A DNA stretch of 64,000 nt, taken from the NCBI GenBank assembly GCA_028713655.1, contig JAQTNW010000003.1, forward strand, positions 38,275 to 102,274, written 5' to 3'. Position numbers and translations under genes: made by a program. The notes below the pieces were generated by a model. The model saw only the letters and a list, made by a program, of their open reading frames with translations. It was not told the DNA's origin and searched no databases. This document shows, in pieces, positions 1 to 64,000 of the stretch. Every line of letters starts with the position of its first letter. Position 1 is the first letter of the stretch. The stretch comes from Candidatus Methylacidiphilales bacterium. Lineage in GTDB: Bacteria > Verrucomicrobiota > Verrucomicrobiia > Methylacidiphilales > JAAUTS01.

Positions 1-252
1 GGGAGGCCATTCGACTGGCACCACTATGGTGGGCCTCTCGCGATGTTCCGCTTTTGTAGATTCGTCCGAACTCAAATCTTGGGGGATCAACCGTCCCCTC
101 GGAAGGTGGTACCGATCCCCAAGCGAATTATCTACCAGCAGGGTAACATGGTCATCACAAAGTTGGCGCAGCTTAGCCCGGATGCAGTGCCGCTCGAAAT
201 TGAAACACTCCCAGATGGTGGTATCCCTCTTGGAGGCGGGCATATTCTCCAT
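1..252 (-). CDS. Partial hypothetical protein at the left edge
   Basis: A minus-strand reading frame runs from an ATG at 252 off the left end of the window (84 codons, no stop). Its composition looks protein-like (for example FERHCIRAKLRQLCDDH, then LLVDNSLGDRYHLP), more so than the plus-strand frames over the same bases. No family is recognised. The start is uncertain because the frame is also open upstream of 252 and no clear ribosome binding site precedes the ATG. Confidence 0.35.
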   Translation of the reverse strand, partial: MENMPASKRDTTIWECFNFERHCIRAKLRQLCDDHVTLLVDNSLGDRYHLPRGRLIPQDLSSDESTKAEHRERPTIVVPVEWPP

Positions 253-452
253 CCCGGAGGCAAAACGGGAAAAGACGATTTGTGAACTCGCCCAACCATC
301 GGGTGCAGGCGACGCCGGGGAGCGCTCTCGGCGAGTTCGTAACGGCTTGGCCCGGCGCGCCTGACCCGGGTCGTTCGATCTAATCCTACTTGTGTATAAC
401 GGAGAGCCTATCAAGAGGGCGGTTCCGGCAGCTTCCGGACGGGGTGTGTGGT

Positions 453-1727
453 TCAGGCGGCTTCCTTGTCTTCCTTGCGGCGGAGGAGGGGAGGCTGGGA
501 ACCTTCCACCACGGCGCGGTTGATGGTGACTTCCTCGATGTTGGTCTGCGAGGGCAGGTCGTACATGATGTCGCGCATGAGTCTTTCGAGCAGCGCCCGC
601 AGCGCCCGCGCGCCGGTGCCGCGTTTTTTGGCTTCCTGGGCCAGGGCCTTGAGGGCGTCTTTCGTGAAAACCAGATGCACCCCGTCCATGCCCAGCAGTT
701 TGCAAAATTGTTTGGTCAGCGCGTTGCGGGTGTCCTTGAGGACCGAAATCAGCTCGGTCTCGGTCAATTCATGCAGCACGCTGATGACCGGCAGGCGGCC
801 GATGAATTCCGGGATCATGCCGAAGCGGAGCAAATCTTCCGGTTCGACTTTCGACAGGGCGTTGTAATCGGCCCCCTGCGCGGAAGCGCCCGCGGGGACG
901 AATCCCATTGTGTTGGCGCCAATACGGCGTTGGATGATGCGGTCCAGGCCGACAAAGGCCCCTCCGCAGAGGAAGAGAATGTGGTCCGTGTTGACCTGGA
1001 TGTATTCCTGGTGCGGATGTTTGCGCCCGCCCTGGGGAGGCACGTTGCAGGTCGTGCCCTCGAGGATTTTCAGCAGGGCCTGCTGCACGCCCTCGCCCGA
1101 CACGTCGCGCGTGATGGAGACGTTTTCGGTCTTGCGGCCGATCTTGTCGATCTCGTCGATGTACACAATGCCGCGCTCGGCGCGTTTGACGTCGTAATCG
1201 GCGTTTTGCAGCAGCCGCAGGATGATGGTTTCCACATCCTCGCCGACGTAGCCGGCTTCCGTGAGCGTGGTGGCGTCGGCGATGCAGAAGGGGACGTCGA
1301 GAATTTTTGCCAGCGACTTGGCCAGCAAGGTCTTGCCCGAGCCCGTCGGGCCGATGAGCAGGATGTTGCTTTTTTCGATATCGACATCGTCAAACACGTT
1401 CGCATGGCTTGGCAGGGTTGAGTTTTTCTGCGTCTGGTGCGAGACCCGCTTGTAATGGTTGTGGACCGCCACAGCCAGGCTGCGTTTGGCTTCCTCCTGG
1501 CCGATGACGTGTTTGTCCAACTCCGCGCGTATTTCCTTGGGCTTGGGGATGCGGGTGCTCGCCGCATCCGAGGGCGGCGATTCGCTCAATTCCTTGTCGA
1601 GGATGTTTTTGCAGATGTTGATGCAACTGTCGCAAATATAAACGCCGGGGCCCGCGATGAGTTTTTTGACCTCCGCATGGCTTTTCCCGCAGAAGGAGCA
1701 CATGGTCAGATTGGAGGGCCGGGCCAT
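453..1727 (-). CDS. clpX: ATP-dependent Clp protease ATP-binding subunit ClpX
   Basis: Hexameric AAA+ unfoldase that feeds substrates to ClpP in the cytoplasm. The 424 residues have the family's full layout. A Cys4 zinc-binding domain uses C10, C13, C32 and C35. Walker A is GPTGSGKT at 126-133, the pore loop is GYVG at 159-162 and Walker B is VYIDEID at about 188-194. The loop that docks on ClpP reads MGF instead of the usual IGF, a conservative change. The gene lies 12 bp downstream of clpP on the same strand, so tig-clpP-clpX is probably one transcription unit. Length and motifs leave little doubt. Confidence 0.98.
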
Positions 1728-1739
1728 AAAAGGATTCGA

Positions 1740-2366
1740 TCAGGTTTTTATCATCGGGGCCAGTTTTTTGGGAACAATGACGTGATCGACAATTCCGTAG
1801 TTCTTCGCGTCTTCCGCCGACATGAAGCGGTCCCGGTCGGTGTCTTTTTCCACCTGCTCGAAGCTCTGGCCGGTGTGCAGGGCGAGGATTTCGTTCAAGC
1901 GTCGTTTGGTGCGGAGGATTTCCTGGGCCTGGATGTTGATGTCGGTGGCCATGCCCTGGGCGCCGCCGAGCGGCTGATGGATCATGATACGGGCGTTGGG
2001 CAGGGCGTGGCGTTTGCCCTTGGTTCCTCCGGCCAGCAAGACGGCCCCCATGCTGGCGGCCTGGCCGATGCAGTATGTCGCGATGTCGCAGGCGACATAT
2101 TGCATGGTGTCGTAAATCGCCATGCCTGCCGTGACATACCCGCCGGGCGAGTGGATGTACACATGCACATCCTTCTTCGGATCTTCCATTTGGAGGAAGA
2201 GCAACTGCGCGGTCACGGCGTTGGCTACGAAATCATCGATGGGCGAACCGATGAAAATGACCCGATCCTTGAGCAGTCTTGAAAAAACGTCCCAGGTTTC
2301 CGTGCCGCGGCCGGTTTGTTCGACCACTTTCGGAACGATATAATTATTTTTGACCAGATTCTGCAT
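1740..2366 (-). CDS. clpP: ATP-dependent Clp protease proteolytic subunit ClpP
   Basis: Serine protease that forms the tetradecameric chamber partnered by ClpX. The 208 residues carry the catalytic triad S105 (in GQAASMGA), H130 (in MIHQPLGG) and D179 (in TDRDRF), spaced as in E. coli ClpP. The HSPGG substrate-strand motif lies at about 72-76. The start [21 protein letters not shown] is a typical short N-terminus. It sits between tig (10 bp upstream) and clpX (12 bp downstream), the order found in many bacteria. Confidence 0.98.
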
Positions 2367-2375
2367 GCCTTAAAC

Positions 2376-3671
2376 CTATTCGATTGTGGCAGATTGCAAG
2401 AGGAAATCGACAGTTTTGCGGTTGAGCAAGTCATCCTCAAGAGCCGCGATCCCGTCGTTGTCCTGCAACTGTTTGATCAGTTTCTGCGGGGGAATGTTTT
2501 CCCGGGCCGAGAGTTTTCCGATTTCGGCGATGACTTCCTCGGTTTTGACCTCAAATTTTTCCGCTTCGGCGATCCGGGCCAGGATGAAGCCGAGTTTGAC
2601 CTGGTCCTTGGCGGAAGTCTGGGCTGCGCTGAAGATGTCCTGTTTTTTCTCTTCCAGCATGTGGGCCGGAATGCCGCGCATTTCGTTTTCGCGGACGATA
2701 TCATGGATCAGGCGGCGGGTCTGGTTTTGGACGGAGGATTCCGGCAGGTCAAAATCCGTCTTGTCACGCAGGTGTTCAAAAATTTGCTTCACATGCGCGT
2801 TGCGGGCCTGCTCCTGTTTTTGGTGCTCAAGGTTTTTGCGGATGCGGTCCTTCAATTCCCCGGCGTTGCACTGCGCGGTGGTCTGCGCGAAGTCGTCGTT
2901 GAACTCGGGAAGGATCTTTTCCTTGATCTCATCGACGGATACCTTGTATTCGCCGGTTTTGCCGCGCACGGCCTCCTGCTGGAAATCTTCCGGGAACAAG
3001 ACCTTGACCGTCCGGGTTTCGCCGACGTTGGCTCCGATAAGTTGTTTTCCAAACCCAGGCAGGAAGAGCCCGTCCTGGATCAAGAGCCAGAATTTTCCCT
3101 GTTTGCCGAGGTTCGGCACTTCCGGCGCGATTTCCGTGATCGGCTTTCCCTCGATGCTTCCCTCGTAGCTGATGACGGCAAAATCCTTTTCCTGTACCGG
3201 GCGGCCTTCAACGGTTTTGTAATCGGCGCCCTGCTCGCGGATGCGGTCGATGACCCCGGCGATGTCTTCCTCGGTGACGGCAGCCTCGGATTTTTTGACT
3301 TTGATTCCCTTGTAATCGGGCAGTGAAAATTCCGGGACCAGATCCACGACGGTGGAGAAGCTCAGGCTGATGCCTTTTTGGAAGCGGAGTTCCTCGACGG
3401 ACGGCATGCTGACGACCTTGAGGTTCTTGGTTTTGACGGCTTCGCGGAAGGCCTGGGGGATGAGCTTGCGTTTGACCTCTTCCTCGATGTCCTTCTCGTA
3501 TTTTTTTTCAATGACGGACTTGGGGGCTTTACCGGCGCGGAAGCCCTTGATTTGGGCGAACTTCTGGAATTCGCCGGTGACCTTGGTCACTTCCTCGGCC
3601 ACGCGGTTGGCGGGCACTTCGATGCGCAGGCGGCGGCGGCAGGCCGATACTTCCTCAATGGCAATATTCAT
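2376..3671 (-). CDS. tig: Trigger factor (ribosome-associated chaperone/prolyl isomerase)
   Basis: Ribosome-bound chaperone for nascent chains; 431 residues from the ATG at 3671 (MNIAIEEVSACRRRL). The frame stays open for 36 more codons upstream, but that extension is not trigger-factor-like, so 3671 is preferred. The N-terminal ribosome-binding domain includes a GFRAGKAP-type signature loop, the FKBP-like PPIase domain starts around residue 155 (FAVISYEGSIEGKP) and the helical C-terminal domain fills the rest. It is the first gene of the tig-clpP-clpX run. No strong Shine-Dalgarno is visible. Confidence 0.94.
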   Translation of the reverse strand: MNIAIEEVSACRRRLRIEVPANRVAEEVTKVTGEFQKFAQIKGFRAGKAPKSVIEKKYEKDIEEEVKRKLIPQAFREAVKTKNLKVVSMPSVEELRFQKGISLSFSTVVDLVPEFSLPDYKGIKVKKSEAAVTEEDIAGVIDRIREQGADYKTVEGRPVQEKDFAVISYEGSIEGKPITEIAPEVPNLGKQGKFWLLIQDGLFLPGFGKQLIGANVGETRTVKVLFPEDFQQEAVRGKTGEYKVSVDEIKEKILPEFNDDFAQTTAQCNAGELKDRIRKNLEHQKQEQARNAHVKQIFEHLRDKTDFDLPESSVQNQTRRLIHDIVRENEMRGIPAHMLEEKKQDIFSAAQTSAKDQVKLGFILARIAEAEKFEVKTEEVIAEIGKLSARENIPPQKLIKQLQDNDGIAALEDDLLNRKTVDFLLQSATIE

Positions 3672-4067
3672 AAGGGGTAGAGGGTAGCCGGGGCGCGGAT
3701 GAAAGCCAGAAAAATTGGGTTGGGCCGCGGCGAAAGCCGTTTTTACAGGAAGGCCGCAAAGGTCGTAAAAGTGGAACAAAAGTTTTTACACAGGTCACAG
3801 AGGAAAGGCAGAGGACAGATTGAGGATTGCCGATCTAAGATTGCTGAATGCTGAGAGCCGAAAGCTGATCGCTGATTGCATCAGCTTAAACTTAAAACTT
3901 AAGACTTAACACTGAAGAGGCCCATCCGCAAGGTTGGGCAGCTTCACGGGCATGACGGAGTTTCGATAAAATCGCATTTTCGCGGCGCTCAGCAAATTTT
4001 GTGTAATAGTTTGTAATGAATAATAAGCCTTATTATCTCTGTGATTGAATCTGCGTTCGGGTAAAAG
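3672..4067. other. Intergenic region with degenerate repeat-like phrases
   Basis: No gene is supported between the divergent tig and MFS genes. It holds degenerate intergenic text seen elsewhere in the window (runs like CTTAAAACTTAAGACTTAAC and GGCCGCAAAGGTCG) and one copy of a 43-bp repeat at 3911-3953. Promoters for tig (minus) and the MFS gene (plus) must lie here, but no convincing -35/-10 pair was identified. Confidence 0.6.
3911..3953. repeat. 43-bp imperfect repeat, copy 1 (flanks the MFS gene)
   Basis: About 74% identical (32 of 43 positions) to 5453-5495 in the same orientation; both contain an ATCCG-AAGGTTGG core. Read on the minus strand both encode a similar start, M(G/P)VKL(S/P)NL(T/A)D, followed by different sequence. 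The two copies bracket the MFS gene. Confidence 0.6.
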
Positions 4068-5411
4068 ATGACGAAGGAACCGCACCAAGAGATGGCCGAC
4101 GCCGATCGCAACTGGCGTCGTTTCGTTCTCTTTCGCGTTCTCTTCAATTCGCGGTTTTATTATCCAGTCCTTGCCGTTCTGTTCCTTGACCTCGGGGTCT
4201 CAGCGACCGAATATACGCTGCTTAATTTTGCATGGGCGCTCGCGATTGTTTTTACTGATTTGCCCGCCGGGGTTTTGGCCGACCGAATCGGCCGCAAGCC
4301 ACTCGTGGTCGCAGCCGCCGTTTTCATGGTGCTGGAGATGATTTTGCTTGGTGTGGCACCTTTTCATGGCGGTGTCGTTCTTCTCCTTTGCTGTCTGGCC
4401 AATCGCATTCTGAGCGGCATTGCCGAGGGTATGGCAAGCGGCGCGGACGAGGCGCTTGTCTTTGATTCACTTGCGGAACGGGGCAGATCCGTCGAGTGGC
4501 CCAAAGTTCTGGATCAAGTCATGCGCTGGCAAGGTGTGGGCATGGTCATCGCCATGCTTGTCGGTGGAGCAATTTACGACCCCGCATTTGTCGGGCGCCT
4601 CTGCTCGTTCTTCGGATGGAATCACTCGTTTGCCCAGGGCACAACACTTCGTTTTCCGATTTATCTCAATCTTATCACGGCTCTCCTGACCCTCTCCGTT
4701 GTGCTCGGCCTTCGAGAACCCGGGGTGCGCAGCACCCATGTCGCGCCTGAGACCGGGGACGCGGCCGGGCCGGAAGCCACGGCCTGGCGCCTTGTCGTTA
4801 ACGCTGGAACCTGGATCGTGAAAACTCCGCTGGCTCTCTTTGTGATCACGGCCGGGGTCATGATCGACAGTGTCGTCCGGCTTTTCCTAACCTTCTCCAG
4901 TTCTTACTTCCGCCTCATCGAGATTCCGGAGGCGGCCTTTGGCGTCATCGGTGCAACGATGGGAGGGCTTGGCCTGGTTGTGGCGCCCCTGGCGCGGCGC
5001 ATGGTGAAGAGCAATTCTGTAGCGCTAAACTACGGCCTCCTCGCCTTGATCGTCCTGGCCGGGCTGATCGGGGTGAGCTGTCGATGGCGCTACTGGGGGG
5101 CACTCTTTATTGTCCCGTTGTCCGGAGCCATGATGGGGCTCGGCTATATGGTCTCCTACTACCTTAACGCCGTCGCCGCTTCGAGCCAGCGCGCCACTAT
5201 TCATTCCTTCAAGGGCGTCGCCTTCAATCTCGGTTACGGGTTTATCAGTCTCATCTTTGCCCTTGTACTGAAGGCTGTCAGGGACGGCGGCAGCACCGGC
5301 GATGCGTTGGTACGCGGTCTCGTATTCCTGCCGCTCTGGGTGGTTTGCGGCTGCGTCATTTGCGGGTTTATTTTCCGGCGGCAGCAAAAACTTCTGCGCA
5401 TCCGACTGTGA
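4068..5411 (+). CDS. Major facilitator superfamily transporter
   Basis: Inner-membrane secondary transporter of unknown substrate, 447 residues with about 12 hydrophobic segments. The loop between segments 2 and 3 has the MFS motif A in the form GVLADRIGRKPLV (about residues 69-81). The N-terminal half also contains GIAEGMASGADEALVFDSL, typical of the MFS subgroup annotated as uncharacterised or multidrug-like permeases. The N-terminus is cytoplasmic and charged. It is monocistronic, flanked by two copies of a 43-bp repeat. The substrate cannot be inferred from sequence. Confidence 0.9.
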   Translation: MTKEPHQEMADADRNWRRFVLFRVLFNSRFYYPVLAVLFLDLGVSATEYTLLNFAWALAIVFTDLPAGVLADRIGRKPLVVAAAVFMVLEMILLGVAPFHGGVVLLLCCLANRILSGIAEGMASGADEALVFDSLAERGRSVEWPKVLDQVMRWQGVGMVIAMLVGGAIYDPAFVGRLCSFFGWNHSFAQGTTLRFPIYLNLITALLTLSVVLGLREPGVRSTHVAPETGDAAGPEATAWRLVVNAGTWIVKTPLALFVITAGVMIDSVVRLFLTFSSSYFRLIEIPEAAFGVIGATMGGLGLVVAPLARRMVKSNSVALNYGLLALIVLAGLIGVSCRWRYWGALFIVPLSGAMMGLGYMVSYYLNAVAASSQRATIHSFKGVAFNLGYGFISLIFALVLKAVRDGGSTGDALVRGLVFLPLWVVCGCVICGFIFRRQQKLLRIRL

Positions 5412-5782
5412 ATTGATATGCCAGTCTGGGTTTGAAGAAGCCAAAAGGCACCAGTGAAGCTCCTCATCCGTAAGGTTGGAAAGCTTTACGCCCATCCGGC
5501 GCCCGATTTTGCGGCTTATTCACAGTCGTCGAATTTCTGCTGCTGCATTACAACAACGATGAAAATTTTCGCAACTGCTTGATGCGGATGGATCAATACC
5601 TGCCATACGGTAGCGTTAACCCGATCGCTTTACAAATGTCATCAAAATGTTGCATTCAAAACGCGGGAATCAACTTGATAATGCCAACATGATCCATAGA
5701 CCAGCGTACATGTAAAATTTAAAAGGAAAAATTATCCCGACTTGTTGCCGGGGTTTTGATGATTGGAGGTTAAAGTTCCGCC
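5412..5782. other. Intergenic region
   Basis: No gene is supported. The segment carries the second 43-bp repeat (5453-5495), followed by AT-rich sequence leading into the GYF-domain gene. Confidence 0.55.
5453..5495. repeat. 43-bp imperfect repeat, copy 2
   Basis: Partner of 3911-3953, same orientation, 32 of 43 positions identical. It lies just downstream of the MFS stop codon. It is preceded by AAAAGGCACCAGT, a 13-mer that also occurs in the 149-bp repeats near 38.2-38.4 kb. Confidence 0.6.
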
Positions 5783-6370
5783 ATGAGAAAAACGCCAGGA
5801 ACCATATTCTTTTTTCGGAATCAGAAACAAATCGGTCCGTATCCGGAGAGTGAAATTCGCCGGCTTTGGGCTTACGGCATTTTGAGTTCAGATGACCTTG
5901 TTTGGAGCCAGGGTATGCCGGATTATGTTCCGTTGAATGAGTTTTTCCGTGCACCAAAAGGGGAAATTGTCCCGTATGCACCGCCTGCTTCTGATAGACA
6001 GCAGGAAATGGAACAGCCGACTGCCCGGCCTTTCACTCTTGGTCGATCCCGGATTCAAATCCTGCAAATTGCCACTTGCATCTGTTTTTTGCTCTCGGCC
6101 GTGGCGCTCCTGTCATTTCCAAAATATGTATGGGTTATGATCCTGGCCTATCCCTTTTCACTGGCCTTGACCGTCCTGACTCTTTGGTTCCGCCGCTCGA
6201 CCGTTACTTTGGTGACGTTTATGGCGCACATGGCGCTTCCGCTTGTCGTGGGGGCGTTGTTTATGATGGTTCGGACGCATGAAAAGCTGAAGCAGCCGGT
6301 GCCCTCGTGGTCGATGCCAATGTCACACGTTGTGCCCGGCTCTCTGAATTCGTCTTCCCCCTCCTCTTGA
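5783..6370 (+). CDS. GYF-like (DUF4339-type) domain membrane protein
   Basis: 195 residues. Residues about 8-55 match the GYF_2 pattern common in PVC and Bacteroidetes proteins: FFFRNQKQIGPYPESEIRRL, then WAYGILSSDDLVW and MPDYVPL. A charged linker follows, then three to four hydrophobic helices (about residues 88-170) and a short Ser/Pro-rich tail. A GYF-type domain suggests binding of proline-rich peptides or an assembly role, but the function is unknown. It is followed by a terminator-like hairpin and stands alone. Confidence 0.75.
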   Translation: MRKTPGTIFFFRNQKQIGPYPESEIRRLWAYGILSSDDLVWSQGMPDYVPLNEFFRAPKGEIVPYAPPASDRQQEMEQPTARPFTLGRSRIQILQIATCICFLLSAVALLSFPKYVWVMILAYPFSLALTVLTLWFRRSTVTLVTFMAHMALPLVVGALFMMVRTHEKLKQPVPSWSMPMSHVVPGSLNSSSPSS

Positions 6371-6385
6371 TTCAGCGAGGAACTG

Positions 6386-6444
6386 CAAAACCGCCTCAAG
6401 ATCAGGCGTTTCCAATTCAAAAATTCTCATTCAGGCGGTTTTGT
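6386..6444 (+). terminator. Putative terminator after the GYF-domain gene
   Basis: CAAAACCGCCT (6386-6396) pairs with AGGCGGTTTTG (6434-6444), followed by a T-rich run. The 37-nt loop is long for a classical intrinsic terminator. The right arm also occurs beside R1 copy 3 (near 41.39 kb), so it may belong to the repeat rather than to the gene. Confidence 0.45.
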
Positions 6445-6447
6445 TTT

Positions 6448-6540
6448 TAACCCGGATGTCGTTGCATCCCTGTTCCTTCCACGCTTTGGGGCAGGACACA
6501 TTGCCGGGGTTTTCAGAAGCGGGTGAAACATCCGGGTTAA
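6448..6540 (+). repeat. R1 element, copy 1 (MITE/REP-like, 93 bp)
   Basis: Bounded by perfect 13-bp terminal inverted repeats TTAACCCGGATGT and ACATCCGGGTTAA. The internal sequence (CACGCTTTGGGGCAGG, then CGGGGTTTTCAGAAGC) is shared with copies at 15607-15698 and, reversed, 41298-41389. It has no coding capacity. It lies 120 bp before the TpsB gene. Confidence 0.85.
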
Positions 6541-6610
6541 AGGCCCACAAATTCAATTTAGTAACACAAATGCAGCACAATTGTAACTTTCCGTCTCTTG
6601 AGTGAATGCG

Positions 6611-6633
6611 GCTTCGAGTGCCCGGCTCGAAGC
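6611..6633 (+). promoter_or_regulatory. Hairpin in the TpsB gene leader
   Basis: A perfect 8-bp stem, GCTTCGAG-(TGCCCGG)-CTCGAAGC, ends 27 bp before the ATG and is followed by an AT-rich stretch instead of a U run. It could be a 5'UTR structure or an operator. Upstream, 6575-6587 carries GCACAATTGTAAC, a 13-mer also found at 30740-30752 before the PEP-CTERM gene. Confidence 0.45.
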
Positions 6634-6660
6634 TATAAAATTTAACGTAACTATCAATAA

Positions 6661-8364
6661 ATGAAGCTCTTGAACATTTATGGCATGCCGAAAAAGACCT
6701 GCAAAGCATGGCGTGCTTTCATGCTCATAATGTTTTTTTCGCTGGCGGCAGGGTTCTGTGGGGCTAGGTCAGCGCTTGCGGCAATCGATTCGCCGTCTGT
6801 CGGCACGACAGACGGCAAGGCGCCAACTCCGCAAGGTCCTGTCCGGACGAATGTCCAGCCACAGACGGTACCTCACTTTTTTATTCGCGAATACCATGTC
6901 GAAGGCGCGCGGCATTTGGACAGGACTGAAATTGAGAAAGCCGTTTACCCCTATCTGGGGCCGTATCGGACGGCGGATGACGTGGAAAAGGCGCGGGCCG
7001 CGTTGGAAAAAAGCTATCAAGCCAAAGGATATCAAGTGGCCACGGTGCAGATCGCGCAACAACAACTGCCATCGCGGAACGGAGTGGTGGTGTTGAAAGT
7101 GTCTGAGGGCGAGGTGGAACGGCTTCGGATCAACGGGTCGCGGTATTTTTCCCTTCAGGAAATCAGGGAGGCCGCGCCGTCGCTGAAAGAGGGCAGTGTC
7201 ATTGACTACAACAAGCTGAAACAGGATGTTGTCGCGCTCAATCAATTGCCCGACCGCCGGGTGATCCCGGCGCTGCGGGCGGGTTCGCGCCCCGGCACGA
7301 TGGATGTCGATTTGAATGTGGAAGATAAGATGCCGTTGCACGGGAACATTGACTTGAATAACCGCAACAGCCCGGACACGGCCGAGTTGCGGCTAAGCGG
7401 CGGGCTCAGTTACAGCAATCTCTGGCAGTTGGGGCACACCGTCGGGGCGAGTTTCCAGATAGCGCCGGAGGATGTCAGCCAGGTCAACGTTGTGTCGGCT
7501 TACTACCTGGCGCCTGTTCCTGATGTGACTTGGCTAAAATTGATGCTGCAGGGAACCCGGCAGGACAGCAATGTATCGACCCTCGGCGGCGCAGGCGTGG
7601 CAGGGCGGGGGGATATCGTCGGCCCCCGGGCCATCTTCATTCTTCCCGGTAAAGATTCATTCTACCACTCGCTCACCCTGGGGGTTGATTACAAGCACTA
7701 CACGCAGGATCTGACGATTGGCGGCAGCGTGGCCAGGACGCCTCTTACCTATTACCCCATGAGCGGACTCTACAGCGCGACTTGGACCGGCAAGGGCTGG
7801 CAGACGGATGCCAGCGGGGGGGTGACATTTAATGTGCGCGGCCTCGGCAGCGATCCAGTCGAGTTCAATAACAATCGAACAGGCGCCAACGGCAGTTTTG
7901 TTTATTTCAAGACCGACGTGTCGCACACCCGCGACCTGCCCGCGGGTCTCCAGTTTTTCGGCAGGGTGCAGGGCCAGGCGGCAAGTGTGCCGCTGGTCAG
8001 CAGCGAGCAATTCAACGGCGGCGGCGTGGACACCGCGCGCGGCTACATCGAATCCGAAACACTCGGAGATGACGCCCTTTTTGGCACGCTGGAACTGCGG
8101 AGTCCTTCGCTAGGCGAGTGGTTGGGCAAGGATGTCAAGGACTGGCGGTTTTATGTGTTTAGCGATGCGGGCGTGCTGGAAATCAAAAGCCCGTTGCTTG
8201 AGCAGAAATCGAGTTTCGGCCTGGCCAGCGCCGGGGTGGGCAGCCGGATCAAGCTTTTCGACCACTACAATGGATCGTTTACCCTTGGCAGCCCGCTTGT
8301 GGCGGGGCCGAGGTCGCCTGCGGAAAGCCTGCTGATCATGTTCGAGGTGGGGGCTGAATTTTAA
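6661..8364 (+). CDS. TpsB-type outer-membrane transporter (ShlB/FhaC/HecB family)
   Basis: Outer-membrane pore that exports a TpsA partner in two-partner secretion, an Omp85-superfamily protein. The 567 residues start with a signal peptide (hydrophobic core about 20-37, cleavage near ARSALA). A POTRA_2 domain follows at about 75-155 (FFIREYHVEGARHL). The ShlB barrel domain fills the remainder and contains the loop-6 RGY signature at 460-462 (GGVDTARGYIESE). The C-terminus is FEVGAEF, with the terminal Phe of barrel proteins. An alternative start is the Met at codon 8. It is the first gene of a tightly packed run; its presumed substrate is the giant TpsA gene at 15855-27872, separated by six genes and hicBA. 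Confidence 0.93.
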   Translation: MKLLNIYGMPKKTCKAWRAFMLIMFFSLAAGFCGARSALAAIDSPSVGTTDGKAPTPQGPVRTNVQPQTVPHFFIREYHVEGARHLDRTEIEKAVYPYLGPYRTADDVEKARAALEKSYQAKGYQVATVQIAQQQLPSRNGVVVLKVSEGEVERLRINGSRYFSLQEIREAAPSLKEGSVIDYNKLKQDVVALNQLPDRRVIPALRAGSRPGTMDVDLNVEDKMPLHGNIDLNNRNSPDTAELRLSGGLSYSNLWQLGHTVGASFQIAPEDVSQVNVVSAYYLAPVPDVTWLKLMLQGTRQDSNVSTLGGAGVAGRGDIVGPRAIFILPGKDSFYHSLTLGVDYKHYTQDLTIGGSVARTPLTYYPMSGLYSATWTGKGWQTDASGGVTFNVRGLGSDPVEFNNNRTGANGSFVYFKTDVSHTRDLPAGLQFFGRVQGQAASVPLVSSEQFNGGGVDTARGYIESETLGDDALFGTLELRSPSLGEWLGKDVKDWRFYVFSDAGVLEIKSPLLEQKSSFGLASAGVGSRIKLFDHYNGSFTLGSPLVAGPRSPAESLLIMFEVGAEF

Positions 8365-8365
8365 T

Positions 8366-10219
8366 GTGGAATACGGGAAAAACTTAAATTTAAAACAAGT
8401 GAGCGCAAAATTTTATAAATATTTGATCATTGGCATGTTGGCAGGCATTGGCTGTTCCGCCAACGCGCATGCCTGGTGGAAAAGCGAGTGGACTTTGCGC
8501 AAGAAGTTTACCGTGGATACCGGGGCGTCCGGCGTTTCCATTAATGATCCCATCGGCACCACACCGGTGCTGATCCGCCTGCACGACGGAAATTTTCAAT
8601 TCGCAGGAGCGAAAGAAGACGGCAGCGACATCCGTTTTGTCGCCGAAGACGACAAGACCCCGTTGGTTTATCATATCGAACGGTACGACACCCTCATGGC
8701 GGAAGCGTTTGTCTGGGTAAAGGTGCCCGATGTGAAGCCCGGGGCCAGGACAAGCTTTTGGCTCTACTACGGGAACAACGGCAACAATGTTGCGTCCGTC
8801 AATGATGCCAAAGGCACATACGACCCGGACGCCGTCCTGGTTTATCATTTTGCAGAACACGGCCAACCCCCGGTTGATTTTACGGCGGCGGGCAACAACG
8901 CGGATAAAGCCGGCCAGTCGGTGGACGGCTCCATGATCGGCGGCGGCTTGCGCTTGGATGGCCAGCATCTGGTGAGCATACCTGCTTCATCTTCGCTTGC
9001 CTGGAACGATGGCGCTGTCATGACGTGGTCTGCCTGGATCAAGGCGGCCGCCCTGCAATCGAATGCGGTGCTCTTCAGCCGCAGGGAAGGCGGCAATGCG
9101 TTTGTGATCGGGGTGGACAACGGTATTCCCTATGTGGAAGTGGGAAGCCAGCGGAGCGGGGCGGGCGCGCCAATTGCCGTCAATGTCTGGAAGCACTTGG
9201 CGGTGGTTGCAGACGGACCGAAAATCACACTGTATCTCGACGGTGAGGTTTATGCGACTTTGGATGCGCGCCTGCCCACATTGAGCAGCCCTTCGCTGAT
9301 CGGAGGGATGGTCGTGCCCGGCAGCACGGGTTTCAATGGAGAAATCGATGAGCTGGAAATTTCCAAAACAGCCCGTCCGGCCGGATTCATCAAATTTGCC
9401 GCCGCCAGCCAGAGTGGGGAGCAGGGAAGCAAGCTGCTGGCGTTCACGCAGGATGAGCAGCCGCCGACGGGATGGCTAAGCGGAAGCATGGGCATGATGG
9501 GGACCTTGCTCAAATCGGTGACCATCGATGGCTGGGTGGTGATAGGCTTTCTCTCGATCATGGCGGTTGTCAGTTGGTACGTCATGATCAGCAAATTTAT
9601 CTATCTCAACGGAGTGGAAAAAGGCACCGCTCAATTTATTCATGAGTGGAGCCATGTGGCATCGGACTTGACGCAGCTCGATCACCAGAACGCGGGGAAT
9701 GTCGAAAGCCTGGGAGGCCGCGCCGACCAGAAACTGCAACGTGTGATGCGCCTGGCCCCGTTGTACCGGATTTACCACATCGGTTCGAACGAAATTCGCC
9801 ACCGTCTTGTAGGGTCAGACAACGCATACAAGGGGCTTTCCGTCCGCTCCATTCAAGCCATTCGGGCCAGCCTGGATGGCGGCATGGTGCGCGAGAGCCA
9901 GAACCTCAACGCCCAGATGGTGTTTCTGACCATCACCATCGCGGGCGGGCCTTTTCTGGGACTGCTGGGTACGGTCATCGGCGTGATGATTACCTTTGCC
10001 GAAATCGCGGCCACGGGCGAGGTCAACATCAATGCCATTGCGCCCGGTATTGCGGCGGCGCTGATTGCCACCGTCGCCGGCCTGGTCGTCGCCATCCCTT
10101 CCCTCTTTGGATACAACTATCTGAATTCCCAGATCAAGGATCTGATGGGCACGATGCACGTTTTCATTGACGAGTTCGTGACCAAAATGGCCGAGTTTTA
10201 CCCGCCGGACACCGAGTAA
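8366..10219 (+). CDS. DUF2341-LamG-MotA/TolQ/ExbB fusion protein
   Basis: Predicted inner-membrane proton-channel subunit carrying a large periplasmic N-terminal module. The start is GTG at 8366, one base after the previous stop. Of 617 residues, a signal peptide ends near ANAHA (about 36). A DUF2341-like region covers about 80-140 (VWVKVPDV, FWLYYGN). A LamG/concanavalin-like sandwich covers about 150-350 (MTWSAWIKA, WKHLAVVADG, ITLYLDGEV, GEIDELEIS). From about 375 it is ExbB/TolQ, with one helix before the cytoplasmic loop and two after it (GGPFLGLLGTVIGVM). ExbB normally lacks any extracytoplasmic carbohydrate-binding-type domain. ExbD and TonB genes follow. Confidence 0.92.
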   Translation: MEYGKNLNLKQVSAKFYKYLIIGMLAGIGCSANAHAWWKSEWTLRKKFTVDTGASGVSINDPIGTTPVLIRLHDGNFQFAGAKEDGSDIRFVAEDDKTPLVYHIERYDTLMAEAFVWVKVPDVKPGARTSFWLYYGNNGNNVASVNDAKGTYDPDAVLVYHFAEHGQPPVDFTAAGNNADKAGQSVDGSMIGGGLRLDGQHLVSIPASSSLAWNDGAVMTWSAWIKAAALQSNAVLFSRREGGNAFVIGVDNGIPYVEVGSQRSGAGAPIAVNVWKHLAVVADGPKITLYLDGEVYATLDARLPTLSSPSLIGGMVVPGSTGFNGEIDELEISKTARPAGFIKFAAASQSGEQGSKLLAFTQDEQPPTGWLSGSMGMMGTLLKSVTIDGWVVIGFLSIMAVVSWYVMISKFIYLNGVEKGTAQFIHEWSHVASDLTQLDHQNAGNVESLGGRADQKLQRVMRLAPLYRIYHIGSNEIRHRLVGSDNAYKGLSVRSIQAIRASLDGGMVRESQNLNAQMVFLTITIAGGPFLGLLGTVIGVMITFAEIAATGEVNINAIAPGIAAALIATVAGLVVAIPSLFGYNYLNSQIKDLMGTMHVFIDEFVTKMAEFYPPDTE

Positions 10220-10249
10220 GCGGCGCCGAAAGCACTAACAACCACATCC

Positions 10250-10660
10250 ATGAAAGTCGATTCCGAGGGCAAAAGTTACGATGAAATCAACGTCACCCCC
10301 ATGGTGGATTTGTACCTGGTGTTGCTGCTCATTTTCATCATCATGACGACCGCAGGCATCCAGGGGATGAAGGTCAACCTGCCCAAGGCAAGTTCCGCCG
10401 CGAGCACCGACCTGTCCAAACCCAAAACGAAGGCCATCACCGTTTCCAACGAAGGCAAAATCTTTCTGGATACGGTGCCGGTGAGCCTGGCGGAGCTGGA
10501 ACAGCGCCTGAACCAGGCCAAGGCCCAGACGCCCGGCTTTCCCGTGGTGTTGCGCGGGGACAGGGCGACCCAATATCAAAGCATCATGGACGTGCTGGAT
10601 CTGCTCGCGCGGTTGGATATCACGCAAGTCGGTTTGGTGACCAAGCCGCTGACAAAGTGA
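10250..10660 (+). CDS. exbD: ExbD/TolR-family biopolymer transport protein
   Basis: Partner of ExbB in the proton-driven motor that powers TonB. The 136 residues comprise a short cytoplasmic N-terminus, one transmembrane helix (about 17-36) with the conserved membrane aspartate D20 in INVTPMVDLYLVL, and a periplasmic domain ending in the typical IMDVLDLLARLDITQVGLVT segment. It lies 30 bp after the ExbB fusion and 12 bp before tonB, consistent with one operon. Confidence 0.94.
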   Translation: MKVDSEGKSYDEINVTPMVDLYLVLLLIFIIMTTAGIQGMKVNLPKASSAASTDLSKPKTKAITVSNEGKIFLDTVPVSLAELEQRLNQAKAQTPGFPVVLRGDRATQYQSIMDVLDLLARLDITQVGLVTKPLTK

Positions 10661-10672
10661 CCGGATGACAGG

Positions 10673-11401
10673 ATGAACAACATGGAACCCGAAGACGACA
10701 ACGGCGAGAAGATGAACATCGTCCAGAAGTACTGGTGGGCGCTGGGGCTCTGCGCCATTGCCATTATCGCGGGCGGCATCGTGCTGACGGTTCATTTGTT
10801 GTCAGGCATGCATCCCTCCCCGCACAAGCCGATGGAAATACAGACTGTCAGACTGCTGCCGCCACCCCCTCCGCCCATGCCGCCCCCCCCGCCCCCGCCG
10901 CCACCCCAGGCGCCCCCGCCCAAACCGGAAATGGTCGAGCAGGCCCCGGTGGATGACAAGGTGGAAAAGCCCAAGGATGATCCCAAACCGGAGGAGCCCC
11001 CGGCTGCGCTGGCCGTGGATACGGCGGGAAACGGCCCGGGCGACGCGTTTGGCCTGGTTGGCAGGCCGGGCGGCGGTTCCGGAAACGGATCGGGCGGTTC
11101 GGGAGGGATTCAGCGGGGCGGGCGCTGGGGCTGGTATGCCAGCCAGGTGCAGGCCACCGTCGAGCAGGCATTGCAAAAAAACAGCAAGACACGCTCCGCC
11201 AACGCGCGTTCGACCCTGCGCGTCTGGCTCGATGCCAATGCGCGCATTACCCGCGTGACCCTTGACCCGCCCACTGGCGATCCGGCGGTGGACGAAGCCA
11301 TCAAGAATGAGGCGTTGGCCGGAGTCAAGATACCCGAAGCGCCACCGCAGGACATGCCGATGCCGATTGTCATGCGTCTCACCGAGAGGCGGCCCAACTA
11401 A
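10673..11401 (+). CDS. tonB: TonB-family energy transducer
   Basis: 242 residues. There is one N-terminal membrane anchor (about 19-43), then a proline tract (about 62-80) and a Pro/Lys/Glu spacer (to about 115). A Gly/Ser-rich linker at about 135-155 leads into a C-terminal TonB domain at about 155-240 (RGGRWGWYASQVQATVEQAL, DPAVDEAIKNEALAGVKIPE). It is thought to carry energy from ExbBD to an outer-membrane partner. No canonical TonB-dependent receptor (plug plus 22-strand barrel) is present in the window, so the partner is unknown. Alternative start: Met4. Confidence 0.9.
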   Translation: MNNMEPEDDNGEKMNIVQKYWWALGLCAIAIIAGGIVLTVHLLSGMHPSPHKPMEIQTVRLLPPPPPPMPPPPPPPPPQAPPPKPEMVEQAPVDDKVEKPKDDPKPEEPPAALAVDTAGNGPGDAFGLVGRPGGGSGNGSGGSGGIQRGGRWGWYASQVQATVEQALQKNSKTRSANARSTLRVWLDANARITRVTLDPPTGDPAVDEAIKNEALAGVKIPEAPPQDMPMPIVMRLTERRPN

Positions 11402-11413
11402 TTTATTTTTTTC

Positions 11414-13324
11414 ATGAAAAATCATTCTCATTCTCGCCGCAAGACAAACATCTTCCACCAAAGGTTTGTTTTGCTGGCGCTGTCTTGGTGCTGCATTGCC
11501 GCGGTGCTTCCCGTCCGGGCGGCGGACGAAGCCACACTACCTGCTGGAACTTCCTCGGCTGCGGCCTCTGAACCGGAAGCACCGCCATCCGGACCTCCCG
11601 CTGCCGCCCCCGTCAGCACCGCTGCCCCAACGGAAAACGTGGTTGTTAATTTGATCAATCTCATGGTCAAACGCGGTTTGCTGCTGCCGCAGGATGCTGA
11701 AAACCTGGTCGCGCAGGCGGAAACCGAAGCCGCCGCCGCCCGTGAGAAACAGGTGCTGGCGCAGGCGCAGGCCGGTGCGGCCAAACCCGCGCCAGCCGCG
11801 GGACAGCCTGTATCCGAACAATCGGCGTCCGGTTCCGGGGAAGATGTGCGTGTCACGTACGTGCCGGAATTCATCAAAGACGAGATGCGCGACCAGATCA
11901 AACAGGATGTGTTGGCCCAGGCCCGGGAGGAAAATTGGGCCGCGCCGCGCAGTTTCCCGGAATGGGCCAAGCATTTCCGTTTCAATGGCGATGTCCGGAT
12001 GCGTTACGAGGGTGATATGTACCCGCAAGGCAACGATACCACCGGAGGCTTGATTGATTTCAATGCCATCAACAAGGGTTCTCCCTTTGACACAAGCGCA
12101 GTCAGCAACCCCGCCTTTTTCCCCACGTATAATGCCGATCAGGACCGTAACCGCATCCGCCTGCGCGCGCGCTTTGGCATGGAAGTGGATTTGACCAATG
12201 GATTCACGACCGGGCTGCGCGTTGCCACCGGTGAGACCAATTCGCCGACTTCGCAAAACCAGAGCTTTGGTTTGCCCAATGCAGGGGGACAGGGGGGCGA
12301 CTTCAGCAATTACGCCATCTGGCTGGACCGTGGGTTTATCAAATATGAGACGGGTGGCCAGCCGGACAAGAAGCTGGCGGTTAATTTGGGGCGTTTTGAC
12401 AATCCTTTTTTCAGCCCCAGCCAGTTGGTCTGGGACAGTGATCTGGCTTTTGATGGCCTTGCTGTGCAGGGCCGGTACCAGGCCAGCGAATCGCTGGCGC
12501 CTTTTGGAACCATTGGTGGATTCCCCATTTTCAATACGGACTTGAACTTTGCTTCCAACCAGCCGCAGAAATTCAGGAGCGAGGACAAATGGCTGCTTGG
12601 CGCCCAGGGCGGGGTGGAATGGAAGATCAGCAAGGATTTCACCCTGAAAACCGCCGCCGCATTTTACGACTTCGAAAACATTGAAGGCCGGCTTTCCAGC
12701 CCCAAGGCCCCCCTCACGTCGTCTGATGCCTTTGATACGGACGGCACGCGGCCATCCTTCGCACAAAAGGGCAACACCTATATGGCATTGCGCAACATTG
12801 TGCCCGATGCCTACAACAGTTTCGGAACCCAGAACATGTTTCAATATTACGGCCTCGCCACTCCCTTCAAGGATTTGGTTCTCAGCTCGAGGCTGGATTA
12901 CAGCGGATTCGATCCGCTTCACGTGTGGCTTTCGGGCGAGTATGTGAAAAATGTCGCCTTTGACAGGGCTCGTCTGAACGCTTTTGCCCAAAACAACCTG
13001 AACGGAGGACCCGGAGGATCTTATGCCGGTGGTGACAGCGGATGGACAGCCGCTTTAAACTTCGGCAGCGTGGCTCTCCAAAAACGATGGGATTGGAATG
13101 CCAACTTTGGCTACAAACGCGTCGAATCTGACGCTGTGGTGGACGGCTTCACCGATTCCGATTTTGGCGGGGGCGGCACCAACCTCCAGGGGTACTCTGT
13201 CGGCGGAAATGTGATGATTTCACCCCATATCACCGCCGGACTCAACTGGATGAGCGCCACCAGCGTCGCCGGGCCCACCTTCGGCGAGGACGTTTTTCAA
13301 TTCGACATCAACGCAAAATTCTAA
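11414..13324 (+). CDS. Putative outer-membrane porin with helical N-terminal region
   Basis: 636 residues: signal peptide (cleavage near PVRA-AD, about 36), an Ala/Pro-rich linker, and a helical segment about 70-150 (VVNLINLMVKRGLLL, QDAENLVAQAETEAAAARE). A long beta-rich region with alternating aromatic strands then runs to the C-terminus FDINAKF. This layout matches the large 'putative porin' family (Porin_5-like) of Verrucomicrobiota and Bacteroidetes. It lies in the run from TpsB to the isomerase, 12 bp after tonB. It could be the TonB-linked outer-membrane component or an independent porin. Confidence 0.8.
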   Translation: MKNHSHSRRKTNIFHQRFVLLALSWCCIAAVLPVRAADEATLPAGTSSAAASEPEAPPSGPPAAAPVSTAAPTENVVVNLINLMVKRGLLLPQDAENLVAQAETEAAAAREKQVLAQAQAGAAKPAPAAGQPVSEQSASGSGEDVRVTYVPEFIKDEMRDQIKQDVLAQAREENWAAPRSFPEWAKHFRFNGDVRMRYEGDMYPQGNDTTGGLIDFNAINKGSPFDTSAVSNPAFFPTYNADQDRNRIRLRARFGMEVDLTNGFTTGLRVATGETNSPTSQNQSFGLPNAGGQGGDFSNYAIWLDRGFIKYETGGQPDKKLAVNLGRFDNPFFSPSQLVWDSDLAFDGLAVQGRYQASESLAPFGTIGGFPIFNTDLNFASNQPQKFRSEDKWLLGAQGGVEWKISKDFTLKTAAAFYDFENIEGRLSSPKAPLTSSDAFDTDGTRPSFAQKGNTYMALRNIVPDAYNSFGTQNMFQYYGLATPFKDLVLSSRLDYSGFDPLHVWLSGEYVKNVAFDRARLNAFAQNNLNGGPGGSYAGGDSGWTAALNFGSVALQKRWDWNANFGYKRVESDAVVDGFTDSDFGGGGTNLQGYSVGGNVMISPHITAGLNWMSATSVAGPTFGEDVFQFDINAKF

Positions 13325-13331
13325 CATAACT

Positions 13332-14024
13332 ATGAAACCAAAATATCATCTATTCTTCGCAGCCTTTCTGTGCCTGTGCTCGGGATTCGCCGCAACATCC
13401 CTCCGCGGTGCCGATGCCTCAGCCGCGTCCGGCAATGAAGCGCGCCTGCGCGAAGCCCTGCGCGCCGCGACGCTGCAGGTGCGCGACGTACAGAACCAGG
13501 TCGTGACGCTCCAGGCAGCCCAGGCCCAGATCGAACAGGACAAGGCCGGTCTGAAAACCCAGGTGGATGGCCTGAACAAGCAGATCGACCAGTTGGTCTC
13601 GGATGGCAAGGCCGCCAGGGAGACATCCGAAAAAGCCATCGCCGCCCTTAACAGCAAGGCGGACGGGCAGGACAAGCAGATCGGCAAATACAAGGAAGTC
13701 CTGGAAAAATGGAAGTCGGCCTACAACGAAGCGGTGACGCTTGCCAAAGCCAGGGAGATGGAACGTGCCAAGCTGGAGATGGACAATGCGGTGTTGCAGC
13801 GCCAGGTCGTTGCCGCCGAAACCAGAAACGCCGAGCTGTTCAAAACCGGCAGTGAAATTCTCACGCGCTACGAAAAATTCAGCCTGGGCGACGCTCTCAG
13901 CGCCAAGGAGCCGTTTGTCGGTACCATGCAGGTCAAACTTCAGAATTTGGTGCAGGGTTATGAGGACAAACTGGTTGCCCAAAGAATCACGGATTCAGAT
14001 CAAAAAAATACGGAGACCAAATGA
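13332..14024 (+). CDS. Periplasmic coiled-coil protein of unknown function
   Basis: 230 residues with a signal peptide (core about 7-22) and a long, heptad-rich helical region from about 35 to 185 (QVVTLQAAQAQIEQDKAG, LNKQIDQLVSDGKAA). The tail is less charged. No enzyme family is recognised. It starts 7 bp after the porin gene and overlaps the isomerase gene by 4 bp (ATGA), so translation is coupled. A periplasmic scaffold or chaperone role next to the secretion genes is inference from context. Confidence 0.8.
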   Translation: MKPKYHLFFAAFLCLCSGFAATSLRGADASAASGNEARLREALRAATLQVRDVQNQVVTLQAAQAQIEQDKAGLKTQVDGLNKQIDQLVSDGKAARETSEKAIAALNSKADGQDKQIGKYKEVLEKWKSAYNEAVTLAKAREMERAKLEMDNAVLQRQVVAAETRNAELFKTGSEILTRYEKFSLGDALSAKEPFVGTMQVKLQNLVQGYEDKLVAQRITDSDQKNTETK

Positions 14025-14977
14025 AACATCGCATTACCCCCTGTTATTCGCCATTTATGGCTTCACCTTGGCGAACTGCAGCCTTTCTTTCCTGCCTTCT
14101 ATTGGTTTCCGGGACTCTTGTCGCCAGGGCCACGAATGATGCGGTGTCGGCCCAGATTGGGGAACAGAGCCTTAGCATTGAAGAAATCCGGATGGCTCTG
14201 GGAGCCTTGGATCCTGCGCAGCGCGTTGCCGCGATGCAAAGTCCCGCCGCGCTGGCCCAGGCTGTTCAAGCGCTTTTGTTGCAAAGAATCGTTCTCAAAG
14301 AGGCGCTTGCAAAAAAATGGGACCAGGAGCCGGCAGTGCAGGAAAGGCTCGAACTCGTCCGCAAAAAAGCCATCGCCGAAGGTTATCTCTTTTCCATTAC
14401 CAGTCCTCCTGACAATTATCCTGATGACGAAGAATTGAAAAGCGCCTACGAAGCGAACAAGGCCTCATACCTGATGCCCCGCCAACTGCAACTTGCCCAA
14501 ATTTTTATTGCTCTTCCGGAGGATGCCGCGCAATTCGAGGTGGAGACTGCGCAAAACAGACTGGATCTCGTCCAGAAATCCCTCAACCAGACGGGAGCGG
14601 ATTTTGCCGCGCTTGCGCGGGGGCAAAGCGATGACAAACAGAGTGGCGGAAATGGCGGCAATCTCGGATGGCTTCCCGAAAGCATGATTCAGCCTGACAT
14701 CCTCAAGCAGGCTATTGCACTTTCGAAGGGCGCTGTATCCGCCCCGATCCGCATCAAAGATGGTTGGCATATCATCAAAGTGCTTGATACTAAGGAAGCC
14801 TATACCGCTTCGTATGAAGATATGCATGATCGATTGATTCAGCAACTTCGCTCCGAGAAAGCTCAGGCAAATCGCAATACCTATTTCACCAAGCTGTTGG
14901 GACAAAAGCAGATATCCATCAATGGCCCCGAACTACTTAAAGCCCTTGGGAAAAATCCAGAAAAAACACCTCAGTAA
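14021..14977 (+). CDS. Parvulin-type peptidyl-prolyl isomerase (SurA/PrsA-like)
   Basis: 318 residues: an N-terminal signal peptide whose hydrophobic core (AAFLSCLLLVSGTL) lies at about 19-33, a helical SurA/PrsA-like N-terminal region about 45-145, and a rotamase domain about 148-262 (QLQLAQIFIALP, GADFAALARGQSDD, GGNLGWLPESM, IRIKDGWHIIKVLD). It is expected to act in the periplasm on unfolded outer-membrane or secreted proteins. As the last gene of the TpsB-ExbBD-TonB-porin run it is a plausible dedicated chaperone for the barrel proteins or the TpsA passenger; that specificity is inferred. Confidence 0.9.
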   Translation: MKHRITPCYSPFMASPWRTAAFLSCLLLVSGTLVARATNDAVSAQIGEQSLSIEEIRMALGALDPAQRVAAMQSPAALAQAVQALLLQRIVLKEALAKKWDQEPAVQERLELVRKKAIAEGYLFSITSPPDNYPDDEELKSAYEANKASYLMPRQLQLAQIFIALPEDAAQFEVETAQNRLDLVQKSLNQTGADFAALARGQSDDKQSGGNGGNLGWLPESMIQPDILKQAIALSKGAVSAPIRIKDGWHIIKVLDTKEAYTASYEDMHDRLIQQLRSEKAQANRNTYFTKLLGQKQISINGPELLKALGKNPEKTPQ

Positions 14978-15011
14978 TGTTGAAAATGGAAGGCAGAGCG
15001 AACACACCGTT

Positions 15012-15068
15012 AAAAACGGCAAAGCCGTTATATCTTTCAGCCCAGGGTTGCGAGGAACGAGCTGCTTT
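15012..15068 (+). repeat. R2 element, copy C (partial)
   Basis: Hairpin AACGGC-AAA-GCCGTT (15015-15029), then the conserved linker TTCAGCCCAGGGTTGCGAGG and a degraded second hairpin arm (TTTGGG). It sits between the isomerase stop and the 3' end of hicA and could also terminate the upstream operon. Confidence 0.8.
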
Positions 15069-15078
15069 GGGCGTCTGT

Positions 15079-15297
15079 TTACAGCGCGCCAAGGAATTCG
15101 TCCAAGTTTACACCAGCCTGCCGGATCAGCCCGCGCAGAGTGCCGCGCTTAATCGGCTTGTGCATCGGCACAACGACAATGCGTCGGTCTCTTCCGCGCA
15201 TGATATGGTGTGAACCGGTTTGATGATCGCTCGTAAAGCCGAGCCGACACAAGGCTTTCACGGCATCTGTGCCGTGAACATCCGCTGGCAGTTTCAC
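15079..15297 (-). CDS. hicA: HicA-family toxin
   Basis: 72-residue YcfA/HicA-type mRNA interferase with a dsRNA-binding-like fold. The catalytic His lies in the TGSHHIMRG motif (H30), followed by IVVVPMHKPIKRGTLRGLIRQ and the C-terminal GVNLDEFL. It starts with GTG at 15297, overlapping the hicB stop (GTGA). The order hicB-hicA is on the strand opposite to the secretion genes, so the module interrupts the TPS locus. Confidence 0.9.
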   Translation of the reverse strand: MKLPADVHGTDAVKALCRLGFTSDHQTGSHHIMRGRDRRIVVVPMHKPIKRGTLRGLIRQAGVNLDEFLGAL

Positions 15298-15524
15298 GCA
15301 AGCGCAAGCTGCGGGTCACTGGCGAAATGCAGGCGTACCCGCTTCGGGGCTGGCACGCCCGCAGTATGAAAATAGCCCGTAGCCGCATCAAAAATCATTT
15401 CCTGTAACTCGCGCAAATCCTCGCCTTGCGTCGTAATGCCACCTTTGCCCGAAGGATCATCCCACGAGGCCACGAAGCAGTCTGCTTCCTCGTCGCGCTC
15501 AACATTGAAGGTAATCTCTTGCAT
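15294..15524 (-). CDS. hicB: HicB-family antitoxin
   Basis: 76 residues from the ATG at 15524 (MQEITFNVERDEEADCFVAS), a HicB partial RNase-H-like fold with the GGITTQGEDLRELQEMI helix. A further 20 in-frame codons lie upstream but do not resemble the family. No C-terminal DNA-binding domain is visible, so this is the short HicB form. It is followed directly by hicA with a 4-bp overlap. Confidence 0.87.
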   Translation of the reverse strand: MQEITFNVERDEEADCFVASWDDPSGKGGITTQGEDLRELQEMIFDAATGYFHTAGVPAPKRVRLHFASDPQLALA

Positions 15525-15606
15525 CACAGATATTAGGCTACCGCATCCCCTTTTCCTGATCAAGAAGCTTCTCGTCCTCCGCACTGTCCGTGATTTTTAC
15601 TGCTTA

Positions 15607-15698
15607 TAACCCGGATGTCACTGCACCTCTGTTCTTGCCACGCTTTGGAACTGTACACTTCGCGGGGTTTTTCAGAAGCGGGCAAGGCATCCCGGTTA
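15607..15698 (+). repeat. R1 element, copy 2 (92 bp)
   Basis: Left end TAACCCGGATGT; right end GCATCCCGGTTA, a slightly degraded inverted repeat. The interior CCACGCTTTGG and CGGGGTTTTTCAGAAGCGGG match copy 1 at 6448-6540 in the same orientation. It lies 157 bp before the preferred start of the TpsA gene. Shared sequence continues past the right end (CAATTTCGTCACACAA at 15703-15718 versus CAATTTAGTAACACAA at 6554-6569). Confidence 0.8.
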
Positions 15699-15854
15699 GT
15701 CGCAATTTCGTCACACAATCGCTTCCTAAATATAACCATTCACATCTTGAAAGCCGTCACTACTCACCCAAACTTGTTTCTGGGGCGGAGTTCTGCGGCG
15801 GCGGTGCGCTGGATGCTGCCTCCGGCCCATAATCCATCCTTGCGTGGAACAACA

Positions 15855-18800
15855 ATGATCTTATATCAGACAGGTTGCCGGGCTGATAAGCGGGGCATTT
15901 TTCAATGCAACCCGCTCTGCGCCCCCCTGTCTGTTGTTTCCGTGGCACTGCCACTGCTATTATTCCTGTTGGCGCCTCCAACCCTTCAGGCCGGTGATGC
16001 GCTGTCCCACCAACAGGCTGTGGCAGCATTAAGGTCGGGCGGAGGCGGTGGATCGGGGACAGGAGGATCGGGCTCCGGCCCCTCTTCGGCATCGGATCCC
16101 GGCCAGGCTGCTGCCCAGGCCATGGCGCAGGCTTCGGCCCGGACGAACGATGCGCTGGCCCAAACGGCCCAGGCTTTGCAGGTCATGCGGGCGGCTCAAA
16201 TCGCAGCCCGAACGCAGGCGATCTCGGGGCCCAACAACCTTGGAACCAACCCAAACAACCCGGCGATACAACTGCCCAATGTGCCGGACGGTCTGGCCGG
16301 GGGTGCGCTGGTGCCCGACTCCGGATTGTCACAACCCGGCGTGGCCAATCCGGTGGTCACTTGGGTGGGGGCCAAAACTCCGGTGCAGACGGCGAACGGC
16401 GGCCAGACCCAGGTAACCATTGAGCAAACCCAGCAACAGGCGCTGTTGAATTGGCAAACATTTAATATCGGAAAAAATACGCTGCTTGATTTTGACCAGA
16501 GCGCCGGCGGCGCCAATGTAAGCCAATGGGTGGCGTTCAACAAAATCAACGATCCCTCGCTGGCGCCCTCGCAGATACTGGGTGCCATCCAGGCGTTGGG
16601 CCAGGTCTATGTCATCAACCAGAACGGCATCATTTTCGGGCCTCATTCCCAGGTGGATGTGCATACCCTGGTGGCTTCATCCCTGCCGATCAATGACAAC
16701 CTGGTCTCAAAAGGGCTGCTCAACAGCGCGGACTTGCAGTTCCTGTTTTCAACACAGCCGCTTGCAGCCGGAAAACTGGATAGCTCCGGCTTTACCCCGG
16801 TTTTTATCGACCCGCTTTTTACGGTGAGCGGCGCAGCGAATACCCATACGCTGACCCAAAAGCTGTCATCGAGTAATGCTCTGACAGTCAACTATTATCC
16901 CTCCGGCCCCACTCCAAAAAATCTTGTTTCCGGCACGGATTACACCATGAGCCTGGACGGGAGTGGGAATACTGTCCTGGCCTTTACACCCGCCGGGTTG
17001 GGGAAAATTGCTGGCGCTTCGGTCGGCGTTTCGTACGTCCCTGCCTCTGTCCATACCGGGGATGTAACGGTCCAGCAAGGGGCCATTCTCAATGGCACCC
17101 CGATTGTCAACGAGCCCGTCATCCTCGGTAATGCCGCAGCCACGCAAAAATTGTCCGACGTTGTGGCTGCCGGAACGGCGCCGACGGTTGCTTATACTCC
17201 GTCCGGCGGTGTTGCCACTCCTCTTAGCCTGGGTGTTGACTATACGTTGAGCGTCGATACCGATGGCAAAACCATTGTCATGCTCACCCAAAATGGCTTG
17301 GCTAAAGTTGCCGGTGCTCCAGCCAGCGTGGCCTATACTCCCGTGACCAACGGAGGCAGGATCGCCTTGGTCGGAGCAAATGTGAATAATGCCGGTACGA
17401 TATCAACGCCCGACGGCCAGACCATCCTCGCCGCCGGATTGCAGGTCGGAATGGCCGCACATTCCACCAATGATCCGCATTTGCGTGGTTTGGATGTTTA
17501 TGTTGGCGCCGCTGATCAATTCACTGGCGTTGCGACCAATACCGGTGTCATCGACGCTCCCAGGGGGAATGTCACTGTTGCAGGCAGGCAAGTCAATCAG
17601 ATGGGCGGGATTGACAGCTCAACTTCGGTGGCGCTAAACGGGAGTGTTAATCTCATGGCAGATTACAGCGCGGCCATCAACCCCCAATACGATCCCGTCA
17701 GCAATCCGGATGTTCTTCCCTTCATTCCGCAATCCATCGACGGCACCGTGACTTTGGGGGCGGGCAGTGTGACCCGCATCCTGCCTGAAGTGGAGAGTGC
17801 CGATACCGTGGTTGGCACCGAGCTTGCCTTGCGTTCCCAGGTGAAAATGGAAGGGGCTGTTATTCATCTGGCCCCGGATTCCCAACTCCTGGCGCCCAAT
17901 GCCGAGGTAACTTTGAAAGCCGGCGTCTGGCTTCCGAACAACGGTGGTTCTTTTATTTATAGCGACGGCCAGGTTGCCTTGGACTCGGGTGCGGTGATCA
18001 ACGTGGCCGGCTCTGAAGATGTCAACGCCTCGGTCACGGAGAATATTATTTCCCTGCAATTGACCGGCACCGAACTGGCCAACTCCCCATTGCAGCGCAA
18101 CGGCATGCTTCGCGGAAAAAAAATCCAGGTCGATATCACGCAATATGGCACTGACAGCAACGGCAACACCTGGATTGGCACTCAGATCGCGGACGTATCC
18201 GGTTATGCCAATTTGATCCAACGTTCGGTTGGTGAGCTGACAACCGCCGGTGGTTCGGTGACAATCAATGCGGGTGGTTCGTTGGCCATGCAGGCCGGCT
18301 CGAACATTGATGTCTCCGGCGGTTGGACCAATTACCAAGGGGCATACATCCAGACGACCAAGCTTTTGGCCGGCGGGAATATCATCGACATTTCCAAGGC
18401 AACCCCGGATCGCGTGTATGATGGGATCTATGACGGTTTTACGCAAAGTTCCGCCAAATGGGGCACGAGCCAGACCTACATAAACCCGCTTTTGGTTGGC
18501 GCCACATACAGGAATGGCTATGTCCAGGGTGGTGGTGGTGGTTCGCTTGCAGTTACCGCCCCCGCCATGACCCTGAAGGGCGGCTTGTATGGGAACACCG
18601 TGGCGGGACAACAGCAACGCATGCCGGATGCGAAGGTCAAGGCGACATTTTCCAGCACCTCGGTTTTGCCGGCCATGCGATCCATCCTGAGCGTGCCCGG
18701 AGCGGGTTCTTTGTCCCTGTCTTTTTTAAAACAGAATCCGGACCCATCCAACCCGGTTTTTTATTCTCCCACGCCACCTCATATAGCCTTTACATTCGGG

Positions 18801-21800
18801 CCCGCCTTGAATCCGGCAGATCCTATGGAACTCGATTTGTCGCCGCACCTTATTGGAGTTAACGGTTTTGGGAATCTCAGCATTGGCAACAGTGATGGCA
18901 ACATTACGGTGCCGTTCGGCGTTGTCCTGGCGGACTCGCCTCTTGGTTCGATTACAATGACAGGAGCTAATATCGATATTCAGGGAAAAATAAGCGCTCC
19001 GGACGGAAATTTGAACTATACCGTTTACGACTTCACCCCCAACCCGGAATTCCAAGTCCTGCAACAGCCGCCTCCCACGCCTTCTCCTGATTCCTCGCGC
19101 GGGCATTTTATTCTGGGTTCGGCAGCCTCCCTGAGTACGGCAGGCCTCATTGTGGATGATCGCGCGGGTTCATCGCTTTCGCCCCTGGCCACGGCTGGTG
19201 GAACAGTGTCCATCAAAAGCTACAGCGCCGATCTGGCCGTCGGCAGCAAGATCGATGCGTCCAGCGGAGTGGCCCTGAGCGGGACCAGCAAAGAGGCTTT
19301 TGGGGATGGAGGCAGCATTACCATTAACGCGGGCCAGGATCCGGGAACACCGGCGCTCGTCGGCGGGATTCTTAACTTGAATGCCAGTCTTAGAGGTTAT
19401 GCCGGTATCGGGAAAAAGGGCGCGGCGCTCAACATCCTGGCCCCCTTGATCCAAATAGGCGGCGCCACGACCGACCCGGATACCTTGCTGCTTTCGTCGG
19501 ACTTTTTCAGCCAGGGTGGATTCAGCAGTTTCACGTTGACCGGCCTTGGAAAAGCCGATGGACACGGCGGATATTTTCCAGCAGTTTATATTGCCCCCGG
19601 CACTTCAATCACTCCTGTAGCCCAAAATTCCGTGATTGATCCGAACGCAGCCGGTATCGCGCTGACTTCCATACTGGCGCCCCAGGGGTTGCGTACCGGG
19701 GTCAATTTGAGCTTCGTTGCAGCGGGTGTGCAAGATTCCAACCAACCCCTTGGTTTGGCGGTTCGGGGTGATTTTTTGATGGGCGAGGGCGCTGTCATCC
19801 AAACCGATCCGCAATCCGATCCCACCCGGGGTGTTTCCATCAGCGGCTATACGGCAGCCGTGCTCGGATCCATTATCGCACCGGGCGGAACCATCAGCGT
19901 CAGTGGAAAAAGTTCCAACAGTTTTTCCATAAATACGTCACAGGCCTTGGTCAGTGTTTATCTCGGCCCGGACAGTGTTTTATCCACAGCCGGGACCACG
20001 TTGCTGGTGCCGGACACCAGCGGCCACGGCTATCGTACCGGTTCTGTTTTGAACGGCGGCGCCATTAAAATCAGCGGCAACATCATGGCCGAAGCCGGGG
20101 CCACCCTGGATGTTTCCGGCGCGAGCGATACGCTTTATCTGCCTGAATCGTACTCTAACGCTTCGGGCGGAGTATCGGCTCTCGTCCCGACTTTGATCGA
20201 CAGCAACGGCGGATCCATCACTCTGGCTGGCATTCAGGAATTGTTTACGGATGCGATGCTAAAGGGCCATGCAGGTGGCTCCGCGGCACAGGGAGGAAAT
20301 CTGTCCATTTCATCCGGATTTATAAAAACCGCCGGCATTGCCATCCCGTTGGATCCCAACTTATGGGTGGCCCAAAGCGGACTCACGATTCCGAAGCCTT
20401 TCGCCCCCGGCTCGACAGGAATCGGCCAATTGGTAACAGACACTGGAGGGAATGCCCTTCCGTTCCTCGGTCATTTTACGGCTGACAGCTTTTATTCCGG
20501 TGGATTTGACTCGCTCGCTCTTGGAGGTACGGTTCAATTTAGTGGACCCGTAACGATTACTGCCAAACGCAGCATCAATGTCGCCAGTGGAGGTTTCCTG
20601 TTGGGCGATTCTGCGATCAACTTAAGCGCACCCTATGTCGCCATAGGAACCTCATTTCACGCCCCATACTCGCCCTTGTCACCCCCGGCCAACATTTTCA
20701 GCGATGCGTTGGGTCGGCCATTTTACACGCCGCCGGCCTATGGCGCAGGCGATCTTACGGTTTCAGCCGGCCTTATCGACATCGGCAATCTTTCGCTGCA
20801 GGGAATAGGCAAGGCGAATTTTTATGCTGACAACGGCGATATCCGCGGCGGCGGTACGCTGGACGTCGCCGGGGACATCACCATGCGCGCTGGACAAGTT
20901 TACACCCCGACGGCTGTTAGTTTCACCATTGCAGCCTACGATCACGGCGCCACTCCCGGCAGTGTGACGTTTGAAGCGTCCGGCAGCCGGCAACTTCCAA
21001 TATCAGCCGGCGGAATCCTGAACATTTACGCTTCCACTATCAACCAGGGCGGTGTCTTGCGTGCGCCTTTTGGCTCCATTAACCTGGGTTGGAATGGGCT
21101 GGGATCGACACCGGTGGATTTGATCACCGGATCGGGCGTTACGGATTCAAACGGAAATTCGGTTGCTACCCTGAATATTAAATCGACGCAGACACTGGCC
21201 TTGTCGAGTGGAAGTGTGACTTCGGTTTCGGGAGTCGATCCCGTAACGGGGCAGGGCTTGACCAGCCCCTATGGCACGAATCTCAATGGCGCGCAGTGGA
21301 TCGATCCCAGCGGAACGGATATCACCACTGTCGGCCCGCCTGTCAAATCGGTCAACATCTCGGCGCAGCAAGTCACGGATGGATCCGGTTCGTCGATTGA
21401 CATCAGCGGCGGCGGGGATCTGTATGCGTATCGCTGGGTTTCCGGTGTCGGAGGCACCCGGGATATTCTCGCCTCGTCAACCGCGTATGCTGTTATTCCG
21501 GGTTATCAGGCGGATTATGCTCCGATTGACCAAACCGTGGACAGCAATGGGGCGCATCCGTATCAGAATACTTCACTCAAGGTTGGTGACCAAATTTATC
21601 TCGGTGCCGGTAGTGGTCTTCCCTCAGGGGTTTACACCCTGCTGCCCGCCCGCTACGCGTTGTTGCCCGGCGCGTTTCTCGTGACTCCGAAGAGCAGCGT
21701 GGTTCCCAACGGCACAACGGTCATGCCCGACAGTTCCAGCCTCGTTTCCGGTTATCGTTTCAACAATCTGAGCCCTCTGCCGACAGGCCGGCAGCCCTTG

Positions 21801-24800
21801 TTTGCATCTTTTGAAGTCGCGCCACAGTCCGTACTCCGCGCCCGGGCCGAATATGACCTTTCCCTCGCCAACGGTGATGTTTTCATCAACAACGGCATCG
21901 CTTCGCTTCCGAACAGTTTTTTTGTTCAAAGTGCGCAGACGAATAATCTGGCCGTGCCTCGTTTGCCCCTGGATTCGGGGCAATTGGTGCTCGCCGCGAC
22001 CCAGGCGATGGCCATTCACGGCGCCGTCGATTCGCAGGCTCCGGCGGGCGGACGTGGCGGGCTTGTCGATATCAACAGCCCGTCCGATATTCTCATTGCC
22101 GGTCCCGGCGCCAGCGGAGTTCCAGGGGAGCTGGTACTCGATTCGTCCGGCCTGACAAACTTCGGCGCCGGAAGTTTGCTGATTGGCGGTGTCCGCCAGA
22201 TCGGCGCCAATGGTACGACGATCACAGTCACTACCCACAATATCACAGTGGACAATGCCGGAGCGCCGTTGAAAGGACCGGATATAATCCTGGCCGCCAA
22301 CCAAAGCCTTGCCTTGGCCCAGAATGCCGATATCGAACAGATTGGCACAGCCTCCGGTCTTGATAATATATTGCTCATCGGCAATTCAACGTCGGGCAAG
22401 GGTGACGGCGCCCTGCTCCGTGTCAGCAGCGATGTTTCGACGCAATTGGTTCGCTCCAGCGTGGATTCCTCCGCCGTGCCGCTCATGACAATTGGGCAGG
22501 GAGCAAGGATTTCAGGCGCCAGCGTTACGCTGGATTCGACTTCCAGGACAAGCTTTGATTCAAGCGCTGTCTTGAGCGGCCAGACTATCAACCTCGGCAG
22601 CGGCCAGACCAGCCTTGTGCTGGATAACAGCCAGCCGGTGACTTCCGGCCTGGTACTTTCCAACGCGGCCCTGCAGAATCTTCAAAGTTCCGCGCAGGCC
22701 CTGTCCTTATTGAGCTATTCCACGATTGATATTTATGGGACAGGCCAGATCGGTACGCCAGGATTTAACAGCTTGGTACTGCACACTGCGGCAATCCGGG
22801 GTTATAACAACGGGGGTGGGACAGTGAGCTTTATGGCTCAGAACATCCAACTGGACAACTCCCCGGGCAGGACAGTCGCCGCTCCGGCGCCGGTGCTGGC
22901 CGGCACCCTCGAATTTGATGCCTCGACCCTGCGACTCGGTGTCGGCCAGTTGGGAGTTGATCTTTATGCAAATCTGAATCTGAATGCCAGTGGTGGCGTG
23001 CTCGTGGAAGGGAACGGCGGGCTGGCCGCGCAGGGGAATATCCATATCATAACTCCGGAGATTACCGGCGCCGCAGCGGCTGCTCAGTCCATAACCGCCG
23101 GGGGATCCCTGCTCATTGATAAATCCGGCGTTTCAACCATTGACAGCCTCGGAGGGTTGGGTGCCAGCCTGGTTTTGCAGGGGGCCAATGTCTCAGTGAA
23201 CACCGATGTGACTTTGAAAAGCGGTTTGCTCAAGCTTCATGCTTTGAATGGCGGAGTTGTTGTGGGAGGTATTCTGGATGCAGGCGGCAGCGCCAAGGTG
23301 TTCTTTGACCAAATAAAGTACAGTAACGGCGGCCAGATTATTTTGGAGTCGGACACAGGTTCCGTGACCTTGGCTTTGAGCGGTAGCGTGTCGGTTGCAG
23401 CCCAATCGGCTGCTGGCGATGCTGGAACGATTTCCATCAGCGCCCCGGCGGGTACGTTTGTGCATGATGGAGCTTTGTCGGGGCAGGCGGGCGCAGGCGG
23501 GCAGGGCGGCAGTTTCTCCCTGGATGTGGCAACGATGGATCCTTCAACCGTTCTGGGCGGCAATGACCTGGCTTCACTCGAGCTGGCATTGGCTTCGAAT
23601 GGTTTTGACCAATCCCAGTCGATCCGTGTCCGGGGTGGCGGCTCCAATGGTGTCAACAATGATGTCTATGTCGCTGCCGGAACTACAGCCAGGGTGCACA
23701 CATTCAACCTTTCGACTGACCAGGGTTCGATCACAGTTGGCGGCAAAATTGATGCCAGTGGCGCTACCGGTGGCGCCGTTAATTTGACGGCGCAAGGCAG
23801 TGTGGTGCTGGAGAGTGGGGCAATCCTGACCGTGAAAGGGGACACCTTCAACGATGCCGGCAAAGGTGGCGCGGTCACTCTTGAGGCCGGTTCGGAAACC
23901 AACGGCAGCTTCAGCAATCAAGCCTTGGGCGCCGGCCCTCAAATCCATATTCAGAGTGGTTCCGCCATTGACCTTTCCGTTGCTCAAAATGCAACTCCAG
24001 CAGTCACAAGCGCCAACGCTGCAATAGGCAAATTCAGCGGAACGCTGAATTTGCGGGCGCCGCAGACGGCAGGCAATACGGATCTTCAGATTAAAGAAAT
24101 TGATGGAACCATTCTGGGCGCCTCCAGCATCCTGGTGGAAGGCTATCAAGTCTATGCGCCCGCTGTCGGCTCGATTAACAACACAGTGGAATCTGCTGTT
24201 CAAAATAACGGAAACACCTTCGGCGGAAATGCTGCGGCAATCACCAACCGCTTGTTTGCCGGCAATGCCGGATTGAAACCACTGGCTGTCATTGCTTCCG
24301 GAGCGGAAATCATCAATACCAACGGCAATCTGACGTTGTCCATCGATTGGGACCTCCACACTTTCCGTTTTGGTCCAAACAGCGCACCTGGTGTTTTGAC
24401 CCTGCGCGCTTCGGGGAACCTGGTTTTTAACGGCACCTTGAGTGACGGCTTTAACGGTTCCACCTACAACGCCACGCTCCTCGCCGCCAATCCTGCGCTT
24501 CCGCTTAACGCCCAGTCCTGGTCCTATCGCCTGGCCGCAGGTGCTGATTTTAGCGCCGCTGATTTTCACCAGGTACAGTCTTTGGCAAGCCTCGCTGCTA
24601 ATAGCGGATCACTTAAACTCGGCATAAATGGCACAGGCTCGCCTTCGGTTGGAAACACCGGAACAAAGGCCCTGACCAGCGATGCGGTCAAAGGCCATTA
24701 TCAGGTCATCCGCACCGGCAGTGGCGATATTGACATCTCCGTTGGCCGCGATGTTCAATTGCTGAACCCATTTGCCACGATCTACACCGCTGGCGCCAAA

Positions 24801-27800
24801 GTCACGGATCCAACCCTGGGCGGGACATTTGTGACGCCTCCCTCGGCCAACATCAGTTCAAGCTCCGAAGGCAACCTGGGGGCCACCCAGGAAACCCCGA
24901 CCTATCCCGCGCAATACAGCATGGCGGGCGGCAATGTGACCATCGCGGCCCAGGGAGACATCAAACATCAAACTCTTTTCCAGGGGCAACTGATCGATGA
25001 TTCCGAAAAACAACTCCCGGATAATTGGCTCTACCGGCGTGGTTATATGGATCCCACGACAGGCCAATTCGGCATCGCCAAATTTGGCGACGTGGCCTCG
25101 ACCACATGGTGGGTGGATTTCAGCAATTTCTTCGAGGGAGTGGGCGCGCTCGGCGGCGGCAATGTTACTCTGGTTGCCGGGGGCGATGTCCGCAATGTTG
25201 ATGCTGTGATCCCCACCAACGCCCGCATGCCTGTTGGAAAACCGAATGCGGGCAACATGGTTGAATTGGGTGGGGGGGATTTGAGCGTGACGGCAGGAAA
25301 CAACATCAGCGGCGGCGTTTATTATGTCGAGCGCGGCCAGGGTACGCTCAGCGTCGGCAACACCATTACCACCAACAGCACGCGTTCCCCGTCCGTGCCG
25401 CAGTATCTCAGTTTGAATTCCACAGTTTTGCCCTCCCAAACGTGGCTGCCCACGACCTTGTACCTTGGCAAGGGCGGCTTTGACGTGACGGCCCGCGGAA
25501 ACGTGCTGCTCGGCCCCATCGTTAACGCCTTTATGCTGCCCCAGGGCATCAGTAATACATTTTATGACAAAACCTATTTCTCGACCTATGCGGCTAATGA
25601 CACGGTGAATGTTTCCTCCCTGGGAGGCAATGTTACATTCAGGAATGATGTCACGTTGCCCGGCAACGAGCAAACCACACCCGTCCTGATCGCTTGGCTT
25701 GAAAATGTGAATCTCTTGAGATCGTTGCCTGCCACGGTTTCATTTTATGAACCCTGGCTCAGATTGGTCGAAACCGATGTCGATCCCTATTTCGATACTT
25801 TTGCAGCACTGGCCCCACCCACCCTGCAGGCAACCGCATTTTCGGGCGATATTAATCTGGGCGGCTCGATAACCCTGTCGCCTTCGCCTGGCGGTACTGT
25901 GGATTTTGCGGCCACAGGCTCGATCAACGGCCTGCAATCCAACGGCGTTACTAATTTCTCTGCCACTTTTACTCCGATCACTTCCTGGGGTTCCTCCCAG
26001 ATCAATCTTTCCGATGCCGATCCCAACTCCGTACCCGGCGTGGCTTCGCCGTCTGCTGTTCAAGCGGTTCCCGGCGTTGGAATCTCCACCAATGTCGCAC
26101 GGCAAACCAACTCCCAACTGCTTGGCTCCCTGGGCGCCATGTTCCAGGAATCCGGATCCACAGAAGGTACGCATGCCGTCTTGCAGGCCAAACAGGTTCT
26201 TCATACGCCTGGTTTGCTCCACCAGAATGATCCCAATCCGCTTCGTCTCTATGCGCTGGGCGGGGATATCTCGGGTCTGACTCTCTTTTCCGGCAAATTT
26301 TCCAGGATTTACGCGGGCAATGACATCACGGACACTTCCTTTTATATCCAAAACAACAATGCGGCGGATATTAGCATCGTCAGCGCGGGCCGTGACATCA
26401 TTCCCTACGATGCGAATTCGGCGTTGCTCCAGGCAGCCAGCCAGCCCGGAAATGTCACCAATAGCGCGCTCAATAATTTCAACACCAGTCCTTATCAAGC
26501 CGGTGATATCCAGATCAGCGGACCGGGCACACTCGAAGTCCTGGCCGGACGAAATTTGAATCTTGGCATCGGCGCCGGCAATTCCGACGGCACCGGCGTG
26601 GGCATCACCAGCATCGGAAACACCCGCAATCCCTATCTTTCCTTTGGCGGGGCTGATATTATCGCTGGGGCGGGTATCGGCGCGCCCGCGGGGGACCTGG
26701 CATCACCCTCATCCAAATTTGATTTTTCCGCTTTCATTGCTGCGATTCTCAACCCGGCCACAGCCGGCGCCCAGGCCACACGCTACTTGCCTGACTTGCC
26801 CGCCCTCGCCCTGCCTGCGGATACTTTCAGCCAGCAAGCTCCGGCGACTGGTTATTTAAATAATCTGGGAGTTCTCTTGGGCCTTTCCGGCAAGCCTACC
26901 GGCCAGCAGGTCTTGGCTGCGTTCAACCTGCAACCGCCAAGCCAGCAAACCTCTCTTGCATGGAATGCTTTTCAACAATTGCCTGCTTCCCAGCAGGATG
27001 TGCTTGCCCTTGGCATCTTTTACCTGGCTCTGCGCGATGCGGGCCGCGACCACAACAATCCTTCCAGCCCGGGCTTCCAAAGCTTCGCATCTGCCAACGC
27101 CGCGATTGCCGCCCTTTTCCCGGGAAATACCTGGAAAGGGGATATCTTGACCCAGGGCCGCGATATCCGGACCACCAGCGGCGGCAACATCAGCCTCTTC
27201 GCGCCCGGAGGCGGACTGACCCTGGCCTCCACCGCCATTGGCAATCCGCTGACGCCACCCGGCATTGTCACCGAAGACGGCGGCAGCATAGCCATCTTCA
27301 CCCGCGGCAGCGTGAATTTGGGAATCTCCCGTATTTTCACGCTGCGGGGTGGTAATGAAATCATCTGGTCCAGCAACGGGGACATTGCCGCCGGCGCTTC
27401 GTCCCGCACTGTGCAGTCGGCCCCGCCCACCCGCGTCCTGATCGATCCGCAAAGCGGCGATGTGCAGACCGACCTTGCCGGATTGGCCACCGGCGGCGGT
27501 ATTGGTGTCTTGAATACGGTTCCCGGAGTCAAACCGGGCGACGTCGATTTGGTTGCTCCGAACGGAACCATTAATGCCGGCGATGCAGGCATCCGGGTGT
27601 CAGGCAATCTGAACCTTGCCGCCGTTCAGGTCCTCAATGCGGGGAATATCCAGGTGGGCGGCCAGTCCGCCGGGGTTCCCGTGGCGGCGCCTGGCGTGAG
27701 TCTGGGCTCTTTGACCTCCGCCTCCAACACCACCGCCGGGGCTGCCAGTGCCGCAGCCGATGTCGCCAAACAGGCGCAAAATGAGGCTGCTGGTGCTCAA

Positions 27801-27872
27801 CAGGGAGAAACGCCGCCTTCCATCATCACCGTCGAAGTGATCGGTTACGGCGGCGCCGACGGTCCGCTCTAA
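15855..27872 (+). CDS. Giant TpsA-type filamentous haemagglutinin-family exoprotein
   Basis: Secreted adhesin-like protein of 4005 residues from the ATG at 15855. The frame opens at 15615 inside repeat R1, but only from 15855 does an extended TPS signal peptide follow (core VVSVALPLLLFLLA, cleavage near TLQA). The TPS/haemagglutination-activity domain (about 165-540) has the NQNGIIFG motif and GGRIALVGANVNNAGTI. Two related ~70-residue modules interrupt it. A very long beta-helix-type body follows, rich in Gly/Ser/Asn and GGS/SGG/GNI repeats. A DUF3739-like segment (LTLSIDWDLHTFRFG) lies near residues 2790-2870. It ends in IITVEVIGYGG. No toxin tip domain is recognised. TpsB at 6661 is the likely exporter. 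Confidence 0.92.
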   Translation: MILYQTGCRADKRGIFQCNPLCAPLSVVSVALPLLLFLLAPPTLQAGDALSHQQAVAALRSGGGGGSGTGGSGSGPSSASDPGQAAAQAMAQASARTNDALAQTAQALQVMRAAQIAARTQAISGPNNLGTNPNNPAIQLPNVPDGLAGGALVPDSGLSQPGVANPVVTWVGAKTPVQTANGGQTQVTIEQTQQQALLNWQTFNIGKNTLLDFDQSAGGANVSQWVAFNKINDPSLAPSQILGAIQALGQVYVINQNGIIFGPHSQVDVHTLVASSLPINDNLVSKGLLNSADLQFLFSTQPLAAGKLDSSGFTPVFIDPLFTVSGAANTHTLTQKLSSSNALTVNYYPSGPTPKNLVSGTDYTMSLDGSGNTVLAFTPAGLGKIAGASVGVSYVPASVHTGDVTVQQGAILNGTPIVNEPVILGNAAATQKLSDVVAAGTAPTVAYTPSGGVATPLSLGVDYTLSVDTDGKTIVMLTQNGLAKVAGAPASVAYTPVTNGGRIALVGANVNNAGTISTPDGQTILAAGLQVGMAAHSTNDPHLRGLDVYVGAADQFTGVATNTGVIDAPRGNVTVAGRQVNQMGGIDSSTSVALNGSVNLMADYSAAINPQYDPVSNPDVLPFIPQSIDGTVTLGAGSVTRILPEVESADTVVGTELALRSQVKMEGAVIHLAPDSQLLAPNAEVTLKAGVWLPNNGGSFIYSDGQVALDSGAVINVAGSEDVNASVTENIISLQLTGTELANSPLQRNGMLRGKKIQVDITQYGTDSNGNTWIGTQIADVSGYANLIQRSVGELTTAGGSVTINAGGSLAMQAGSNIDVSGGWTNYQGAYIQTTKLLAGGNIIDISKATPDRVYDGIYDGFTQSSAKWGTSQTYINPLLVGATYRNGYVQGGGGGSLAVTAPAMTLKGGLYGNTVAGQQQRMPDAKVKATFSSTSVLPAMRSILSVPGAGSLSLSFLKQNPDPSNPVFYSPTPPHIAFTFGPALNPADPMELDLSPHLIGVNGFGNLSIGNSDGNITVPFGVVLADSPLGSITMTGANIDIQGKISAPDGNLNYTVYDFTPNPEFQVLQQPPPTPSPDSSRGHFILGSAASLSTAGLIVDDRAGSSLSPLATAGGTVSIKSYSADLAVGSKIDASSGVALSGTSKEAFGDGGSITINAGQDPGTPALVGGILNLNASLRGYAGIGKKGAALNILAPLIQIGGATTDPDTLLLSSDFFSQGGFSSFTLTGLGKADGHGGYFPAVYIAPGTSITPVAQNSVIDPNAAGIALTSILAPQGLRTGVNLSFVAAGVQDSNQPLGLAVRGDFLMGEGAVIQTDPQSDPTRGVSISGYTAAVLGSIIAPGGTISVSGKSSNSFSINTSQALVSVYLGPDSVLSTAGTTLLVPDTSGHGYRTGSVLNGGAIKISGNIMAEAGATLDVSGASDTLYLPESYSNASGGVSALVPTLIDSNGGSITLAGIQELFTDAMLKGHAGGSAAQGGNLSISSGFIKTAGIAIPLDPNLWVAQSGLTIPKPFAPGSTGIGQLVTDTGGNALPFLGHFTADSFYSGGFDSLALGGTVQFSGPVTITAKRSINVASGGFLLGDSAINLSAPYVAIGTSFHAPYSPLSPPANIFSDALGRPFYTPPAYGAGDLTVSAGLIDIGNLSLQGIGKANFYADNGDIRGGGTLDVAGDITMRAGQVYTPTAVSFTIAAYDHGATPGSVTFEASGSRQLPISAGGILNIYASTINQGGVLRAPFGSINLGWNGLGSTPVDLITGSGVTDSNGNSVATLNIKSTQTLALSSGSVTSVSGVDPVTGQGLTSPYGTNLNGAQWIDPSGTDITTVGPPVKSVNISAQQVTDGSGSSIDISGGGDLYAYRWVSGVGGTRDILASSTAYAVIPGYQADYAPIDQTVDSNGAHPYQNTSLKVGDQIYLGAGSGLPSGVYTLLPARYALLPGAFLVTPKSSVVPNGTTVMPDSSSLVSGYRFNNLSPLPTGRQPLFASFEVAPQSVLRARAEYDLSLANGDVFINNGIASLPNSFFVQSAQTNNLAVPRLPLDSGQLVLAATQAMAIHGAVDSQAPAGGRGGLVDINSPSDILIAGPGASGVPGELVLDSSGLTNFGAGSLLIGGVRQIGANGTTITVTTHNITVDNAGAPLKGPDIILAANQSLALAQNADIEQIGTASGLDNILLIGNSTSGKGDGALLRVSSDVSTQLVRSSVDSSAVPLMTIGQGARISGASVTLDSTSRTSFDSSAVLSGQTINLGSGQTSLVLDNSQPVTSGLVLSNAALQNLQSSAQALSLLSYSTIDIYGTGQIGTPGFNSLVLHTAAIRGYNNGGGTVSFMAQNIQLDNSPGRTVAAPAPVLAGTLEFDASTLRLGVGQLGVDLYANLNLNASGGVLVEGNGGLAAQGNIHIITPEITGAAAAAQSITAGGSLLIDKSGVSTIDSLGGLGASLVLQGANVSVNTDVTLKSGLLKLHALNGGVVVGGILDAGGSAKVFFDQIKYSNGGQIILESDTGSVTLALSGSVSVAAQSAAGDAGTISISAPAGTFVHDGALSGQAGAGGQGGSFSLDVATMDPSTVLGGNDLASLELALASNGFDQSQSIRVRGGGSNGVNNDVYVAAGTTARVHTFNLSTDQGSITVGGKIDASGATGGAVNLTAQGSVVLESGAILTVKGDTFNDAGKGGAVTLEAGSETNGSFSNQALGAGPQIHIQSGSAIDLSVAQNATPAVTSANAAIGKFSGTLNLRAPQTAGNTDLQIKEIDGTILGASSILVEGYQVYAPAVGSINNTVESAVQNNGNTFGGNAAAITNRLFAGNAGLKPLAVIASGAEIINTNGNLTLSIDWDLHTFRFGPNSAPGVLTLRASGNLVFNGTLSDGFNGSTYNATLLAANPALPLNAQSWSYRLAAGADFSAADFHQVQSLASLAANSGSLKLGINGTGSPSVGNTGTKALTSDAVKGHYQVIRTGSGDIDISVGRDVQLLNPFATIYTAGAKVTDPTLGGTFVTPPSANISSSSEGNLGATQETPTYPAQYSMAGGNVTIAAQGDIKHQTLFQGQLIDDSEKQLPDNWLYRRGYMDPTTGQFGIAKFGDVASTTWWVDFSNFFEGVGALGGGNVTLVAGGDVRNVDAVIPTNARMPVGKPNAGNMVELGGGDLSVTAGNNISGGVYYVERGQGTLSVGNTITTNSTRSPSVPQYLSLNSTVLPSQTWLPTTLYLGKGGFDVTARGNVLLGPIVNAFMLPQGISNTFYDKTYFSTYAANDTVNVSSLGGNVTFRNDVTLPGNEQTTPVLIAWLENVNLLRSLPATVSFYEPWLRLVETDVDPYFDTFAALAPPTLQATAFSGDINLGGSITLSPSPGGTVDFAATGSINGLQSNGVTNFSATFTPITSWGSSQINLSDADPNSVPGVASPSAVQAVPGVGISTNVARQTNSQLLGSLGAMFQESGSTEGTHAVLQAKQVLHTPGLLHQNDPNPLRLYALGGDISGLTLFSGKFSRIYAGNDITDTSFYIQNNNAADISIVSAGRDIIPYDANSALLQAASQPGNVTNSALNNFNTSPYQAGDIQISGPGTLEVLAGRNLNLGIGAGNSDGTGVGITSIGNTRNPYLSFGGADIIAGAGIGAPAGDLASPSSKFDFSAFIAAILNPATAGAQATRYLPDLPALALPADTFSQQAPATGYLNNLGVLLGLSGKPTGQQVLAAFNLQPPSQQTSLAWNAFQQLPASQQDVLALGIFYLALRDAGRDHNNPSSPGFQSFASANAAIAALFPGNTWKGDILTQGRDIRTTSGGNISLFAPGGGLTLASTAIGNPLTPPGIVTEDGGSIAIFTRGSVNLGISRIFTLRGGNEIIWSSNGDIAAGASSRTVQSAPPTRVLIDPQSGDVQTDLAGLATGGGIGVLNTVPGVKPGDVDLVAPNGTINAGDAGIRVSGNLNLAAVQVLNAGNIQVGGQSAGVPVAAPGVSLGSLTSASNTTAGAASAAADVAKQAQNEAAGAQQGETPPSIITVEVIGYGGADGPL

Positions 27873-27931
27873 TCCCCTCCTATCAAATTCTCCATTATAC
27901 ACAAGTACTGGATCGCCACGGCCCAGAAGAC

Positions 27932-28165
27932 CACACACCCCGAAGCGCTCCGCTTTCTGCCCCTCTTGATAGAGGGGATTGGGCCTCCTAATGAACAGAG
28001 GTGACAATATGTTGAAAGATAGGATGTTGGCTAAAACGCCAACGGCGTTTCGCCCTTCAGCCCAGGGTTGCGAGGAACGAGCTACCCTGGGTAAAATAAA
28101 AAAATCATCCCGAACCCTGAAAGCGGTTCCGGCCAGTCTTCACGCAAGCCATGATGCCACAACTC
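27932..28165 (+). repeat. R2 element, copy A (full, ~234 bp)
   Basis: Near-identical over most of its length to 43301-43553. Contains CTCTTGATAGAG-type text, hairpin 1 AAACGCC-AAC-GGCGTTT (28034-28050), linker TTCAGCCCAGGGTTGCGAGG, and hairpin 2 CCCAGGGT...ACCCTGGG (28061-28091) followed by an A-rich run. It ends at the truncated 5' edge of a HigB-like toxin frame. Confidence 0.85.
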
Positions 28166-28171
28166 CGATAG

Positions 28172-28459
28172 GCATCGCGAGTGAACTCCTTCAGAGTTGG
28201 GGATATATTTTTACAGATATTTTACTATCTGGACACAGAGGCAATTGTGATACTTGAAGTGGACCATAAAAAACATCGAAGACGCCGAATGCGACCCTTG
28301 ATGTTTGTGAAAAAAGGCTAAAGAGCTATGAAGAAAACAAGCGCCAAAAACAAAAAAATAATAGACAATGGGTGGAGAGAGCCGTTCAGGATTTTCTCAC
28401 GTCTTTCCGACGCCGACATGGAACTTGTCGAAACCCGACTTGCCGCCAGCAGGCTGCTT
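28172..28459 (+). pseudogene. Truncated, frame-disrupted HigB/Gp49-like toxin remnant
   Basis: From 28172 the frame reads FRVGDIFLQIFYYLDTEAIVILEV, the core of phage-derived Gp49/HigB (RelE-fold) toxins. It then meets a run of six A (28268-28273). In the -1 frame the expected family continuation appears: KKTSKTPNATLDVCEKRLKSY. The N-terminal third is missing: a TAG (28169-28171) and repeat R2 lie where it should be. So the toxin is 5'-truncated and needs a -1 shift at A6. Either it is dead, or the A6 tract is a slippery site; with the 5' end gone, dead is likelier. The HTH partner gene is intact. Confidence 0.72.
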
Positions 28460-28636
28460 AGAGCCACAAGAGAGAAGGGCAGGCTCACGCAGGAGGCTGT
28501 GGCCGAAAAATTGCATACCAGCCAATCCCGCCTCGCCAAAATGGAAGCGGGCGATTCGTCCGTATCGCTTGACCTTCTTTTCAGGTCGCTTTTTGCGATG
28601 GGAGTCTCCCGCAAGGCGCTAACGTCAGTTTTCTGA
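28328..28636 (+). CDS. XRE-family HTH protein (HigA-type antitoxin-like)
   Basis: 102 residues. The C-terminal half is an XRE helix-turn-helix (about 52-95: RLTQEAVAEKLHTSQSRLAK, then MEAGDSSVSLDLLFRSLFAMG). It directly follows, and in another frame overlaps, a broken Gp49/HigB-like toxin frame. The toxin-before-antitoxin order matches higBA. It is probably an orphan antitoxin or autoregulator. Confidence 0.82.
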   Translation: MKKTSAKNKKIIDNGWREPFRIFSRLSDADMELVETRLAASRLLRATREKGRLTQEAVAEKLHTSQSRLAKMEAGDSSVSLDLLFRSLFAMGVSRKALTSVF

Positions 28637-29236
28637 AGCTTTTTCAGCGTAGTTGCGTACGCCGCAGGCGCAGGGTTCGCACACCGTCCGCCGCGGCGGA
28701 CTTTGGCGGACGTGAGAAAATGTGCTGGCTGTTTGTTTTTAACCCAATTTGTCCTCCTTTGCGCGCGTGGCGACCTTGGCGCGAAATGTGTGTTCTGGAT
28801 TGCCGCGTTGTCGGGCTTTGCCCTCCTCCTCGTCCGCAGCGGCGGAACGCGGACGTGTGGACTCGTCATCACGAGGAGTCCTCGACGTGGTGATCCATGT
28901 GTTCTCTTCAGCTTTCTTTTGCGTTTTTTGCGCCTTTTCGCGGCCAACCCTTAATGTCTTTTGCCGTTCTTGGCGTGCGTGGCGACCTTGGCGCGAGAAT
29001 GGTTTTGGACCTTCCCATTTGTCCTCTTTGCGTTCCTTCGCGATCTTCCTGTAATGTTAAGTCTTAAGTTTTAAGCTTCTCAAAATCAGTGTGTATCGGC
29101 GTCCATCCGTGGTTCAACCTGCATTTCCTCTGCGTTCTTGCGCCTGCGGTGAACGGTGTTTGCTTAAATCCGTTACACATTTGCCACACAAGGTTCACAT
29201 CATTGACAAATCTTAGCCTCTAAATTTCTGCCCGTT
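28637..29236. other. Intergenic region of repeated phrases
   Basis: No gene is supported. The 600 bp hold repeat R3 (28766-28912), phrases such as CCTTGGCGCGAAATGTG and GAGAAAATGTGCTGGCTG that recur near 30.2-30.5 kb, and AAGTCTTAAGTTTTAAGCTT (29056-29075) that recurs at 33721. Confidence 0.6.
28766..28912 (+). repeat. R3 repeat, copy 1
   Basis: Left part TTCTGGATTGCCGCG; right part ACTCGTCATCACGAGGAGTC, then CTCGACGTGG and GATCCATGTGTTCTCTTC. The right ~50 bp is almost identical to copy 2 at 30272-30402 in direct orientation. Left and right halves are roughly complementary in sense (GCAATGACG/CGTCAT-type arms), giving a palindromic tendency. Confidence 0.8.
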
Positions 29237-30139
29237 ATGAACTCAAATCATTACACTGCAAATAATCTGAAAAATATTTGCGCCTGCCTTCTTGCGGCAT
29301 CCATTTTTCTTTCCATGGGCTGCGCAAAAAAACGGAGCTTGGAACAGATCAAAGCCGATGCTGAAAAAGGCGTTGCCGAGGCCCAATTTGAACTTGGCCG
29401 CGCTTACTTCAAGGGAGAAGGCGTGCCACGGGACTATTCCAAAGCGCTGGACTTTTACCTCCTGGCCGCCAGGCAGGGAAACGTCAAGGCCCTGACCAAC
29501 ATCGGCGGCCTTTATGCCCAGGGGATCATTGTAAAAAAAGATGAGGCCGAAGCGTTAAAATGGTTCCGCCAGGCCGCGGAAAAGGGCGATACCGTTGCCA
29601 TGTATGACATTGCATGGATGACCGCCCATGGCCAGGGTACGGCACAGGATGACAAAGAAGCGCTGCTCTGGTTCCGCAAAGCAGCCGAAGCGGGACAGCC
29701 GGATGCCCAGGCCCGCCTTGGTGATATGTATGTCAAAGGCGGCAATGGAGTGGAAAAGAACGATGCCGAAGCCGCCACATGGCTGCGCAAAGCAGCTGAG
29801 CAGGGGAATGCTTCCGCGCAGAACACGTTCGGTGTACTGCTTGAAAATGGCATGGGAGTTGGAAAGGATCTACACGAAGCGAATTTGTGGTTTCAGAAAG
29901 CGGCCGGGCAGGGCGAACCCCGTGGCCAGATGAACTTCGGACGCATGTTTGAATCCGCCGGCGATTACAAAACAGCATGCATGTGGCTTATCCTCAGCGC
30001 CAACCAGGGAGAAATTGCCGCGCAAAAGGAACTGCAACTTCTGATGGGCACAAAGAAGATCAATCCTGCGCAGTATGAAGAAGCCAGGCTGCTGGCGGCG
30101 GAATACCAGGCGAAACAGCGGCAGCAAAAAAAGTTTTAA
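29237..30139 (+). CDS. Sel1-repeat lipoprotein
   Basis: 300 residues. The N-terminal signal peptide ends in a lipobox LSMG-C (C29), so it is probably membrane-anchored. Residues about 40-280 are six to seven Sel1-type TPR-like repeats of about 36 residues (AEAQFELGRAYFKGEGVPRD, AEALKWFRQAAEKGDTVAMY, ADAQARLG-like units). It is likely a protein-protein interaction scaffold. It stands alone, bracketed by direct repeats R3. Confidence 0.9.
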   Translation: MNSNHYTANNLKNICACLLAASIFLSMGCAKKRSLEQIKADAEKGVAEAQFELGRAYFKGEGVPRDYSKALDFYLLAARQGNVKALTNIGGLYAQGIIVKKDEAEALKWFRQAAEKGDTVAMYDIAWMTAHGQGTAQDDKEALLWFRKAAEAGQPDAQARLGDMYVKGGNGVEKNDAEAATWLRKAAEQGNASAQNTFGVLLENGMGVGKDLHEANLWFQKAAGQGEPRGQMNFGRMFESAGDYKTACMWLILSANQGEIAAQKELQLLMGTKKINPAQYEEARLLAAEYQAKQRQQKKF

Positions 30140-30901
30140 GCCCCCCACTATCTGCGCTCATCCGCGTAATCTGTGGATAAGGGTGTGCCGGTTTTAATCC
30201 CTGTTTCCCATCCGTATTTATCGGTGTTATCCGTGGTTCAAAAGATGCTTTTCTTTTTGCCTACCTTGGCGTGCGTGGCGATCTTGGCGCGAAAAATGTG
30301 CTCTGGATTGCCGCGTCGCTACGCTCCTCGCAATGACGCGGTCGCGTGGACTCGTCATCACGAGGAGTCCTCGACGTGGTCGATCCATGTGTTCTCTTCC
30401 GCCTTCATCAATCATCCCTTCTTCCACGACCTTCGTGCCTTCGTGTGAGACCCTGTGCTGGTTTTTGGTTTCAACCCCCAAAATGTATTCCTCTGCGCCT
30501 CCGCGTCTGCGCGAGAAAATGTGCTGGCTGCTTGTTTCTATAATCCGGGCTAAAAGCAGTATCATTTCCTTTAAAGTCGTGGTTCTGCGTGGGCTTTTTC
30601 TGTTTTGTGACGAAATCGACACATACGATAAAAAACAGTAAAAACCCACCTTCCCGCCATCTTACATAACTCATTCATTAAGAAGTATATGGTAAGTTAT
30701 CAGGCCCAATTCCAGTTACTCCCAAGAAAAATCAACTCCGCACAATTGTAACAGAATCATCACCGGTCTGAGACTTGGAAATCTTAGCGTGCTTGCGCTT
30801 TGAAAGACCTTTGAACCGAAACCTCAACCTCAATAAACAACTCAAACGACAAACAAGGAACAGAAAACCAAACGAACACATAACTTAGGAAAAACCACTA
30901 A
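30140..30901. other. Intergenic region before the PEP-CTERM gene
   Basis: No gene is supported. It contains R3 copy 2 (30272-30402), degenerate phrases (ATCCGTGGTTCAA type) and, at 30740-30752, GCACAATTGTAAC, identical to a site before the TpsB gene. The last ~130 bp is A-rich leader sequence. Confidence 0.6.
30272..30402 (+). repeat. R3 repeat, copy 2
   Basis: Direct repeat of 28766-28912: CTTGGCGCGAAAAATGTG, CTCTGGATTGCCGCG, then ACTCGTCATCACGAGGAGTC and CGATCCATGTGTTCTCTTC. Together the two copies flank the Sel1 gene. Confidence 0.8.
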
Positions 30902-31792
30902 ATGAAAAAACATCTTATCAAAATGACGCTTCTGGCCCTGGCCGGAATGGCGTTTACCTCAATGCCTGCCAAGGCGTTGACCTACAGCGACGGCGATCTG
31001 TTGCTCGGCTTCCGCGCAACGGGCGGTTCGTCGGTGACAACCGACTACGTCATCGACCTCGGTGTCTTCACCCAGTTCACCGCCGGCGGCGTTTATGTCA
31101 CGGGCAGCCCCGTGAACATATCCATCGGCGGCATCACCAACGGTTCCGGAGTCGCGGCCGACTTGTCGGCCCAATACGGTTCCGACTGGTACACCAACAC
31201 CACCACCGGCCTCCTCTGGGGTGTTGCGGGAACACAAAAGAGCATTGGCAATGGCACAAGCACCGCTAACACCCTGTTCGTCAGTGCGGCTGAGCCGAGC
31301 AATGGCACCCAATCAACTCCATGGAACAGAGCGAGCACGCTTTCTCAAGGCGGGCCGGCGGGTAAGATGACAACAGGTACAGGACAAGGCGGAGTGTATG
31401 CCACGGGGTCTGCCACGGCCAATGATACGGCTGGAACCTTCCAATCGACAAGCACCACCAATAGCTGGGCTTATCAAATGCCAGGCGGTGGTGGTACCAC
31501 CGCTACAAGCGCCTACTCTACGTACAGCGGTACGGGCGGGGCCGGCTTGGAAGCTGTCGTGAGCAATACCAGCGCCAATGTGCTGGATCTCTACCGGCTC
31601 AATACCGGCTCCGGCCCAGGCTCGTTGCTGGGTACCCTGACATTGGGTAGCAACGGGACTGTCGCGTTCGATGCCGTTCCCGAGCCGAGCACCTACGCCA
31701 TGCTGGTCGGGGGCGTCCTGGCCCTCGTTGTGCTGCGCCGTAATATGCCCGGAAAGAATACCCGGAAAAAACTGACTGATTCAAGCTGCTAA
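30902..31792 (+). CDS. PEP-CTERM sorting-domain protein
   Basis: 296 residues: signal peptide (cleavage near MPAKA-L, about 25), an N-terminal TYSDGDLLLGFRATGG segment typical of a verrucomicrobial secreted family, and a Thr/Ser/Gly-rich body. The C-terminal sorting signal is VPEPSTYAMLVGG, a hydrophobic helix, then RRNMPGKNTRKK (from about 259). It is processed by an exosortase, which is not in this window. Two further secreted proteins follow on the same strand. The tail after the Arg cluster is longer than usual (LTDSSC). Confidence 0.88.
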   Translation: MKKHLIKMTLLALAGMAFTSMPAKALTYSDGDLLLGFRATGGSSVTTDYVIDLGVFTQFTAGGVYVTGSPVNISIGGITNGSGVAADLSAQYGSDWYTNTTTGLLWGVAGTQKSIGNGTSTANTLFVSAAEPSNGTQSTPWNRASTLSQGGPAGKMTTGTGQGGVYATGSATANDTAGTFQSTSTTNSWAYQMPGGGGTTATSAYSTYSGTGGAGLEAVVSNTSANVLDLYRLNTGSGPGSLLGTLTLGSNGTVAFDAVPEPSTYAMLVGGVLALVVLRRNMPGKNTRKKLTDSSC

Positions 31793-31836
31793 ACCTCAAT
31801 ACAAACAACATAAAACCACACAAACTTATTACTAAT

Positions 31837-33570
31837 ATGAAATTATCCAAATTCTTTGCGGCAGGCTTCCTGGCTCTGTCGTTCAGCGGGGCGGTCCATG
31901 CGGCCACCGTTGTCCACATCACCGGATCGACAGCGTTCCGCAAATCCACCATCGTCGCCATTGAAAAGCTGATGATCGCCGGACCTGGCGGGGGAACCTA
32001 CAGCGATGGTACAACAACCATCAGCGCCAACAAATTCAAGGCTGCCTACAATGCCACGACGGCTGCGAATGGCGAGCAGGGCGACACTTATGTGGTTCTC
32101 GAAGGAACCATCACGGGCGCCAGCAATCCCGTCATTGTGAAAGCCACATGGAGCGGTTCAGTGGGTGGCCTGATCACGGTGGCCGACCAAATTGACACCA
32201 CTCAGATTGTGTCGAACGGATATCTGTCCACTGCCAATCTGGACAGCGTTTCCGAGTCGAATACGGTCGGAAATGCAAACATCATCGGTGGCAAGAGTGA
32301 TTTTACCACCACACGTGACGGTGATAATGAGAAAGCCCAGATCGCCATGTCGGATTCCTTTGCGGCATCCGCTGGCATCAGCAGCGGTTTGACTGCGTCC
32401 GCCACTGGAGGAGGAACTCCCGGCCTGGTCGGCATTGTTCCGTTCGAGTGGGTGGCGAACAACGGCGTGACAGCCCCGGTCAAGTTTACCGGGTGTTCCT
32501 CTGCGACGGCCAGCAGCACGATTACCTATACGTCTGCGATCTACACGCCGACCGGCGCTCTGGCTTCCAATGCCCAGATCAGCGCGGTCAATGTCTTGGG
32601 TGGCCCAAGCATAGCCAGAAATGTGGGGATTACGGGAGCCACGGGAACCGGTACCCTCGGTGGTACGATCACGATTGCATCCGCGAATACATCCACCCTC
32701 TCGGCCATCTCCAGTGCAACCTACGTCGGAGCGGTCAATGGTTCCAATCCCATCACTTCCATCAATCAGCTCCAGGCACTGGGGTTGTTGACTACCGGCG
32801 GTGCTTTCTTGTCGCAGTTCACGGGAAATTCCGCAGATGCGGTTGCCGTCTATGCAATGGGACGCAACTTCGACTCAGGCACTCGTCTTTCCGAACTGGC
32901 TGAAACCACAGTCGGTGTGTTCGGTTCCGTGAATGCCCAACACCAGCCTTCTTTCGTTGGCGGCACAACCTACTCGGGCCAGGTGTTTCCCAATCGCGGC
33001 AAAGGCGGTGGCGCGGACAAATATATGGCCACGCTGGATCAGTGGGCGGCGGAAGACATCTACCCTTCACCGTTCACGAAATCATTTGGGCTTGGTCAAT
33101 CCGGATTCAACGGCGGCGGTGATCTGGCTGATGCGCTGGCTACCCCGGGAAGTCTCGGCGCGCCGGATTCAGGTGTGGGAGCTGCCCCGGCTCTCAACGG
33201 CTCGTTGGCTCAAAACGGCGGCTGGCTGATTGGCTATCTGGGCCGTAGCGACGCCACCCGTGCGTGCAAAGCCACGACTGGAGCCAACACGGCCCATCAT
33301 ATTCCCTGGAATGGCCAGCAGGATTGGACCGGTTCCGAGGCTGCGGATGGTTCCGTGACCTTCAACAACGCGGCGATCACGGAAGGCCTTTACTCGCTCT
33401 GGGAGTATGAGTTCCTTTACTACGCGAATGGCGCCTCTGCGGCCCAGAAGACGGTTGGCGACAAAATTGCCGCTCAAATCTTCAGCACGGATGCGTCAGC
33501 GGCGGGCATTTTGTTCGGTTCCATGAACGTGAGCAAGTCCATCGAAGGCGGCGTTATCACGCATAACTAA
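31837..33570 (+). CDS. Secreted protein of the ITGSTAFR type (PstS-like fold suspected)
   Basis: 577 residues with a signal peptide (cleavage near GAVHA-A, about 22), then VVHITGSTAFRKSTI. Near the C-terminus it has EGLYSLWEYEFLYYA, resembling the segment before the last helix of phosphate-binding-type periplasmic proteins. The middle is Ser/Thr/Gly/Ala-rich. No PEP-CTERM anchor is seen. It follows the PEP-CTERM gene by 44 bp and ends before a strong terminator. Surface or matrix association is inferred from context; a binding function is uncertain. Confidence 0.78.
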   Translation: MKLSKFFAAGFLALSFSGAVHAATVVHITGSTAFRKSTIVAIEKLMIAGPGGGTYSDGTTTISANKFKAAYNATTAANGEQGDTYVVLEGTITGASNPVIVKATWSGSVGGLITVADQIDTTQIVSNGYLSTANLDSVSESNTVGNANIIGGKSDFTTTRDGDNEKAQIAMSDSFAASAGISSGLTASATGGGTPGLVGIVPFEWVANNGVTAPVKFTGCSSATASSTITYTSAIYTPTGALASNAQISAVNVLGGPSIARNVGITGATGTGTLGGTITIASANTSTLSAISSATYVGAVNGSNPITSINQLQALGLLTTGGAFLSQFTGNSADAVAVYAMGRNFDSGTRLSELAETTVGVFGSVNAQHQPSFVGGTTYSGQVFPNRGKGGGADKYMATLDQWAAEDIYPSPFTKSFGLGQSGFNGGGDLADALATPGSLGAPDSGVGAAPALNGSLAQNGGWLIGYLGRSDATRACKATTGANTAHHIPWNGQQDWTGSEAADGSVTFNNAAITEGLYSLWEYEFLYYANGASAAQKTVGDKIAAQIFSTDASAAGILFGSMNVSKSIEGGVITHN

Positions 33571-33618
33571 ACAGTTTGTTTGAAAGTGTCTATCCGCTTT
33601 GAGCCAAGCGGAACGGCG

Positions 33619-33656
33619 GCCGGTGCGAAGTTCCTCTCTTCTTCGCACCGGCTTTT
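33619..33656 (+). terminator. Rho-independent terminator
   Basis: Perfect 12-bp stem GCCGGTGCGAAG / CTTCGCACCGGC with a 10-nt loop, followed by TTTT. It lies 48 bp after the stop of the preceding secreted-protein gene and ends the PEP-CTERM transcription unit. Confidence 0.88.
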
Positions 33657-33854
33657 CGTTTCGGGGTGTGTCTCTTCAGTTTTAAATTCGCGCTCGGCGA
33701 ATCCGTCCGGTGGCGGATTTAAAGTCTTAAGTTTTAAGCTTTTGAAAATCCGTGTTTATCCGCGTCCCCCCGCTCGCGACGGATGTCGGAGTTCGCGACC
33801 TTCCTGTAAAAAGTGTTTTGTTTTCGTCTTCGTTTTTCTTATAATGTTACAAGA

Positions 33855-34490
33855 TTGAAATCCAATTATACAATCCTTTCGCTGGCGCTTGTTTTGCCGT
33901 CCCTGGGCCTGGTTTTTTATTTGTTGTCTGATAACCCCGGAAAAGAGTTTGGCCAGGGCGTGCAGCCGGTCTCTCGAAACCGAACCGCACCAACTTCAAC
34001 CCATCGCGTTGACGGCTTTGAAACACCGGCTGGTTCTGTCAATGATGCCGTCCCGCAGTATTCGGATGGAACACCCGTTATTTCAGTTTCAAATCAAGAA
34101 AGCGGCGCCCAAGCTCCACGCTCCGGGTTTACCAGCCCCTACGGAGCCCCGGTGGCGAATTCAAACCCTACAGGCACAGGAGCCGCATCAAACGGGGCCA
34201 GAGCCGGTGTTTTACCAAGAGCAATTCAGTCCCCGCAGAGCCCGATGATTCTTCAACCGCCGCCGCCAAATCTCACCCCGCAGCAACTGGCCAAATATCA
34301 GGACTTGCAACAGCAGTTTATCCAGCAGGCAGGCTCGAATAACCCAAACCAAGTCCCGTCCAACCCGGCTTCTGTCAAGCGCTGGCAGGATGCCCAATCC
34401 AAAAGCGACCAACTCTACCAGTTGTGGTTTGGCTCCCAGGCGTACATGAACCTCCAGATGCAACGCGCCCTGCAGCAACAGAAACAATAA
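33855..34490 (+). CDS. Pro/Gln-rich exported protein of unknown function
   Basis: About 211 residues from a TTG at 33855 (LKSNYTILSLALVLPSLGL), which gives a compact N-terminal hydrophobic segment; an ATG at 33813 is also in frame but adds a non-native stretch. After the membrane or signal segment come a low-complexity Ser/Thr/Pro/Gly region, then a Gln-rich helical tail (LTPQQLAKYQDLQQQFIQQ, YMNLQMQRALQQQKQ). No family is recognised. It is downstream of the PEP-CTERM cluster and convergent with the glycosyltransferase. Confidence 0.65.
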   Translation: MKSNYTILSLALVLPSLGLVFYLLSDNPGKEFGQGVQPVSRNRTAPTSTHRVDGFETPAGSVNDAVPQYSDGTPVISVSNQESGAQAPRSGFTSPYGAPVANSNPTGTGAASNGARAGVLPRAIQSPQSPMILQPPPPNLTPQQLAKYQDLQQQFIQQAGSNNPNQVPSNPASVKRWQDAQSKSDQLYQLWFGSQAYMNLQMQRALQQQKQ

Positions 34491-34535
34491 ATTCTGCAGA
34501 AAAGCAGTATCGCTACGTTACCTCCTTCGCCGAGG

Positions 34536-35726
34536 CTAGGATCTAAAATGACGCTGGTATTTAATGCGCAAGCCTGCTTGTTGTATTCTCTCCTTCAGTG
34601 AAGATTTGTAACGATGCAAGACAGGTTTTTCCCGGGGTAGAGCGGCAGCTTGGCGAAAAAGTTTCAAATATCTTTCGCAACAGTCGGTCAGCGAGTAGCG
34701 CTTCAAAGTGTCGGCCCGGTTGCTTGCGCGTTGGGAGCGAATAAGCGAAAGGTTTTTCTCCAGCTTGATAAGTTCATTGGCAAAAGCGTCATGATCTCCC
34801 AAATGGCATAGCGTTCCACATTTTAAGGTTTCGACAATTTCCCGATGTCCGCTGGGAATATCGGATAGTAGTGGAGAAAGACCGAGGCTGATTCCTTCCA
34901 GCACCACTTGGGGCAGACCCTCGAAATTGGAAATATTCAGCAACACGTCCCCCTTGGCCATGACCGCCAAGGCCTCCTTGTTGGGCAGATGCCCTCCCAT
35001 CACGACGCGCCCCGCAGCGATCGGTTCACTCAGGCCCTCCACCAGAAGTTTCTCAGCGCGACCCGCCCCCAAAATGGTGAGGGTACCGGTGCCTCCGCTC
35101 CAGGAATAGCTGTTCCAGATCGGAATCAGGTCCTGACACCGCTTTTGCAGTTGGTCCAGGCGGGCGCTATAGATGATCTTCATCACCCCCTCTGGCTCAG
35201 GATCAAAATCGCCTTCGGAAACAATGCCATAGGGAATGTAGTGCACCTTCCGGGCGTCATCCGGGCTGCAAAAGGCAAGGCATTTACGCTCGATCTCCCG
35301 TGAAACGGCGATGTAGGAATTGCAATGGCCCATCATTTGTAGAAATTCGTAGTAATAATAATCGGAATCGGTGTGAAGAATTGAGAGCAGGGGAAGTTCC
35401 GTGCTGATTTGCCGGAAAAGTGACAGGTGGTTATAAAATTGATTGATCAGGAGACAATCCAGATCCAGGGAAAGGATGGTGTTCCGAAAGTGGCATTTTT
35501 GCCATTCCTTCGGATAGCTGTTGAGGTCCAGCGATATACAGCGTTCTTTCAACCGGGACTTGATTTCATGATGCAGCTCCCTGGCCAGCATCTCCCGCTT
35601 GGGAAAAGGATCGGCCAGAATAAGAAAAACCTTGTGTCCCTGGTCGGTAAGCTGGCGCTCCAGTCTCTCAAGGAAAACCGGAACCCCGCCGTCCCTCCAT
35701 TGATCTAGGAATAGGCCTATCCGCAT
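34536..35726 (-). CDS. GT4-type glycosyltransferase
   Basis: 396 residues with a GT-B fold. The N-terminal Rossmann start is MRIGLFLDQWRDGGVPVFLE. The C-terminal donor-binding half has KIIYSARLDQLQKRCQDLI, then LNISNFEGLPQVVLEGISLG, the E-x7-E motif of GT4 retaining enzymes. It probably transfers a sugar to a lipid- or glycan-type acceptor. It lies 111 bp downstream of the cyclase-like gene on the same strand, with UbiA upstream. Confidence 0.88.
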   Translation of the reverse strand: MRIGLFLDQWRDGGVPVFLERLERQLTDQGHKVFLILADPFPKREMLARELHHEIKSRLKERCISLDLNSYPKEWQKCHFRNTILSLDLDCLLINQFYNHLSLFRQISTELPLLSILHTDSDYYYYEFLQMMGHCNSYIAVSREIERKCLAFCSPDDARKVHYIPYGIVSEGDFDPEPEGVMKIIYSARLDQLQKRCQDLIPIWNSYSWSGGTGTLTILGAGRAEKLLVEGLSEPIAAGRVVMGGHLPNKEALAVMAKGDVLLNISNFEGLPQVVLEGISLGLSPLLSDIPSGHREIVETLKCGTLCHLGDHDAFANELIKLEKNLSLIRSQRASNRADTLKRYSLTDCCERYLKLFRQAAALPREKPVLHRYKSSLKERIQQAGLRIKYQRHFRS

Positions 35727-35837
35727 ACATTATTAAATAGTGAAACAAATATAGGAGACATTGGGTGATAACATTACACGAGATGCTTATAAAACGCGAT
35801 AGGCATTGTAGCCCGTAAATTATTTCCTGGGCCCTCC

Positions 35838-36863
35838 TTACCTTCGCCATTTAAAATAGCGGGACAGGGCCTGCACGCAAAAGCCGGTGGTGAGTTCCAT
35901 CGATCCCCAAGCCACTGTGCGCAAAAATCCGGAAAAATAATAATCGGCATAGGGCCATCCTCCTTCAGGTCCCTGCGCCCGGACAAGATAGTCAACAGCG
36001 GCATCAAGCTGTGGAACATCTGCCTCCAAATTAAGGAGAGCGCAAATGGAATGGGCTGTATCCATGGCGTTGAAACCGATGGCTCCGTCCGCTGTCGCGT
36101 AGGAGAGAATTCTTTCGATCAATTCCTTCCGAATGACGGAAAAAGCTGAAAACCCTTCGCGATAATTCCGTGCGATCGAATAATAAAAGACGAAGCGGTT
36201 CTGATACCAGCGATCGCAGGTTACTTCCTCCTGCCGTCTAAAAACCTCGATGAGCCAGGCGCATACCGGCTCGGCGTAGGGTGCTGTCCCCAAGTAGGAA
36301 ATGACGTTGGAGTTAACAATTCCATCGATGTCATCCGGCCGGGGTTCTCCCTGCCAGATTTTATGAGCGGAACGAAATCTTCTGATCTTTTCCAGCGCCA
36401 CCCACCAATAACCAAAGTTCAAACTCAATGTCGGACGAAGAACGATCCAAGTGTAAAAAAGGCCCGTGCGGCTTCGATTGGCCAAAAGAAGTCCCCGATT
36501 ATTCGGAAAGCCGACCTTGTTTTGCCGAAGGACCGAGCTGACAGATGCCGTGTCATCAACATCGGGACGGACCGCCTTATAGCCGGGATGGGGACGCGGC
36601 CAATAGCGCCAGACGCCGCACGGTTCGATTTGAGAACGCAGGAAAACGCAGGCGCGCGCGATCATGCTTCGACTAATCGCTGAATCACTAAAGGCCAGAC
36701 TGGAGGCAATCAGGGTGGTTGCGAAAGGAGTACTATCGACCCTTGCCGGGAATTTGTTCAGAAGCGAAACGATGGCGCAGGGAAATTCGCCGGAAGGCAG
36801 TTGTCTCTGCCGAAGAAACTCCAGGGCTCGATCAAGAACGGGCGTGAGATCGGAATGGGTCAC
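35838..36863 (-). CDS. Short terpene-cyclase/prenyltransferase-like alpha-toroid protein
   Basis: 341 residues. It carries DVDDTA at 101-106, the DXDDTA acid motif of class II terpene cyclases (squalene-hopene cyclase type), and a QW-like motif QGPEGGW at 297-303. Helical pairs such as AVDYLVRAQ fit an alpha/alpha barrel. Squalene-hopene cyclases are about 600-700 residues with two barrels, so this is about one domain. It may cyclise a prenyl chain or be a non-enzymatic relative. It lies 13 bp after the UbiA gene. Confidence 0.72.
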   Translation of the reverse strand: MTHSDLTPVLDRALEFLRQRQLPSGEFPCAIVSLLNKFPARVDSTPFATTLIASSLAFSDSAISRSMIARACVFLRSQIEPCGVWRYWPRPHPGYKAVRPDVDDTASVSSVLRQNKVGFPNNRGLLLANRSRTGLFYTWIVLRPTLSLNFGYWWVALEKIRRFRSAHKIWQGEPRPDDIDGIVNSNVISYLGTAPYAEPVCAWLIEVFRRQEEVTCDRWYQNRFVFYYSIARNYREGFSAFSVIRKELIERILSYATADGAIGFNAMDTAHSICALLNLEADVPQLDAAVDYLVRAQGPEGGWPYADYYFSGFLRTVAWGSMELTTGFCVQALSRYFKWRR

Positions 36864-36876
36864 GGAAGTTTTTTGC

Positions 36877-37935
36877 TTAAGAACGTTCTGTTTTTAACAG
36901 GGTGCGGGCCTTCAGTATAAACCATTTCCTACCCCCGGCAAAAAGAGAATCGATGCTTTTTGGAAAAAGCAGGAAATGAAGACCGAGTATGAGCCATGCC
37001 AATGAACTTGCGGACGTATAAGCCAGCAGAAATGTGGCGGGATAAAGGAAAGGATAATATTCCTCGAAAACCGGATGGAATCCTCGTGAAGGAGTTACCA
37101 GGGCAATCTTGATTCCCAGATGGAAATAACGAACGGTGACGACCACAAAATAGAAGCCTAATAAAGGCCACGCCCAGGGAGAGTCCACTTGAATCAAAAC
37201 CAAAACGAGTGTGACGATCTCAATGGGAAACAGGAACCAGACGACAAGCCCTTTCGCGAAATTGGAACCCACCCGCACGACGAAAGTCCGTACGCCAATC
37301 TGCTGATCGTTCTCGTAATCCCTAATTTGGTGAAGGAGAATTCCACGCAACCCGAGGGCAATCGCCCAAAACACCAAAGAAATCACAAAGGGGACAGGCA
37401 GTCTCAAATCAGTGCCCTCTGAAATCAAGGTCAATCCCCAAAGCGTGGGAATCACATGGCTGCCGCATGAATCCATAAGCAGCCCCCATGCGCCCCGGGC
37501 TTTTAACCGTACGGGAGGAATCGAATAAAGGGCAAACACGATCCAGTTGGAAAGATAGAGCAGGCAGGTCAGCGGATAGTGGCGGAACCAGAATAAAACG
37601 CAAAACCCGCCGACCATGCAAAATCCGAGGGCGCCCAATCGCATCCCCAGATTTCTTTCCGTGCCGATCGCAACTTTGCCGCCAGCCAAATCCTCCGGCC
37701 AGTCGGTCAGATCGTTGAGAACGGAAACATAGCTTGCGGCAAAAAACAGCGCGACAATAACGGCTGGTAGAAATGGCCATAAGGTGGTCAAAGGTATTCC
37801 GAGTAAAAGCGCAATGCCGTAAACCGTACCCAAGGCACAGGCAATTTTGTGCTCCCACCAATCGCGTACGCGAAAGAGCTTGCTCACTTTCCTGAAGAAG
37901 CCTTTTCGGGAAAATAGCTGTCGAATCGATGCCAC
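36877..37935 (-). CDS. UbiA-family prenyltransferase
   Basis: Integral membrane aromatic or polyprenyl transferase, 352 residues with about 8-9 hydrophobic helices. The first Asp-rich motif is NDLTDWPED (74-82), matching NDxxDxxxD. The second is RDYEND in LLHQIRDYENDQQIG at about 207-220. Such enzymes transfer a prenyl chain from its diphosphate to an acceptor; some relatives are terpene cyclases. It heads a minus-strand trio with the DxDD protein and a GT4 enzyme. The acceptor is unknown. Confidence 0.85.
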   Translation of the reverse strand: MASIRQLFSRKGFFRKVSKLFRVRDWWEHKIACALGTVYGIALLLGIPLTTLWPFLPAVIVALFFAASYVSVLNDLTDWPEDLAGGKVAIGTERNLGMRLGALGFCMVGGFCVLFWFRHYPLTCLLYLSNWIVFALYSIPPVRLKARGAWGLLMDSCGSHVIPTLWGLTLISEGTDLRLPVPFVISLVFWAIALGLRGILLHQIRDYENDQQIGVRTFVVRVGSNFAKGLVVWFLFPIEIVTLVLVLIQVDSPWAWPLLGFYFVVVTVRYFHLGIKIALVTPSRGFHPVFEEYYPFLYPATFLLAYTSASSLAWLILGLHFLLFPKSIDSLFAGGRKWFILKARTLLKTERS

Positions 37936-38021
37936 CCCCGATCAAGTAGCGTTTTCTCGACCTGACACAACCCAATAGTTGAAATGCCCCCCGCTTTTTG
38001 GAACACGTTGCTTAATTATCG

Positions 38022-38397
38022 CTTCGCGATGAGCAGTCTCGCTTCTTAGATCGCTCGGGTTCGATGGTGTCTCAAGACACACCGAGGGAGTGCGACGGGA
38101 GGGAATCGAATTATTGTCCGGCTCTCCGGACAATCTGCGGGCTGGCCTGCGGCAAAACGCTTTGCTGGAAAGTCACTTCGTGACAAGCAGTATCGCTACG
38201 CTCGGGTTCGATGGAGTCAAAAGGCACCAGTTGAACTGGTGCGGCGGGAGGGAATCGAATTATTGTCCGGCTCTCCGGACAATCTGCGGGTTGGCCTGCG
38301 GCAAAACGCTTTGCTGGAAAGTCACTTCGTGACAAGCAGTATCGCTGCGCTCGGGTTCGATGGAGTCAAAAGGCACCAGTAAACTGGTGCGGCGAGA
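38022..38397. repeat. R4 tandem array of ~149-bp units ending in tRNA-Gly
   Basis: GGGAATCGAA recurs at 38101, 38250 and 38398 (periods 149 and 148). The two full units are nearly identical, with a third degraded unit on the left (from about 38022). Each full unit contains, on the minus strand, the tRNA-Gly 3' end (TTCGATTCCCTC...CGCCGCACCA), a GCACCAG/CTGGTGC hairpin, a GTCAC-TTC-GTGAC hairpin and TTGTCCGG-CTCT-CCGGACAA. Confidence 0.88.
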
Positions 38398-38458
38398 GGG
38401 AATCGAACCCTCGCTTCTAGCTTGGAAGGCTAGAGTCCTACCATTAAACGACCGCCGC
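38385..38458 (-). tRNA. tRNA-Gly (anticodon TCC)
   Basis: Read on the minus strand: acceptor GCGGCGG pairs with TCGCCGC (one G-U), the D arm contains TTTAATGGTAGG, and the anticodon arm is CTAGC-CTTCCAA-GCTAG with anticodon TCC. The T arm is GAGGG-TTCGATT-CCCTC, then discriminator A and an encoded CCA. A GCACCAG/CTGGTGC hairpin with CTTTT follows at once and may terminate it. Confidence 0.95.
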
Positions 38459-38536
38459 CAGGATTGGTTGGAAATCCTAAAGCCACTCCCGGCCCCAGGC
38501 AATGAAAAATCATGGAGGGATTACGGGAGATGAAAC

Positions 38537-38746
38537 TCAAGCCGTGATGAGGTCTGTTTCCAGAGGTTTGTCTTTTTTGAAGCGGCTTACGCCCATGATG
38601 CTGAAGCCGATAACACGACCCTGCGCATCCACACGCTCCATGACGGCGTCGTGCTTGGTCTCTTTTTCGTAACCAGCAGCGTCGGAGAAACGAACTTCCA
38701 GGAAATCCGCTTCCGCATCGAACCAAATTTTCACCTTATCGGCCAT
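38537..38746 (-). CDS. DUF2283-family small protein
   Basis: 69 residues beginning MADKVKIWFDAEADFLEVRF with GRVIGFSIMGVSRF, the compact beta-rich DUF2283 pattern. These proteins often sit directly behind a small toxin-like gene, as here (16-bp overlap with the upstream gene). An antitoxin-like role is inferred from context. The tail KDKPLETDLITA is longer than the core domain. Confidence 0.82.
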   Translation of the reverse strand: MADKVKIWFDAEADFLEVRFSDAAGYEKETKHDAVMERVDAQGRVIGFSIMGVSRFKKDKPLETDLITA

Positions 38747-39042
38747 AAGTTTTCTCCAGCTTTCGGTTTGTCGGTCAGATAGGCCGTGACCACAAACGCA
38801 TCATTACCCTCATATTTAACCACAACACACAGCCATTTACCATCCACAATTGTTTGTGTGTAAAATTCATAAAACAACCGTACCGCTGCGTCCGAACGTG
38901 AGCGTCGTACCAATTGGGGCTGTCACAACACCTGTTCGATCTCCCCGGCCATGTGTTTCATTTCGGAATGCTCAATAATGTGGGCCAATCGTTCATCCGT
39001 CAGCCGGACTTGGTGTCCGAAGCAATCTTGCAAGGTTCTCAT
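38731..39042 (-). pseudogene. Small toxin-like protein gene interrupted by an in-frame TGA
   Basis: From the ATG at 39042 the frame gives MRTLQDCFGHQVRLTDERLA, HIIEHSEMKHMAGEIEQVL, a TGA at 38925-38923 (codon 40), then QPQLVRRSRSDAAVRLF and GKWLCVVVKYEGNDAFVVTA up to YLTDKPKAGENLWP. Both halves fit one known-looking ~100-residue family (VRLTDERxxHI near the start; GxLWP at the end), a partner of DUF2283 proteins. A CGA-to-TGA nonsense change would explain it. The family name (RelE/PBECR-like nuclease?) is uncertain. It overlaps the upstream remnant by ATGA and DUF2283 downstream. Confidence 0.7.
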
Positions 39043-39128
39043 TTGCCTTTGGCTTCCATGATTTTGCTTTCTTCCAGAATCAAACAGTAGGGCGCATACG
39101 CCAAGTCGTCCAGCTTGCTTCGATGCAA
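39039..39128 (-). pseudogene. C-terminal fragment of an unknown gene
   Basis: A short frame ending SKLDDLAYAPYCLILEESKI-MEAKGK with stop at 39039-39041, overlapping the next start as ATGA. Its 5' side runs into an R2 fragment (39124-39158), so the upstream part of the gene is missing. It looks like the first member of the small three-gene set that continues into the interrupted toxin-like gene and DUF2283. Confidence 0.5.
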
Positions 39129-39158
39129 CCCTGGGCTGACGGACCCAATTCCGTTGGG
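39124..39158 (-). repeat. R2 element, copy D (fragment)
   Basis: On the minus strand: hairpin CCCAA-CGGAA-TTGGG, a 5-nt spacer, then CAGCCCAGGGTTGC as in the other R2 copies. The second hairpin's 3' arm is missing. The stem sequence differs from copies A-C but pairing is kept. Confidence 0.7.
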
Positions 39159-39231
39159 ATTGAGTGAGGCTGGGTTCAGGCGGTTTTCGCTCGCAGTCCC
39201 TCTAACATGCTGATATTATGACACGCGCTTT

Positions 39232-39567
39232 ATGACATCCCCAGGCATCCATCATTCACTGCTGCGAATTGATCGCGTGACCGGAGAGCCACCGGCACCT
39301 TTTGAGCGTCCGAATGAGAAGCTGGATTTCTGGGTGCTGGAGCTGCCGAACGCGGATAAGGGTGATATTGCGTCTTGGTATTCACGCGTTAGCGAGATTC
39401 TAAAAGCCCACGCGCCGTTGTTGTCTCAGTTGCACAGCACTGATGCACAGCTTGCGCTGTTCATCGAAACTGCCGGGGATGATCCGGTGTTCAGATTGGA
39501 AGCGGCATTTTTGAAAATGCTTGCCGACTTTGGAATTTCGCTGGAGCACCACAACGCCCCCGAATGA
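39232..39567 (+). CDS. Hypothetical protein (DUF4279-like?)
   Basis: 111 residues, soluble and acidic: HHSLLRIDRVTGEPPAPFE, LDFWVLELPNADKGDIASWY and a C-terminal LAFLKMLADFGISLE-like helix. No confident family. The sense of a short beta-strand start followed by sequence-length helices fits small immunity-type proteins, but this is weak. It is 7 bp upstream of a small membrane-protein gene. Confidence 0.6.
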   Translation: MTSPGIHHSLLRIDRVTGEPPAPFERPNEKLDFWVLELPNADKGDIASWYSRVSEILKAHAPLLSQLHSTDAQLALFIETAGDDPVFRLEAAFLKMLADFGISLEHHNAPE

Positions 39568-39574
39568 ACGCGCT

Positions 39575-39856
39575 ATGAAAAAATGGCTGGTCATTTTATT
39601 GTCGCTTGAGCTTTTGATTGCCATTCTGCTTGGACAGAGCTCAGTTGTGTGCAGAGCGGATTTCGAACGGGCGCTCACCGCCCAGTTCAGGAATCCGACG
39701 CCGGAAAACCAGATGGAGTTGGAAAGGCAGAGACAGATCAATGTGTTGTATCGCTGGCGATTGTCCGCCGTCACATTCGGCCAGATGGCGGGCGTGACGT
39801 TGCTTGGCCTTTATATCATCCATAGACGCCGGGCCCTAGCCAGAGCGGGTGAATAA
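39575..39856 (+). CDS. Small two-helix membrane protein
   Basis: 93 residues from the ATG at 39575, seven bases after the preceding stop. Hydrophobic segments at about 4-22 (WLVILLSLELLIAILLGQ) and about 66-84 (FGQMAGVTLLGLYIIHR) flank a polar periplasmic loop with the charged stretch NQMELERQRQINVLYRWR. Function unknown; probably cotranscribed with the gene before it. Confidence 0.6.
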   Translation: MKKWLVILLSLELLIAILLGQSSVVCRADFERALTAQFRNPTPENQMELERQRQINVLYRWRLSAVTFGQMAGVTLLGLYIIHRRRALARAGE

Positions 39857-40080
39857 AGCAGCCGCAACCCGCGTAGAGATTGGATAAGAAAACCTGTTTC
39901 GCGCCAGTACGCAAAGCTCGCCAAGGTTCGGGAAGATTTTGGAACTCTCAAACAAACTCCAAGATCTCTTTATAAAAAACGATCCGTTTTTGAGATTTTT
40001 GCGCTTTTTCGCGGCCAAATCCGGTTTTTGACTTTTTCCCGGCTTTTGACAACTCCGGGGCCTGTGCCATGTTTTGCTCC

Positions 40081-40614
40081 ATGAAAGCAATCCCGGCATT
40101 CTTATTTTTCTTATCCATTACCACTATGAACAATATGGCCCAAACCCAATCCCTCTATGACCTTCAGGTCAAAACCCTCGAAGGCGAAACGAAAAATCTG
40201 GCCGACTACAAAGGCAAAGTGGCCTTGGTGGTCAATGTCGCCTCCAAATGCGGCTTTACCAAGCAATACACCGGATTGGAAAAACTTTACAACGACTACA
40301 AGGACAAGGGATTCGTCCTCCTGGCCTTTCCTTCAAACGATTTTGGAGGGCAGGAGCCCGGGTCACCTGCGGAAATCCGCCAGTTTTGCACCAGCAAATT
40401 CAACGTCACCTTCCCGATGTTTGAAAAGGTAAAAACCAAGGGCGATGGCCAGAGCCCGGTTTACCAATTTTTGACCGCTACCCAGCCCGCGCCGAAATGG
40501 AACTTCACCAAGTATCTCATCGATAAGGAAGGGCATGTCCTGTCTTCCTACCCGAGTCCCGTGACACCTGAAGACGCGAAATTGCGCGCGGCCATTGAGG
40601 CTGCTCTGAAGTGA
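40081..40614 (+). CDS. Glutathione peroxidase-family thiol peroxidase (exported)
   Basis: Reduces hydroperoxides with a peroxidatic cysteine, C57 in NVASKCGFT; the second signature is FPSNDFGGQEPGS (Cys of the common FPCNQF replaced by Ser), and WNFTKYLID supplies the catalytic Trp and Asn. QFCTSKFNVTF holds a likely resolving Cys, so it is probably thioredoxin-dependent. A hydrophobic N-terminus (KAIPAFLFFLSITT) suggests export. The ATG at 40069 is an alternative start. Confidence 0.92.
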   Translation: MKAIPAFLFFLSITTMNNMAQTQSLYDLQVKTLEGETKNLADYKGKVALVVNVASKCGFTKQYTGLEKLYNDYKDKGFVLLAFPSNDFGGQEPGSPAEIRQFCTSKFNVTFPMFEKVKTKGDGQSPVYQFLTATQPAPKWNFTKYLIDKEGHVLSSYPSPVTPEDAKLRAAIEAALK

Positions 40615-40958
40615 AGCATTGGTTTCGCGCCAAGCTCTCAAAGTCGCAAAGGGGCAGTTTTTGAACCACGGATAAACACGGATTTACACAGATAAGAAAA
40701 ATACTCGCACAGAGGCGCGGAGAGCGCAGAGAATTGAGGTTTAAAACATTTGGGACAGAATGGATTGTGTGTTGGTTGCTTTAACCCCTCAAAATGCGTT
40801 TTGCATTTTTTTGCGGGCTTTGCGTACTTGGCGCGAAACGGGCATTTGCGTTTATCTGCGCGATCTGCGGTTAAAAGGGTTTTTTCTTGGTGGCTTTGTG
40901 CGAGGAACTGCGCTGAAAGTGCTGAATTTAACAAACCGGACGGCAGAGTTTTTTGATT
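40615..40958. other. Intergenic region of degenerate phrases
   Basis: No gene is supported. The 344 bp are built of recurring intergenic wording (TTGAACCACGGATAAACACG, GCGTACTTGGCGCGAAACGG, ATCTGCGCGATCTGCGGTTA) seen between genes elsewhere in the window. Confidence 0.6.
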
Positions 40959-41300
40959 ATGAGAGCTGGAATGAGCGCCATTTTTCTCCTGATTTGCTCG
41001 AACGTCTTTATGACCTTCGCGTGGTACGGGCACCTGAAAAACTTTTCCTCCAAACCCTGGTACATTGCGGCAGCGCTGTGTTGGGGAATTGCGTTCTTTG
41101 AATACATTTTCCAGGTGCCGGCCAATCGGATTGGTTACACCACCTACAGCCTGCCGCAATTGAAAATCATCCAGGAAGTGGTCACACTCAGCGTCTTTGT
41201 CCCATTTTCGATGTACTACGTGAATCAACCGTTGAAATGGGATTATCTCTGGGCAGGGCTCTGTCTTCTCGGTGCGGTTTATTTCATGTTCCGGGCCTAA
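40959..41300 (+). CDS. DUF486 family membrane protein
   Basis: About 113 residues with four hydrophobic helices. The family signature is FMTFAWYGHLKNF, then WGIAFFEYIFQVPANRIGY and QLKIIQEVVTLSVF. A TTG two codons upstream (40953) is also possible. Function unknown in the family; resembles small EamA-like transport proteins. It ends where R1 copy 3 begins, sharing its stop codon with the element. Confidence 0.88.
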   Translation: MRAGMSAIFLLICSNVFMTFAWYGHLKNFSSKPWYIAAALCWGIAFFEYIFQVPANRIGYTTYSLPQLKIIQEVVTLSVFVPFSMYYVNQPLKWDYLWAGLCLLGAVYFMFRA

Positions 41301-41389
41301 CCCGGATGTTTCACAGCTTCAGAAAACCCCTACAAAGTTTCCAGGCCCCAAAGCGGGGCAGAAACAGGAGTGCAAGGACATCCGGGTTA
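41298..41389 (-). repeat. R1 element, copy 3 (92 bp, reverse orientation)
   Basis: Perfect 12-bp terminal inverted repeats TAACCCGGATGT and ACATCCGGGTTA. The reverse complement aligns with copy 1 (CGCTTTGGGGC, GGGGTTTTCTGAAGC). The flank GCAAAACCGCCTGAAT also matches the sequence bordering copy 1. The TAA of the DUF486 gene is the first triplet of the element. Confidence 0.85.
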
Positions 41390-41492
41390 TAAGCAAAACC
41401 GCCTGAATGGAGAGATTTTTCATGACGGGTGTGAAATAAGCAGGCTAAGAAGTCTTTCCGGGGCCAAAAATCCGTGCTATGGTTTTTCTTTT

Positions 41493-42314
41493 ATGGGTAC
41501 ATGGGTCTATGATTTATTGTTTTGCAGCGGGCTTGTCCTACTCGCGCTGGCCTGTTTCCAATCGGAACGGAACTGGGTGCGTCGAACGGGTCTGTGGCTG
41601 ATCTTTGCCAGCATCGGCATGGGAGTCTGGTTCCTGACCCACAGTATCGCTCTCATGCTCGGCGCCGTGGCGGCGTGGTTTATTGTGCCCGTGGGCCAGG
41701 CCATGTATTTTTCCAGGAAATTGCGCTTTTCGCGCCAGCGCCAGTTGAATCCCGGCCGCCTCGACCCCGTGGAATTTGAAGACCTGGGTTCCCTGACAAC
41801 CGATTTGCGCAACGTCGATTTTGTCATGGATGCGGACTACCGGCTGGAACCGTCCCCCATTGAGCAGGGCTTTCGCCTGTTCCGGCATCGAAGCGAGCTT
41901 TTGTATGCGGCGATCGCCATTGTGCATCAGGGGCCCATGAGCCTGTATTATGCGATGATCCTCACGCCGGGCGCCGAGGGGGCCATTTGGATGACCTGGG
42001 ATTATCCGTTGGCGTACGGCTTGAAAATGCCGCCTCACTTTAAAATTTACCGTTGCCTGGACGCCCGTTCGGCGGAGGAATTGCTGGCCCAGCACCGCGA
42101 ATTTTTGAAAATCAACGAAGTCGTGCCGTCGCCTGACGCGCCGGTGCAGGAAGCGGGGCATTTTTTCGACGACCTGTTCAAGGCGACCATCCAGCACAAT
42201 TTGAATATCGGTCTTTTGCAACAATTCAAAAATTCCGAGGACGAGGTTGCCTACAGTTGGCGCGGAACTTTTTTCATTTCCTGGCAGGTGCTGGTTGAGC
42301 TCATCCGGGGCTGA
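41493..42314 (+). CDS. Membrane protein of unknown function
   Basis: 273 residues from the ATG at 41493 (MGTWVYDLLFCSGLVLLALA); the frame is open upstream but runs through R1. Three N-terminal hydrophobic helices (to about 70) are followed by a soluble domain of about 200 residues with LDPVEFEDLGSLTTDLRNVD, SLYYAMILTPGAEG and WMTWDYPLAYGL-type segments. No family is recognised. It stands alone. Confidence 0.65.
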   Translation: MGTWVYDLLFCSGLVLLALACFQSERNWVRRTGLWLIFASIGMGVWFLTHSIALMLGAVAAWFIVPVGQAMYFSRKLRFSRQRQLNPGRLDPVEFEDLGSLTTDLRNVDFVMDADYRLEPSPIEQGFRLFRHRSELLYAAIAIVHQGPMSLYYAMILTPGAEGAIWMTWDYPLAYGLKMPPHFKIYRCLDARSAEELLAQHREFLKINEVVPSPDAPVQEAGHFFDDLFKATIQHNLNIGLLQQFKNSEDEVAYSWRGTFFISWQVLVELIRG

Positions 42315-42645
42315 ATTCAAGTTTAAGGTTTTAAGTTTTAAGCAGCTTCCATCCCCGATAGGCATCAAGGCAGGCTGCGGTTAAAAATATGTCTTTGCGT
42401 GTTCACATTCCGGATGAATCCGTCCTTTGACGGATGTCTTTCCGCTCGCGACGAATGTCGGAGTTCACTCGCGATGCATATCGGAAGTTGCGGCAAGTTC
42501 CCGATCCTGTAAATCCTGTTGATCCTGTCCCAAAATGTATTGTGTATTGAAGTTTCCTGCCTTCGCGCGTTGGTTGCCGGACGATGGTGGGCAGGCAAGT
42601 TTTAAAATAGTTTGACAAAAGTATGTAAAAATATACCATTGAAGT
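42315..42645. other. Intergenic region before the PemK pair
   Basis: No gene is supported. It holds degenerate phrases (AAGGTTTTAAGTTTTAAGC) and the promoter of the toxin-antitoxin pair at its right end. Confidence 0.6.
42612..42639 (+). promoter_or_regulatory. Putative promoter/operator of the antitoxin-PemK pair
   Basis: TTGACA (42612-42617), 16-bp spacer, TACCAT (42634-42639), seven bases before the ATG, so the mRNA may be nearly leaderless. The spacer contains a GTAT...ATAC dyad (42621-42636), a plausible site for antitoxin autoregulation. Confidence 0.5.
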
Positions 42646-42918
42646 ATGGAGAAATACAAATATTCGGATACCACCGTCAAGCTGGAGTCTTCGGTTGTCC
42701 GTGATGCGGCGGCGGTATTGGAGCCGGGCCAGACCCTCACCTCCTATGTGAGGGACGTGGTGTATCGCGACGTGAAACGGCGTCGCCTGAAACAGGCGGC
42801 GCGCACGTACCGGGATTTTCTCGCGGGGAATCCCGAGGAACGCGCGGAGCTGGACGCGTGGGAAAGCGCGGACTTGGCCTCCCCTCCAAAATCAAGCAAA
42901 CAGACTTCCCGTAAATGA
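42646..42918 (+). CDS. Antitoxin of a MazF/PemK-type pair
   Basis: 90 residues. The N-terminal YSDTTVKLESSVVRDAAAVL resembles a short DNA-binding beta-strand plus helix (ribbon-helix-helix style). The C-terminal half is acidic and helical (NPEERAELDAWESADL) with a basic tail. It overlaps the toxin gene by 4 bp (ATGA). Family assignment rests mainly on this context. Confidence 0.78.
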   Translation: MEKYKYSDTTVKLESSVVRDAAAVLEPGQTLTSYVRDVVYRDVKRRRLKQAARTYRDFLAGNPEERAELDAWESADLASPPKSSKQTSRK

Positions 42919-43241
42919 CGCGCGGCAGCATCGTCTGGGTCAATCTGAAGGACGCAACGCCACCGGAATTCGGCAAGACACGGCCGGGCCTTGTCATTTC
43001 CAACACGGAAGCCAACGAGGCATTGGCTTCGGTTGTTGTCATTCCCATTTCCACCAAGCCTGGAATCATCTGGCCGTTGCGGCTGGCCATGCCCCGGATT
43101 GCGGGCATGAAGCCCGGTTTTCTGGTGCTGCCCGGCATCCGACAGGTGAGCAAAACCCGATTGGAACAAATCGCGGGCGATGTGCAGGAGGATTTTCTGA
43201 ACGACGTGGAAGAGGCGCTTGAGGCTTACTTAAGAGATTAG
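42915..43241 (+). CDS. MazF/PemK-family endoribonuclease toxin
   Basis: 108 residues: the SH3-like PemK core GSIVWVNLKDATPPEFGKTR, PGLVISNTEANE, VVVIPISTK and QVSKTRLEQIAGDV. It cleaves mRNA when free of antitoxin. It is fused translationally to the upstream antitoxin gene by ATGA. R2 copy B begins 60 bp after the stop. Confidence 0.92.
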   Translation: MTRGSIVWVNLKDATPPEFGKTRPGLVISNTEANEALASVVVIPISTKPGIIWPLRLAMPRIAGMKPGFLVLPGIRQVSKTRLEQIAGDVQEDFLNDVEEALEAYLRD

Positions 43242-43300
43242 CAGGGATTCGAGGCCCCCGTCCGGCAGATGGCGATCCACCCCTTAATAGAGGAGAGGCA

Positions 43301-43553
43301 GCACACCCCGAAGCGCTTCGCTTTCTGCCCCTCTTGATAGAGGGGATTGGGCCTCCTAATGAACAGATGTGACAAGATGTTGAGATCTAGAATGTTAGTT
43401 AAAACGCCAACGGCGTTTCGTACTTCAGCCCAGGGTTGCGACGCCGAAGCCTAGCGAAGGCGGGAGCTACCCTGGGTAAAATAAAAAATCGTTCCGAACC
43501 CTGAAAGCGGCTCCGTCCGCCTCTTAAGCAAGCCCTGGGGTGCCCTAACTTGT
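43301..43553 (+). repeat. R2 element, copy B (full, ~253 bp)
   Basis: Near-identical to 27932-28165 (same orientation). Hairpin 1 AAACGCC-AAC-GGCGTTT and hairpin 2 CCCAGGGT...ACCCTGGG are present. The loop of hairpin 2 carries an extra ~20-nt self-complementary insert (GCCGAAGCC-TAGC-GAAGGCGG). It lies between the PemK gene and the truncated zeta-like gene. Confidence 0.85.
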
Positions 43554-43567
43554 GACGTGATCCGCCG

Positions 43568-43867
43568 TTGTCCGGCAGCCGGACTATGGCGGGACAAGCA
43601 AGCACATCCCTCCATTTAAACCTCTGGCTGTCTTCCCCGGAAATGGCCATTCGACGGGTACAGGAGCGGGTCAAAAAGGGCGGGCACCACGTCCCGGCGG
43701 CAGACATTCGACGCCGATACGGGCGCAGCCTCGTTCATGCAGTGGAAGATTACCTGCCCTTGGCAGATAGCTGGACAGTTTGGAGCAGTGAAGCCAACCC
43801 TCCAAAATTGCTGGCTTCCTCAGGGCGGAACGATCTAACCTCAGTAAGGAAGCAGATTGGTTTATGA
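43568..43867 (+). pseudogene. 5'-truncated zeta-toxin-like gene
   Basis: From about 43607 the frame reads LHLNLWLSSPEMAIRRVQER, VKKGGHHVPAADIRRRYGRS and YLPLADSWTVWSSE, the C-terminal part of zeta-toxin/UDP-N-acetylglucosamine-kinase-like AAA proteins. The P-loop and about 100 N-terminal residues are absent; R2 copy B occupies the place. The stop overlaps the next ATG (ATGA). Confidence 0.72.
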
Positions 43868-44019
43868 TCAAGCCCTTGAATCCAAAACAGCGAAAAAAGG
43901 CGGTGTCCCAGGAGCCGCTTTTCGTCAAGCGCGCCCGCCGTGCCATGCTTCGCGCCGCCCGTAACGTTGCGGCGGAAAACAAACGACTCGGGCTGCCCCT
44001 GATCGTGTCCAAAGGCTGA
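43864..44019 (+). CDS. 51-residue partner of the zeta-like toxin
   Basis: MIKPLNPKQRKKAVSQEPLF, then VKRARRAMLRAARNVAAENK and RLGLPLIVSKG. Helical and basic, with the GLPLIV ending often seen in small proteins encoded beside zeta-type kinases. It overlaps the toxin remnant by ATGA. It is probably intact although the toxin is not. Confidence 0.6.
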   Translation: MIKPLNPKQRKKAVSQEPLFVKRARRAMLRAARNVAAENKRLGLPLIVSKG

Positions 44020-44086
44020 GGGGGCGGGGCGGAATGCTGAATTCCTAGCGGCATGATATATCAGAAGCCCATAATTCCATTCGACG

Positions 44087-44248
44087 ATGATTTATTTATT
44101 CCCCAACGATGACGATGCCGCGCAGCCTACAGCCCATCCGAAACCAGATATCATGGCGCAATTGAAGGAAGTGTGGGGCGACCGTGTGTTTTCGATGAAA
44201 GAAGCAAGGGCCATGCGGGAGGCTGAATTGGAAGGTGAGGAAGGGTGA
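44087..44248 (+). CDS. 53-residue hypothetical protein
   Basis: MIYLFPNDDDAAQPTAHPKP, then DIMAQLKEVWGDRVFSMKEA and RAMREAELEGEEG. Short, acidic and helical at its end; no family recognised. It overlaps ubiE by 4 bp (GTGA), suggesting coupled translation. Confidence 0.5.
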   Translation: MIYLFPNDDDAAQPTAHPKPDIMAQLKEVWGDRVFSMKEARAMREAELEGEEG

Positions 44249-44973
44249 TTGATTGCCCGGAAACGAATCCCACGGACTCCCCGCGCGACCCGGGCCGGGT
44301 GCGCGAGATGTTCGGAAAAATATCCGGGCCGTACGATTGCATCAACCGCCTGTTCAGTTGCTGGGTCGATCTCTGGTGGAGGCATTGTCTTGTCAGTGAT
44401 GTGAGACGGGCGCATCCGGAGCTTGTATTGGACCTCGCCACCGGCAGCGGTGATGTGGCACTGCTGCTGGAGCGGAAGGGGATGAAAACCATTGGCCTGG
44501 ATTTTTGCCTGCCCATGCTGGAGCAATCCAGAAGGAAAGGATTCGGCCGCCTGGCGGCCGGGGATGCCCTCAAAATGCCGTTTCAGGAAAATACATTCGA
44601 CGCGGTGACGATTGCGTTCGGGTTCCGCAATTTTGCCGATTATCCGGCGGGCTTGCGTGAAATCCGCAGGGTATTGAAGCCAGGAGGCAGATTGCTCATT
44701 TTGGAGTTCACCGATCCGGCGGCGTGGTTCCGCCCGGTTTATTATTTTTATCTCAGCCGGATCATGCCGGTGCTTGCCGGATGGATCAGCCGGAACGGAG
44801 CGGCGTACAATTACCTGGCCAGCAGCGTCCAAAAATTTCCAACCGCGAGCTCTTTGGGGATTCAAATGGAATCGGAAGGGTATCGGGATGTGGGCTGGCG
44901 CAAACTGGCTCCGGGCATCGTGGCCATCCACAGAGGGGAAAAATCCCCTTGTCTCGAAGACAAGGAGTTTTAA
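44245..44973 (+). CDS. ubiE: UbiE/MenG-type quinone methyltransferase
   Basis: SAM-dependent C-methylation in menaquinone or ubiquinone biosynthesis. 242 residues from a GTG. VREMFGKISGPYDCINRLFS is the family N-terminal signature, motif I is LDLATGSGDVA and the post-I region reads FGFRNFADYPAGLREI, RVLKPGGRLLILEF. A C-terminal tail after IVAIHRG is extra. Since the gene neighbours are not quinone genes, pathway assignment rests on family only. Confidence 0.92.
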   Translation: MIDCPETNPTDSPRDPGRVREMFGKISGPYDCINRLFSCWVDLWWRHCLVSDVRRAHPELVLDLATGSGDVALLLERKGMKTIGLDFCLPMLEQSRRKGFGRLAAGDALKMPFQENTFDAVTIAFGFRNFADYPAGLREIRRVLKPGGRLLILEFTDPAAWFRPVYYFYLSRIMPVLAGWISRNGAAYNYLASSVQKFPTASSLGIQMESEGYRDVGWRKLAPGIVAIHRGEKSPCLEDKEF

Positions 44974-45131
44974 GTGTTAAGCCGAAAGAATGTGCTGCTT
45001 CTAACCTTTTGCGTCTTTTGCGCTTTTTTGCGGCTAAATCCAGTTTCCGGCCTTTTTCTGCGTCTGCGGTGAATGTGCTTATTAAACGCGAGATTGCCAA
45101 ACGCGTGGATGAAATGTAGCACTTAACCTGC

Positions 45132-45899
45132 ATGTCCCAGCATTCTATGGAAACAAAGACACGCTCCTCCATGCCCTCGGGCCAGATTCCAGAACACGGC
45201 AGGGCCTGCCTTTCGGTCGTCATGCCGGTTTACAACGAGGAAAGCACGGTTACGGAAATCGTCCATCGTGTTCTGGAGCAGCCGGAGGTTGCCGAGCTGG
45301 TGATTGTCGATGATGGCTCCGGCGACGATACCTGGCAAGTGCTTCAGGGGCAGCTTGCGATGGACAAACGGATCCGCCTGTTCCGGCATGAAACCAACCA
45401 GGGCAAGGGCGCGGCGTTGCGCACGGGCTTCAAGGAAGCCCTGGCTCCGGTGGTGCTGGTGCAGGATGCCGACCTGGAATATGATCCTTCCGAGTACAGC
45501 AAACTACTAGCGCCAATCATAGCGGGCCAGGCTGATGTGGTTTTTGGCTCAAGATTCCAGGGCGCGGGCGCGCACCGGGTCTTGTATTTCTGGCACTATG
45601 TGGGCAACCAGTTCCTGACCCTGGTGTCGAACATGCTGACCAATCTCAACCTGACCGACATGGAAACCTGTTTCAAGGTGTTTCGCCGCGAGGTGATCCA
45701 GCAGATCCGGATTGAGGAGGACCGTTTCGGTTTTGAGCCCGAGATTACCGCCAAGGTGGTGTCGGCGCGTCCGCGCCTGCGGATTTACGAGGTACCGGTT
45801 TCGTATTACGGGCGGACGTACGAAGAGGGAAAAAAGATCGGCTGGCGCGACGGGTTTCGCGCGCTGTGGTGCATTTTGAAGTATAATATTCTAAGGTAA
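45132..45899 (+). CDS. GT2 glycosyltransferase (dolichyl-phosphate-mannose-synthase-like)
   Basis: 255 residues. [18 protein letters not shown] starts the GT-A fold, [13 protein letters not shown] binds the nucleotide and [11 protein letters not shown] supplies the DXD metal site. FGSRFQG and [11 protein letters not shown] follow, as in polyprenyl-phosphate sugar transferases. It lacks the C-terminal membrane helices of the second GT2 enzyme in this cluster, so the product is probably released on a lipid carrier used by the GT-C proteins nearby. Confidence 0.92.
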
Positions 45900-45943
45900 A
45901 CATAAGACTTAAAATCCGCCGCGATTTCGTTTACAGTTTTGCC

Positions 45944-46393
45944 ATGCCAAAGCGGGAATTGAAGTACCCTCATCAGATAGAAGACTGGCTGAAGGGTTGG
46001 GGAAGGACCCTCAAAAAGCCCGGTAAAATGATTTTGATAGGATCCGGTGCCCTTCTTTGGCATGCGTTCCAGGCCGGCAAAGATATTCCCCTGCCTGAAA
46101 ACAGCATGGATGTGGATCCTATAACAGATGATGAGGAAGTGGCGCTCCTTGGCTACGAAGCTTTGATTGGCAGTGAATTTGAAAAGGCAAACGGGTGGCA
46201 TGTGAATCTGATGCCGCGTTCGGTGCTGGGAGAATTCCCGCCGGATTGGGAGTTGCGGGCCACAACAAGGATTTATGGAAATCTTAAGGTGGTCGTTCCT
46301 GCTGTTGCCGACCTGTTGATTCCCAAGTTGAAGCGCGGCGAACCCCGTGATAAACTGCATGCTGAATGGGCGAGAAATCTCAACATGGCCTGA
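45944..46393 (+). CDS. Nucleotidyltransferase-like protein (AbiEii/MNT type?)
   Basis: 149 residues. ILIGSGALLWHAFQAGKDIP with SMDVDPITDD resembles the GSxALxxH...DxD pattern of polymerase-beta-like nucleotidyltransferases used in toxin-antitoxin and abortive-infection systems. The C-terminal VPAVADLLIPKLKRGEPRDK is the helix pair often following that domain. It overlaps the next gene by 28 bp. Confidence 0.65.
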   Translation: MPKRELKYPHQIEDWLKGWGRTLKKPGKMILIGSGALLWHAFQAGKDIPLPENSMDVDPITDDEEVALLGYEALIGSEFEKANGWHVNLMPRSVLGEFPPDWELRATTRIYGNLKVVVPAVADLLIPKLKRGEPRDKLHAEWARNLNMA

Positions 46394-46695
46394 CAGCGGC
46401 TGCGACTGCGGACTCTGAAGTTTGGGGATCCTATCCGAACTATCAGGACAGGGCGCGGTATGACTATGCCCGTTTGTTATGGAAAAACCCGCTTGCGCGC
46501 AAGAGATTGCTCGCGCATTGGACAAGCCCGGAGCATCCCCATGCCAAACGATTTGAAAAAAACAGGAAATTGATTGAAGAAATCATTTCCGCCAAAGGCA
46601 GTGATCTGGAAATCGACCTGAGCCTGCGTTCACGCCAATGGAGTTTGCGTGCCCTGGCCCGGGAGATCCCGCCTGTTTTCGGGGACTTCTATTGA
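46366..46695 (+). CDS. Hypothetical protein linked to the nucleotidyltransferase-like gene
   Basis: 109 residues: aromatic and basic, PNYQDRARYDYARLLWKNPL, ARKRLLAHWTSPEHPH and SLRSRQWSLRALAREIPP. No family is recognised. The 28-bp overlap with the preceding gene in a different frame suggests a two-gene unit, perhaps toxin and antitoxin; this is inference only. Confidence 0.6.
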   Translation: MGEKSQHGLTAAATADSEVWGSYPNYQDRARYDYARLLWKNPLARKRLLAHWTSPEHPHAKRFEKNRKLIEEIISAKGSDLEIDLSLRSRQWSLRALAREIPPVFGDFY

Positions 46696-46733
46696 GGTCT
46701 TGAAGCCTGCCATTTTTCTGATAGTCCTCAAGG

Positions 46734-47789
46734 ATGTCTCTTGTTTTGGTGACCGGTTCGGCCGGTTTGATCGGGTCGGAAACCTGCAAGCGTTTTCACG
46801 GTGAAGGATTTGAAGTGCTGGGCATGGACAATGACATGCGTTCCTACTTCTTTGGCCAGGGGGCCTCGACTTCGTCCACGCGCGAAAAGCTGGAAAAACA
46901 GCTCAAACACTACCGGCATCGCACCATTGACATCCGCGACCGTGAGGCCGTTGAAGCCCTCCTCAAGGAACTGGGCCGGGGTCTGGACTTGATTGTGCAT
47001 ACGGCGGCCCAGCCAAGCCATGATTGGGCGGCCAAGGAGCCGCACACCGACTTTGGCGTCAATGCCATCGGGACTCTTAATCTTCTCGAAGCGGCCCGCC
47101 GACATTGCCCCGAAGCCCCGTTTATTTTCACGAGCACGAACAAGGTGTATGGCGATACCCCGAACCGGTTGCCTCTTGTGGAAAAAGAAAAACGTTGGGA
47201 ATTGGATGAGAGCCATCCTTACGGAGCACACGGGATTGACGAGAGCATGTCGATCGACCAGACCAAGCATTCCCTCTTTGGCGCGAGCAAGGTCGCGGCG
47301 GATGTTCTGGTCCAGGAATATGGCCGCTATTTTGGAATGAAAACCGTCTGTTTCCGGGGAGGTTGTCTGACTGGACCGGCGCATGCGGGAACGGAACTGC
47401 ACGGGTTCCTGGCCTATCTCATGAAATGTACGGTTTCAGGAAAACCGTATCGTGTTTTTGGATATGGAGGAAAACAGGTGCGGGACAACATCCACAGCCA
47501 CGACCTGGTGGAGGCGTTCTGGCGGTTTTTTAAAGCGCCCAAGAGCGGGGAGGTGTACAACATGGGCGGGAGCCGGCATTCGAATTGTTCCATGCTGGAG
47601 GCCATAGAACTCTGCCAGCAGATCAGCGGAAAAAAACTGGACTGGACCTATTTGGAAGACAACCGGATCGGGGATCATATCTGGTGGATCAGCGATGTGC
47701 GCAAATTCCAGTCCCACTATCCCGGGTGGCGCTACAAGTATGGACTGCGGCAGATTCTGGAGGAAATTCATGCTGCGTGCGTGGAGTAG
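46734..47789 (+). CDS. NAD-dependent epimerase (CDP-paratose/tyvelose 2-epimerase-like)
   Basis: 351-residue extended short-chain dehydrogenase. The Rossmann glycine motif is GSAGLIG (8-14). [14 protein letters not shown] and the very conserved [20 protein letters not shown] follow; F182 and K186 occupy the usual YxxxK position, so the catalytic Tyr is replaced by Phe, as seen in this epimerase subfamily. It probably modifies a nucleotide sugar for the surface polysaccharide. Confidence 0.87.
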
Positions 47790-47830
47790 AGGCACGGTGC
47801 GGAGAGCGTGGGGCATGGAGCAGTAACGAA

Positions 47831-48193
47831 ATGAGTGCAAGATTCCGGTTTGAAACTTTGCAAATATGGCAGCTTGCTGCCGAGTTGAGTCTGCCTTTGT
47901 TCCAACTTGCGGATGGATTGGAGAAAAAAAAGTTGTATCGTTTTGCTGAACAATTACGAGGTGCCGTCCTCAGTGTTTCCAATAACATTGCCGAAGGCTC
48001 AGGTAGTACTTCAGAAAGGGAATTTCAGCAATTTCTGAACTTTTCACGTCGATCCGTGTTTGAAACAGCCAATGTGCTGCTCATATTGTCTTTGCAGGGA
48101 TCTGTGAGCGAAGATGCGGCTCAGCGCTGGCTTCCTCGATTGGAAGAATTGTCGCGCAAAATCACGGCCTTTTCAAGGTCTCTTGGCCCCTAG
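47831..48193 (+). CDS. Four-helix-bundle (S23/IVS-type) protein
   Basis: 120 residues from the ATG at 47831: FETLQIWQLAAELSLPLFQL, FAEQLRGAVLSVSNNIAEGS and EREFQQFLNFSRRSVFE fit the four-helix-bundle family first known from inserts in 23S rRNA. Here it is a stand-alone gene between two epimerase genes. A second member lies at 58093. Function unknown. Confidence 0.9.
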   Translation: MSARFRFETLQIWQLAAELSLPLFQLADGLEKKKLYRFAEQLRGAVLSVSNNIAEGSGSTSEREFQQFLNFSRRSVFETANVLLILSLQGSVSEDAAQRWLPRLEELSRKITAFSRSLGP

Positions 48194-48227
48194 CACCTTG
48201 CTCCAAGCTTTTTAAACAACCCATCAC

Positions 48228-49373
48228 ATGTTACCTGTAACCTGCCACTCTTCACCCTCCCGCATTCTGATCACGGGCATCTGCGGTTTCGTCGGCAGCA
48301 CTCTGGCGATGGAGTTGCGGAAGGCCTGGCCGGAACTGAAGATCCATGGCATCGACAACCTCATTCGAAAGGGCAGCGCGGGGAATGTCGAACGCCTGCG
48401 GGCTGCGGGTTGTGAGGTGCGCGTGGGTGATGTCCGGAATCCGCAGGACCTGGAGAAAATGCCCGCAGTGGACTGGGTGCTTGACTGTGCCGCCAACCCC
48501 AGCGTGCTGGCCGGATTGGATGGAAAAAGCTCTTCGTTTGAGGTCATGGACCACAATCTGATCGGTACGATCCGGCTTCTGGAATACTGCAAAAGCCATC
48601 GGGCGGGCTTTTTGTTGCTGAGCACCAGCCGGGTTTATTCCATTGCTGCGCTCAGTGCCATTCCGGTGGAAGAACGGAACGGGGCGTTTGTTCCCCGGAT
48701 GGAGGTTTCGAGTGGAAGGTTACAAGTGAAAGCAAGATGTCTGTCACCAGTCACATGTCACATGTCACATGTTACAGTCGAGGGTATCACGGAAGATTTC
48801 AGCACCGCTCCGCCTCTCTCGTTTTATGGAGTGTCCAAGCTTTGCTCGGAATCCCTGGCTTTGGAATATGGCGAAACCTTTGGATTTCCGGTCTGGATCA
48901 ATCGTTGCGGTGTGCTGGCGGGTGCGGGCCAGTTTGGCCGGGCGGACCAGGGGATCTTTGCCTATTGGATCAACTCATGGCTGCGGAAAAGACCGCTTAA
49001 ATACATCGGTTTCGGCGGGGAAGGCTTCCAAGTCCGGGACTGTCTGCACCCGAAGGATCTGGCGCCTCTGCTGATACGACAGATGCGGGAACCGGACAGG
49101 AAGGTGTGTCCGATCCAGCATCTGGCAGGCGGCAGTGCGAACAGCATGTCCTTGCGCCAACTGAGCGACTGGTGCGCAAAACGCTTCGGCCCTCATCAGG
49201 TGGCTTCGGATCCGAAACCGAGGCCGTTTGATCTGCCGTGGATGGTATTGGATTCCAGCCGTGCGGGGCGGCAATGGGGCTGGGAACCTCAAACAGCCAT
49301 CCACGACATTCTTGAAGAAATTGCCCTGCACGCCGAAGCGCATCCGGATTGGTTGGAGGTGTCGGGGGCGTGA
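48228..49373 (+). CDS. NAD-dependent sugar epimerase/dehydratase with a repeat-derived insertion
   Basis: 381 residues. ILITGICGFVG is the NAD-binding start and FYGVSK (Y200, K204) the catalytic YxxxK. Most of the body matches an extended SDR such as CDP-sugar epimerases (WINRCGVLAGAGQFGRADQG). Residues about 163-183 (GRLQVKARCLSPVTCHMSHV) are encoded by a repeat-like stretch with three TCACATG heptamers and do not look like SDR sequence. The start codon itself lies in similar repeat text. It is probably still functional if the insert is a loop. Confidence 0.85.
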   Translation: MLPVTCHSSPSRILITGICGFVGSTLAMELRKAWPELKIHGIDNLIRKGSAGNVERLRAAGCEVRVGDVRNPQDLEKMPAVDWVLDCAANPSVLAGLDGKSSSFEVMDHNLIGTIRLLEYCKSHRAGFLLLSTSRVYSIAALSAIPVEERNGAFVPRMEVSSGRLQVKARCLSPVTCHMSHVTVEGITEDFSTAPPLSFYGVSKLCSESLALEYGETFGFPVWINRCGVLAGAGQFGRADQGIFAYWINSWLRKRPLKYIGFGGEGFQVRDCLHPKDLAPLLIRQMREPDRKVCPIQHLAGGSANSMSLRQLSDWCAKRFGPHQVASDPKPRPFDLPWMVLDSSRAGRQWGWEPQTAIHDILEEIALHAEAHPDWLEVSGA

Positions 49374-49510
49374 GGAGGAATGACGGGCGGCAGGGGCCGG
49401 GACTTCTTAAAACTTAAATTTGAGGCTTATAATGGAATCATCCGCAGCGCGTATGCTTGAAAGTCAAAGATAGGCAGGCTTGTCATTTCCAGCCCCGTTC
49501 CAAACCCTGC

Positions 49511-49538
49511 TTGACTTTAAATGATGTAAGTTTACGAT
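49511..49538 (+). promoter_or_regulatory. Putative promoter of the VapBC-like pair
   Basis: TTGACT (49511-49516), 16-bp spacer, TACGAT (49533-49538), six bases before the ATG. As with the PemK pair, the transcript may be nearly leaderless. Confidence 0.5.
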
Positions 49539-49544
49539 GTAGCA

Positions 49545-49787
49545 ATGAAACTTCGCACGCAGTTGCTGTTGCAGCCGGCCCATCATACGTTTTTGAAGCG
49601 CAAGGCCCTGGAACGCAATTCCTCGATTTCAGCCGCGTTGCGCGATTTGTTGGACGAAAAAATGTCTGAGTCCAAAGCTGTAACGGAGAATGATCCGGTG
49701 CTGAAACTCGTTGCAAAATATGCCAGTGGTTATTCGGACACGTCCCGCCGGTCCAAAGAAATTCTGTATGGGAACTCTTCCAGGTGA
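49545..49787 (+). CDS. Antitoxin of a PIN-domain (VapBC-like) pair
   Basis: 80 residues. MKLRTQLLLQPAHHTFLKRK, then ALERNSSISAALRDLLDEKM, resembles an RHH-type DNA-binding start; the tail (KYASGYSDTSRRSKEIL) would bind the toxin. It overlaps the toxin start by 4 bp (GTGA). Confidence 0.8.
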   Translation: MKLRTQLLLQPAHHTFLKRKALERNSSISAALRDLLDEKMSESKAVTENDPVLKLVAKYASGYSDTSRRSKEILYGNSSR

Positions 49788-50185
49788 GGCAGTCCGTTTT
49801 TCTGGATTCCAGCGCAATTTACGCCCTTGCGGATGGAGATGATTCAGCTCATGGCAAAGTGGTGGAGTGCTACACAAAAAGCCGCTATGTCATCACCCAT
49901 CAGGCGGTGCTCATGGAAGCATTTTCGCTCATTTCCAAACGCCTTCACCGGGTTGCTGCGGTTGAGTGGATCGGGGCACTGCGCCATTCGCCAAAAATTG
50001 AGGTGTTTACTCTCGATAAGGATTTGATCGATGGGAGTTGGGCGCGATGCGTCAAATATGCCGACAAGGAGTGGGACTGGATTGATTGCGCCAGTTTTGA
50101 GTTAATGGAACGGCGTGGAATCAAATCGGCCCTTGCCCTGGATCAACACTTCCGCCAGGCCGGGTTTCGTTTGATGATAACTTGA
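49784..50185 (+). CDS. PIN-domain toxin (VapC-like ribonuclease)
   Basis: 133 residues from a GTG. The acidic active-site residues are D8 in SVFLDSSAIYALAD, E45 in AVLMEAFSLI and the C-terminal pair in EWDWIDCASFELM with LALDQHF. Its target RNA is unknown. The pair sits between the epimerase and a broken glycosyltransferase in the polysaccharide region. Confidence 0.9.
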   Translation: MRQSVFLDSSAIYALADGDDSAHGKVVECYTKSRYVITHQAVLMEAFSLISKRLHRVAAVEWIGALRHSPKIEVFTLDKDLIDGSWARCVKYADKEWDWIDCASFELMERRGIKSALALDQHFRQAGFRLMIT

Positions 50186-50192
50186 AAAGGAA

Positions 50193-50788
50193 ATGAGCAA
50201 CGAACAACAGGCGGAGCTGAGCCGGGAACGTGGCGCAGGGGTTGGAACAAATCCGGACCCAAAGCCTCTGCAAATGCTCAGTATTGTCATTCCGGCCCGG
50301 GATGAGGAAGGGTGCATTGAATCCACCGTCGAACATTTGCATCTGGAGCTAAAATTGAATGGGGTGCCGCATGAGATTGTGGTGGTGGACGACGGCAGTT
50401 CGGACCGGACCTGGGAGATTCTTATAAAGGCCGGGGACCGGATGCCGGAACTCAGGGCGGTGAAGAACGAGGGAAGACACGGTTTTGGTTGTGCGATCCA
50501 AAAGGGTTTGGATGTCATGACGGGTGATGCGGTTGTCATCATGATGGCGGATGAGTCGGACGATTGCCGGGATGTCGTCCGCTATTGGCAAAAACTCAAC
50601 GAGGACTATGACTATGTGTTCGGCAGCCGCTTCATGAAAGGCGGGGCGTCATCGATTATCCGTGGGTCAAGTATATGCTCAACCGCATGGCCAACCAGTT
50701 TGTCCGCATCCTTTTTGCCATTCGTTTGAATGACACGACCAATGTGTTCAAGGCCTATCGGAAGTGGACAGGCAAGATTGAAGGATGA
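50193..50788 (+). pseudogene. Frameshifted and truncated GT2 glycosyltransferase
   Basis: MLSIVIPARDEEGCIESTVE, EIVVVDDGSSDRTW and FGSRFMKGG are intact GT2 sequence. At a G run (50643-50646) one base appears lost; in the next frame the family continues as VIDYPWVKYMLNRMANQFVR, LNDTTNVFKAYR and then stops at 50786-50788 after KWTGKIEG, far short of normal. Both the frameshift and the loss of the C-terminal third indicate a dead gene. The sequence after it contains a decayed epimerase-start look-alike (see findings). Confidence 0.82.
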
Positions 50789-51002
50789 AGGAGGATAGAC
50801 AGGGTTGTCATTTCCTGTAAATATCGTTGAGGAATGACCGCTTGAACCGCCAACATCCTCTTGTAGAACAAGAGAATGTTCATGGTTTTAGTGGCTGGCT
50901 CGGTCGGATGTCAGGAATGGTTGACAGACCCCTTTTCCTTTTCTCCGTTATCGCAGGTCAGGAAGGCGCTAAAGTTTGATTCGCAATCTTAATGATGAAT
51001 TT

Positions 51003-52904
51003 ATGACGCCGAATTACGATAATAACGAAACAAAGTACAAACCCATAGACTTGACCGCGGTTTGTATAGCCGTGGCAGTGTGGCTGGTTTTGTCGGGCTG
51101 GATTCTTTCATTGCTTTCACAGCTTAATGCTGTGGGATATTGGATTTCCGCCACCGTGCTTGGTTTGGTTGTAGTTTATTGGCACCGGTTGCATTTATGG
51201 CGAGTATCTGTTGTGGAACATTGGCGTATAAGGCGTTTTCGAAGGCTTTTACCAAGGCTCTGGCTGTTAATTGCCATTTTGATTTTTCTGGGGGGTATTT
51301 TATACGCACCCAGCAATTATGATGGGCTGACATACCGTATTCCTCGCGTCTTGAACTGGCTCTGGGAGGGGAAATGGCACTGGATCGATACGAGCAACAC
51401 CCGTATGAATTTCCAGGGGGTAACATGGGAATGGCTTGCCGCGCCTTTTATTGCCGTATGGCACACGGATCGCCCGCTTTTTTTAATCAACTTTATTCCT
51501 TATTTGCTATTGCCTTCGATTATTTTTCGCACGTTGCGTCTGCTGGGAACGGGGCCGCGCAAGGCATGGCTGGCCATGTGGGTTTTCCCGGCGGCGTACG
51601 GTGTCGTTTTGCAGGCAGGCAGCATCGGAAACGACATGCTGGGCATGTCGTTTGTAATGGCGGCGATGCTTTATGCGTTGTGTTGGACCCGACATGGAAA
51701 ATTTAAGGATTTGTTCTGGTCGTCATCGGCCATGGCTTTGGCCACCGGAATAAAAGCGACCAACCTGCCATTGTTGCTCCCCTGGGTTGTGATTATATGT
51801 TTCGGATGGAGGCATCTGGCAGCGATTCGTGCCAGGTTGTTTTTCTTATTTCCCACCTTGCTGGTTTCATTCTTGCCTACGGCTTTTTTAAACTGGCATT
51901 ACTGTGGGGATTGTCTGGGGACGGTGTTGATGCCCAATGCCGTGCGCAGTGCAAAGAATCCATTGGTGGGCATTGTTGGAAACGGTATTTTGCTGATTCT
52001 GCAAAACATGATGCCTCCCGTGCTTCCGTACGGCGCCAAACTGGGCGCGATTATTCCATCAATCCTCCCTTTGCAGCTTTTCGAGCAATTAAGGACGAAT
52101 TTTGAAATGCATTATGACCTTGGACTGGGTGAGATTCCGATTGAGGAAAATTCCGGTTTGGGATTGGGGTTGGTGTTGTTCATGGCGGTGGTTTTAATTT
52201 TCTTTTTCAGGCATTATAAGAAAATGGAATGGAAAGGCTGGCGCTGGCAAGGCATTTTACTCGCAGCGGGAGCCATAGCCTTGGGAACATACATGGCGAA
52301 ATCGGGCATGACCGTCGCAGCCCGGCTGTGTTTGCCATATTACCCGGTGTTGGGCTTGGTTGTTTATGCAATTGTTTCCAGCGATTTGCCGTTTCGCGTC
52401 GTACGCCCGGCAATTATATTTGCCCAAGGATGCGCGCTTTTTGTGGTGGTTATGACGCCCGCCAGACCCCTTTGGCCGGCCCTTTCAACGCTGCGATTTC
52501 TAAGGCAGCAATTGCCTGAGAACAGGATGGTGGAAAGAATGTGGAAAGTTTATCAAGTTTATCGGTTGCGACCGCGAGTTTTTGAGCCGGTGCTGGCATC
52601 GGTTCCGGCCTCAGTGGAGAACCTGATCCTCGTCGGATATGGTGATGATGTGGACACTTCCCTTTGGCACCCCTTCGGAGCGCGCCGCGTTATCGATTGG
52701 AATTGGGACCTTTATGCTCGCGAAGCAGGCACAAAACAACTGAAAGCTTATGTATTGATGCCGGAGACGATCTTAAAATCCCGCGCCGGCGGCATGAAGA
52801 ATTTTATAAATGATTATAAAGTCAAGTTGGTTGGGGAATATATGTTGGAATTAAAAGCTGCCCGGCCACCGGAGTTGTGGTATGTCTTCAAGTCATTCTA
52901 CTAA
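51003..52904 (+). CDS. Multi-spanning membrane protein, GT-C/ArnT-like
   Basis: 633 residues from the ATG at 51003 (a TTG at 50976 is also open). At least ten hydrophobic helices with the loop between the first ones holding YDGLTYRIPRVLNWLWEG and NTRMNFQGVTWEW, the kind of acidic loop found in PMT/ArnT-type glycosyltransferases. It would use lipid-linked sugars on the periplasmic face. The C-terminal soluble part carries NLILVGYGDDVDTSLWHPFG. Gene follows with a 2-bp gap. Confidence 0.78.
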   Translation: MTPNYDNNETKYKPIDLTAVCIAVAVWLVLSGWILSLLSQLNAVGYWISATVLGLVVVYWHRLHLWRVSVVEHWRIRRFRRLLPRLWLLIAILIFLGGILYAPSNYDGLTYRIPRVLNWLWEGKWHWIDTSNTRMNFQGVTWEWLAAPFIAVWHTDRPLFLINFIPYLLLPSIIFRTLRLLGTGPRKAWLAMWVFPAAYGVVLQAGSIGNDMLGMSFVMAAMLYALCWTRHGKFKDLFWSSSAMALATGIKATNLPLLLPWVVIICFGWRHLAAIRARLFFLFPTLLVSFLPTAFLNWHYCGDCLGTVLMPNAVRSAKNPLVGIVGNGILLILQNMMPPVLPYGAKLGAIIPSILPLQLFEQLRTNFEMHYDLGLGEIPIEENSGLGLGLVLFMAVVLIFFFRHYKKMEWKGWRWQGILLAAGAIALGTYMAKSGMTVAARLCLPYYPVLGLVVYAIVSSDLPFRVVRPAIIFAQGCALFVVVMTPARPLWPALSTLRFLRQQLPENRMVERMWKVYQVYRLRPRVFEPVLASVPASVENLILVGYGDDVDTSLWHPFGARRVIDWNWDLYAREAGTKQLKAYVLMPETILKSRAGGMKNFINDYKVKLVGEYMLELKAARPPELWYVFKSFY

Positions 52905-52906
52905 AG

Positions 52907-54562
52907 ATGAATTTACCAAAAAATCGCTTCTTGGGCATCACCCTTGATAAGGCTACAGTTGTAATGTTGCTTCTGTTGACCTTGGCTTGGGGGCTGGTTC
53001 GGATTTACCCGCTGAGCAGGGCTGTACCGTGGTCGTTCTGGGAAATTTGGGAAGCGGGCAAGCTGTTGGATTATGGATTTTGGAACCGCATGGGCGCATT
53101 GGTGGATTGGCACTATTCAACCGGCTTTTTGAATGAACCCTACCGGTTTAATTATGCAAATCATCCTTATCCGATCTTATGGTTCTGCACCGCCATTTAT
53201 TACATGGCTGGCGGTTGGGGAGTTGTCGGCTTTATATTTTTGTTTAACCTGGCCAGTTGCCTGCTGGCCTTTCATGTAATACGCCGTTATGTGAGCTTGC
53301 CTGCGGCAACATCCGCATCACTTTTGATGGTTTTAGCGCCTTCAACTATTTTTTTCTCGATCAATTCAAATATTATTGCTCTAGGTTCGATGTTGTGGCC
53401 CTGGTGGATGGAGGCATGGCATCGGGCTCGTGACCGTTACGCCTTATGCGGGTCGGCTGTCGGCTTTTGGCTTTTGGGAGGAGTGGTGTTGGCAGCAGGA
53501 CAGATCTCATGGCTGACGTATTCGATGGTTCCAGCTTTCATGGTCATTATCTTATTTCAGTCGCAAAACAGTTCAAAGGCCCCTCTTGAGAAGTCCGCAT
53601 ATTACGCGTTATGGGCGGTGGCGGCCGGATGCTTGCTCAGCGGCCTTATTTTTGTCGCACAAATTGCTTACTACACGCCGGACTGGTCTTTATTGCTGGG
53701 GTATGCGCAAGGCCAGGCGGGACTGGCTCTGAGCGAAGTGTCCCCAGCCCGTATGGTTGCTTCCATTATGATTAAAGTTGTGACTTTGGTTGGGCCGGCA
53801 CTTTTGCTGGGCGTTCTACCGGCGCTTTGGCTGCAGGTGCGGTTCCGGATCCGTCTCCAAGACACGGCATGGATTTGGCTCTACCTGGGATGTTGGATTG
53901 TGATGGCATTGGTCCTGCTCCGCTTTTTTTACCGGGAAAGGTCCATGTATGGCTATTTGATTTTCCCTTTGGTATTTCTTTGGGCGCAAGTTTTGGAGCG
54001 AATTCGGGGTGATTTTTGGCGTTACGGCGTATTGCTCCTGGCTTTGCCCGGAATTTTTTACGTCCAATTGCAAAGTGCAATTCCAGTAGTTTCCAAAACC
54101 TCACTACTTTTGGGTGGTTTGGTGCGCCGGGTGGCGGACCCCAAAGATCTGGTCTTGAGCAATTTTCGAGATCAAATTTTTCCATTCGAAGGTTGGGATG
54201 TAGGAGGACGTATTTACGCCGCGATGGCGGCAGACCGGCTTTTTTTTACAGAAATACAGACATCGGATGATGTATCACGGATAACCGCAAGGTTTGGAGC
54301 GCATATGCCACATATGATTTATATCTTTGATCCCGAACAGCCCATTGATGAAAAGCTGTACAAAAAAATACAACTTTCCGGCCAATCCGAACATGTGACC
54401 TTGGAAGTGGGCCGGGAATCCGGAGGTTTCGCCGGACAGCTTAGAACTTTTTACTGGCGCCTGTTGAATCGAAAAACGCCGGACGCAGTAACGGGTGCAT
54501 TCGAAGAAGCTCGAAAACTGGACATCCAACTTTACAGCTTGCGTCAAGAAAACCAACCCTAA
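52907..54562 (+). CDS. Multi-spanning membrane protein, GT-C-like
   Basis: 551 residues from the ATG at 52907, two bases after the previous stop. About ten hydrophobic helices, long periplasmic loop early (FWEIWEAGKLLDYGFWNRMG, NEPYRFNYANHPYPILW) and a soluble C-terminus. The general shape matches PMT/GT-C transferases or glycan modifiers. It lies between two GT genes, so sugar transfer to the surface polymer or a carrier lipid is likely but unproven. Confidence 0.75.
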   Translation: MNLPKNRFLGITLDKATVVMLLLLTLAWGLVRIYPLSRAVPWSFWEIWEAGKLLDYGFWNRMGALVDWHYSTGFLNEPYRFNYANHPYPILWFCTAIYYMAGGWGVVGFIFLFNLASCLLAFHVIRRYVSLPAATSASLLMVLAPSTIFFSINSNIIALGSMLWPWWMEAWHRARDRYALCGSAVGFWLLGGVVLAAGQISWLTYSMVPAFMVIILFQSQNSSKAPLEKSAYYALWAVAAGCLLSGLIFVAQIAYYTPDWSLLLGYAQGQAGLALSEVSPARMVASIMIKVVTLVGPALLLGVLPALWLQVRFRIRLQDTAWIWLYLGCWIVMALVLLRFFYRERSMYGYLIFPLVFLWAQVLERIRGDFWRYGVLLLALPGIFYVQLQSAIPVVSKTSLLLGGLVRRVADPKDLVLSNFRDQIFPFEGWDVGGRIYAAMAADRLFFTEIQTSDDVSRITARFGAHMPHMIYIFDPEQPIDEKLYKKIQLSGQSEHVTLEVGRESGGFAGQLRTFYWRLLNRKTPDAVTGAFEEARKLDIQLYSLRQENQP

Positions 54563-54573
54563 CTTTGAATCAT

Positions 54574-55749
54574 ATGAGAGAACAAACAACCGGGAATATT
54601 GAAGTCTCAGTGATCATGCCTTGCCTCAACGAGGCGGAAACGTTGGAACGTTGTATTTTAAAGGCTCGGAAGGGAATTGATTCGGCCAAAGTGACGGGAG
54701 AAATTATAATTGCTGATAACGGCAGCACGGATGGTTCGCAGGAAATTGCGGTTCGATTGGGTGTCCGTGTAGTTCAGGTTGAAAAAAAAGGTTACGGCAA
54801 TGCGTTGCGCAGAGGCATCGAAGCTGCCTGTGGACAATTTGTGATCATGGGAGATTCGGATGATAGTTATGACTTTTCCGCTATTGCCCCGTTTGTGGAA
54901 AAATTGAAAGGTGGTGATGATCTGGTCATGGGATGCCGCCTGCCATGGGGCGGTGGGACAATTATGCCACGGGCAATGCCTTGGAAACACCGTTGGATTG
55001 GCAATCCGGTATTGTCATTTATTGGACGGTTGTTTTTTCGGTGTCCCGTGACGGATTTTCACTGCGGTCTGCGGGCTTTTCGAAAAACAGCGTATGAGGA
55101 GATGGATTTACAGACCACCGGCATGGAATTCGCCTCGGAAATGGTCATCAAAGCCACACTCAGGAATTTAAGGATTAGTGAAGTGCCCATCACTCTTTAC
55201 AGGGATGGACGCTCCCGTCCTCCGCACCTGCGCAGTTGGCGGGACGGATGGCGGCATTTGCGGTTTATGATGCTCTATAGCCCGCGCTGGCTTTTTTTGA
55301 TTCCTGGCTTGGCGCTGATGCTTGTGGGTTTGGCGCTGGGCGCCTGGCTTTTGCCGGGCGTTGGGATATTCATGGGATTGAATTTGGACGTGCATACGCT
55401 GCTTTATGCCGCGGCGGCCATTCTCGTGGGATTCCAATCCGTTGTTTTCGCGGTTTTCACAAAAATTTTCGCCATTAGCGAGCGGCTTTTACCCGAAGAT
55501 CCCCGCCTGGACCGGATGTTCCGGCATATAAATTTGGAAAGAGGTTTGTTGACGGGAGTTGTGGTTTCTTTATGTGGCATTGGCCTGTCAATTTCAGCGG
55601 TGTTCCGCTGGCATGCGGTTGATTACGGAAGTTTGCAGCCTTCGGAAATTCTGCGTATTGTCATTCCGGCTGTTACCTTGATTGTCTTGGGCAGCCAAAT
55701 TATTTTCGCCAGTTTCTTTTTAAGCATTTTGGGGTTACGCAGGACATGA
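54574..55749 (+). CDS. GT2 glycosyltransferase with C-terminal membrane helices
   Basis: 391 residues from the ATG at 54574. VSVIMPCLNEAETLERCILK begins the GT-A fold, IIADNGSTDGSQEIA binds nucleotide, GDSDDSYDF is the DXD site and TDFHCGLRAFRKTAYEEM is typical of polyprenyl-phosphate glycosyltransferases. Two to four C-terminal helices (about 235 onward) anchor it. It probably makes the lipid-linked sugar used by the neighbouring GT-C-like proteins. It overlaps the next gene by 4 bp. Confidence 0.9.
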   Translation: MREQTTGNIEVSVIMPCLNEAETLERCILKARKGIDSAKVTGEIIIADNGSTDGSQEIAVRLGVRVVQVEKKGYGNALRRGIEAACGQFVIMGDSDDSYDFSAIAPFVEKLKGGDDLVMGCRLPWGGGTIMPRAMPWKHRWIGNPVLSFIGRLFFRCPVTDFHCGLRAFRKTAYEEMDLQTTGMEFASEMVIKATLRNLRISEVPITLYRDGRSRPPHLRSWRDGWRHLRFMMLYSPRWLFLIPGLALMLVGLALGAWLLPGVGIFMGLNLDVHTLLYAAAAILVGFQSVVFAVFTKIFAISERLLPEDPRLDRMFRHINLERGLLTGVVVSLCGIGLSISAVFRWHAVDYGSLQPSEILRIVIPAVTLIVLGSQIIFASFFLSILGLRRT

Positions 55750-56453
55750 ACGAACGAAATCCAAAGCCCGCATATTTTGACGAATATGCCATTCGTTACG
55801 ACGAAGCCTTGCAGGAAGCCCTGGCTGCCACTGGAGAGAATAAGATTTTTTATGCCCGTGGCCGGATTTCATGGATGGCCTCGCGTCTTAAACACCGCGG
55901 GCATACCACAAACTCCATATTGGACTTTGGTTGCGGCATCGGCAGCGCTGCCCCGGTGTTGGCCGGCTGTTTTCCAGGCGCTGGAATTACAGGGGTGGAT
56001 GTTTCCGCAGCTTCAATCGAAAAGGCCCGCCAACAGCATCCTCCTCCTTGCCGTTTTTTAACATTGGACCAACTGGAGAAAGAGGCCCAATTTGATTTGG
56101 CTTACTGCAACGGGGTTTTTCATCACATTGCGCCTGCAGAGCGGTTGGAGGTTGCCAAGACAGTTTGGAAGGCTTTAAAGCCGGGGGCCTATTTTGCCTT
56201 CTTTGAAAATAATGCGTGGAATCCGGGCACACGCTATTTAATGTGGCGTTGTTCTTTTGATCGCGATGCCGTACCATTGAGTATCATGGAAGCGGGAAGG
56301 CTTTTGAAGGATTCCGGATTTGTATTTGAGGCCCATGCCTTCTTATTTTTATTTCCCAGAGTACTCTCCTTTTTGCGATGGAGCGAAACTCTGCTGGAGG
56401 TTTTGCCCCTGGGCGGACAATATGTCCTTTTAACACGGAAGCCCTTGAAATGA
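55746..56453 (+). CDS. SAM-dependent methyltransferase (class I)
   Basis: 235 residues. Motif I is ILDFGCGIGSAAPVL, then GVDVSAASIEKARQQ and DLAYCNGVFHHIAPAERLEV (motif II/III region). The N-terminal PAYFDEYAIRYDEALQEALA is common in sugar- or lipid-modifying methyltransferases. ATGA overlap with the GT2 gene suggests a shared product. Confidence 0.88.
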   Translation: MNERNPKPAYFDEYAIRYDEALQEALAATGENKIFYARGRISWMASRLKHRGHTTNSILDFGCGIGSAAPVLAGCFPGAGITGVDVSAASIEKARQQHPPPCRFLTLDQLEKEAQFDLAYCNGVFHHIAPAERLEVAKTVWKALKPGAYFAFFENNAWNPGTRYLMWRCSFDRDAVPLSIMEAGRLLKDSGFVFEAHAFLFLFPRVLSFLRWSETLLEVLPLGGQYVLLTRKPLK

Positions 56454-56496
56454 AGGCCGAAGCTTCCTGGCGGATCAACCGGGGTTAACCGAACTT

Positions 56497-58032
56497 ATGT
56501 TCAACGATTCCGGTCAAGTGGAGTATTTGTTGAGTCGCTTGACCATTTTCAGCGTGGTCGCAGTGTTTTGTATATTGGGCATCATCTTTGGAATTTCGAT
56601 AGGTGATCAAAATATCCTGACACCCTATTTATTTTTTGTTTTATTTTTTGGCGTTTCGTTGTTGCTTAGGATGGGAGAAGGCGCCTGGATACTTTTGGTG
56701 CTGGGCTTCAGCACCCAGCTTCCGGCCATACCCTTGGCTGGCCGTACTTTTGAAATCCCGGAATTATCCACGATGAGCCTTTTCGCTATTTTTTGCGCCC
56801 GGATGGCATTCAGAGTACAGAAGTTTTATCCCTTTCGCGCGGCTTACACGGGTGTTGTTTTATACACGCTATGGGCCTTTTTTATCTATTATTTGCATCC
56901 AATCGGGCTGTTCGCTATGGGCTCTTCCATGGCAGGCGCCCGTTTTTACTTCAAGATTTTAATATCTTTTTTTGCATTTTTGGTTTTGGCCAACCAAAAA
57001 ATATCCAACAAACAGGCGAAATGGGCGGTAATTGCCACCATAGCAGGCGTTTTTCTGACTGCCGGCTGGCAAATCTGGGAGTATTTCAATACAGGGACCA
57101 GTTCGACCCTCCAAATCGGCGAAGATGAATCCTACTACACCTGGCAGCAAATTCTGGCGCAGCCGCCGCTCTATGTGATACTTTGGCTGGTTTGCCACTA
57201 TCGGATGTCCGAGATTTTCAGTCTTGGGCGGTTTTATTTGATGTTTATCATGGCCGCCTGTGATTTGACCGCCTTCGACAGCGGCAAGAGGGCCGGTGTG
57301 GTGGTGGTGCTTCTGGTGCCGATCATGGTTGCTTTCATCCGCCGCGAATGGCTGTATGTCGTTGCCATGATCGTTTTTTTGGGAGGTGGTATTGTATTTA
57401 TGGTGCTGGGCAATGGCAGCTTGTTTGATTTGCCGTTGCGCATGCAACGCGTATTGGTCAATCTTCCCGGACAATGGGACCGTCGTGTACAAAGCGTGAC
57501 TGCCGGTGTATCCATCGACGAATTCAGGGAAGGAATTCGCACGGTGGCCTATCGACGGATCAAGGAAAATCCCTGGATTGGCCCTGGGTTCCAGATTAAT
57601 GTTGTGGAAATGGCGACATTTTATTCCCGACAAAATCTTTCCAAGGAAGATCTTTATGAGGGTATGGCTGCGGGAGGCAACTGGCATAACACCTGGCTGG
57701 GCATGGCTGCCGATTTCGGCATTCCGGCTGCGATTTTTTGGGGTCTCTTTTGGGCGCAATGCGTCTATGTTGGGTTTCGGGCCTGGAGCTTGGCAGAGGA
57801 CAAAAGTTGGAGAAAGACCCTGGCTTTGATGATCACACTGTACCAGATTACGCAAATCCTCCGATCCTGGACCAGCGGCCATTCCTCTTACAGTCCTTTC
57901 GATATGTGGTGGAGCTATGGGCTTTTGCTTGGGATCTATTATACGATCTTGGATGAAAAGAAGGAGCTTTTGGAGGCACCCGGTTCCAGGGAGCGGGCCG
58001 ATAATAAATCGTTGCCTGCGACGGTGTCTTAA
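56497..58032 (+). CDS. O-antigen polymerase/ligase-like membrane protein (Wzy/WaaL type)
   Basis: 511 residues with about 11-12 hydrophobic helices and a large periplasmic loop (about 325-400: RRVQSVTAGVSIDEFREGIR, RRIKENPWIGPGFQINVV, GNWHNTWLGMAADFG) before the last helices. The GPGF and HNxxL signatures are typical of Wzy_C/O-antigen ligase proteins. It probably polymerises or ligates the polysaccharide made by the flanking genes. Confidence 0.85.
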   Translation: MFNDSGQVEYLLSRLTIFSVVAVFCILGIIFGISIGDQNILTPYLFFVLFFGVSLLLRMGEGAWILLVLGFSTQLPAIPLAGRTFEIPELSTMSLFAIFCARMAFRVQKFYPFRAAYTGVVLYTLWAFFIYYLHPIGLFAMGSSMAGARFYFKILISFFAFLVLANQKISNKQAKWAVIATIAGVFLTAGWQIWEYFNTGTSSTLQIGEDESYYTWQQILAQPPLYVILWLVCHYRMSEIFSLGRFYLMFIMAACDLTAFDSGKRAGVVVVLLVPIMVAFIRREWLYVVAMIVFLGGGIVFMVLGNGSLFDLPLRMQRVLVNLPGQWDRRVQSVTAGVSIDEFREGIRTVAYRRIKENPWIGPGFQINVVEMATFYSRQNLSKEDLYEGMAAGGNWHNTWLGMAADFGIPAAIFWGLFWAQCVYVGFRAWSLAEDKSWRKTLALMITLYQITQILRSWTSGHSSYSPFDMWWSYGLLLGIYYTILDEKKELLEAPGSRERADNKSLPATVS

Positions 58033-58092
58033 GTCATGTGGGGAAAGAGTAAACGCGAGTGACGGGGGGGGCGGAGGATGGAGGTCGAAAAA

Positions 58093-58476
58093 ATGAGAAT
58101 TAATTCTGCAAGGGAATTGGAGGTTTATAAAAAAGCGTATTCGCTGGCGATGGATATTTTTTACGCCAGCGAAAAGTTTCCTGTCGAAGAACGCCATGCG
58201 CTTAATGATCAAATTTGTCGCGCTTCACGGTCTGTTTGTCAGAATTTACGAGAGGCATGGTCGAAAAGGCGTTGCCAATCCCATTTTGTCAGTAAATTAA
58301 CGGACTGCGACGGTGAGAATTCCGAGGTCGATACCTGTCTCGATTTTGCTTTAGATTGCGGATATCGTACACCTGAAGCTTATGCCGAAATGCGGGTTAA
58401 AAACCGGGACGTTGGTAGAATGCTTGGGTCGATGATCAACAACCCTCAGCCCTTTGTTCTGACATCCGATCTCTGA
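58093..58476 (+). CDS. Four-helix-bundle (S23/IVS-type) protein
   Basis: 127 residues from the ATG at 58093, which has a good GGAGG eight bases upstream; an ATG at 58078 is also in frame. ELEVYKKAYSLAMDIFYASE, FPVEERHALNDQICRASRSV and NLREAWSKRR match the same family as the gene at 47831, but the sequence is only distantly similar. Confidence 0.88.
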   Translation: MRINSARELEVYKKAYSLAMDIFYASEKFPVEERHALNDQICRASRSVCQNLREAWSKRRCQSHFVSKLTDCDGENSEVDTCLDFALDCGYRTPEAYAEMRVKNRDVGRMLGSMINNPQPFVLTSDL

Positions 58477-58540
58477 TCTTTTTATATGACCTCTATCATG
58501 ATCACGCTTCTCCATCGGCGCCTTGGCTTCCAGACTCCGC

Positions 58541-58588
58541 AACCCGTAACCCGTAACCCGTAACCCGTAACCCGTAACCCGTAACCCG
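58541..58588. repeat. Heptanucleotide tandem repeat (AACCCGT)
   Basis: Six perfect AACCCGT units plus a partial seventh, ending ten bases before the flippase ATG. Similar short wording (CTGTAACCTGCCACT) stands just before the epimerase start at 48228. Confidence 0.9.
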
Positions 58589-58597
58589 CCACTCCCA

Positions 58598-59863
58598 ATG
58601 TCTCTTCTTCAAAGTTTCCGTGACATGCTGGGACGCCGCCACACGGTGCGCTCCCACCTGTGGCAATCACTTGCCAACTACATCCAACAAGGGACGGCTT
58701 TGCTGCTTAGCGTGATATTGTCCCGGATTCTGACCCCGTCCGATTTTGGTGAATTTGCCTATGCTTCCGCCAATGTTTTGCTGTGCCTTCTGCCGGTTGC
58801 ATGGAGCCTGGCTTCATTGGTCGTGGCGGATGGCGGGCATACGCCGGAACTCACCGCCCAGGCCCTGCGTTTCGGCTGGTGGGTGGTTGGCGCGAAGGCT
58901 GTGTTGGTGTTGGGGCTGGTGGCGGCCCTGTTTTTTACAGGGCATCATCTGACCGCCGGACTGTGCCTTTTAATCGGTTTGCCTGAATCACTGCGCGAGA
59001 TGAACAATGTGCAAAGGGCCACATTGGAGGGGGCCGGGCTTTTTCGTCAAAACTTCATGTGCGCTTTACTGGGGGGGCTTTTTTCTCTGATATTGATGAT
59101 ACCCGCGGCCCGTATGGGTTGGGGGCCCTATGCGCTTGTATTTCCATCTTTTATCGCGTTGATCGTGGAATACTGGATTTTCCTTCGCGTGACAAAACGC
59201 AGCATTTTCATCAAACCGGGATTTCCGTTCGAAAAAAAATTATTCCGGAATGGATTTTGGCTTTGGATCAATGGCTTGTCGGAGACCGCATACGCGCGGG
59301 TGGACAAATGGTTTGCTGGAAAAATATTCGGGGCGGAAGTGTTGGGGTTTTACAACCGGGCCTTCAATTTTGCGCCGCTGAGCCATCTGTTTCTCAACTC
59401 GCTTATGACCAATCCGACTGTAGTCGCATTGGTCCGCTGTGAAAATGCAAAAGCAAGACGGTGCCTCTTTTTTAAAACCGCATTTTTGCTTGGATTGGCA
59501 GGGGCGGCGAATTGGATTTTTTATGCGGTTGCTTCAAAGCCCGTGATTTTGCTTTTGTTCGGGCGCCAATGGTTGGGGGCGGTGCCTTATTTCCAGGCAT
59601 TTGCCCCGTTGAGCCTGTGTTACAGCATTGCTTATTTGCCAGCCGCAGTTTTAATGGCTACCAAGCGCTTCCATATTTTGGCGCTTGTTCGTGTGGCCGA
59701 TGTCGGGTTGTTTTTGGGCTGTTTGCTGGCTATGGCTACAGGGATCACACCCATTACACTGGCAATCTTGTTGCAGGCCTATCTGGTTGTGCAGGGCTTG
59801 GTCAGTTTTTGGTTTTGCCATGATTATTTCTTTGAAAAGAAAGGGCATGATGGAAAAGTTTGA
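58598..59863 (+). CDS. Polysaccharide flippase (Wzx/MATE-like)
   Basis: 421 residues with about 12 hydrophobic helices. The N-terminal SLANYIQQGTALLLSVILSR-ILTPSDFGEFAY is the hallmark of lipopolysaccharide/teichoic-acid exporters (WzxC-like), and EKKLFRNGFWLWINGL with DKWFAGKIFGAEVLGFYNR is shared by them. It would flip the lipid-linked repeat unit to the periplasm. It overlaps the next gene by 14 bp. Confidence 0.9.
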   Translation: MSLLQSFRDMLGRRHTVRSHLWQSLANYIQQGTALLLSVILSRILTPSDFGEFAYASANVLLCLLPVAWSLASLVVADGGHTPELTAQALRFGWWVVGAKAVLVLGLVAALFFTGHHLTAGLCLLIGLPESLREMNNVQRATLEGAGLFRQNFMCALLGGLFSLILMIPAARMGWGPYALVFPSFIALIVEYWIFLRVTKRSIFIKPGFPFEKKLFRNGFWLWINGLSETAYARVDKWFAGKIFGAEVLGFYNRAFNFAPLSHLFLNSLMTNPTVVALVRCENAKARRCLFFKTAFLLGLAGAANWIFYAVASKPVILLLFGRQWLGAVPYFQAFAPLSLCYSIAYLPAAVLMATKRFHILALVRVADVGLFLGCLLAMATGITPITLAILLQAYLVVQGLVSFWFCHDYFFEKKGHDGKV

Positions 59864-60989
59864 TGTTACGGTTTCGGTTTGGAACCGATATTGGAGTTTC
59901 CCGCTGATCAGAGGTCTTGTAAGTGATGGTTATAAGGTCCAGGCCTTGGGAACGTCACGTTCCAAGCCAGCATCCACATCCTATTTACAGAACTGGCCGT
60001 CGGCTTTTTTGACCCAGGCCATGCATCGGTTGCCGTTTGGCCATGATTTTTTTGCCGGGTGTGCGATTGAGGCCTACGAAACATTTGCGGCCCGCCATGT
60101 GGAGGGTACCCGCTGTTTTTGGGGTTGGGGCAACCATCATCTCAAAGCTTTTGAAAGAGCCAAAAAATTGGGAATTCCCGTGATTTTGGAATGCGGCTCC
60201 ACGCATTGCGACTGGGGGTTCCAGCGGCTTAGCGCCGAGTACGCAAAGCGCGGGATTTCCCTCGATCAATCGCTTTTCATGAAATTGATCCCGAAGATGA
60301 AGGCGGAATATGAGCTCGCGGACCGGATCTGTTTGCCCAGTTCCTTTACCGCGAAGACCTTTGTGGAAAGCGGCATCCCCGAATCCAAGCTCGCGCTGAA
60401 TCCATACGGAGCGGACGTGGAATTTTGGAAACAGGTGGAACGGCGAGGCTGGCCTGGGAAAGACCGTCCGTTTGTTTTTGTGTGTGCCGCGCAACTCTCG
60501 CTACGCAAAGGGGTCATGTACCTGCTGGAAGCATGGAAGCAACTGGCCGGACTGAATGCCGAGCTTTGGCTGGTAGGTGGGATCGACCGTGAGATTTCGG
60601 GTTTGCTGCGAGATCTGCCGGAAAATGTAAAAATCCTGGGTTACAAGTCCCATACGGAATTGAGGGATTTGTATGCAAAATGTGATGTTTATGTTTTGCC
60701 ATCGCTGGAGGAAGGCATGGCGCGCTCGGTTTTGGAGGCGATGGCGGCGGGGCTGCCTGTCATCGTGACGGAAGAAACGGGCCTGGCGGATGTCATTAAG
60801 GATGGTGAAGGAGGATGGTTTGTTCCGTCGGCAGATTCCGAAGTTTTGGCCGCCCAGATGCGGGAAACTTACGAGCTTGGGGGAGACTTGCCTGATATTG
60901 GTATTCTCGTCCGTAAAAAAGTGGAAGCTTTTACGTGGCTGGAGTATGGTAAGCGTGCGGCGAAATGGTTGCATGATTTCCACATTTGA
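59850..60989 (+). CDS. GT4-type glycosyltransferase
   Basis: 379 residues from the ATG at 59850 (or the adjacent ATG at 59847). KFDVTVSVWNRYWSFPLIRG begins the GT-B fold, FVFVCAAQLSLRKGVMYLLE the donor-site half, and LPSLEEGMARSVLEAMAAGL is the E-x7-E motif. It overlaps the flippase gene, so it belongs to the same unit. The gene upstream frame continues in another reading frame only. Confidence 0.92.
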   Translation: MEKFDVTVSVWNRYWSFPLIRGLVSDGYKVQALGTSRSKPASTSYLQNWPSAFLTQAMHRLPFGHDFFAGCAIEAYETFAARHVEGTRCFWGWGNHHLKAFERAKKLGIPVILECGSTHCDWGFQRLSAEYAKRGISLDQSLFMKLIPKMKAEYELADRICLPSSFTAKTFVESGIPESKLALNPYGADVEFWKQVERRGWPGKDRPFVFVCAAQLSLRKGVMYLLEAWKQLAGLNAELWLVGGIDREISGLLRDLPENVKILGYKSHTELRDLYAKCDVYVLPSLEEGMARSVLEAMAAGLPVIVTEETGLADVIKDGEGGWFVPSADSEVLAAQMRETYELGGDLPDIGILVRKKVEAFTWLEYGKRAAKWLHDFHI

Positions 60990-61028
60990 AGCTAAAGGAA
61001 GCGTGAAACAGTCATAAATGCTATTTGC

Positions 61029-62552
61029 TTATCTCAAGAGAAATGTATGGTCCCAGTTTTTTCTATATATAAGGCGAAAGCCGTTCTTTCTTAATCTGAA
61101 GATACTTCTTACAGTATCTATATTTGAGAATTGGGGTAATAAGAAATGATGAAATTCAACGCAAATTTGTCTTATAGGTATTTTAAGTGCAATAATTTGG
61201 TCGATAATCCCGTATTCAAAGCCCTCGATGTCCATCTTGAGTAAATCGATATGATCATGCCCATATTTTTTCATTAATGTAGGCAACGATAGACATGAAA
61301 AATTTGTCACAGGTTGATTGGTGGCACGAACTTGGGTTGTATCAGAAAGGGCATAAGATGCCCCGGTGGGATCATCTGGAACGTCAAAGGTGAATACTGC
61401 GTCTTTATCGGCAAGACCGTATGGCTCAAATATGATTTTGGATCCCTTGTTTTCAGGCAGAGACATGGTATGTTTACCTGTAGGTGATGGATCCAAAACG
61501 ATAACATTGCAGTTACAATGCCTTACCAAATCTTTTTCAAACGAAATATCGTCACCTGCTCCTGCACAATAAACAACACTATCAGCCCCCAGATTTGTCG
61601 GATCGATTGTCCAAGTCCATTTTTCCCCAAGTGTTTTTAGAGTTTCATGTTTGCATCTGATAATCGAATAAAAAAAAGATAATCTCCAATTCTTAATACA
61701 AACAAGAAGTTGATGCATAAGTGTTAACTTGAAGTTTTCATTGAGCCGCGTCTCTGAAAGACCAATCACTTTTCTGCAGGTCCATGGCAGCCCGCGCTTG
61801 ATCAGAATTATATTTTCTCCACATAGATAGGTATCGTATGCGCGATCTCCCAGGGCGCGATAGATTTCCTGTGTTGTTCCAGGACGATCGGAATCTGGAA
61901 CTTCAAAAATGAGGGCATTAATTTTATCGATCCATTTCAAACAATTTTTTGTGAATAATTCGTATTCTGAACCTTCGATATCAAGTTTTAGAATATCAAT
62001 TTCACCCCATCCCATCATATCCATGATGGAATCGATGCTGTAGGCATCCACAGAATTTTCTGAAGCTTGAGTTTCGGCTACAGAAAATGACTCGGGATTT
62101 CCGTCGATAGGCGGGATAACCTGAAGATGACACTTTGACGACCACAACCCGCCTTTGAGCAAATGAATCCCGGGCACGGCCCCAAAGTTTTTTTTTAAAA
62201 TAAAAAAATTGGATTCTTCAGGTTCGATTGCAACAATGATTGACGCGGGATGATGAAGGCGGAATCTTGCGGTTTCATCGCCGATGTTTGCTCCTCCGTC
62301 AATTATGGTGTGGATTCTCTTTTGGGGAGAATCTTCTATAAAATAACCTTCTTTACAAAAATGCGTGATGACGCCGACATCTTGTTTCCCTCTGAAGGTG
62401 AAGCGCAATCCGCCCGGCAGGGTAATGGTGCGTTCGCCCCGGCAGGCTGCAGTACGCAACATGATTTTTAGCGCATTCCGTAAGCCGTAAAGCTTGTAAC
62501 AGCGAAGAAAATACCGTAGTTGCACAAGCTTGTAATCCAAATTCATAAACAA
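61029..62552 (-). CDS. Tandem FkbM-family methyltransferase
   Basis: 507 residues containing two FkbM-type SAM methyltransferase domains. Domain 1 (about 75-240) has IIDGGANIGDETARFRLHHP, then ILKLDIEGSEYELF. Domain 2 (about 330-490) has VVYCAGAGDDISFEKDLVRH and LLKMDIEGFEYGII. In most FkbM proteins there is one. In domain 2 the first loop reads GAGDD, not G-x-N-x-G, so SAM binding there may be altered. AT-rich; convergent with the GT4 gene at 59850. Confidence 0.88.
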   Translation of the reverse strand: MFMNLDYKLVQLRYFLRCYKLYGLRNALKIMLRTAACRGERTITLPGGLRFTFRGKQDVGVITHFCKEGYFIEDSPQKRIHTIIDGGANIGDETARFRLHHPASIIVAIEPEESNFFILKKNFGAVPGIHLLKGGLWSSKCHLQVIPPIDGNPESFSVAETQASENSVDAYSIDSIMDMMGWGEIDILKLDIEGSEYELFTKNCLKWIDKINALIFEVPDSDRPGTTQEIYRALGDRAYDTYLCGENIILIKRGLPWTCRKVIGLSETRLNENFKLTLMHQLLVCIKNWRLSFFYSIIRCKHETLKTLGEKWTWTIDPTNLGADSVVYCAGAGDDISFEKDLVRHCNCNVIVLDPSPTGKHTMSLPENKGSKIIFEPYGLADKDAVFTFDVPDDPTGASYALSDTTQVRATNQPVTNFSCLSLPTLMKKYGHDHIDLLKMDIEGFEYGIIDQIIALKIPIRQICVEFHHFLLPQFSNIDTVRSIFRLRKNGFRLIYRKNWDHTFLLR

Positions 62553-62657
62553 ATAGAGGTATTATTAGGTACGGGTCGTCTGAAAAATATTGTGATTGTT
62601 ACTTCAATTAAGCAACTTTTGATATAGGTTCAAGAACGGATTTGACAAAGCTAATCT

Positions 62658-63800
62658 CTAATGGGTGGATATTGTTTCATATAGTGGCCTGCAGACTTTT
62701 TCCCAAGAAAAATGGTTTGCGACGATTTTTTGAATTTCGAGCGGATCACGGTGGATATTTCCCCAATTCGCAATTGTTTGCTCCAGAATGGCGGAAAGGG
62801 CTCTGGGATCGTCTTTCGGAGCGATTTTTCCATAAGACGTAGCCGATAAAATATCTTCAGCACCGCCTATGTCCGTCGAAATAATGTAATTTGCAAAATA
62901 GGCCGCTTCCATCAAGGCGTGGCTGAAGCCTTCCCAGCGGGAGGGGAAGCAGAAAATGGACGCCTGCGCGTAAATTTCAAAGAGTTGAGACCTGCTGGTG
63001 ATATTTCCGAGAAATTTTACGCGAGTTTTCAAGTGGGGATTTTGTTCAAAATAACGGTCAATATGGGATTGAAATGCTTCTTCCACCGGTCCTGCCAGAA
63101 TCAAATACCAATCATTGGCGGGCATGAGCCTAAATGCTTCCAACAGGACATCCGTTGCCTTTTGTTCCGGCCCGAGTCGGCCTGCTGTCAGAATCCATTT
63201 TTGGCTTTTTGAAAGGGCTACTTCCGGATGAAGATCAATACCATTGGGGATGTGCAGAATCTTGAAAGCAACATTTTCTAACCGTTTTTTTAAAAGGCGG
63301 AAGTTTTGGATCGATTCAACGCTGATCGCATTGATGGTATGCTGCATAAGATAATTTAACAGCCATCTTTTTATGCGGGACTTTAGCGCGGGTCTGGAAC
63401 CGATGATATTGTCCATGATATGAGGACTGGCATCGAGTTTAATATAAAGAAAGCCTCTTGGATTCAAAAATTTGTACAGCCAGCCGGCAATCAAATTCAA
63501 GTTTTTTTGCAAATGTTCGAGATGGAGGACGTCGATTCTTCTGGAGTTAAAAACAAGAAAACACAGCGCATCCATCCATTCTCCGCCTCTGTGACGGAGA
63601 AATATCTGAACCACATGGGGGATGCATGATTCAACAAGGGAATAGGTGTCATTGCGGTAGCTCACCAGATAACTGTCAAAACCGAAGCAGCGATGAAAAG
63701 TTTCAGGCATGTAACCGAGATCTTTTGGAAGATCGAAGTCTTTCAGAGGAAGATGGACGGTCCAATACGAAAGCGGGCTCTTATGGGAGATTTTTTTCAT
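62658..63800 (-). CDS. GT4-type glycosyltransferase
   Basis: 380 residues. The C-terminal donor half contains WILTAGRLGPEQKATDVLLE, LAGPVEEAFQSHIDRYFEQN and IFCFPSRWEGFSHALMEAAY (E-x7-E). The N-terminal half has the acceptor fold with HLEHLQKNLNLIAGWLYKFL. AT-rich, on the minus strand with the tandem FkbM gene; probably part of the same polysaccharide set. Confidence 0.9.
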   Translation of the reverse strand: MKKISHKSPLSYWTVHLPLKDFDLPKDLGYMPETFHRCFGFDSYLVSYRNDTYSLVESCIPHVVQIFLRHRGGEWMDALCFLVFNSRRIDVLHLEHLQKNLNLIAGWLYKFLNPRGFLYIKLDASPHIMDNIIGSRPALKSRIKRWLLNYLMQHTINAISVESIQNFRLLKKRLENVAFKILHIPNGIDLHPEVALSKSQKWILTAGRLGPEQKATDVLLEAFRLMPANDWYLILAGPVEEAFQSHIDRYFEQNPHLKTRVKFLGNITSRSQLFEIYAQASIFCFPSRWEGFSHALMEAAYFANYIISTDIGGAEDILSATSYGKIAPKDDPRALSAILEQTIANWGNIHRDPLEIQKIVANHFSWEKVCRPLYETISTH

Positions 63801-63846
63801 CCTTGGTTCCGTCTTAATCCTGTGGTTGCCGCGATTGGGATGGATT

Positions 63847-63999
63847 TTAGCCGCCGATTTTCTTCAATGCTTCAGCCCAGAGGGGGATAAGCGCCTTGTG
63901 CGAAAATTTATCAACCGCGACGTTTCTGGCTGTAATGCCCATGCGGACTGAAAGTTCGTAGTTTCCGAGCAATTCTAGGAAGTATTCCTTCCAGTCATT
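63847..63999 (-). CDS. C-terminal fragment of a glycosyltransferase-like protein (runs off the right end)
   Basis: The last 50 codons of a minus-strand gene, reading NDWKEYFLELLGNYELSVRM, GITARNVAVDKFSHKALIPL and WAEALKKIGG, then TAA at 63847-63849. The helical tail with RNVAVDKFSHKALIPLWAEAL is typical of GT4 C-termini. Most of the gene lies outside the window. Confidence 0.7.
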   Translation of the reverse strand, partial: NDWKEYFLELLGNYELSVRMGITARNVAVDKFSHKALIPLWAEALKKIGG

Positions 64000-64000
64000 G

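Follow-up and report, generated by a model that had tools for sequence, protein, structure and literature searches.

Gene content of the operon

The window, i.e., the whole stretch of 64,000 nucleotides analysed here, contains an operon that encodes, in this order, the transporter TpsB, a fused ExbB, ExbD, TonB, Porin_5, a coiled-coil protein, a peptidyl-prolyl isomerase (PPIase), and a giant haemagglutinin-like exoprotein (Table 1). The genes are tightly packed: the fusion gene starts with GTG 1 bp past the stop of TpsB, and the coiled-coil and PPIase genes overlap by 4 bp. The pair formed by a TpsB with POTRA and ShlB barrel and an exoprotein with an N-terminal TPS domain (PF05860, E 7.8e-18; TIGR01901, E 1.5e-16) is that of two-partner secretion (TPS, type Vb). 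The true start of the exoprotein is likely near position 15855 (MILYQ..., 4005 aa), and its C-terminal region contains DUF3739 (residues 3912–4023, E 2.2e-31).

Table 1. Genes and motif of the operon, with positions in the window and supporting evidence.
Feature	Position	Strand	Evidence
TpsB outer-membrane transporter (POTRA_2 + ShlB/FhaC barrel)	6661..8364	+	Pfam POTRA_2 E 2.9e-14, ShlB E 2.2e-13
DUF2341-LamG-ExbB fusion	8366..10219	+	single frame, Pfam, hydropathy, AlphaFold2, Foldseek
ExbD/TolR, conserved Asp in NVTPMVDLYLVLLLIF	10250..10660	+	Pfam ExbD E 1.1e-28
TonB: TM, Pro-rich spacer, TonB_2 C-terminal domain	10673..11401	+	TonB_2 26.3 bits vs cut-off 22
Porin_5, putative outer-membrane porin	11414..13324	+	Pfam Porin_5 E 7e-207
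Predicted periplasmic coiled-coil protein	13332..14024	+	signal-peptide-like N-terminus; position kept across loci
PpiC/SurA-type PPIase	14021..14977	+	Rotamase E 2.4e-20
Giant TPS exoprotein	15615..27872	+	TPS domain, TIGR01901, DUF3739
TonB-box-like tail motif ITVEVIGYG, residues 4071-4079	27825..27851	+	tail alignment, PWM

The third Ton gene encodes a TonB by its membrane anchor, spacer, and C-terminal domain, and its TM helix lacks the conserved His (alignment of 22). We found no TonB-dependent receptor within the operon. Alignment of Porin_5 revealed a conserved N-terminal periplasmic helix (NVTINLINRLVxRGLL). The segment of TpsB between the signal peptide and POTRA showed no conserved TonB box among 20 homologues, and TpsB was rejected as the ligand of TonB on this ground. 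The PPIase, likely a chaperone of the exoprotein, is missing or displaced in some loci. The same genome contains eight other matches to MotA_ExbB, so we regard the motor of the operon as a dedicated one rather than the general one. A GYF_2-domain membrane protein (5783-6370) is encoded directly upstream of the operon and a PEP-CTERM protein (30902-31792) downstream of the exoprotein. Between the PPIase and exoprotein genes lies a 96-aa antisense-oriented ORF (15294-15584, minus strand), which looks HicB-like by eye and has no Pfam or NCBIfam match.

The core operon recurs in Verrucomicrobiota and in Alpha-, Beta-, and Gammaproteobacteria, including Klebsiella plasmids. By published gene order, its counterpart is the Pseudomonas aeruginosa series pdtA, phdA, pdtB, exbB2, exbD2, tonB4, PA0696 (porin), PA0697, PA0698 (YbjN), and PA0699 (PPIase). 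According to the passages that describe it, this Pdt operon is under the control of the VreAIR/PUMA3 system (VreI regulon) and its Ton genes are 'still uncharacterized' (PMC2729926, PMC7035377). Gene content and order in the recurring loci (TpsA/TpsB/ExbB/ExbD/TonB/porin/unknown/PPIase) match this published order. The window copy differs in having the exoprotein at the 3' end, in lacking YbjN, and in having no recognised adjoining vreAIR. Those same passages report neither the fusion nor the tail motif described below. The large Klebsiella plasmid L034 has the Pdt gene order together with a verified DUF2341-LamG-ExbB. A second large plasmid of Klebsiella, L057, also carries the whole operon, with TpsB and PPIase split into pieces, which suggests decay.

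The DUF2341-LamG-ExbB fusion

The fusion gene encodes 617 residues in one frame without internal stops. After a signal-peptide-like N-terminus, the protein matches DUF2341 (PF10102, residues 85–162, E 4.7e-16), Laminin_G_3 (PF13385, residues 203–339, E 2.3e-18), and MotA_ExbB (PF01618, residues 494–597, E 1.4e-26), all above the Pfam cut-offs, which bears out the domain order proposed in the initial annotation. In the AlphaFold2 model (mean pLDDT 84), as in the hydropathy profile, three TM helices follow the beta-sandwich region. Foldseek searches with the model matched the C-terminal half to TolQ/ExbB (TolQ TMt 0.78–0.83) and the N-terminal half to ConA-like folds (AbnA domain 4 and agrin LG). 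The channel part is nearer to TolQ than to the ExbB of Escherichia coli. The protein has the MotA_ExbB domain, the three TM helices and, by homology, the N-out orientation of the ExbB/TolQ family, joined to the ConA-like beta-sandwich of LamG/ConA-like lectins. ExbB proteins are N-out; because of this topology and of the signal-peptide-like N-terminus, the sandwich can be placed in the periplasm, as previously suggested.

The pore Thr pair (T148/T181 in E. coli ExbB; Thr536 and Thr569 in the fusion) is invariant among 31 aligned fusion proteins. The position of E. coli Glu176 (564 in the fusion) is Ala or Gly in all 31. We rejected the idea that this loss is peculiar to the fusion clade: the other ExbBs of the same genome have E, Q, or G at that position, and one of them thus shares the Gly. 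Given the Ala/Gly at the Glu176 equivalent and the TM helix of TonB without the conserved His, the motor may be atypical, even if the pore Thr residues and the Asp of ExbD are kept.

Full-length relatives of the fusion (38–62% identity) were identified in 31 other genome contigs, mostly from Verrucomicrobiota and some from Proteobacteria, and in 11 proteobacterial plasmids; the E. coli genomes searched gave no near copy. The DUF2341-LamG part is present in all the 52 distinct ExbB genes that adjoin ExbD and TonB in operons of the same type. These relatives and the single open frame led us to reject a frameshift or an assembly error joining two genes, and they equally dispose of the concern that the fusion might have no homologue. 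The fusion is a real and widespread hallmark of the TPS-Ton operon. In many Verrucomicrobiota genomes, DUF2341 itself occurs for the most part in other large proteins, with up to 20 copies per genome, and fusions with ExbB make up only a small share of its occurrences. Generic ion transporter A-subunits with an N-terminal DUF2341 have the same architecture as the fusion and were described as having an appendage of unknown function (mBio 2025, PMC12505986); the part of that work dealing with them gives no operon, TPS link, or role. The fusion and the operon are therefore not new in themselves; the new element is the tail motif of the exoprotein.

Linkage between DUF3739 and the fused ExbB

Exoproteins with DUF3739 are closely linked to the fused motor. 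All seven genomes with DUF3739 in the Verrucomicrobiota sample have an ExbB of the fusion clade: in six it is full length and on the same contig, and in the other (G216) it is a fragment at a contig end. Among the 18 genomes with DUF3739 in the gammaproteobacterial sample, the fused ExbB is on the same contig in 16 and adjacent in 13; in another three (G383, G496, and G257) it lies within about 25 kb of the exoprotein. It is a contig-edge fragment in G348 and was not found in G447, whose draft is fragmented. Control TPS loci without DUF3739 had no ExbB, ExbD, or TonB nearby (0/20), a significant difference from the 13/18 loci with an adjacent fused ExbB (p = 1.6e-6). A literature search on DUF3739 and VVVVGYG returned no papers.

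This linkage bears on what the lectin-like part of the motor might recognise. The initial annotation proposed that it senses or binds either glycan or the exoprotein while the motor energises TonB. The link with the exoprotein is supported (16/18 in Gammaproteobacteria, 6/7 in Verrucomicrobiota), whereas for glycan the ConA-like fold is the sole basis. The nearest solved non-motor fold is indeed a sugar-binding arabinanase domain (AbnA domain 4), which would fit a LamG that binds or senses glycan in a motor powering TonB-dependent uptake. However, ConA-like folds are also common protein-protein modules, the LamG domain is periplasmic and would not be expected to meet intact polysaccharide from outside, and the genetic linkage is to TPS exoproteins. 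Glycan sensing during uptake finds no support in an operon that lacks both a TonB-dependent receptor and any glycan-uptake gene, and we consider such a role very unlikely.

A conserved tail motif and its possible role

The exoproteins carry, after DUF3739 and a low-complexity linker, a short motif with the consensus P-S-x-[ILF]-[TS]-V-E-V-[LI]-G-[YF]-G. It is present in 32 of the 38 distinct DUF3739 C-termini, in which its flanks are poorly conserved (about 1 bit, compared with 2–4 bits for the motif). The motif is absent from the rest of the same exoprotein frames (0 in 30,452 aa) and from the tails of control exoproteins without DUF3739 (0/20). At the DNA level, a scan of 231 Verrucomicrobiota genomes gave 11 occurrences of the pattern VEVxGYG, six of them in exoprotein tails, and four of the reversed pattern. 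The prediction for the exoprotein tail, made from a shallow alignment, had the low confidence that disorder would give, and the C-terminal part bearing the motif is probably disordered. An HMM of the tail, too short as a query, gave only chance matches in PDB and NCBIfam.

The motif resembles the TonB box of Bacteroidota SusC-type receptors: their EVVV(V/I)GYG is close to the TVEV(I/L)GYG of the tails. The two differ in location: the SusC box precedes the plug of a receptor barrel, whereas the secreted exoprotein bears its motif C-terminally. The SusC box (VDEVVV) is essential in Bt1763 (PMC7782687). We built a position weight matrix (PWM), learned without supervision, from the region upstream of the plug in 14 SusC-type receptors (EVVV[VI]GYG), the boxes having been picked by the sequence downstream of them. 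When this matrix was run over the window exoprotein (about 4,080 positions), the tail came out first (15.8, the next scoring 2.8). Across loci, 26 of 38 tails score better than their shuffles (p<0.05), 12 are not significant, and none of the 20 controls is. The gammaproteobacterial tails (LGFG) score weakly, and the similarity spans about eight residues only. A PWM made from 50 proteobacterial and verrucomicrobial TonB boxes (VVTATRT type) did not detect the tail, which is thus rejected as a canonical proteobacterial TonB box; only the SusC-type PWM matches it.

The resemblance of the tail to the handle of TonB suggests that the motor may act on the secreted protein itself. Because the nearest candidate ligand of TonB sits on the exoprotein, the earlier proposal that the motor energises TonB is doubtful if it is taken in the sense usual for import. 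By homology with ExbB/TolQ, five copies of the fusion would form the stator channel around ExbD and would display a ring of DUF2341-LamG on the periplasmic face. The TonB of the operon could bind the exoprotein at its TonB-box-like peptide, close to the C-terminus, which in the two-partner pathway leaves the periplasm last. The force of the motor would then land on the secreted protein, its C-terminus being held as a periplasmic anchor, and might pull or release the surface filament, resulting in retention/release or in mechanical tensioning. The LamG ring and Porin_5 may help to dock the complex under TpsB. This scheme—a TPS operon with a dedicated Ton motor whose TonB binds the exoprotein tail, anchors it, and pulls or releases it, with docking by the LamG ring—has in our estimate an even chance of being right. 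Its stronger form, in which a secreted adhesin carries a TonB box and a motor whose stator bears a lectin-fold crown acts directly on its own exported substrate in an energised, force-bearing type Vb system of at least two phyla, is more tentative and falls somewhat short of that.

The binding of the tail by TonB is favoured by the spread of the operon over phyla, the linkage with DUF3739, the conservation of the tail motif, the SusC-type PWM, the essential SusC box of Bt1763, a fusion of the tail with STN and the STN-TonB_2 proteins beside orphan exoproteins (see below), and the lack of a box in TpsB. Against it stand the negative proteobacterial PWM, the weak gammaproteobacterial tails, the short stretch of similarity, and the absence of both the TM His and the Glu176 equivalent. 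Moreover, TonB pulls inwards, opposite to secretion. Type V secretion is also considered to run without an energy source (PMC5422565). When tpsA, tpsB, and tonB4 were mutated in P. aeruginosa, the mutants showed no phenotype in zebrafish, an assay that does not test secretion (PMC2729926).

The motor might instead energise an outer-membrane partner. TonB would then act on Porin_5 or TpsB, either opening the pore or powering secretion, and the tail would be a peptide for sorting or for chaperone binding. Porin_5 accompanies the motor constantly and is conserved in its N-terminal periplasmic segment, and the tail could be read by the PPIase or by the LamG ring. In Myxococcus, TonB acts on the outer-membrane transporter Oar in protein secretion (PMC6434023). 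The Oar/PopC system resembles the operon in that a Ton motor serves protein secretion, but its TonB box is on a 22-strand transporter and not on the secreted protein, and it has no TpsB. The segment of Porin_5 looks amphipathic-helical rather than like an extended TonB box when judged by eye, the N-terminus of TpsB lacks a conserved box, and the SusC box is matched by the exoprotein tail and not by the segments of TpsB and Porin_5. We regard action on an outer-membrane partner as rather unlikely.

The STN signalling domain is a periplasmic module of TonB-dependent transducers. In the alphaproteobacterium Sphingomonas sp. ERG5 (L104:6901-19209), one exoprotein has an STN (E 1.6e-10) at its extreme C-terminus, directly after the tail motif. 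VreA-like STN proteins are also encoded beside orphan DUF3739 exoproteins or near the operon (L098:12717-13415, L100:7127-7891, L033:9145-9876), and a TonB_2 domain was detected in those of L098 and L100. Such STN/TonB-CTD proteins could, with TonB, read the tail and report the status of secretion to an ECF sigma/anti-sigma pair, as in cell-surface signalling. The fusion of STN to one tail, the STN-TonB_2 proteins adjoining orphan exoproteins, and the VreAIR-type genes present with the loci of P. aeruginosa and Methylosinus all fit this explanation. However, FecR, STN, or sigma genes were neither recognised beside the operon of the window nor annotated in the Klebsiella locus, so signalling is not a universal function. 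In the relevant part of one study, the activation of VreI was reported to be independent of VreA (PMC7035377). Signalling is in our view improbable as the role of the tail.

The TonB-box-like motif of the exoprotein might also serve import into neighbouring cells, the co-encoded Ton genes being incidental. TonB-dependent colicins reportedly have TonB pentapeptides (Schramm 1987, in the reference list of PMC11658791), but here the cognate Ton genes have been inherited along with the exoprotein in different phyla, and the exoprotein C-terminal regions examined consist of DUF3739 and a low-complexity tail only. This makes a colicin-like function the least probable of the explanations considered, and extremely unlikely.

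If TonB does act on the exoprotein tail, this conserved TPS operon, which has a Ton motor of its own and an exoprotein with a TonB-box-like tag, would be an exception to energy-free type V secretion. The uncharacterized ExbB2/ExbD2/TonB4 of P. aeruginosa would gain a concrete and testable role, and the DUF2341 appendage of ExbB-like motors a candidate function. A partial parallel exists in Salmonella, where SiiAB is co-encoded with the secretion system of SiiE, a giant adhesin secreted by the type I pathway. SiiAB is counted among the MotAB/ExbBD-like proton-channel motors (PMC12204202). The likeness is that of a proton channel co-encoded with the secretion system of a giant adhesin; the Salmonella system differs in being of type I rather than type Vb and in having neither TonB nor the LamG fusion.
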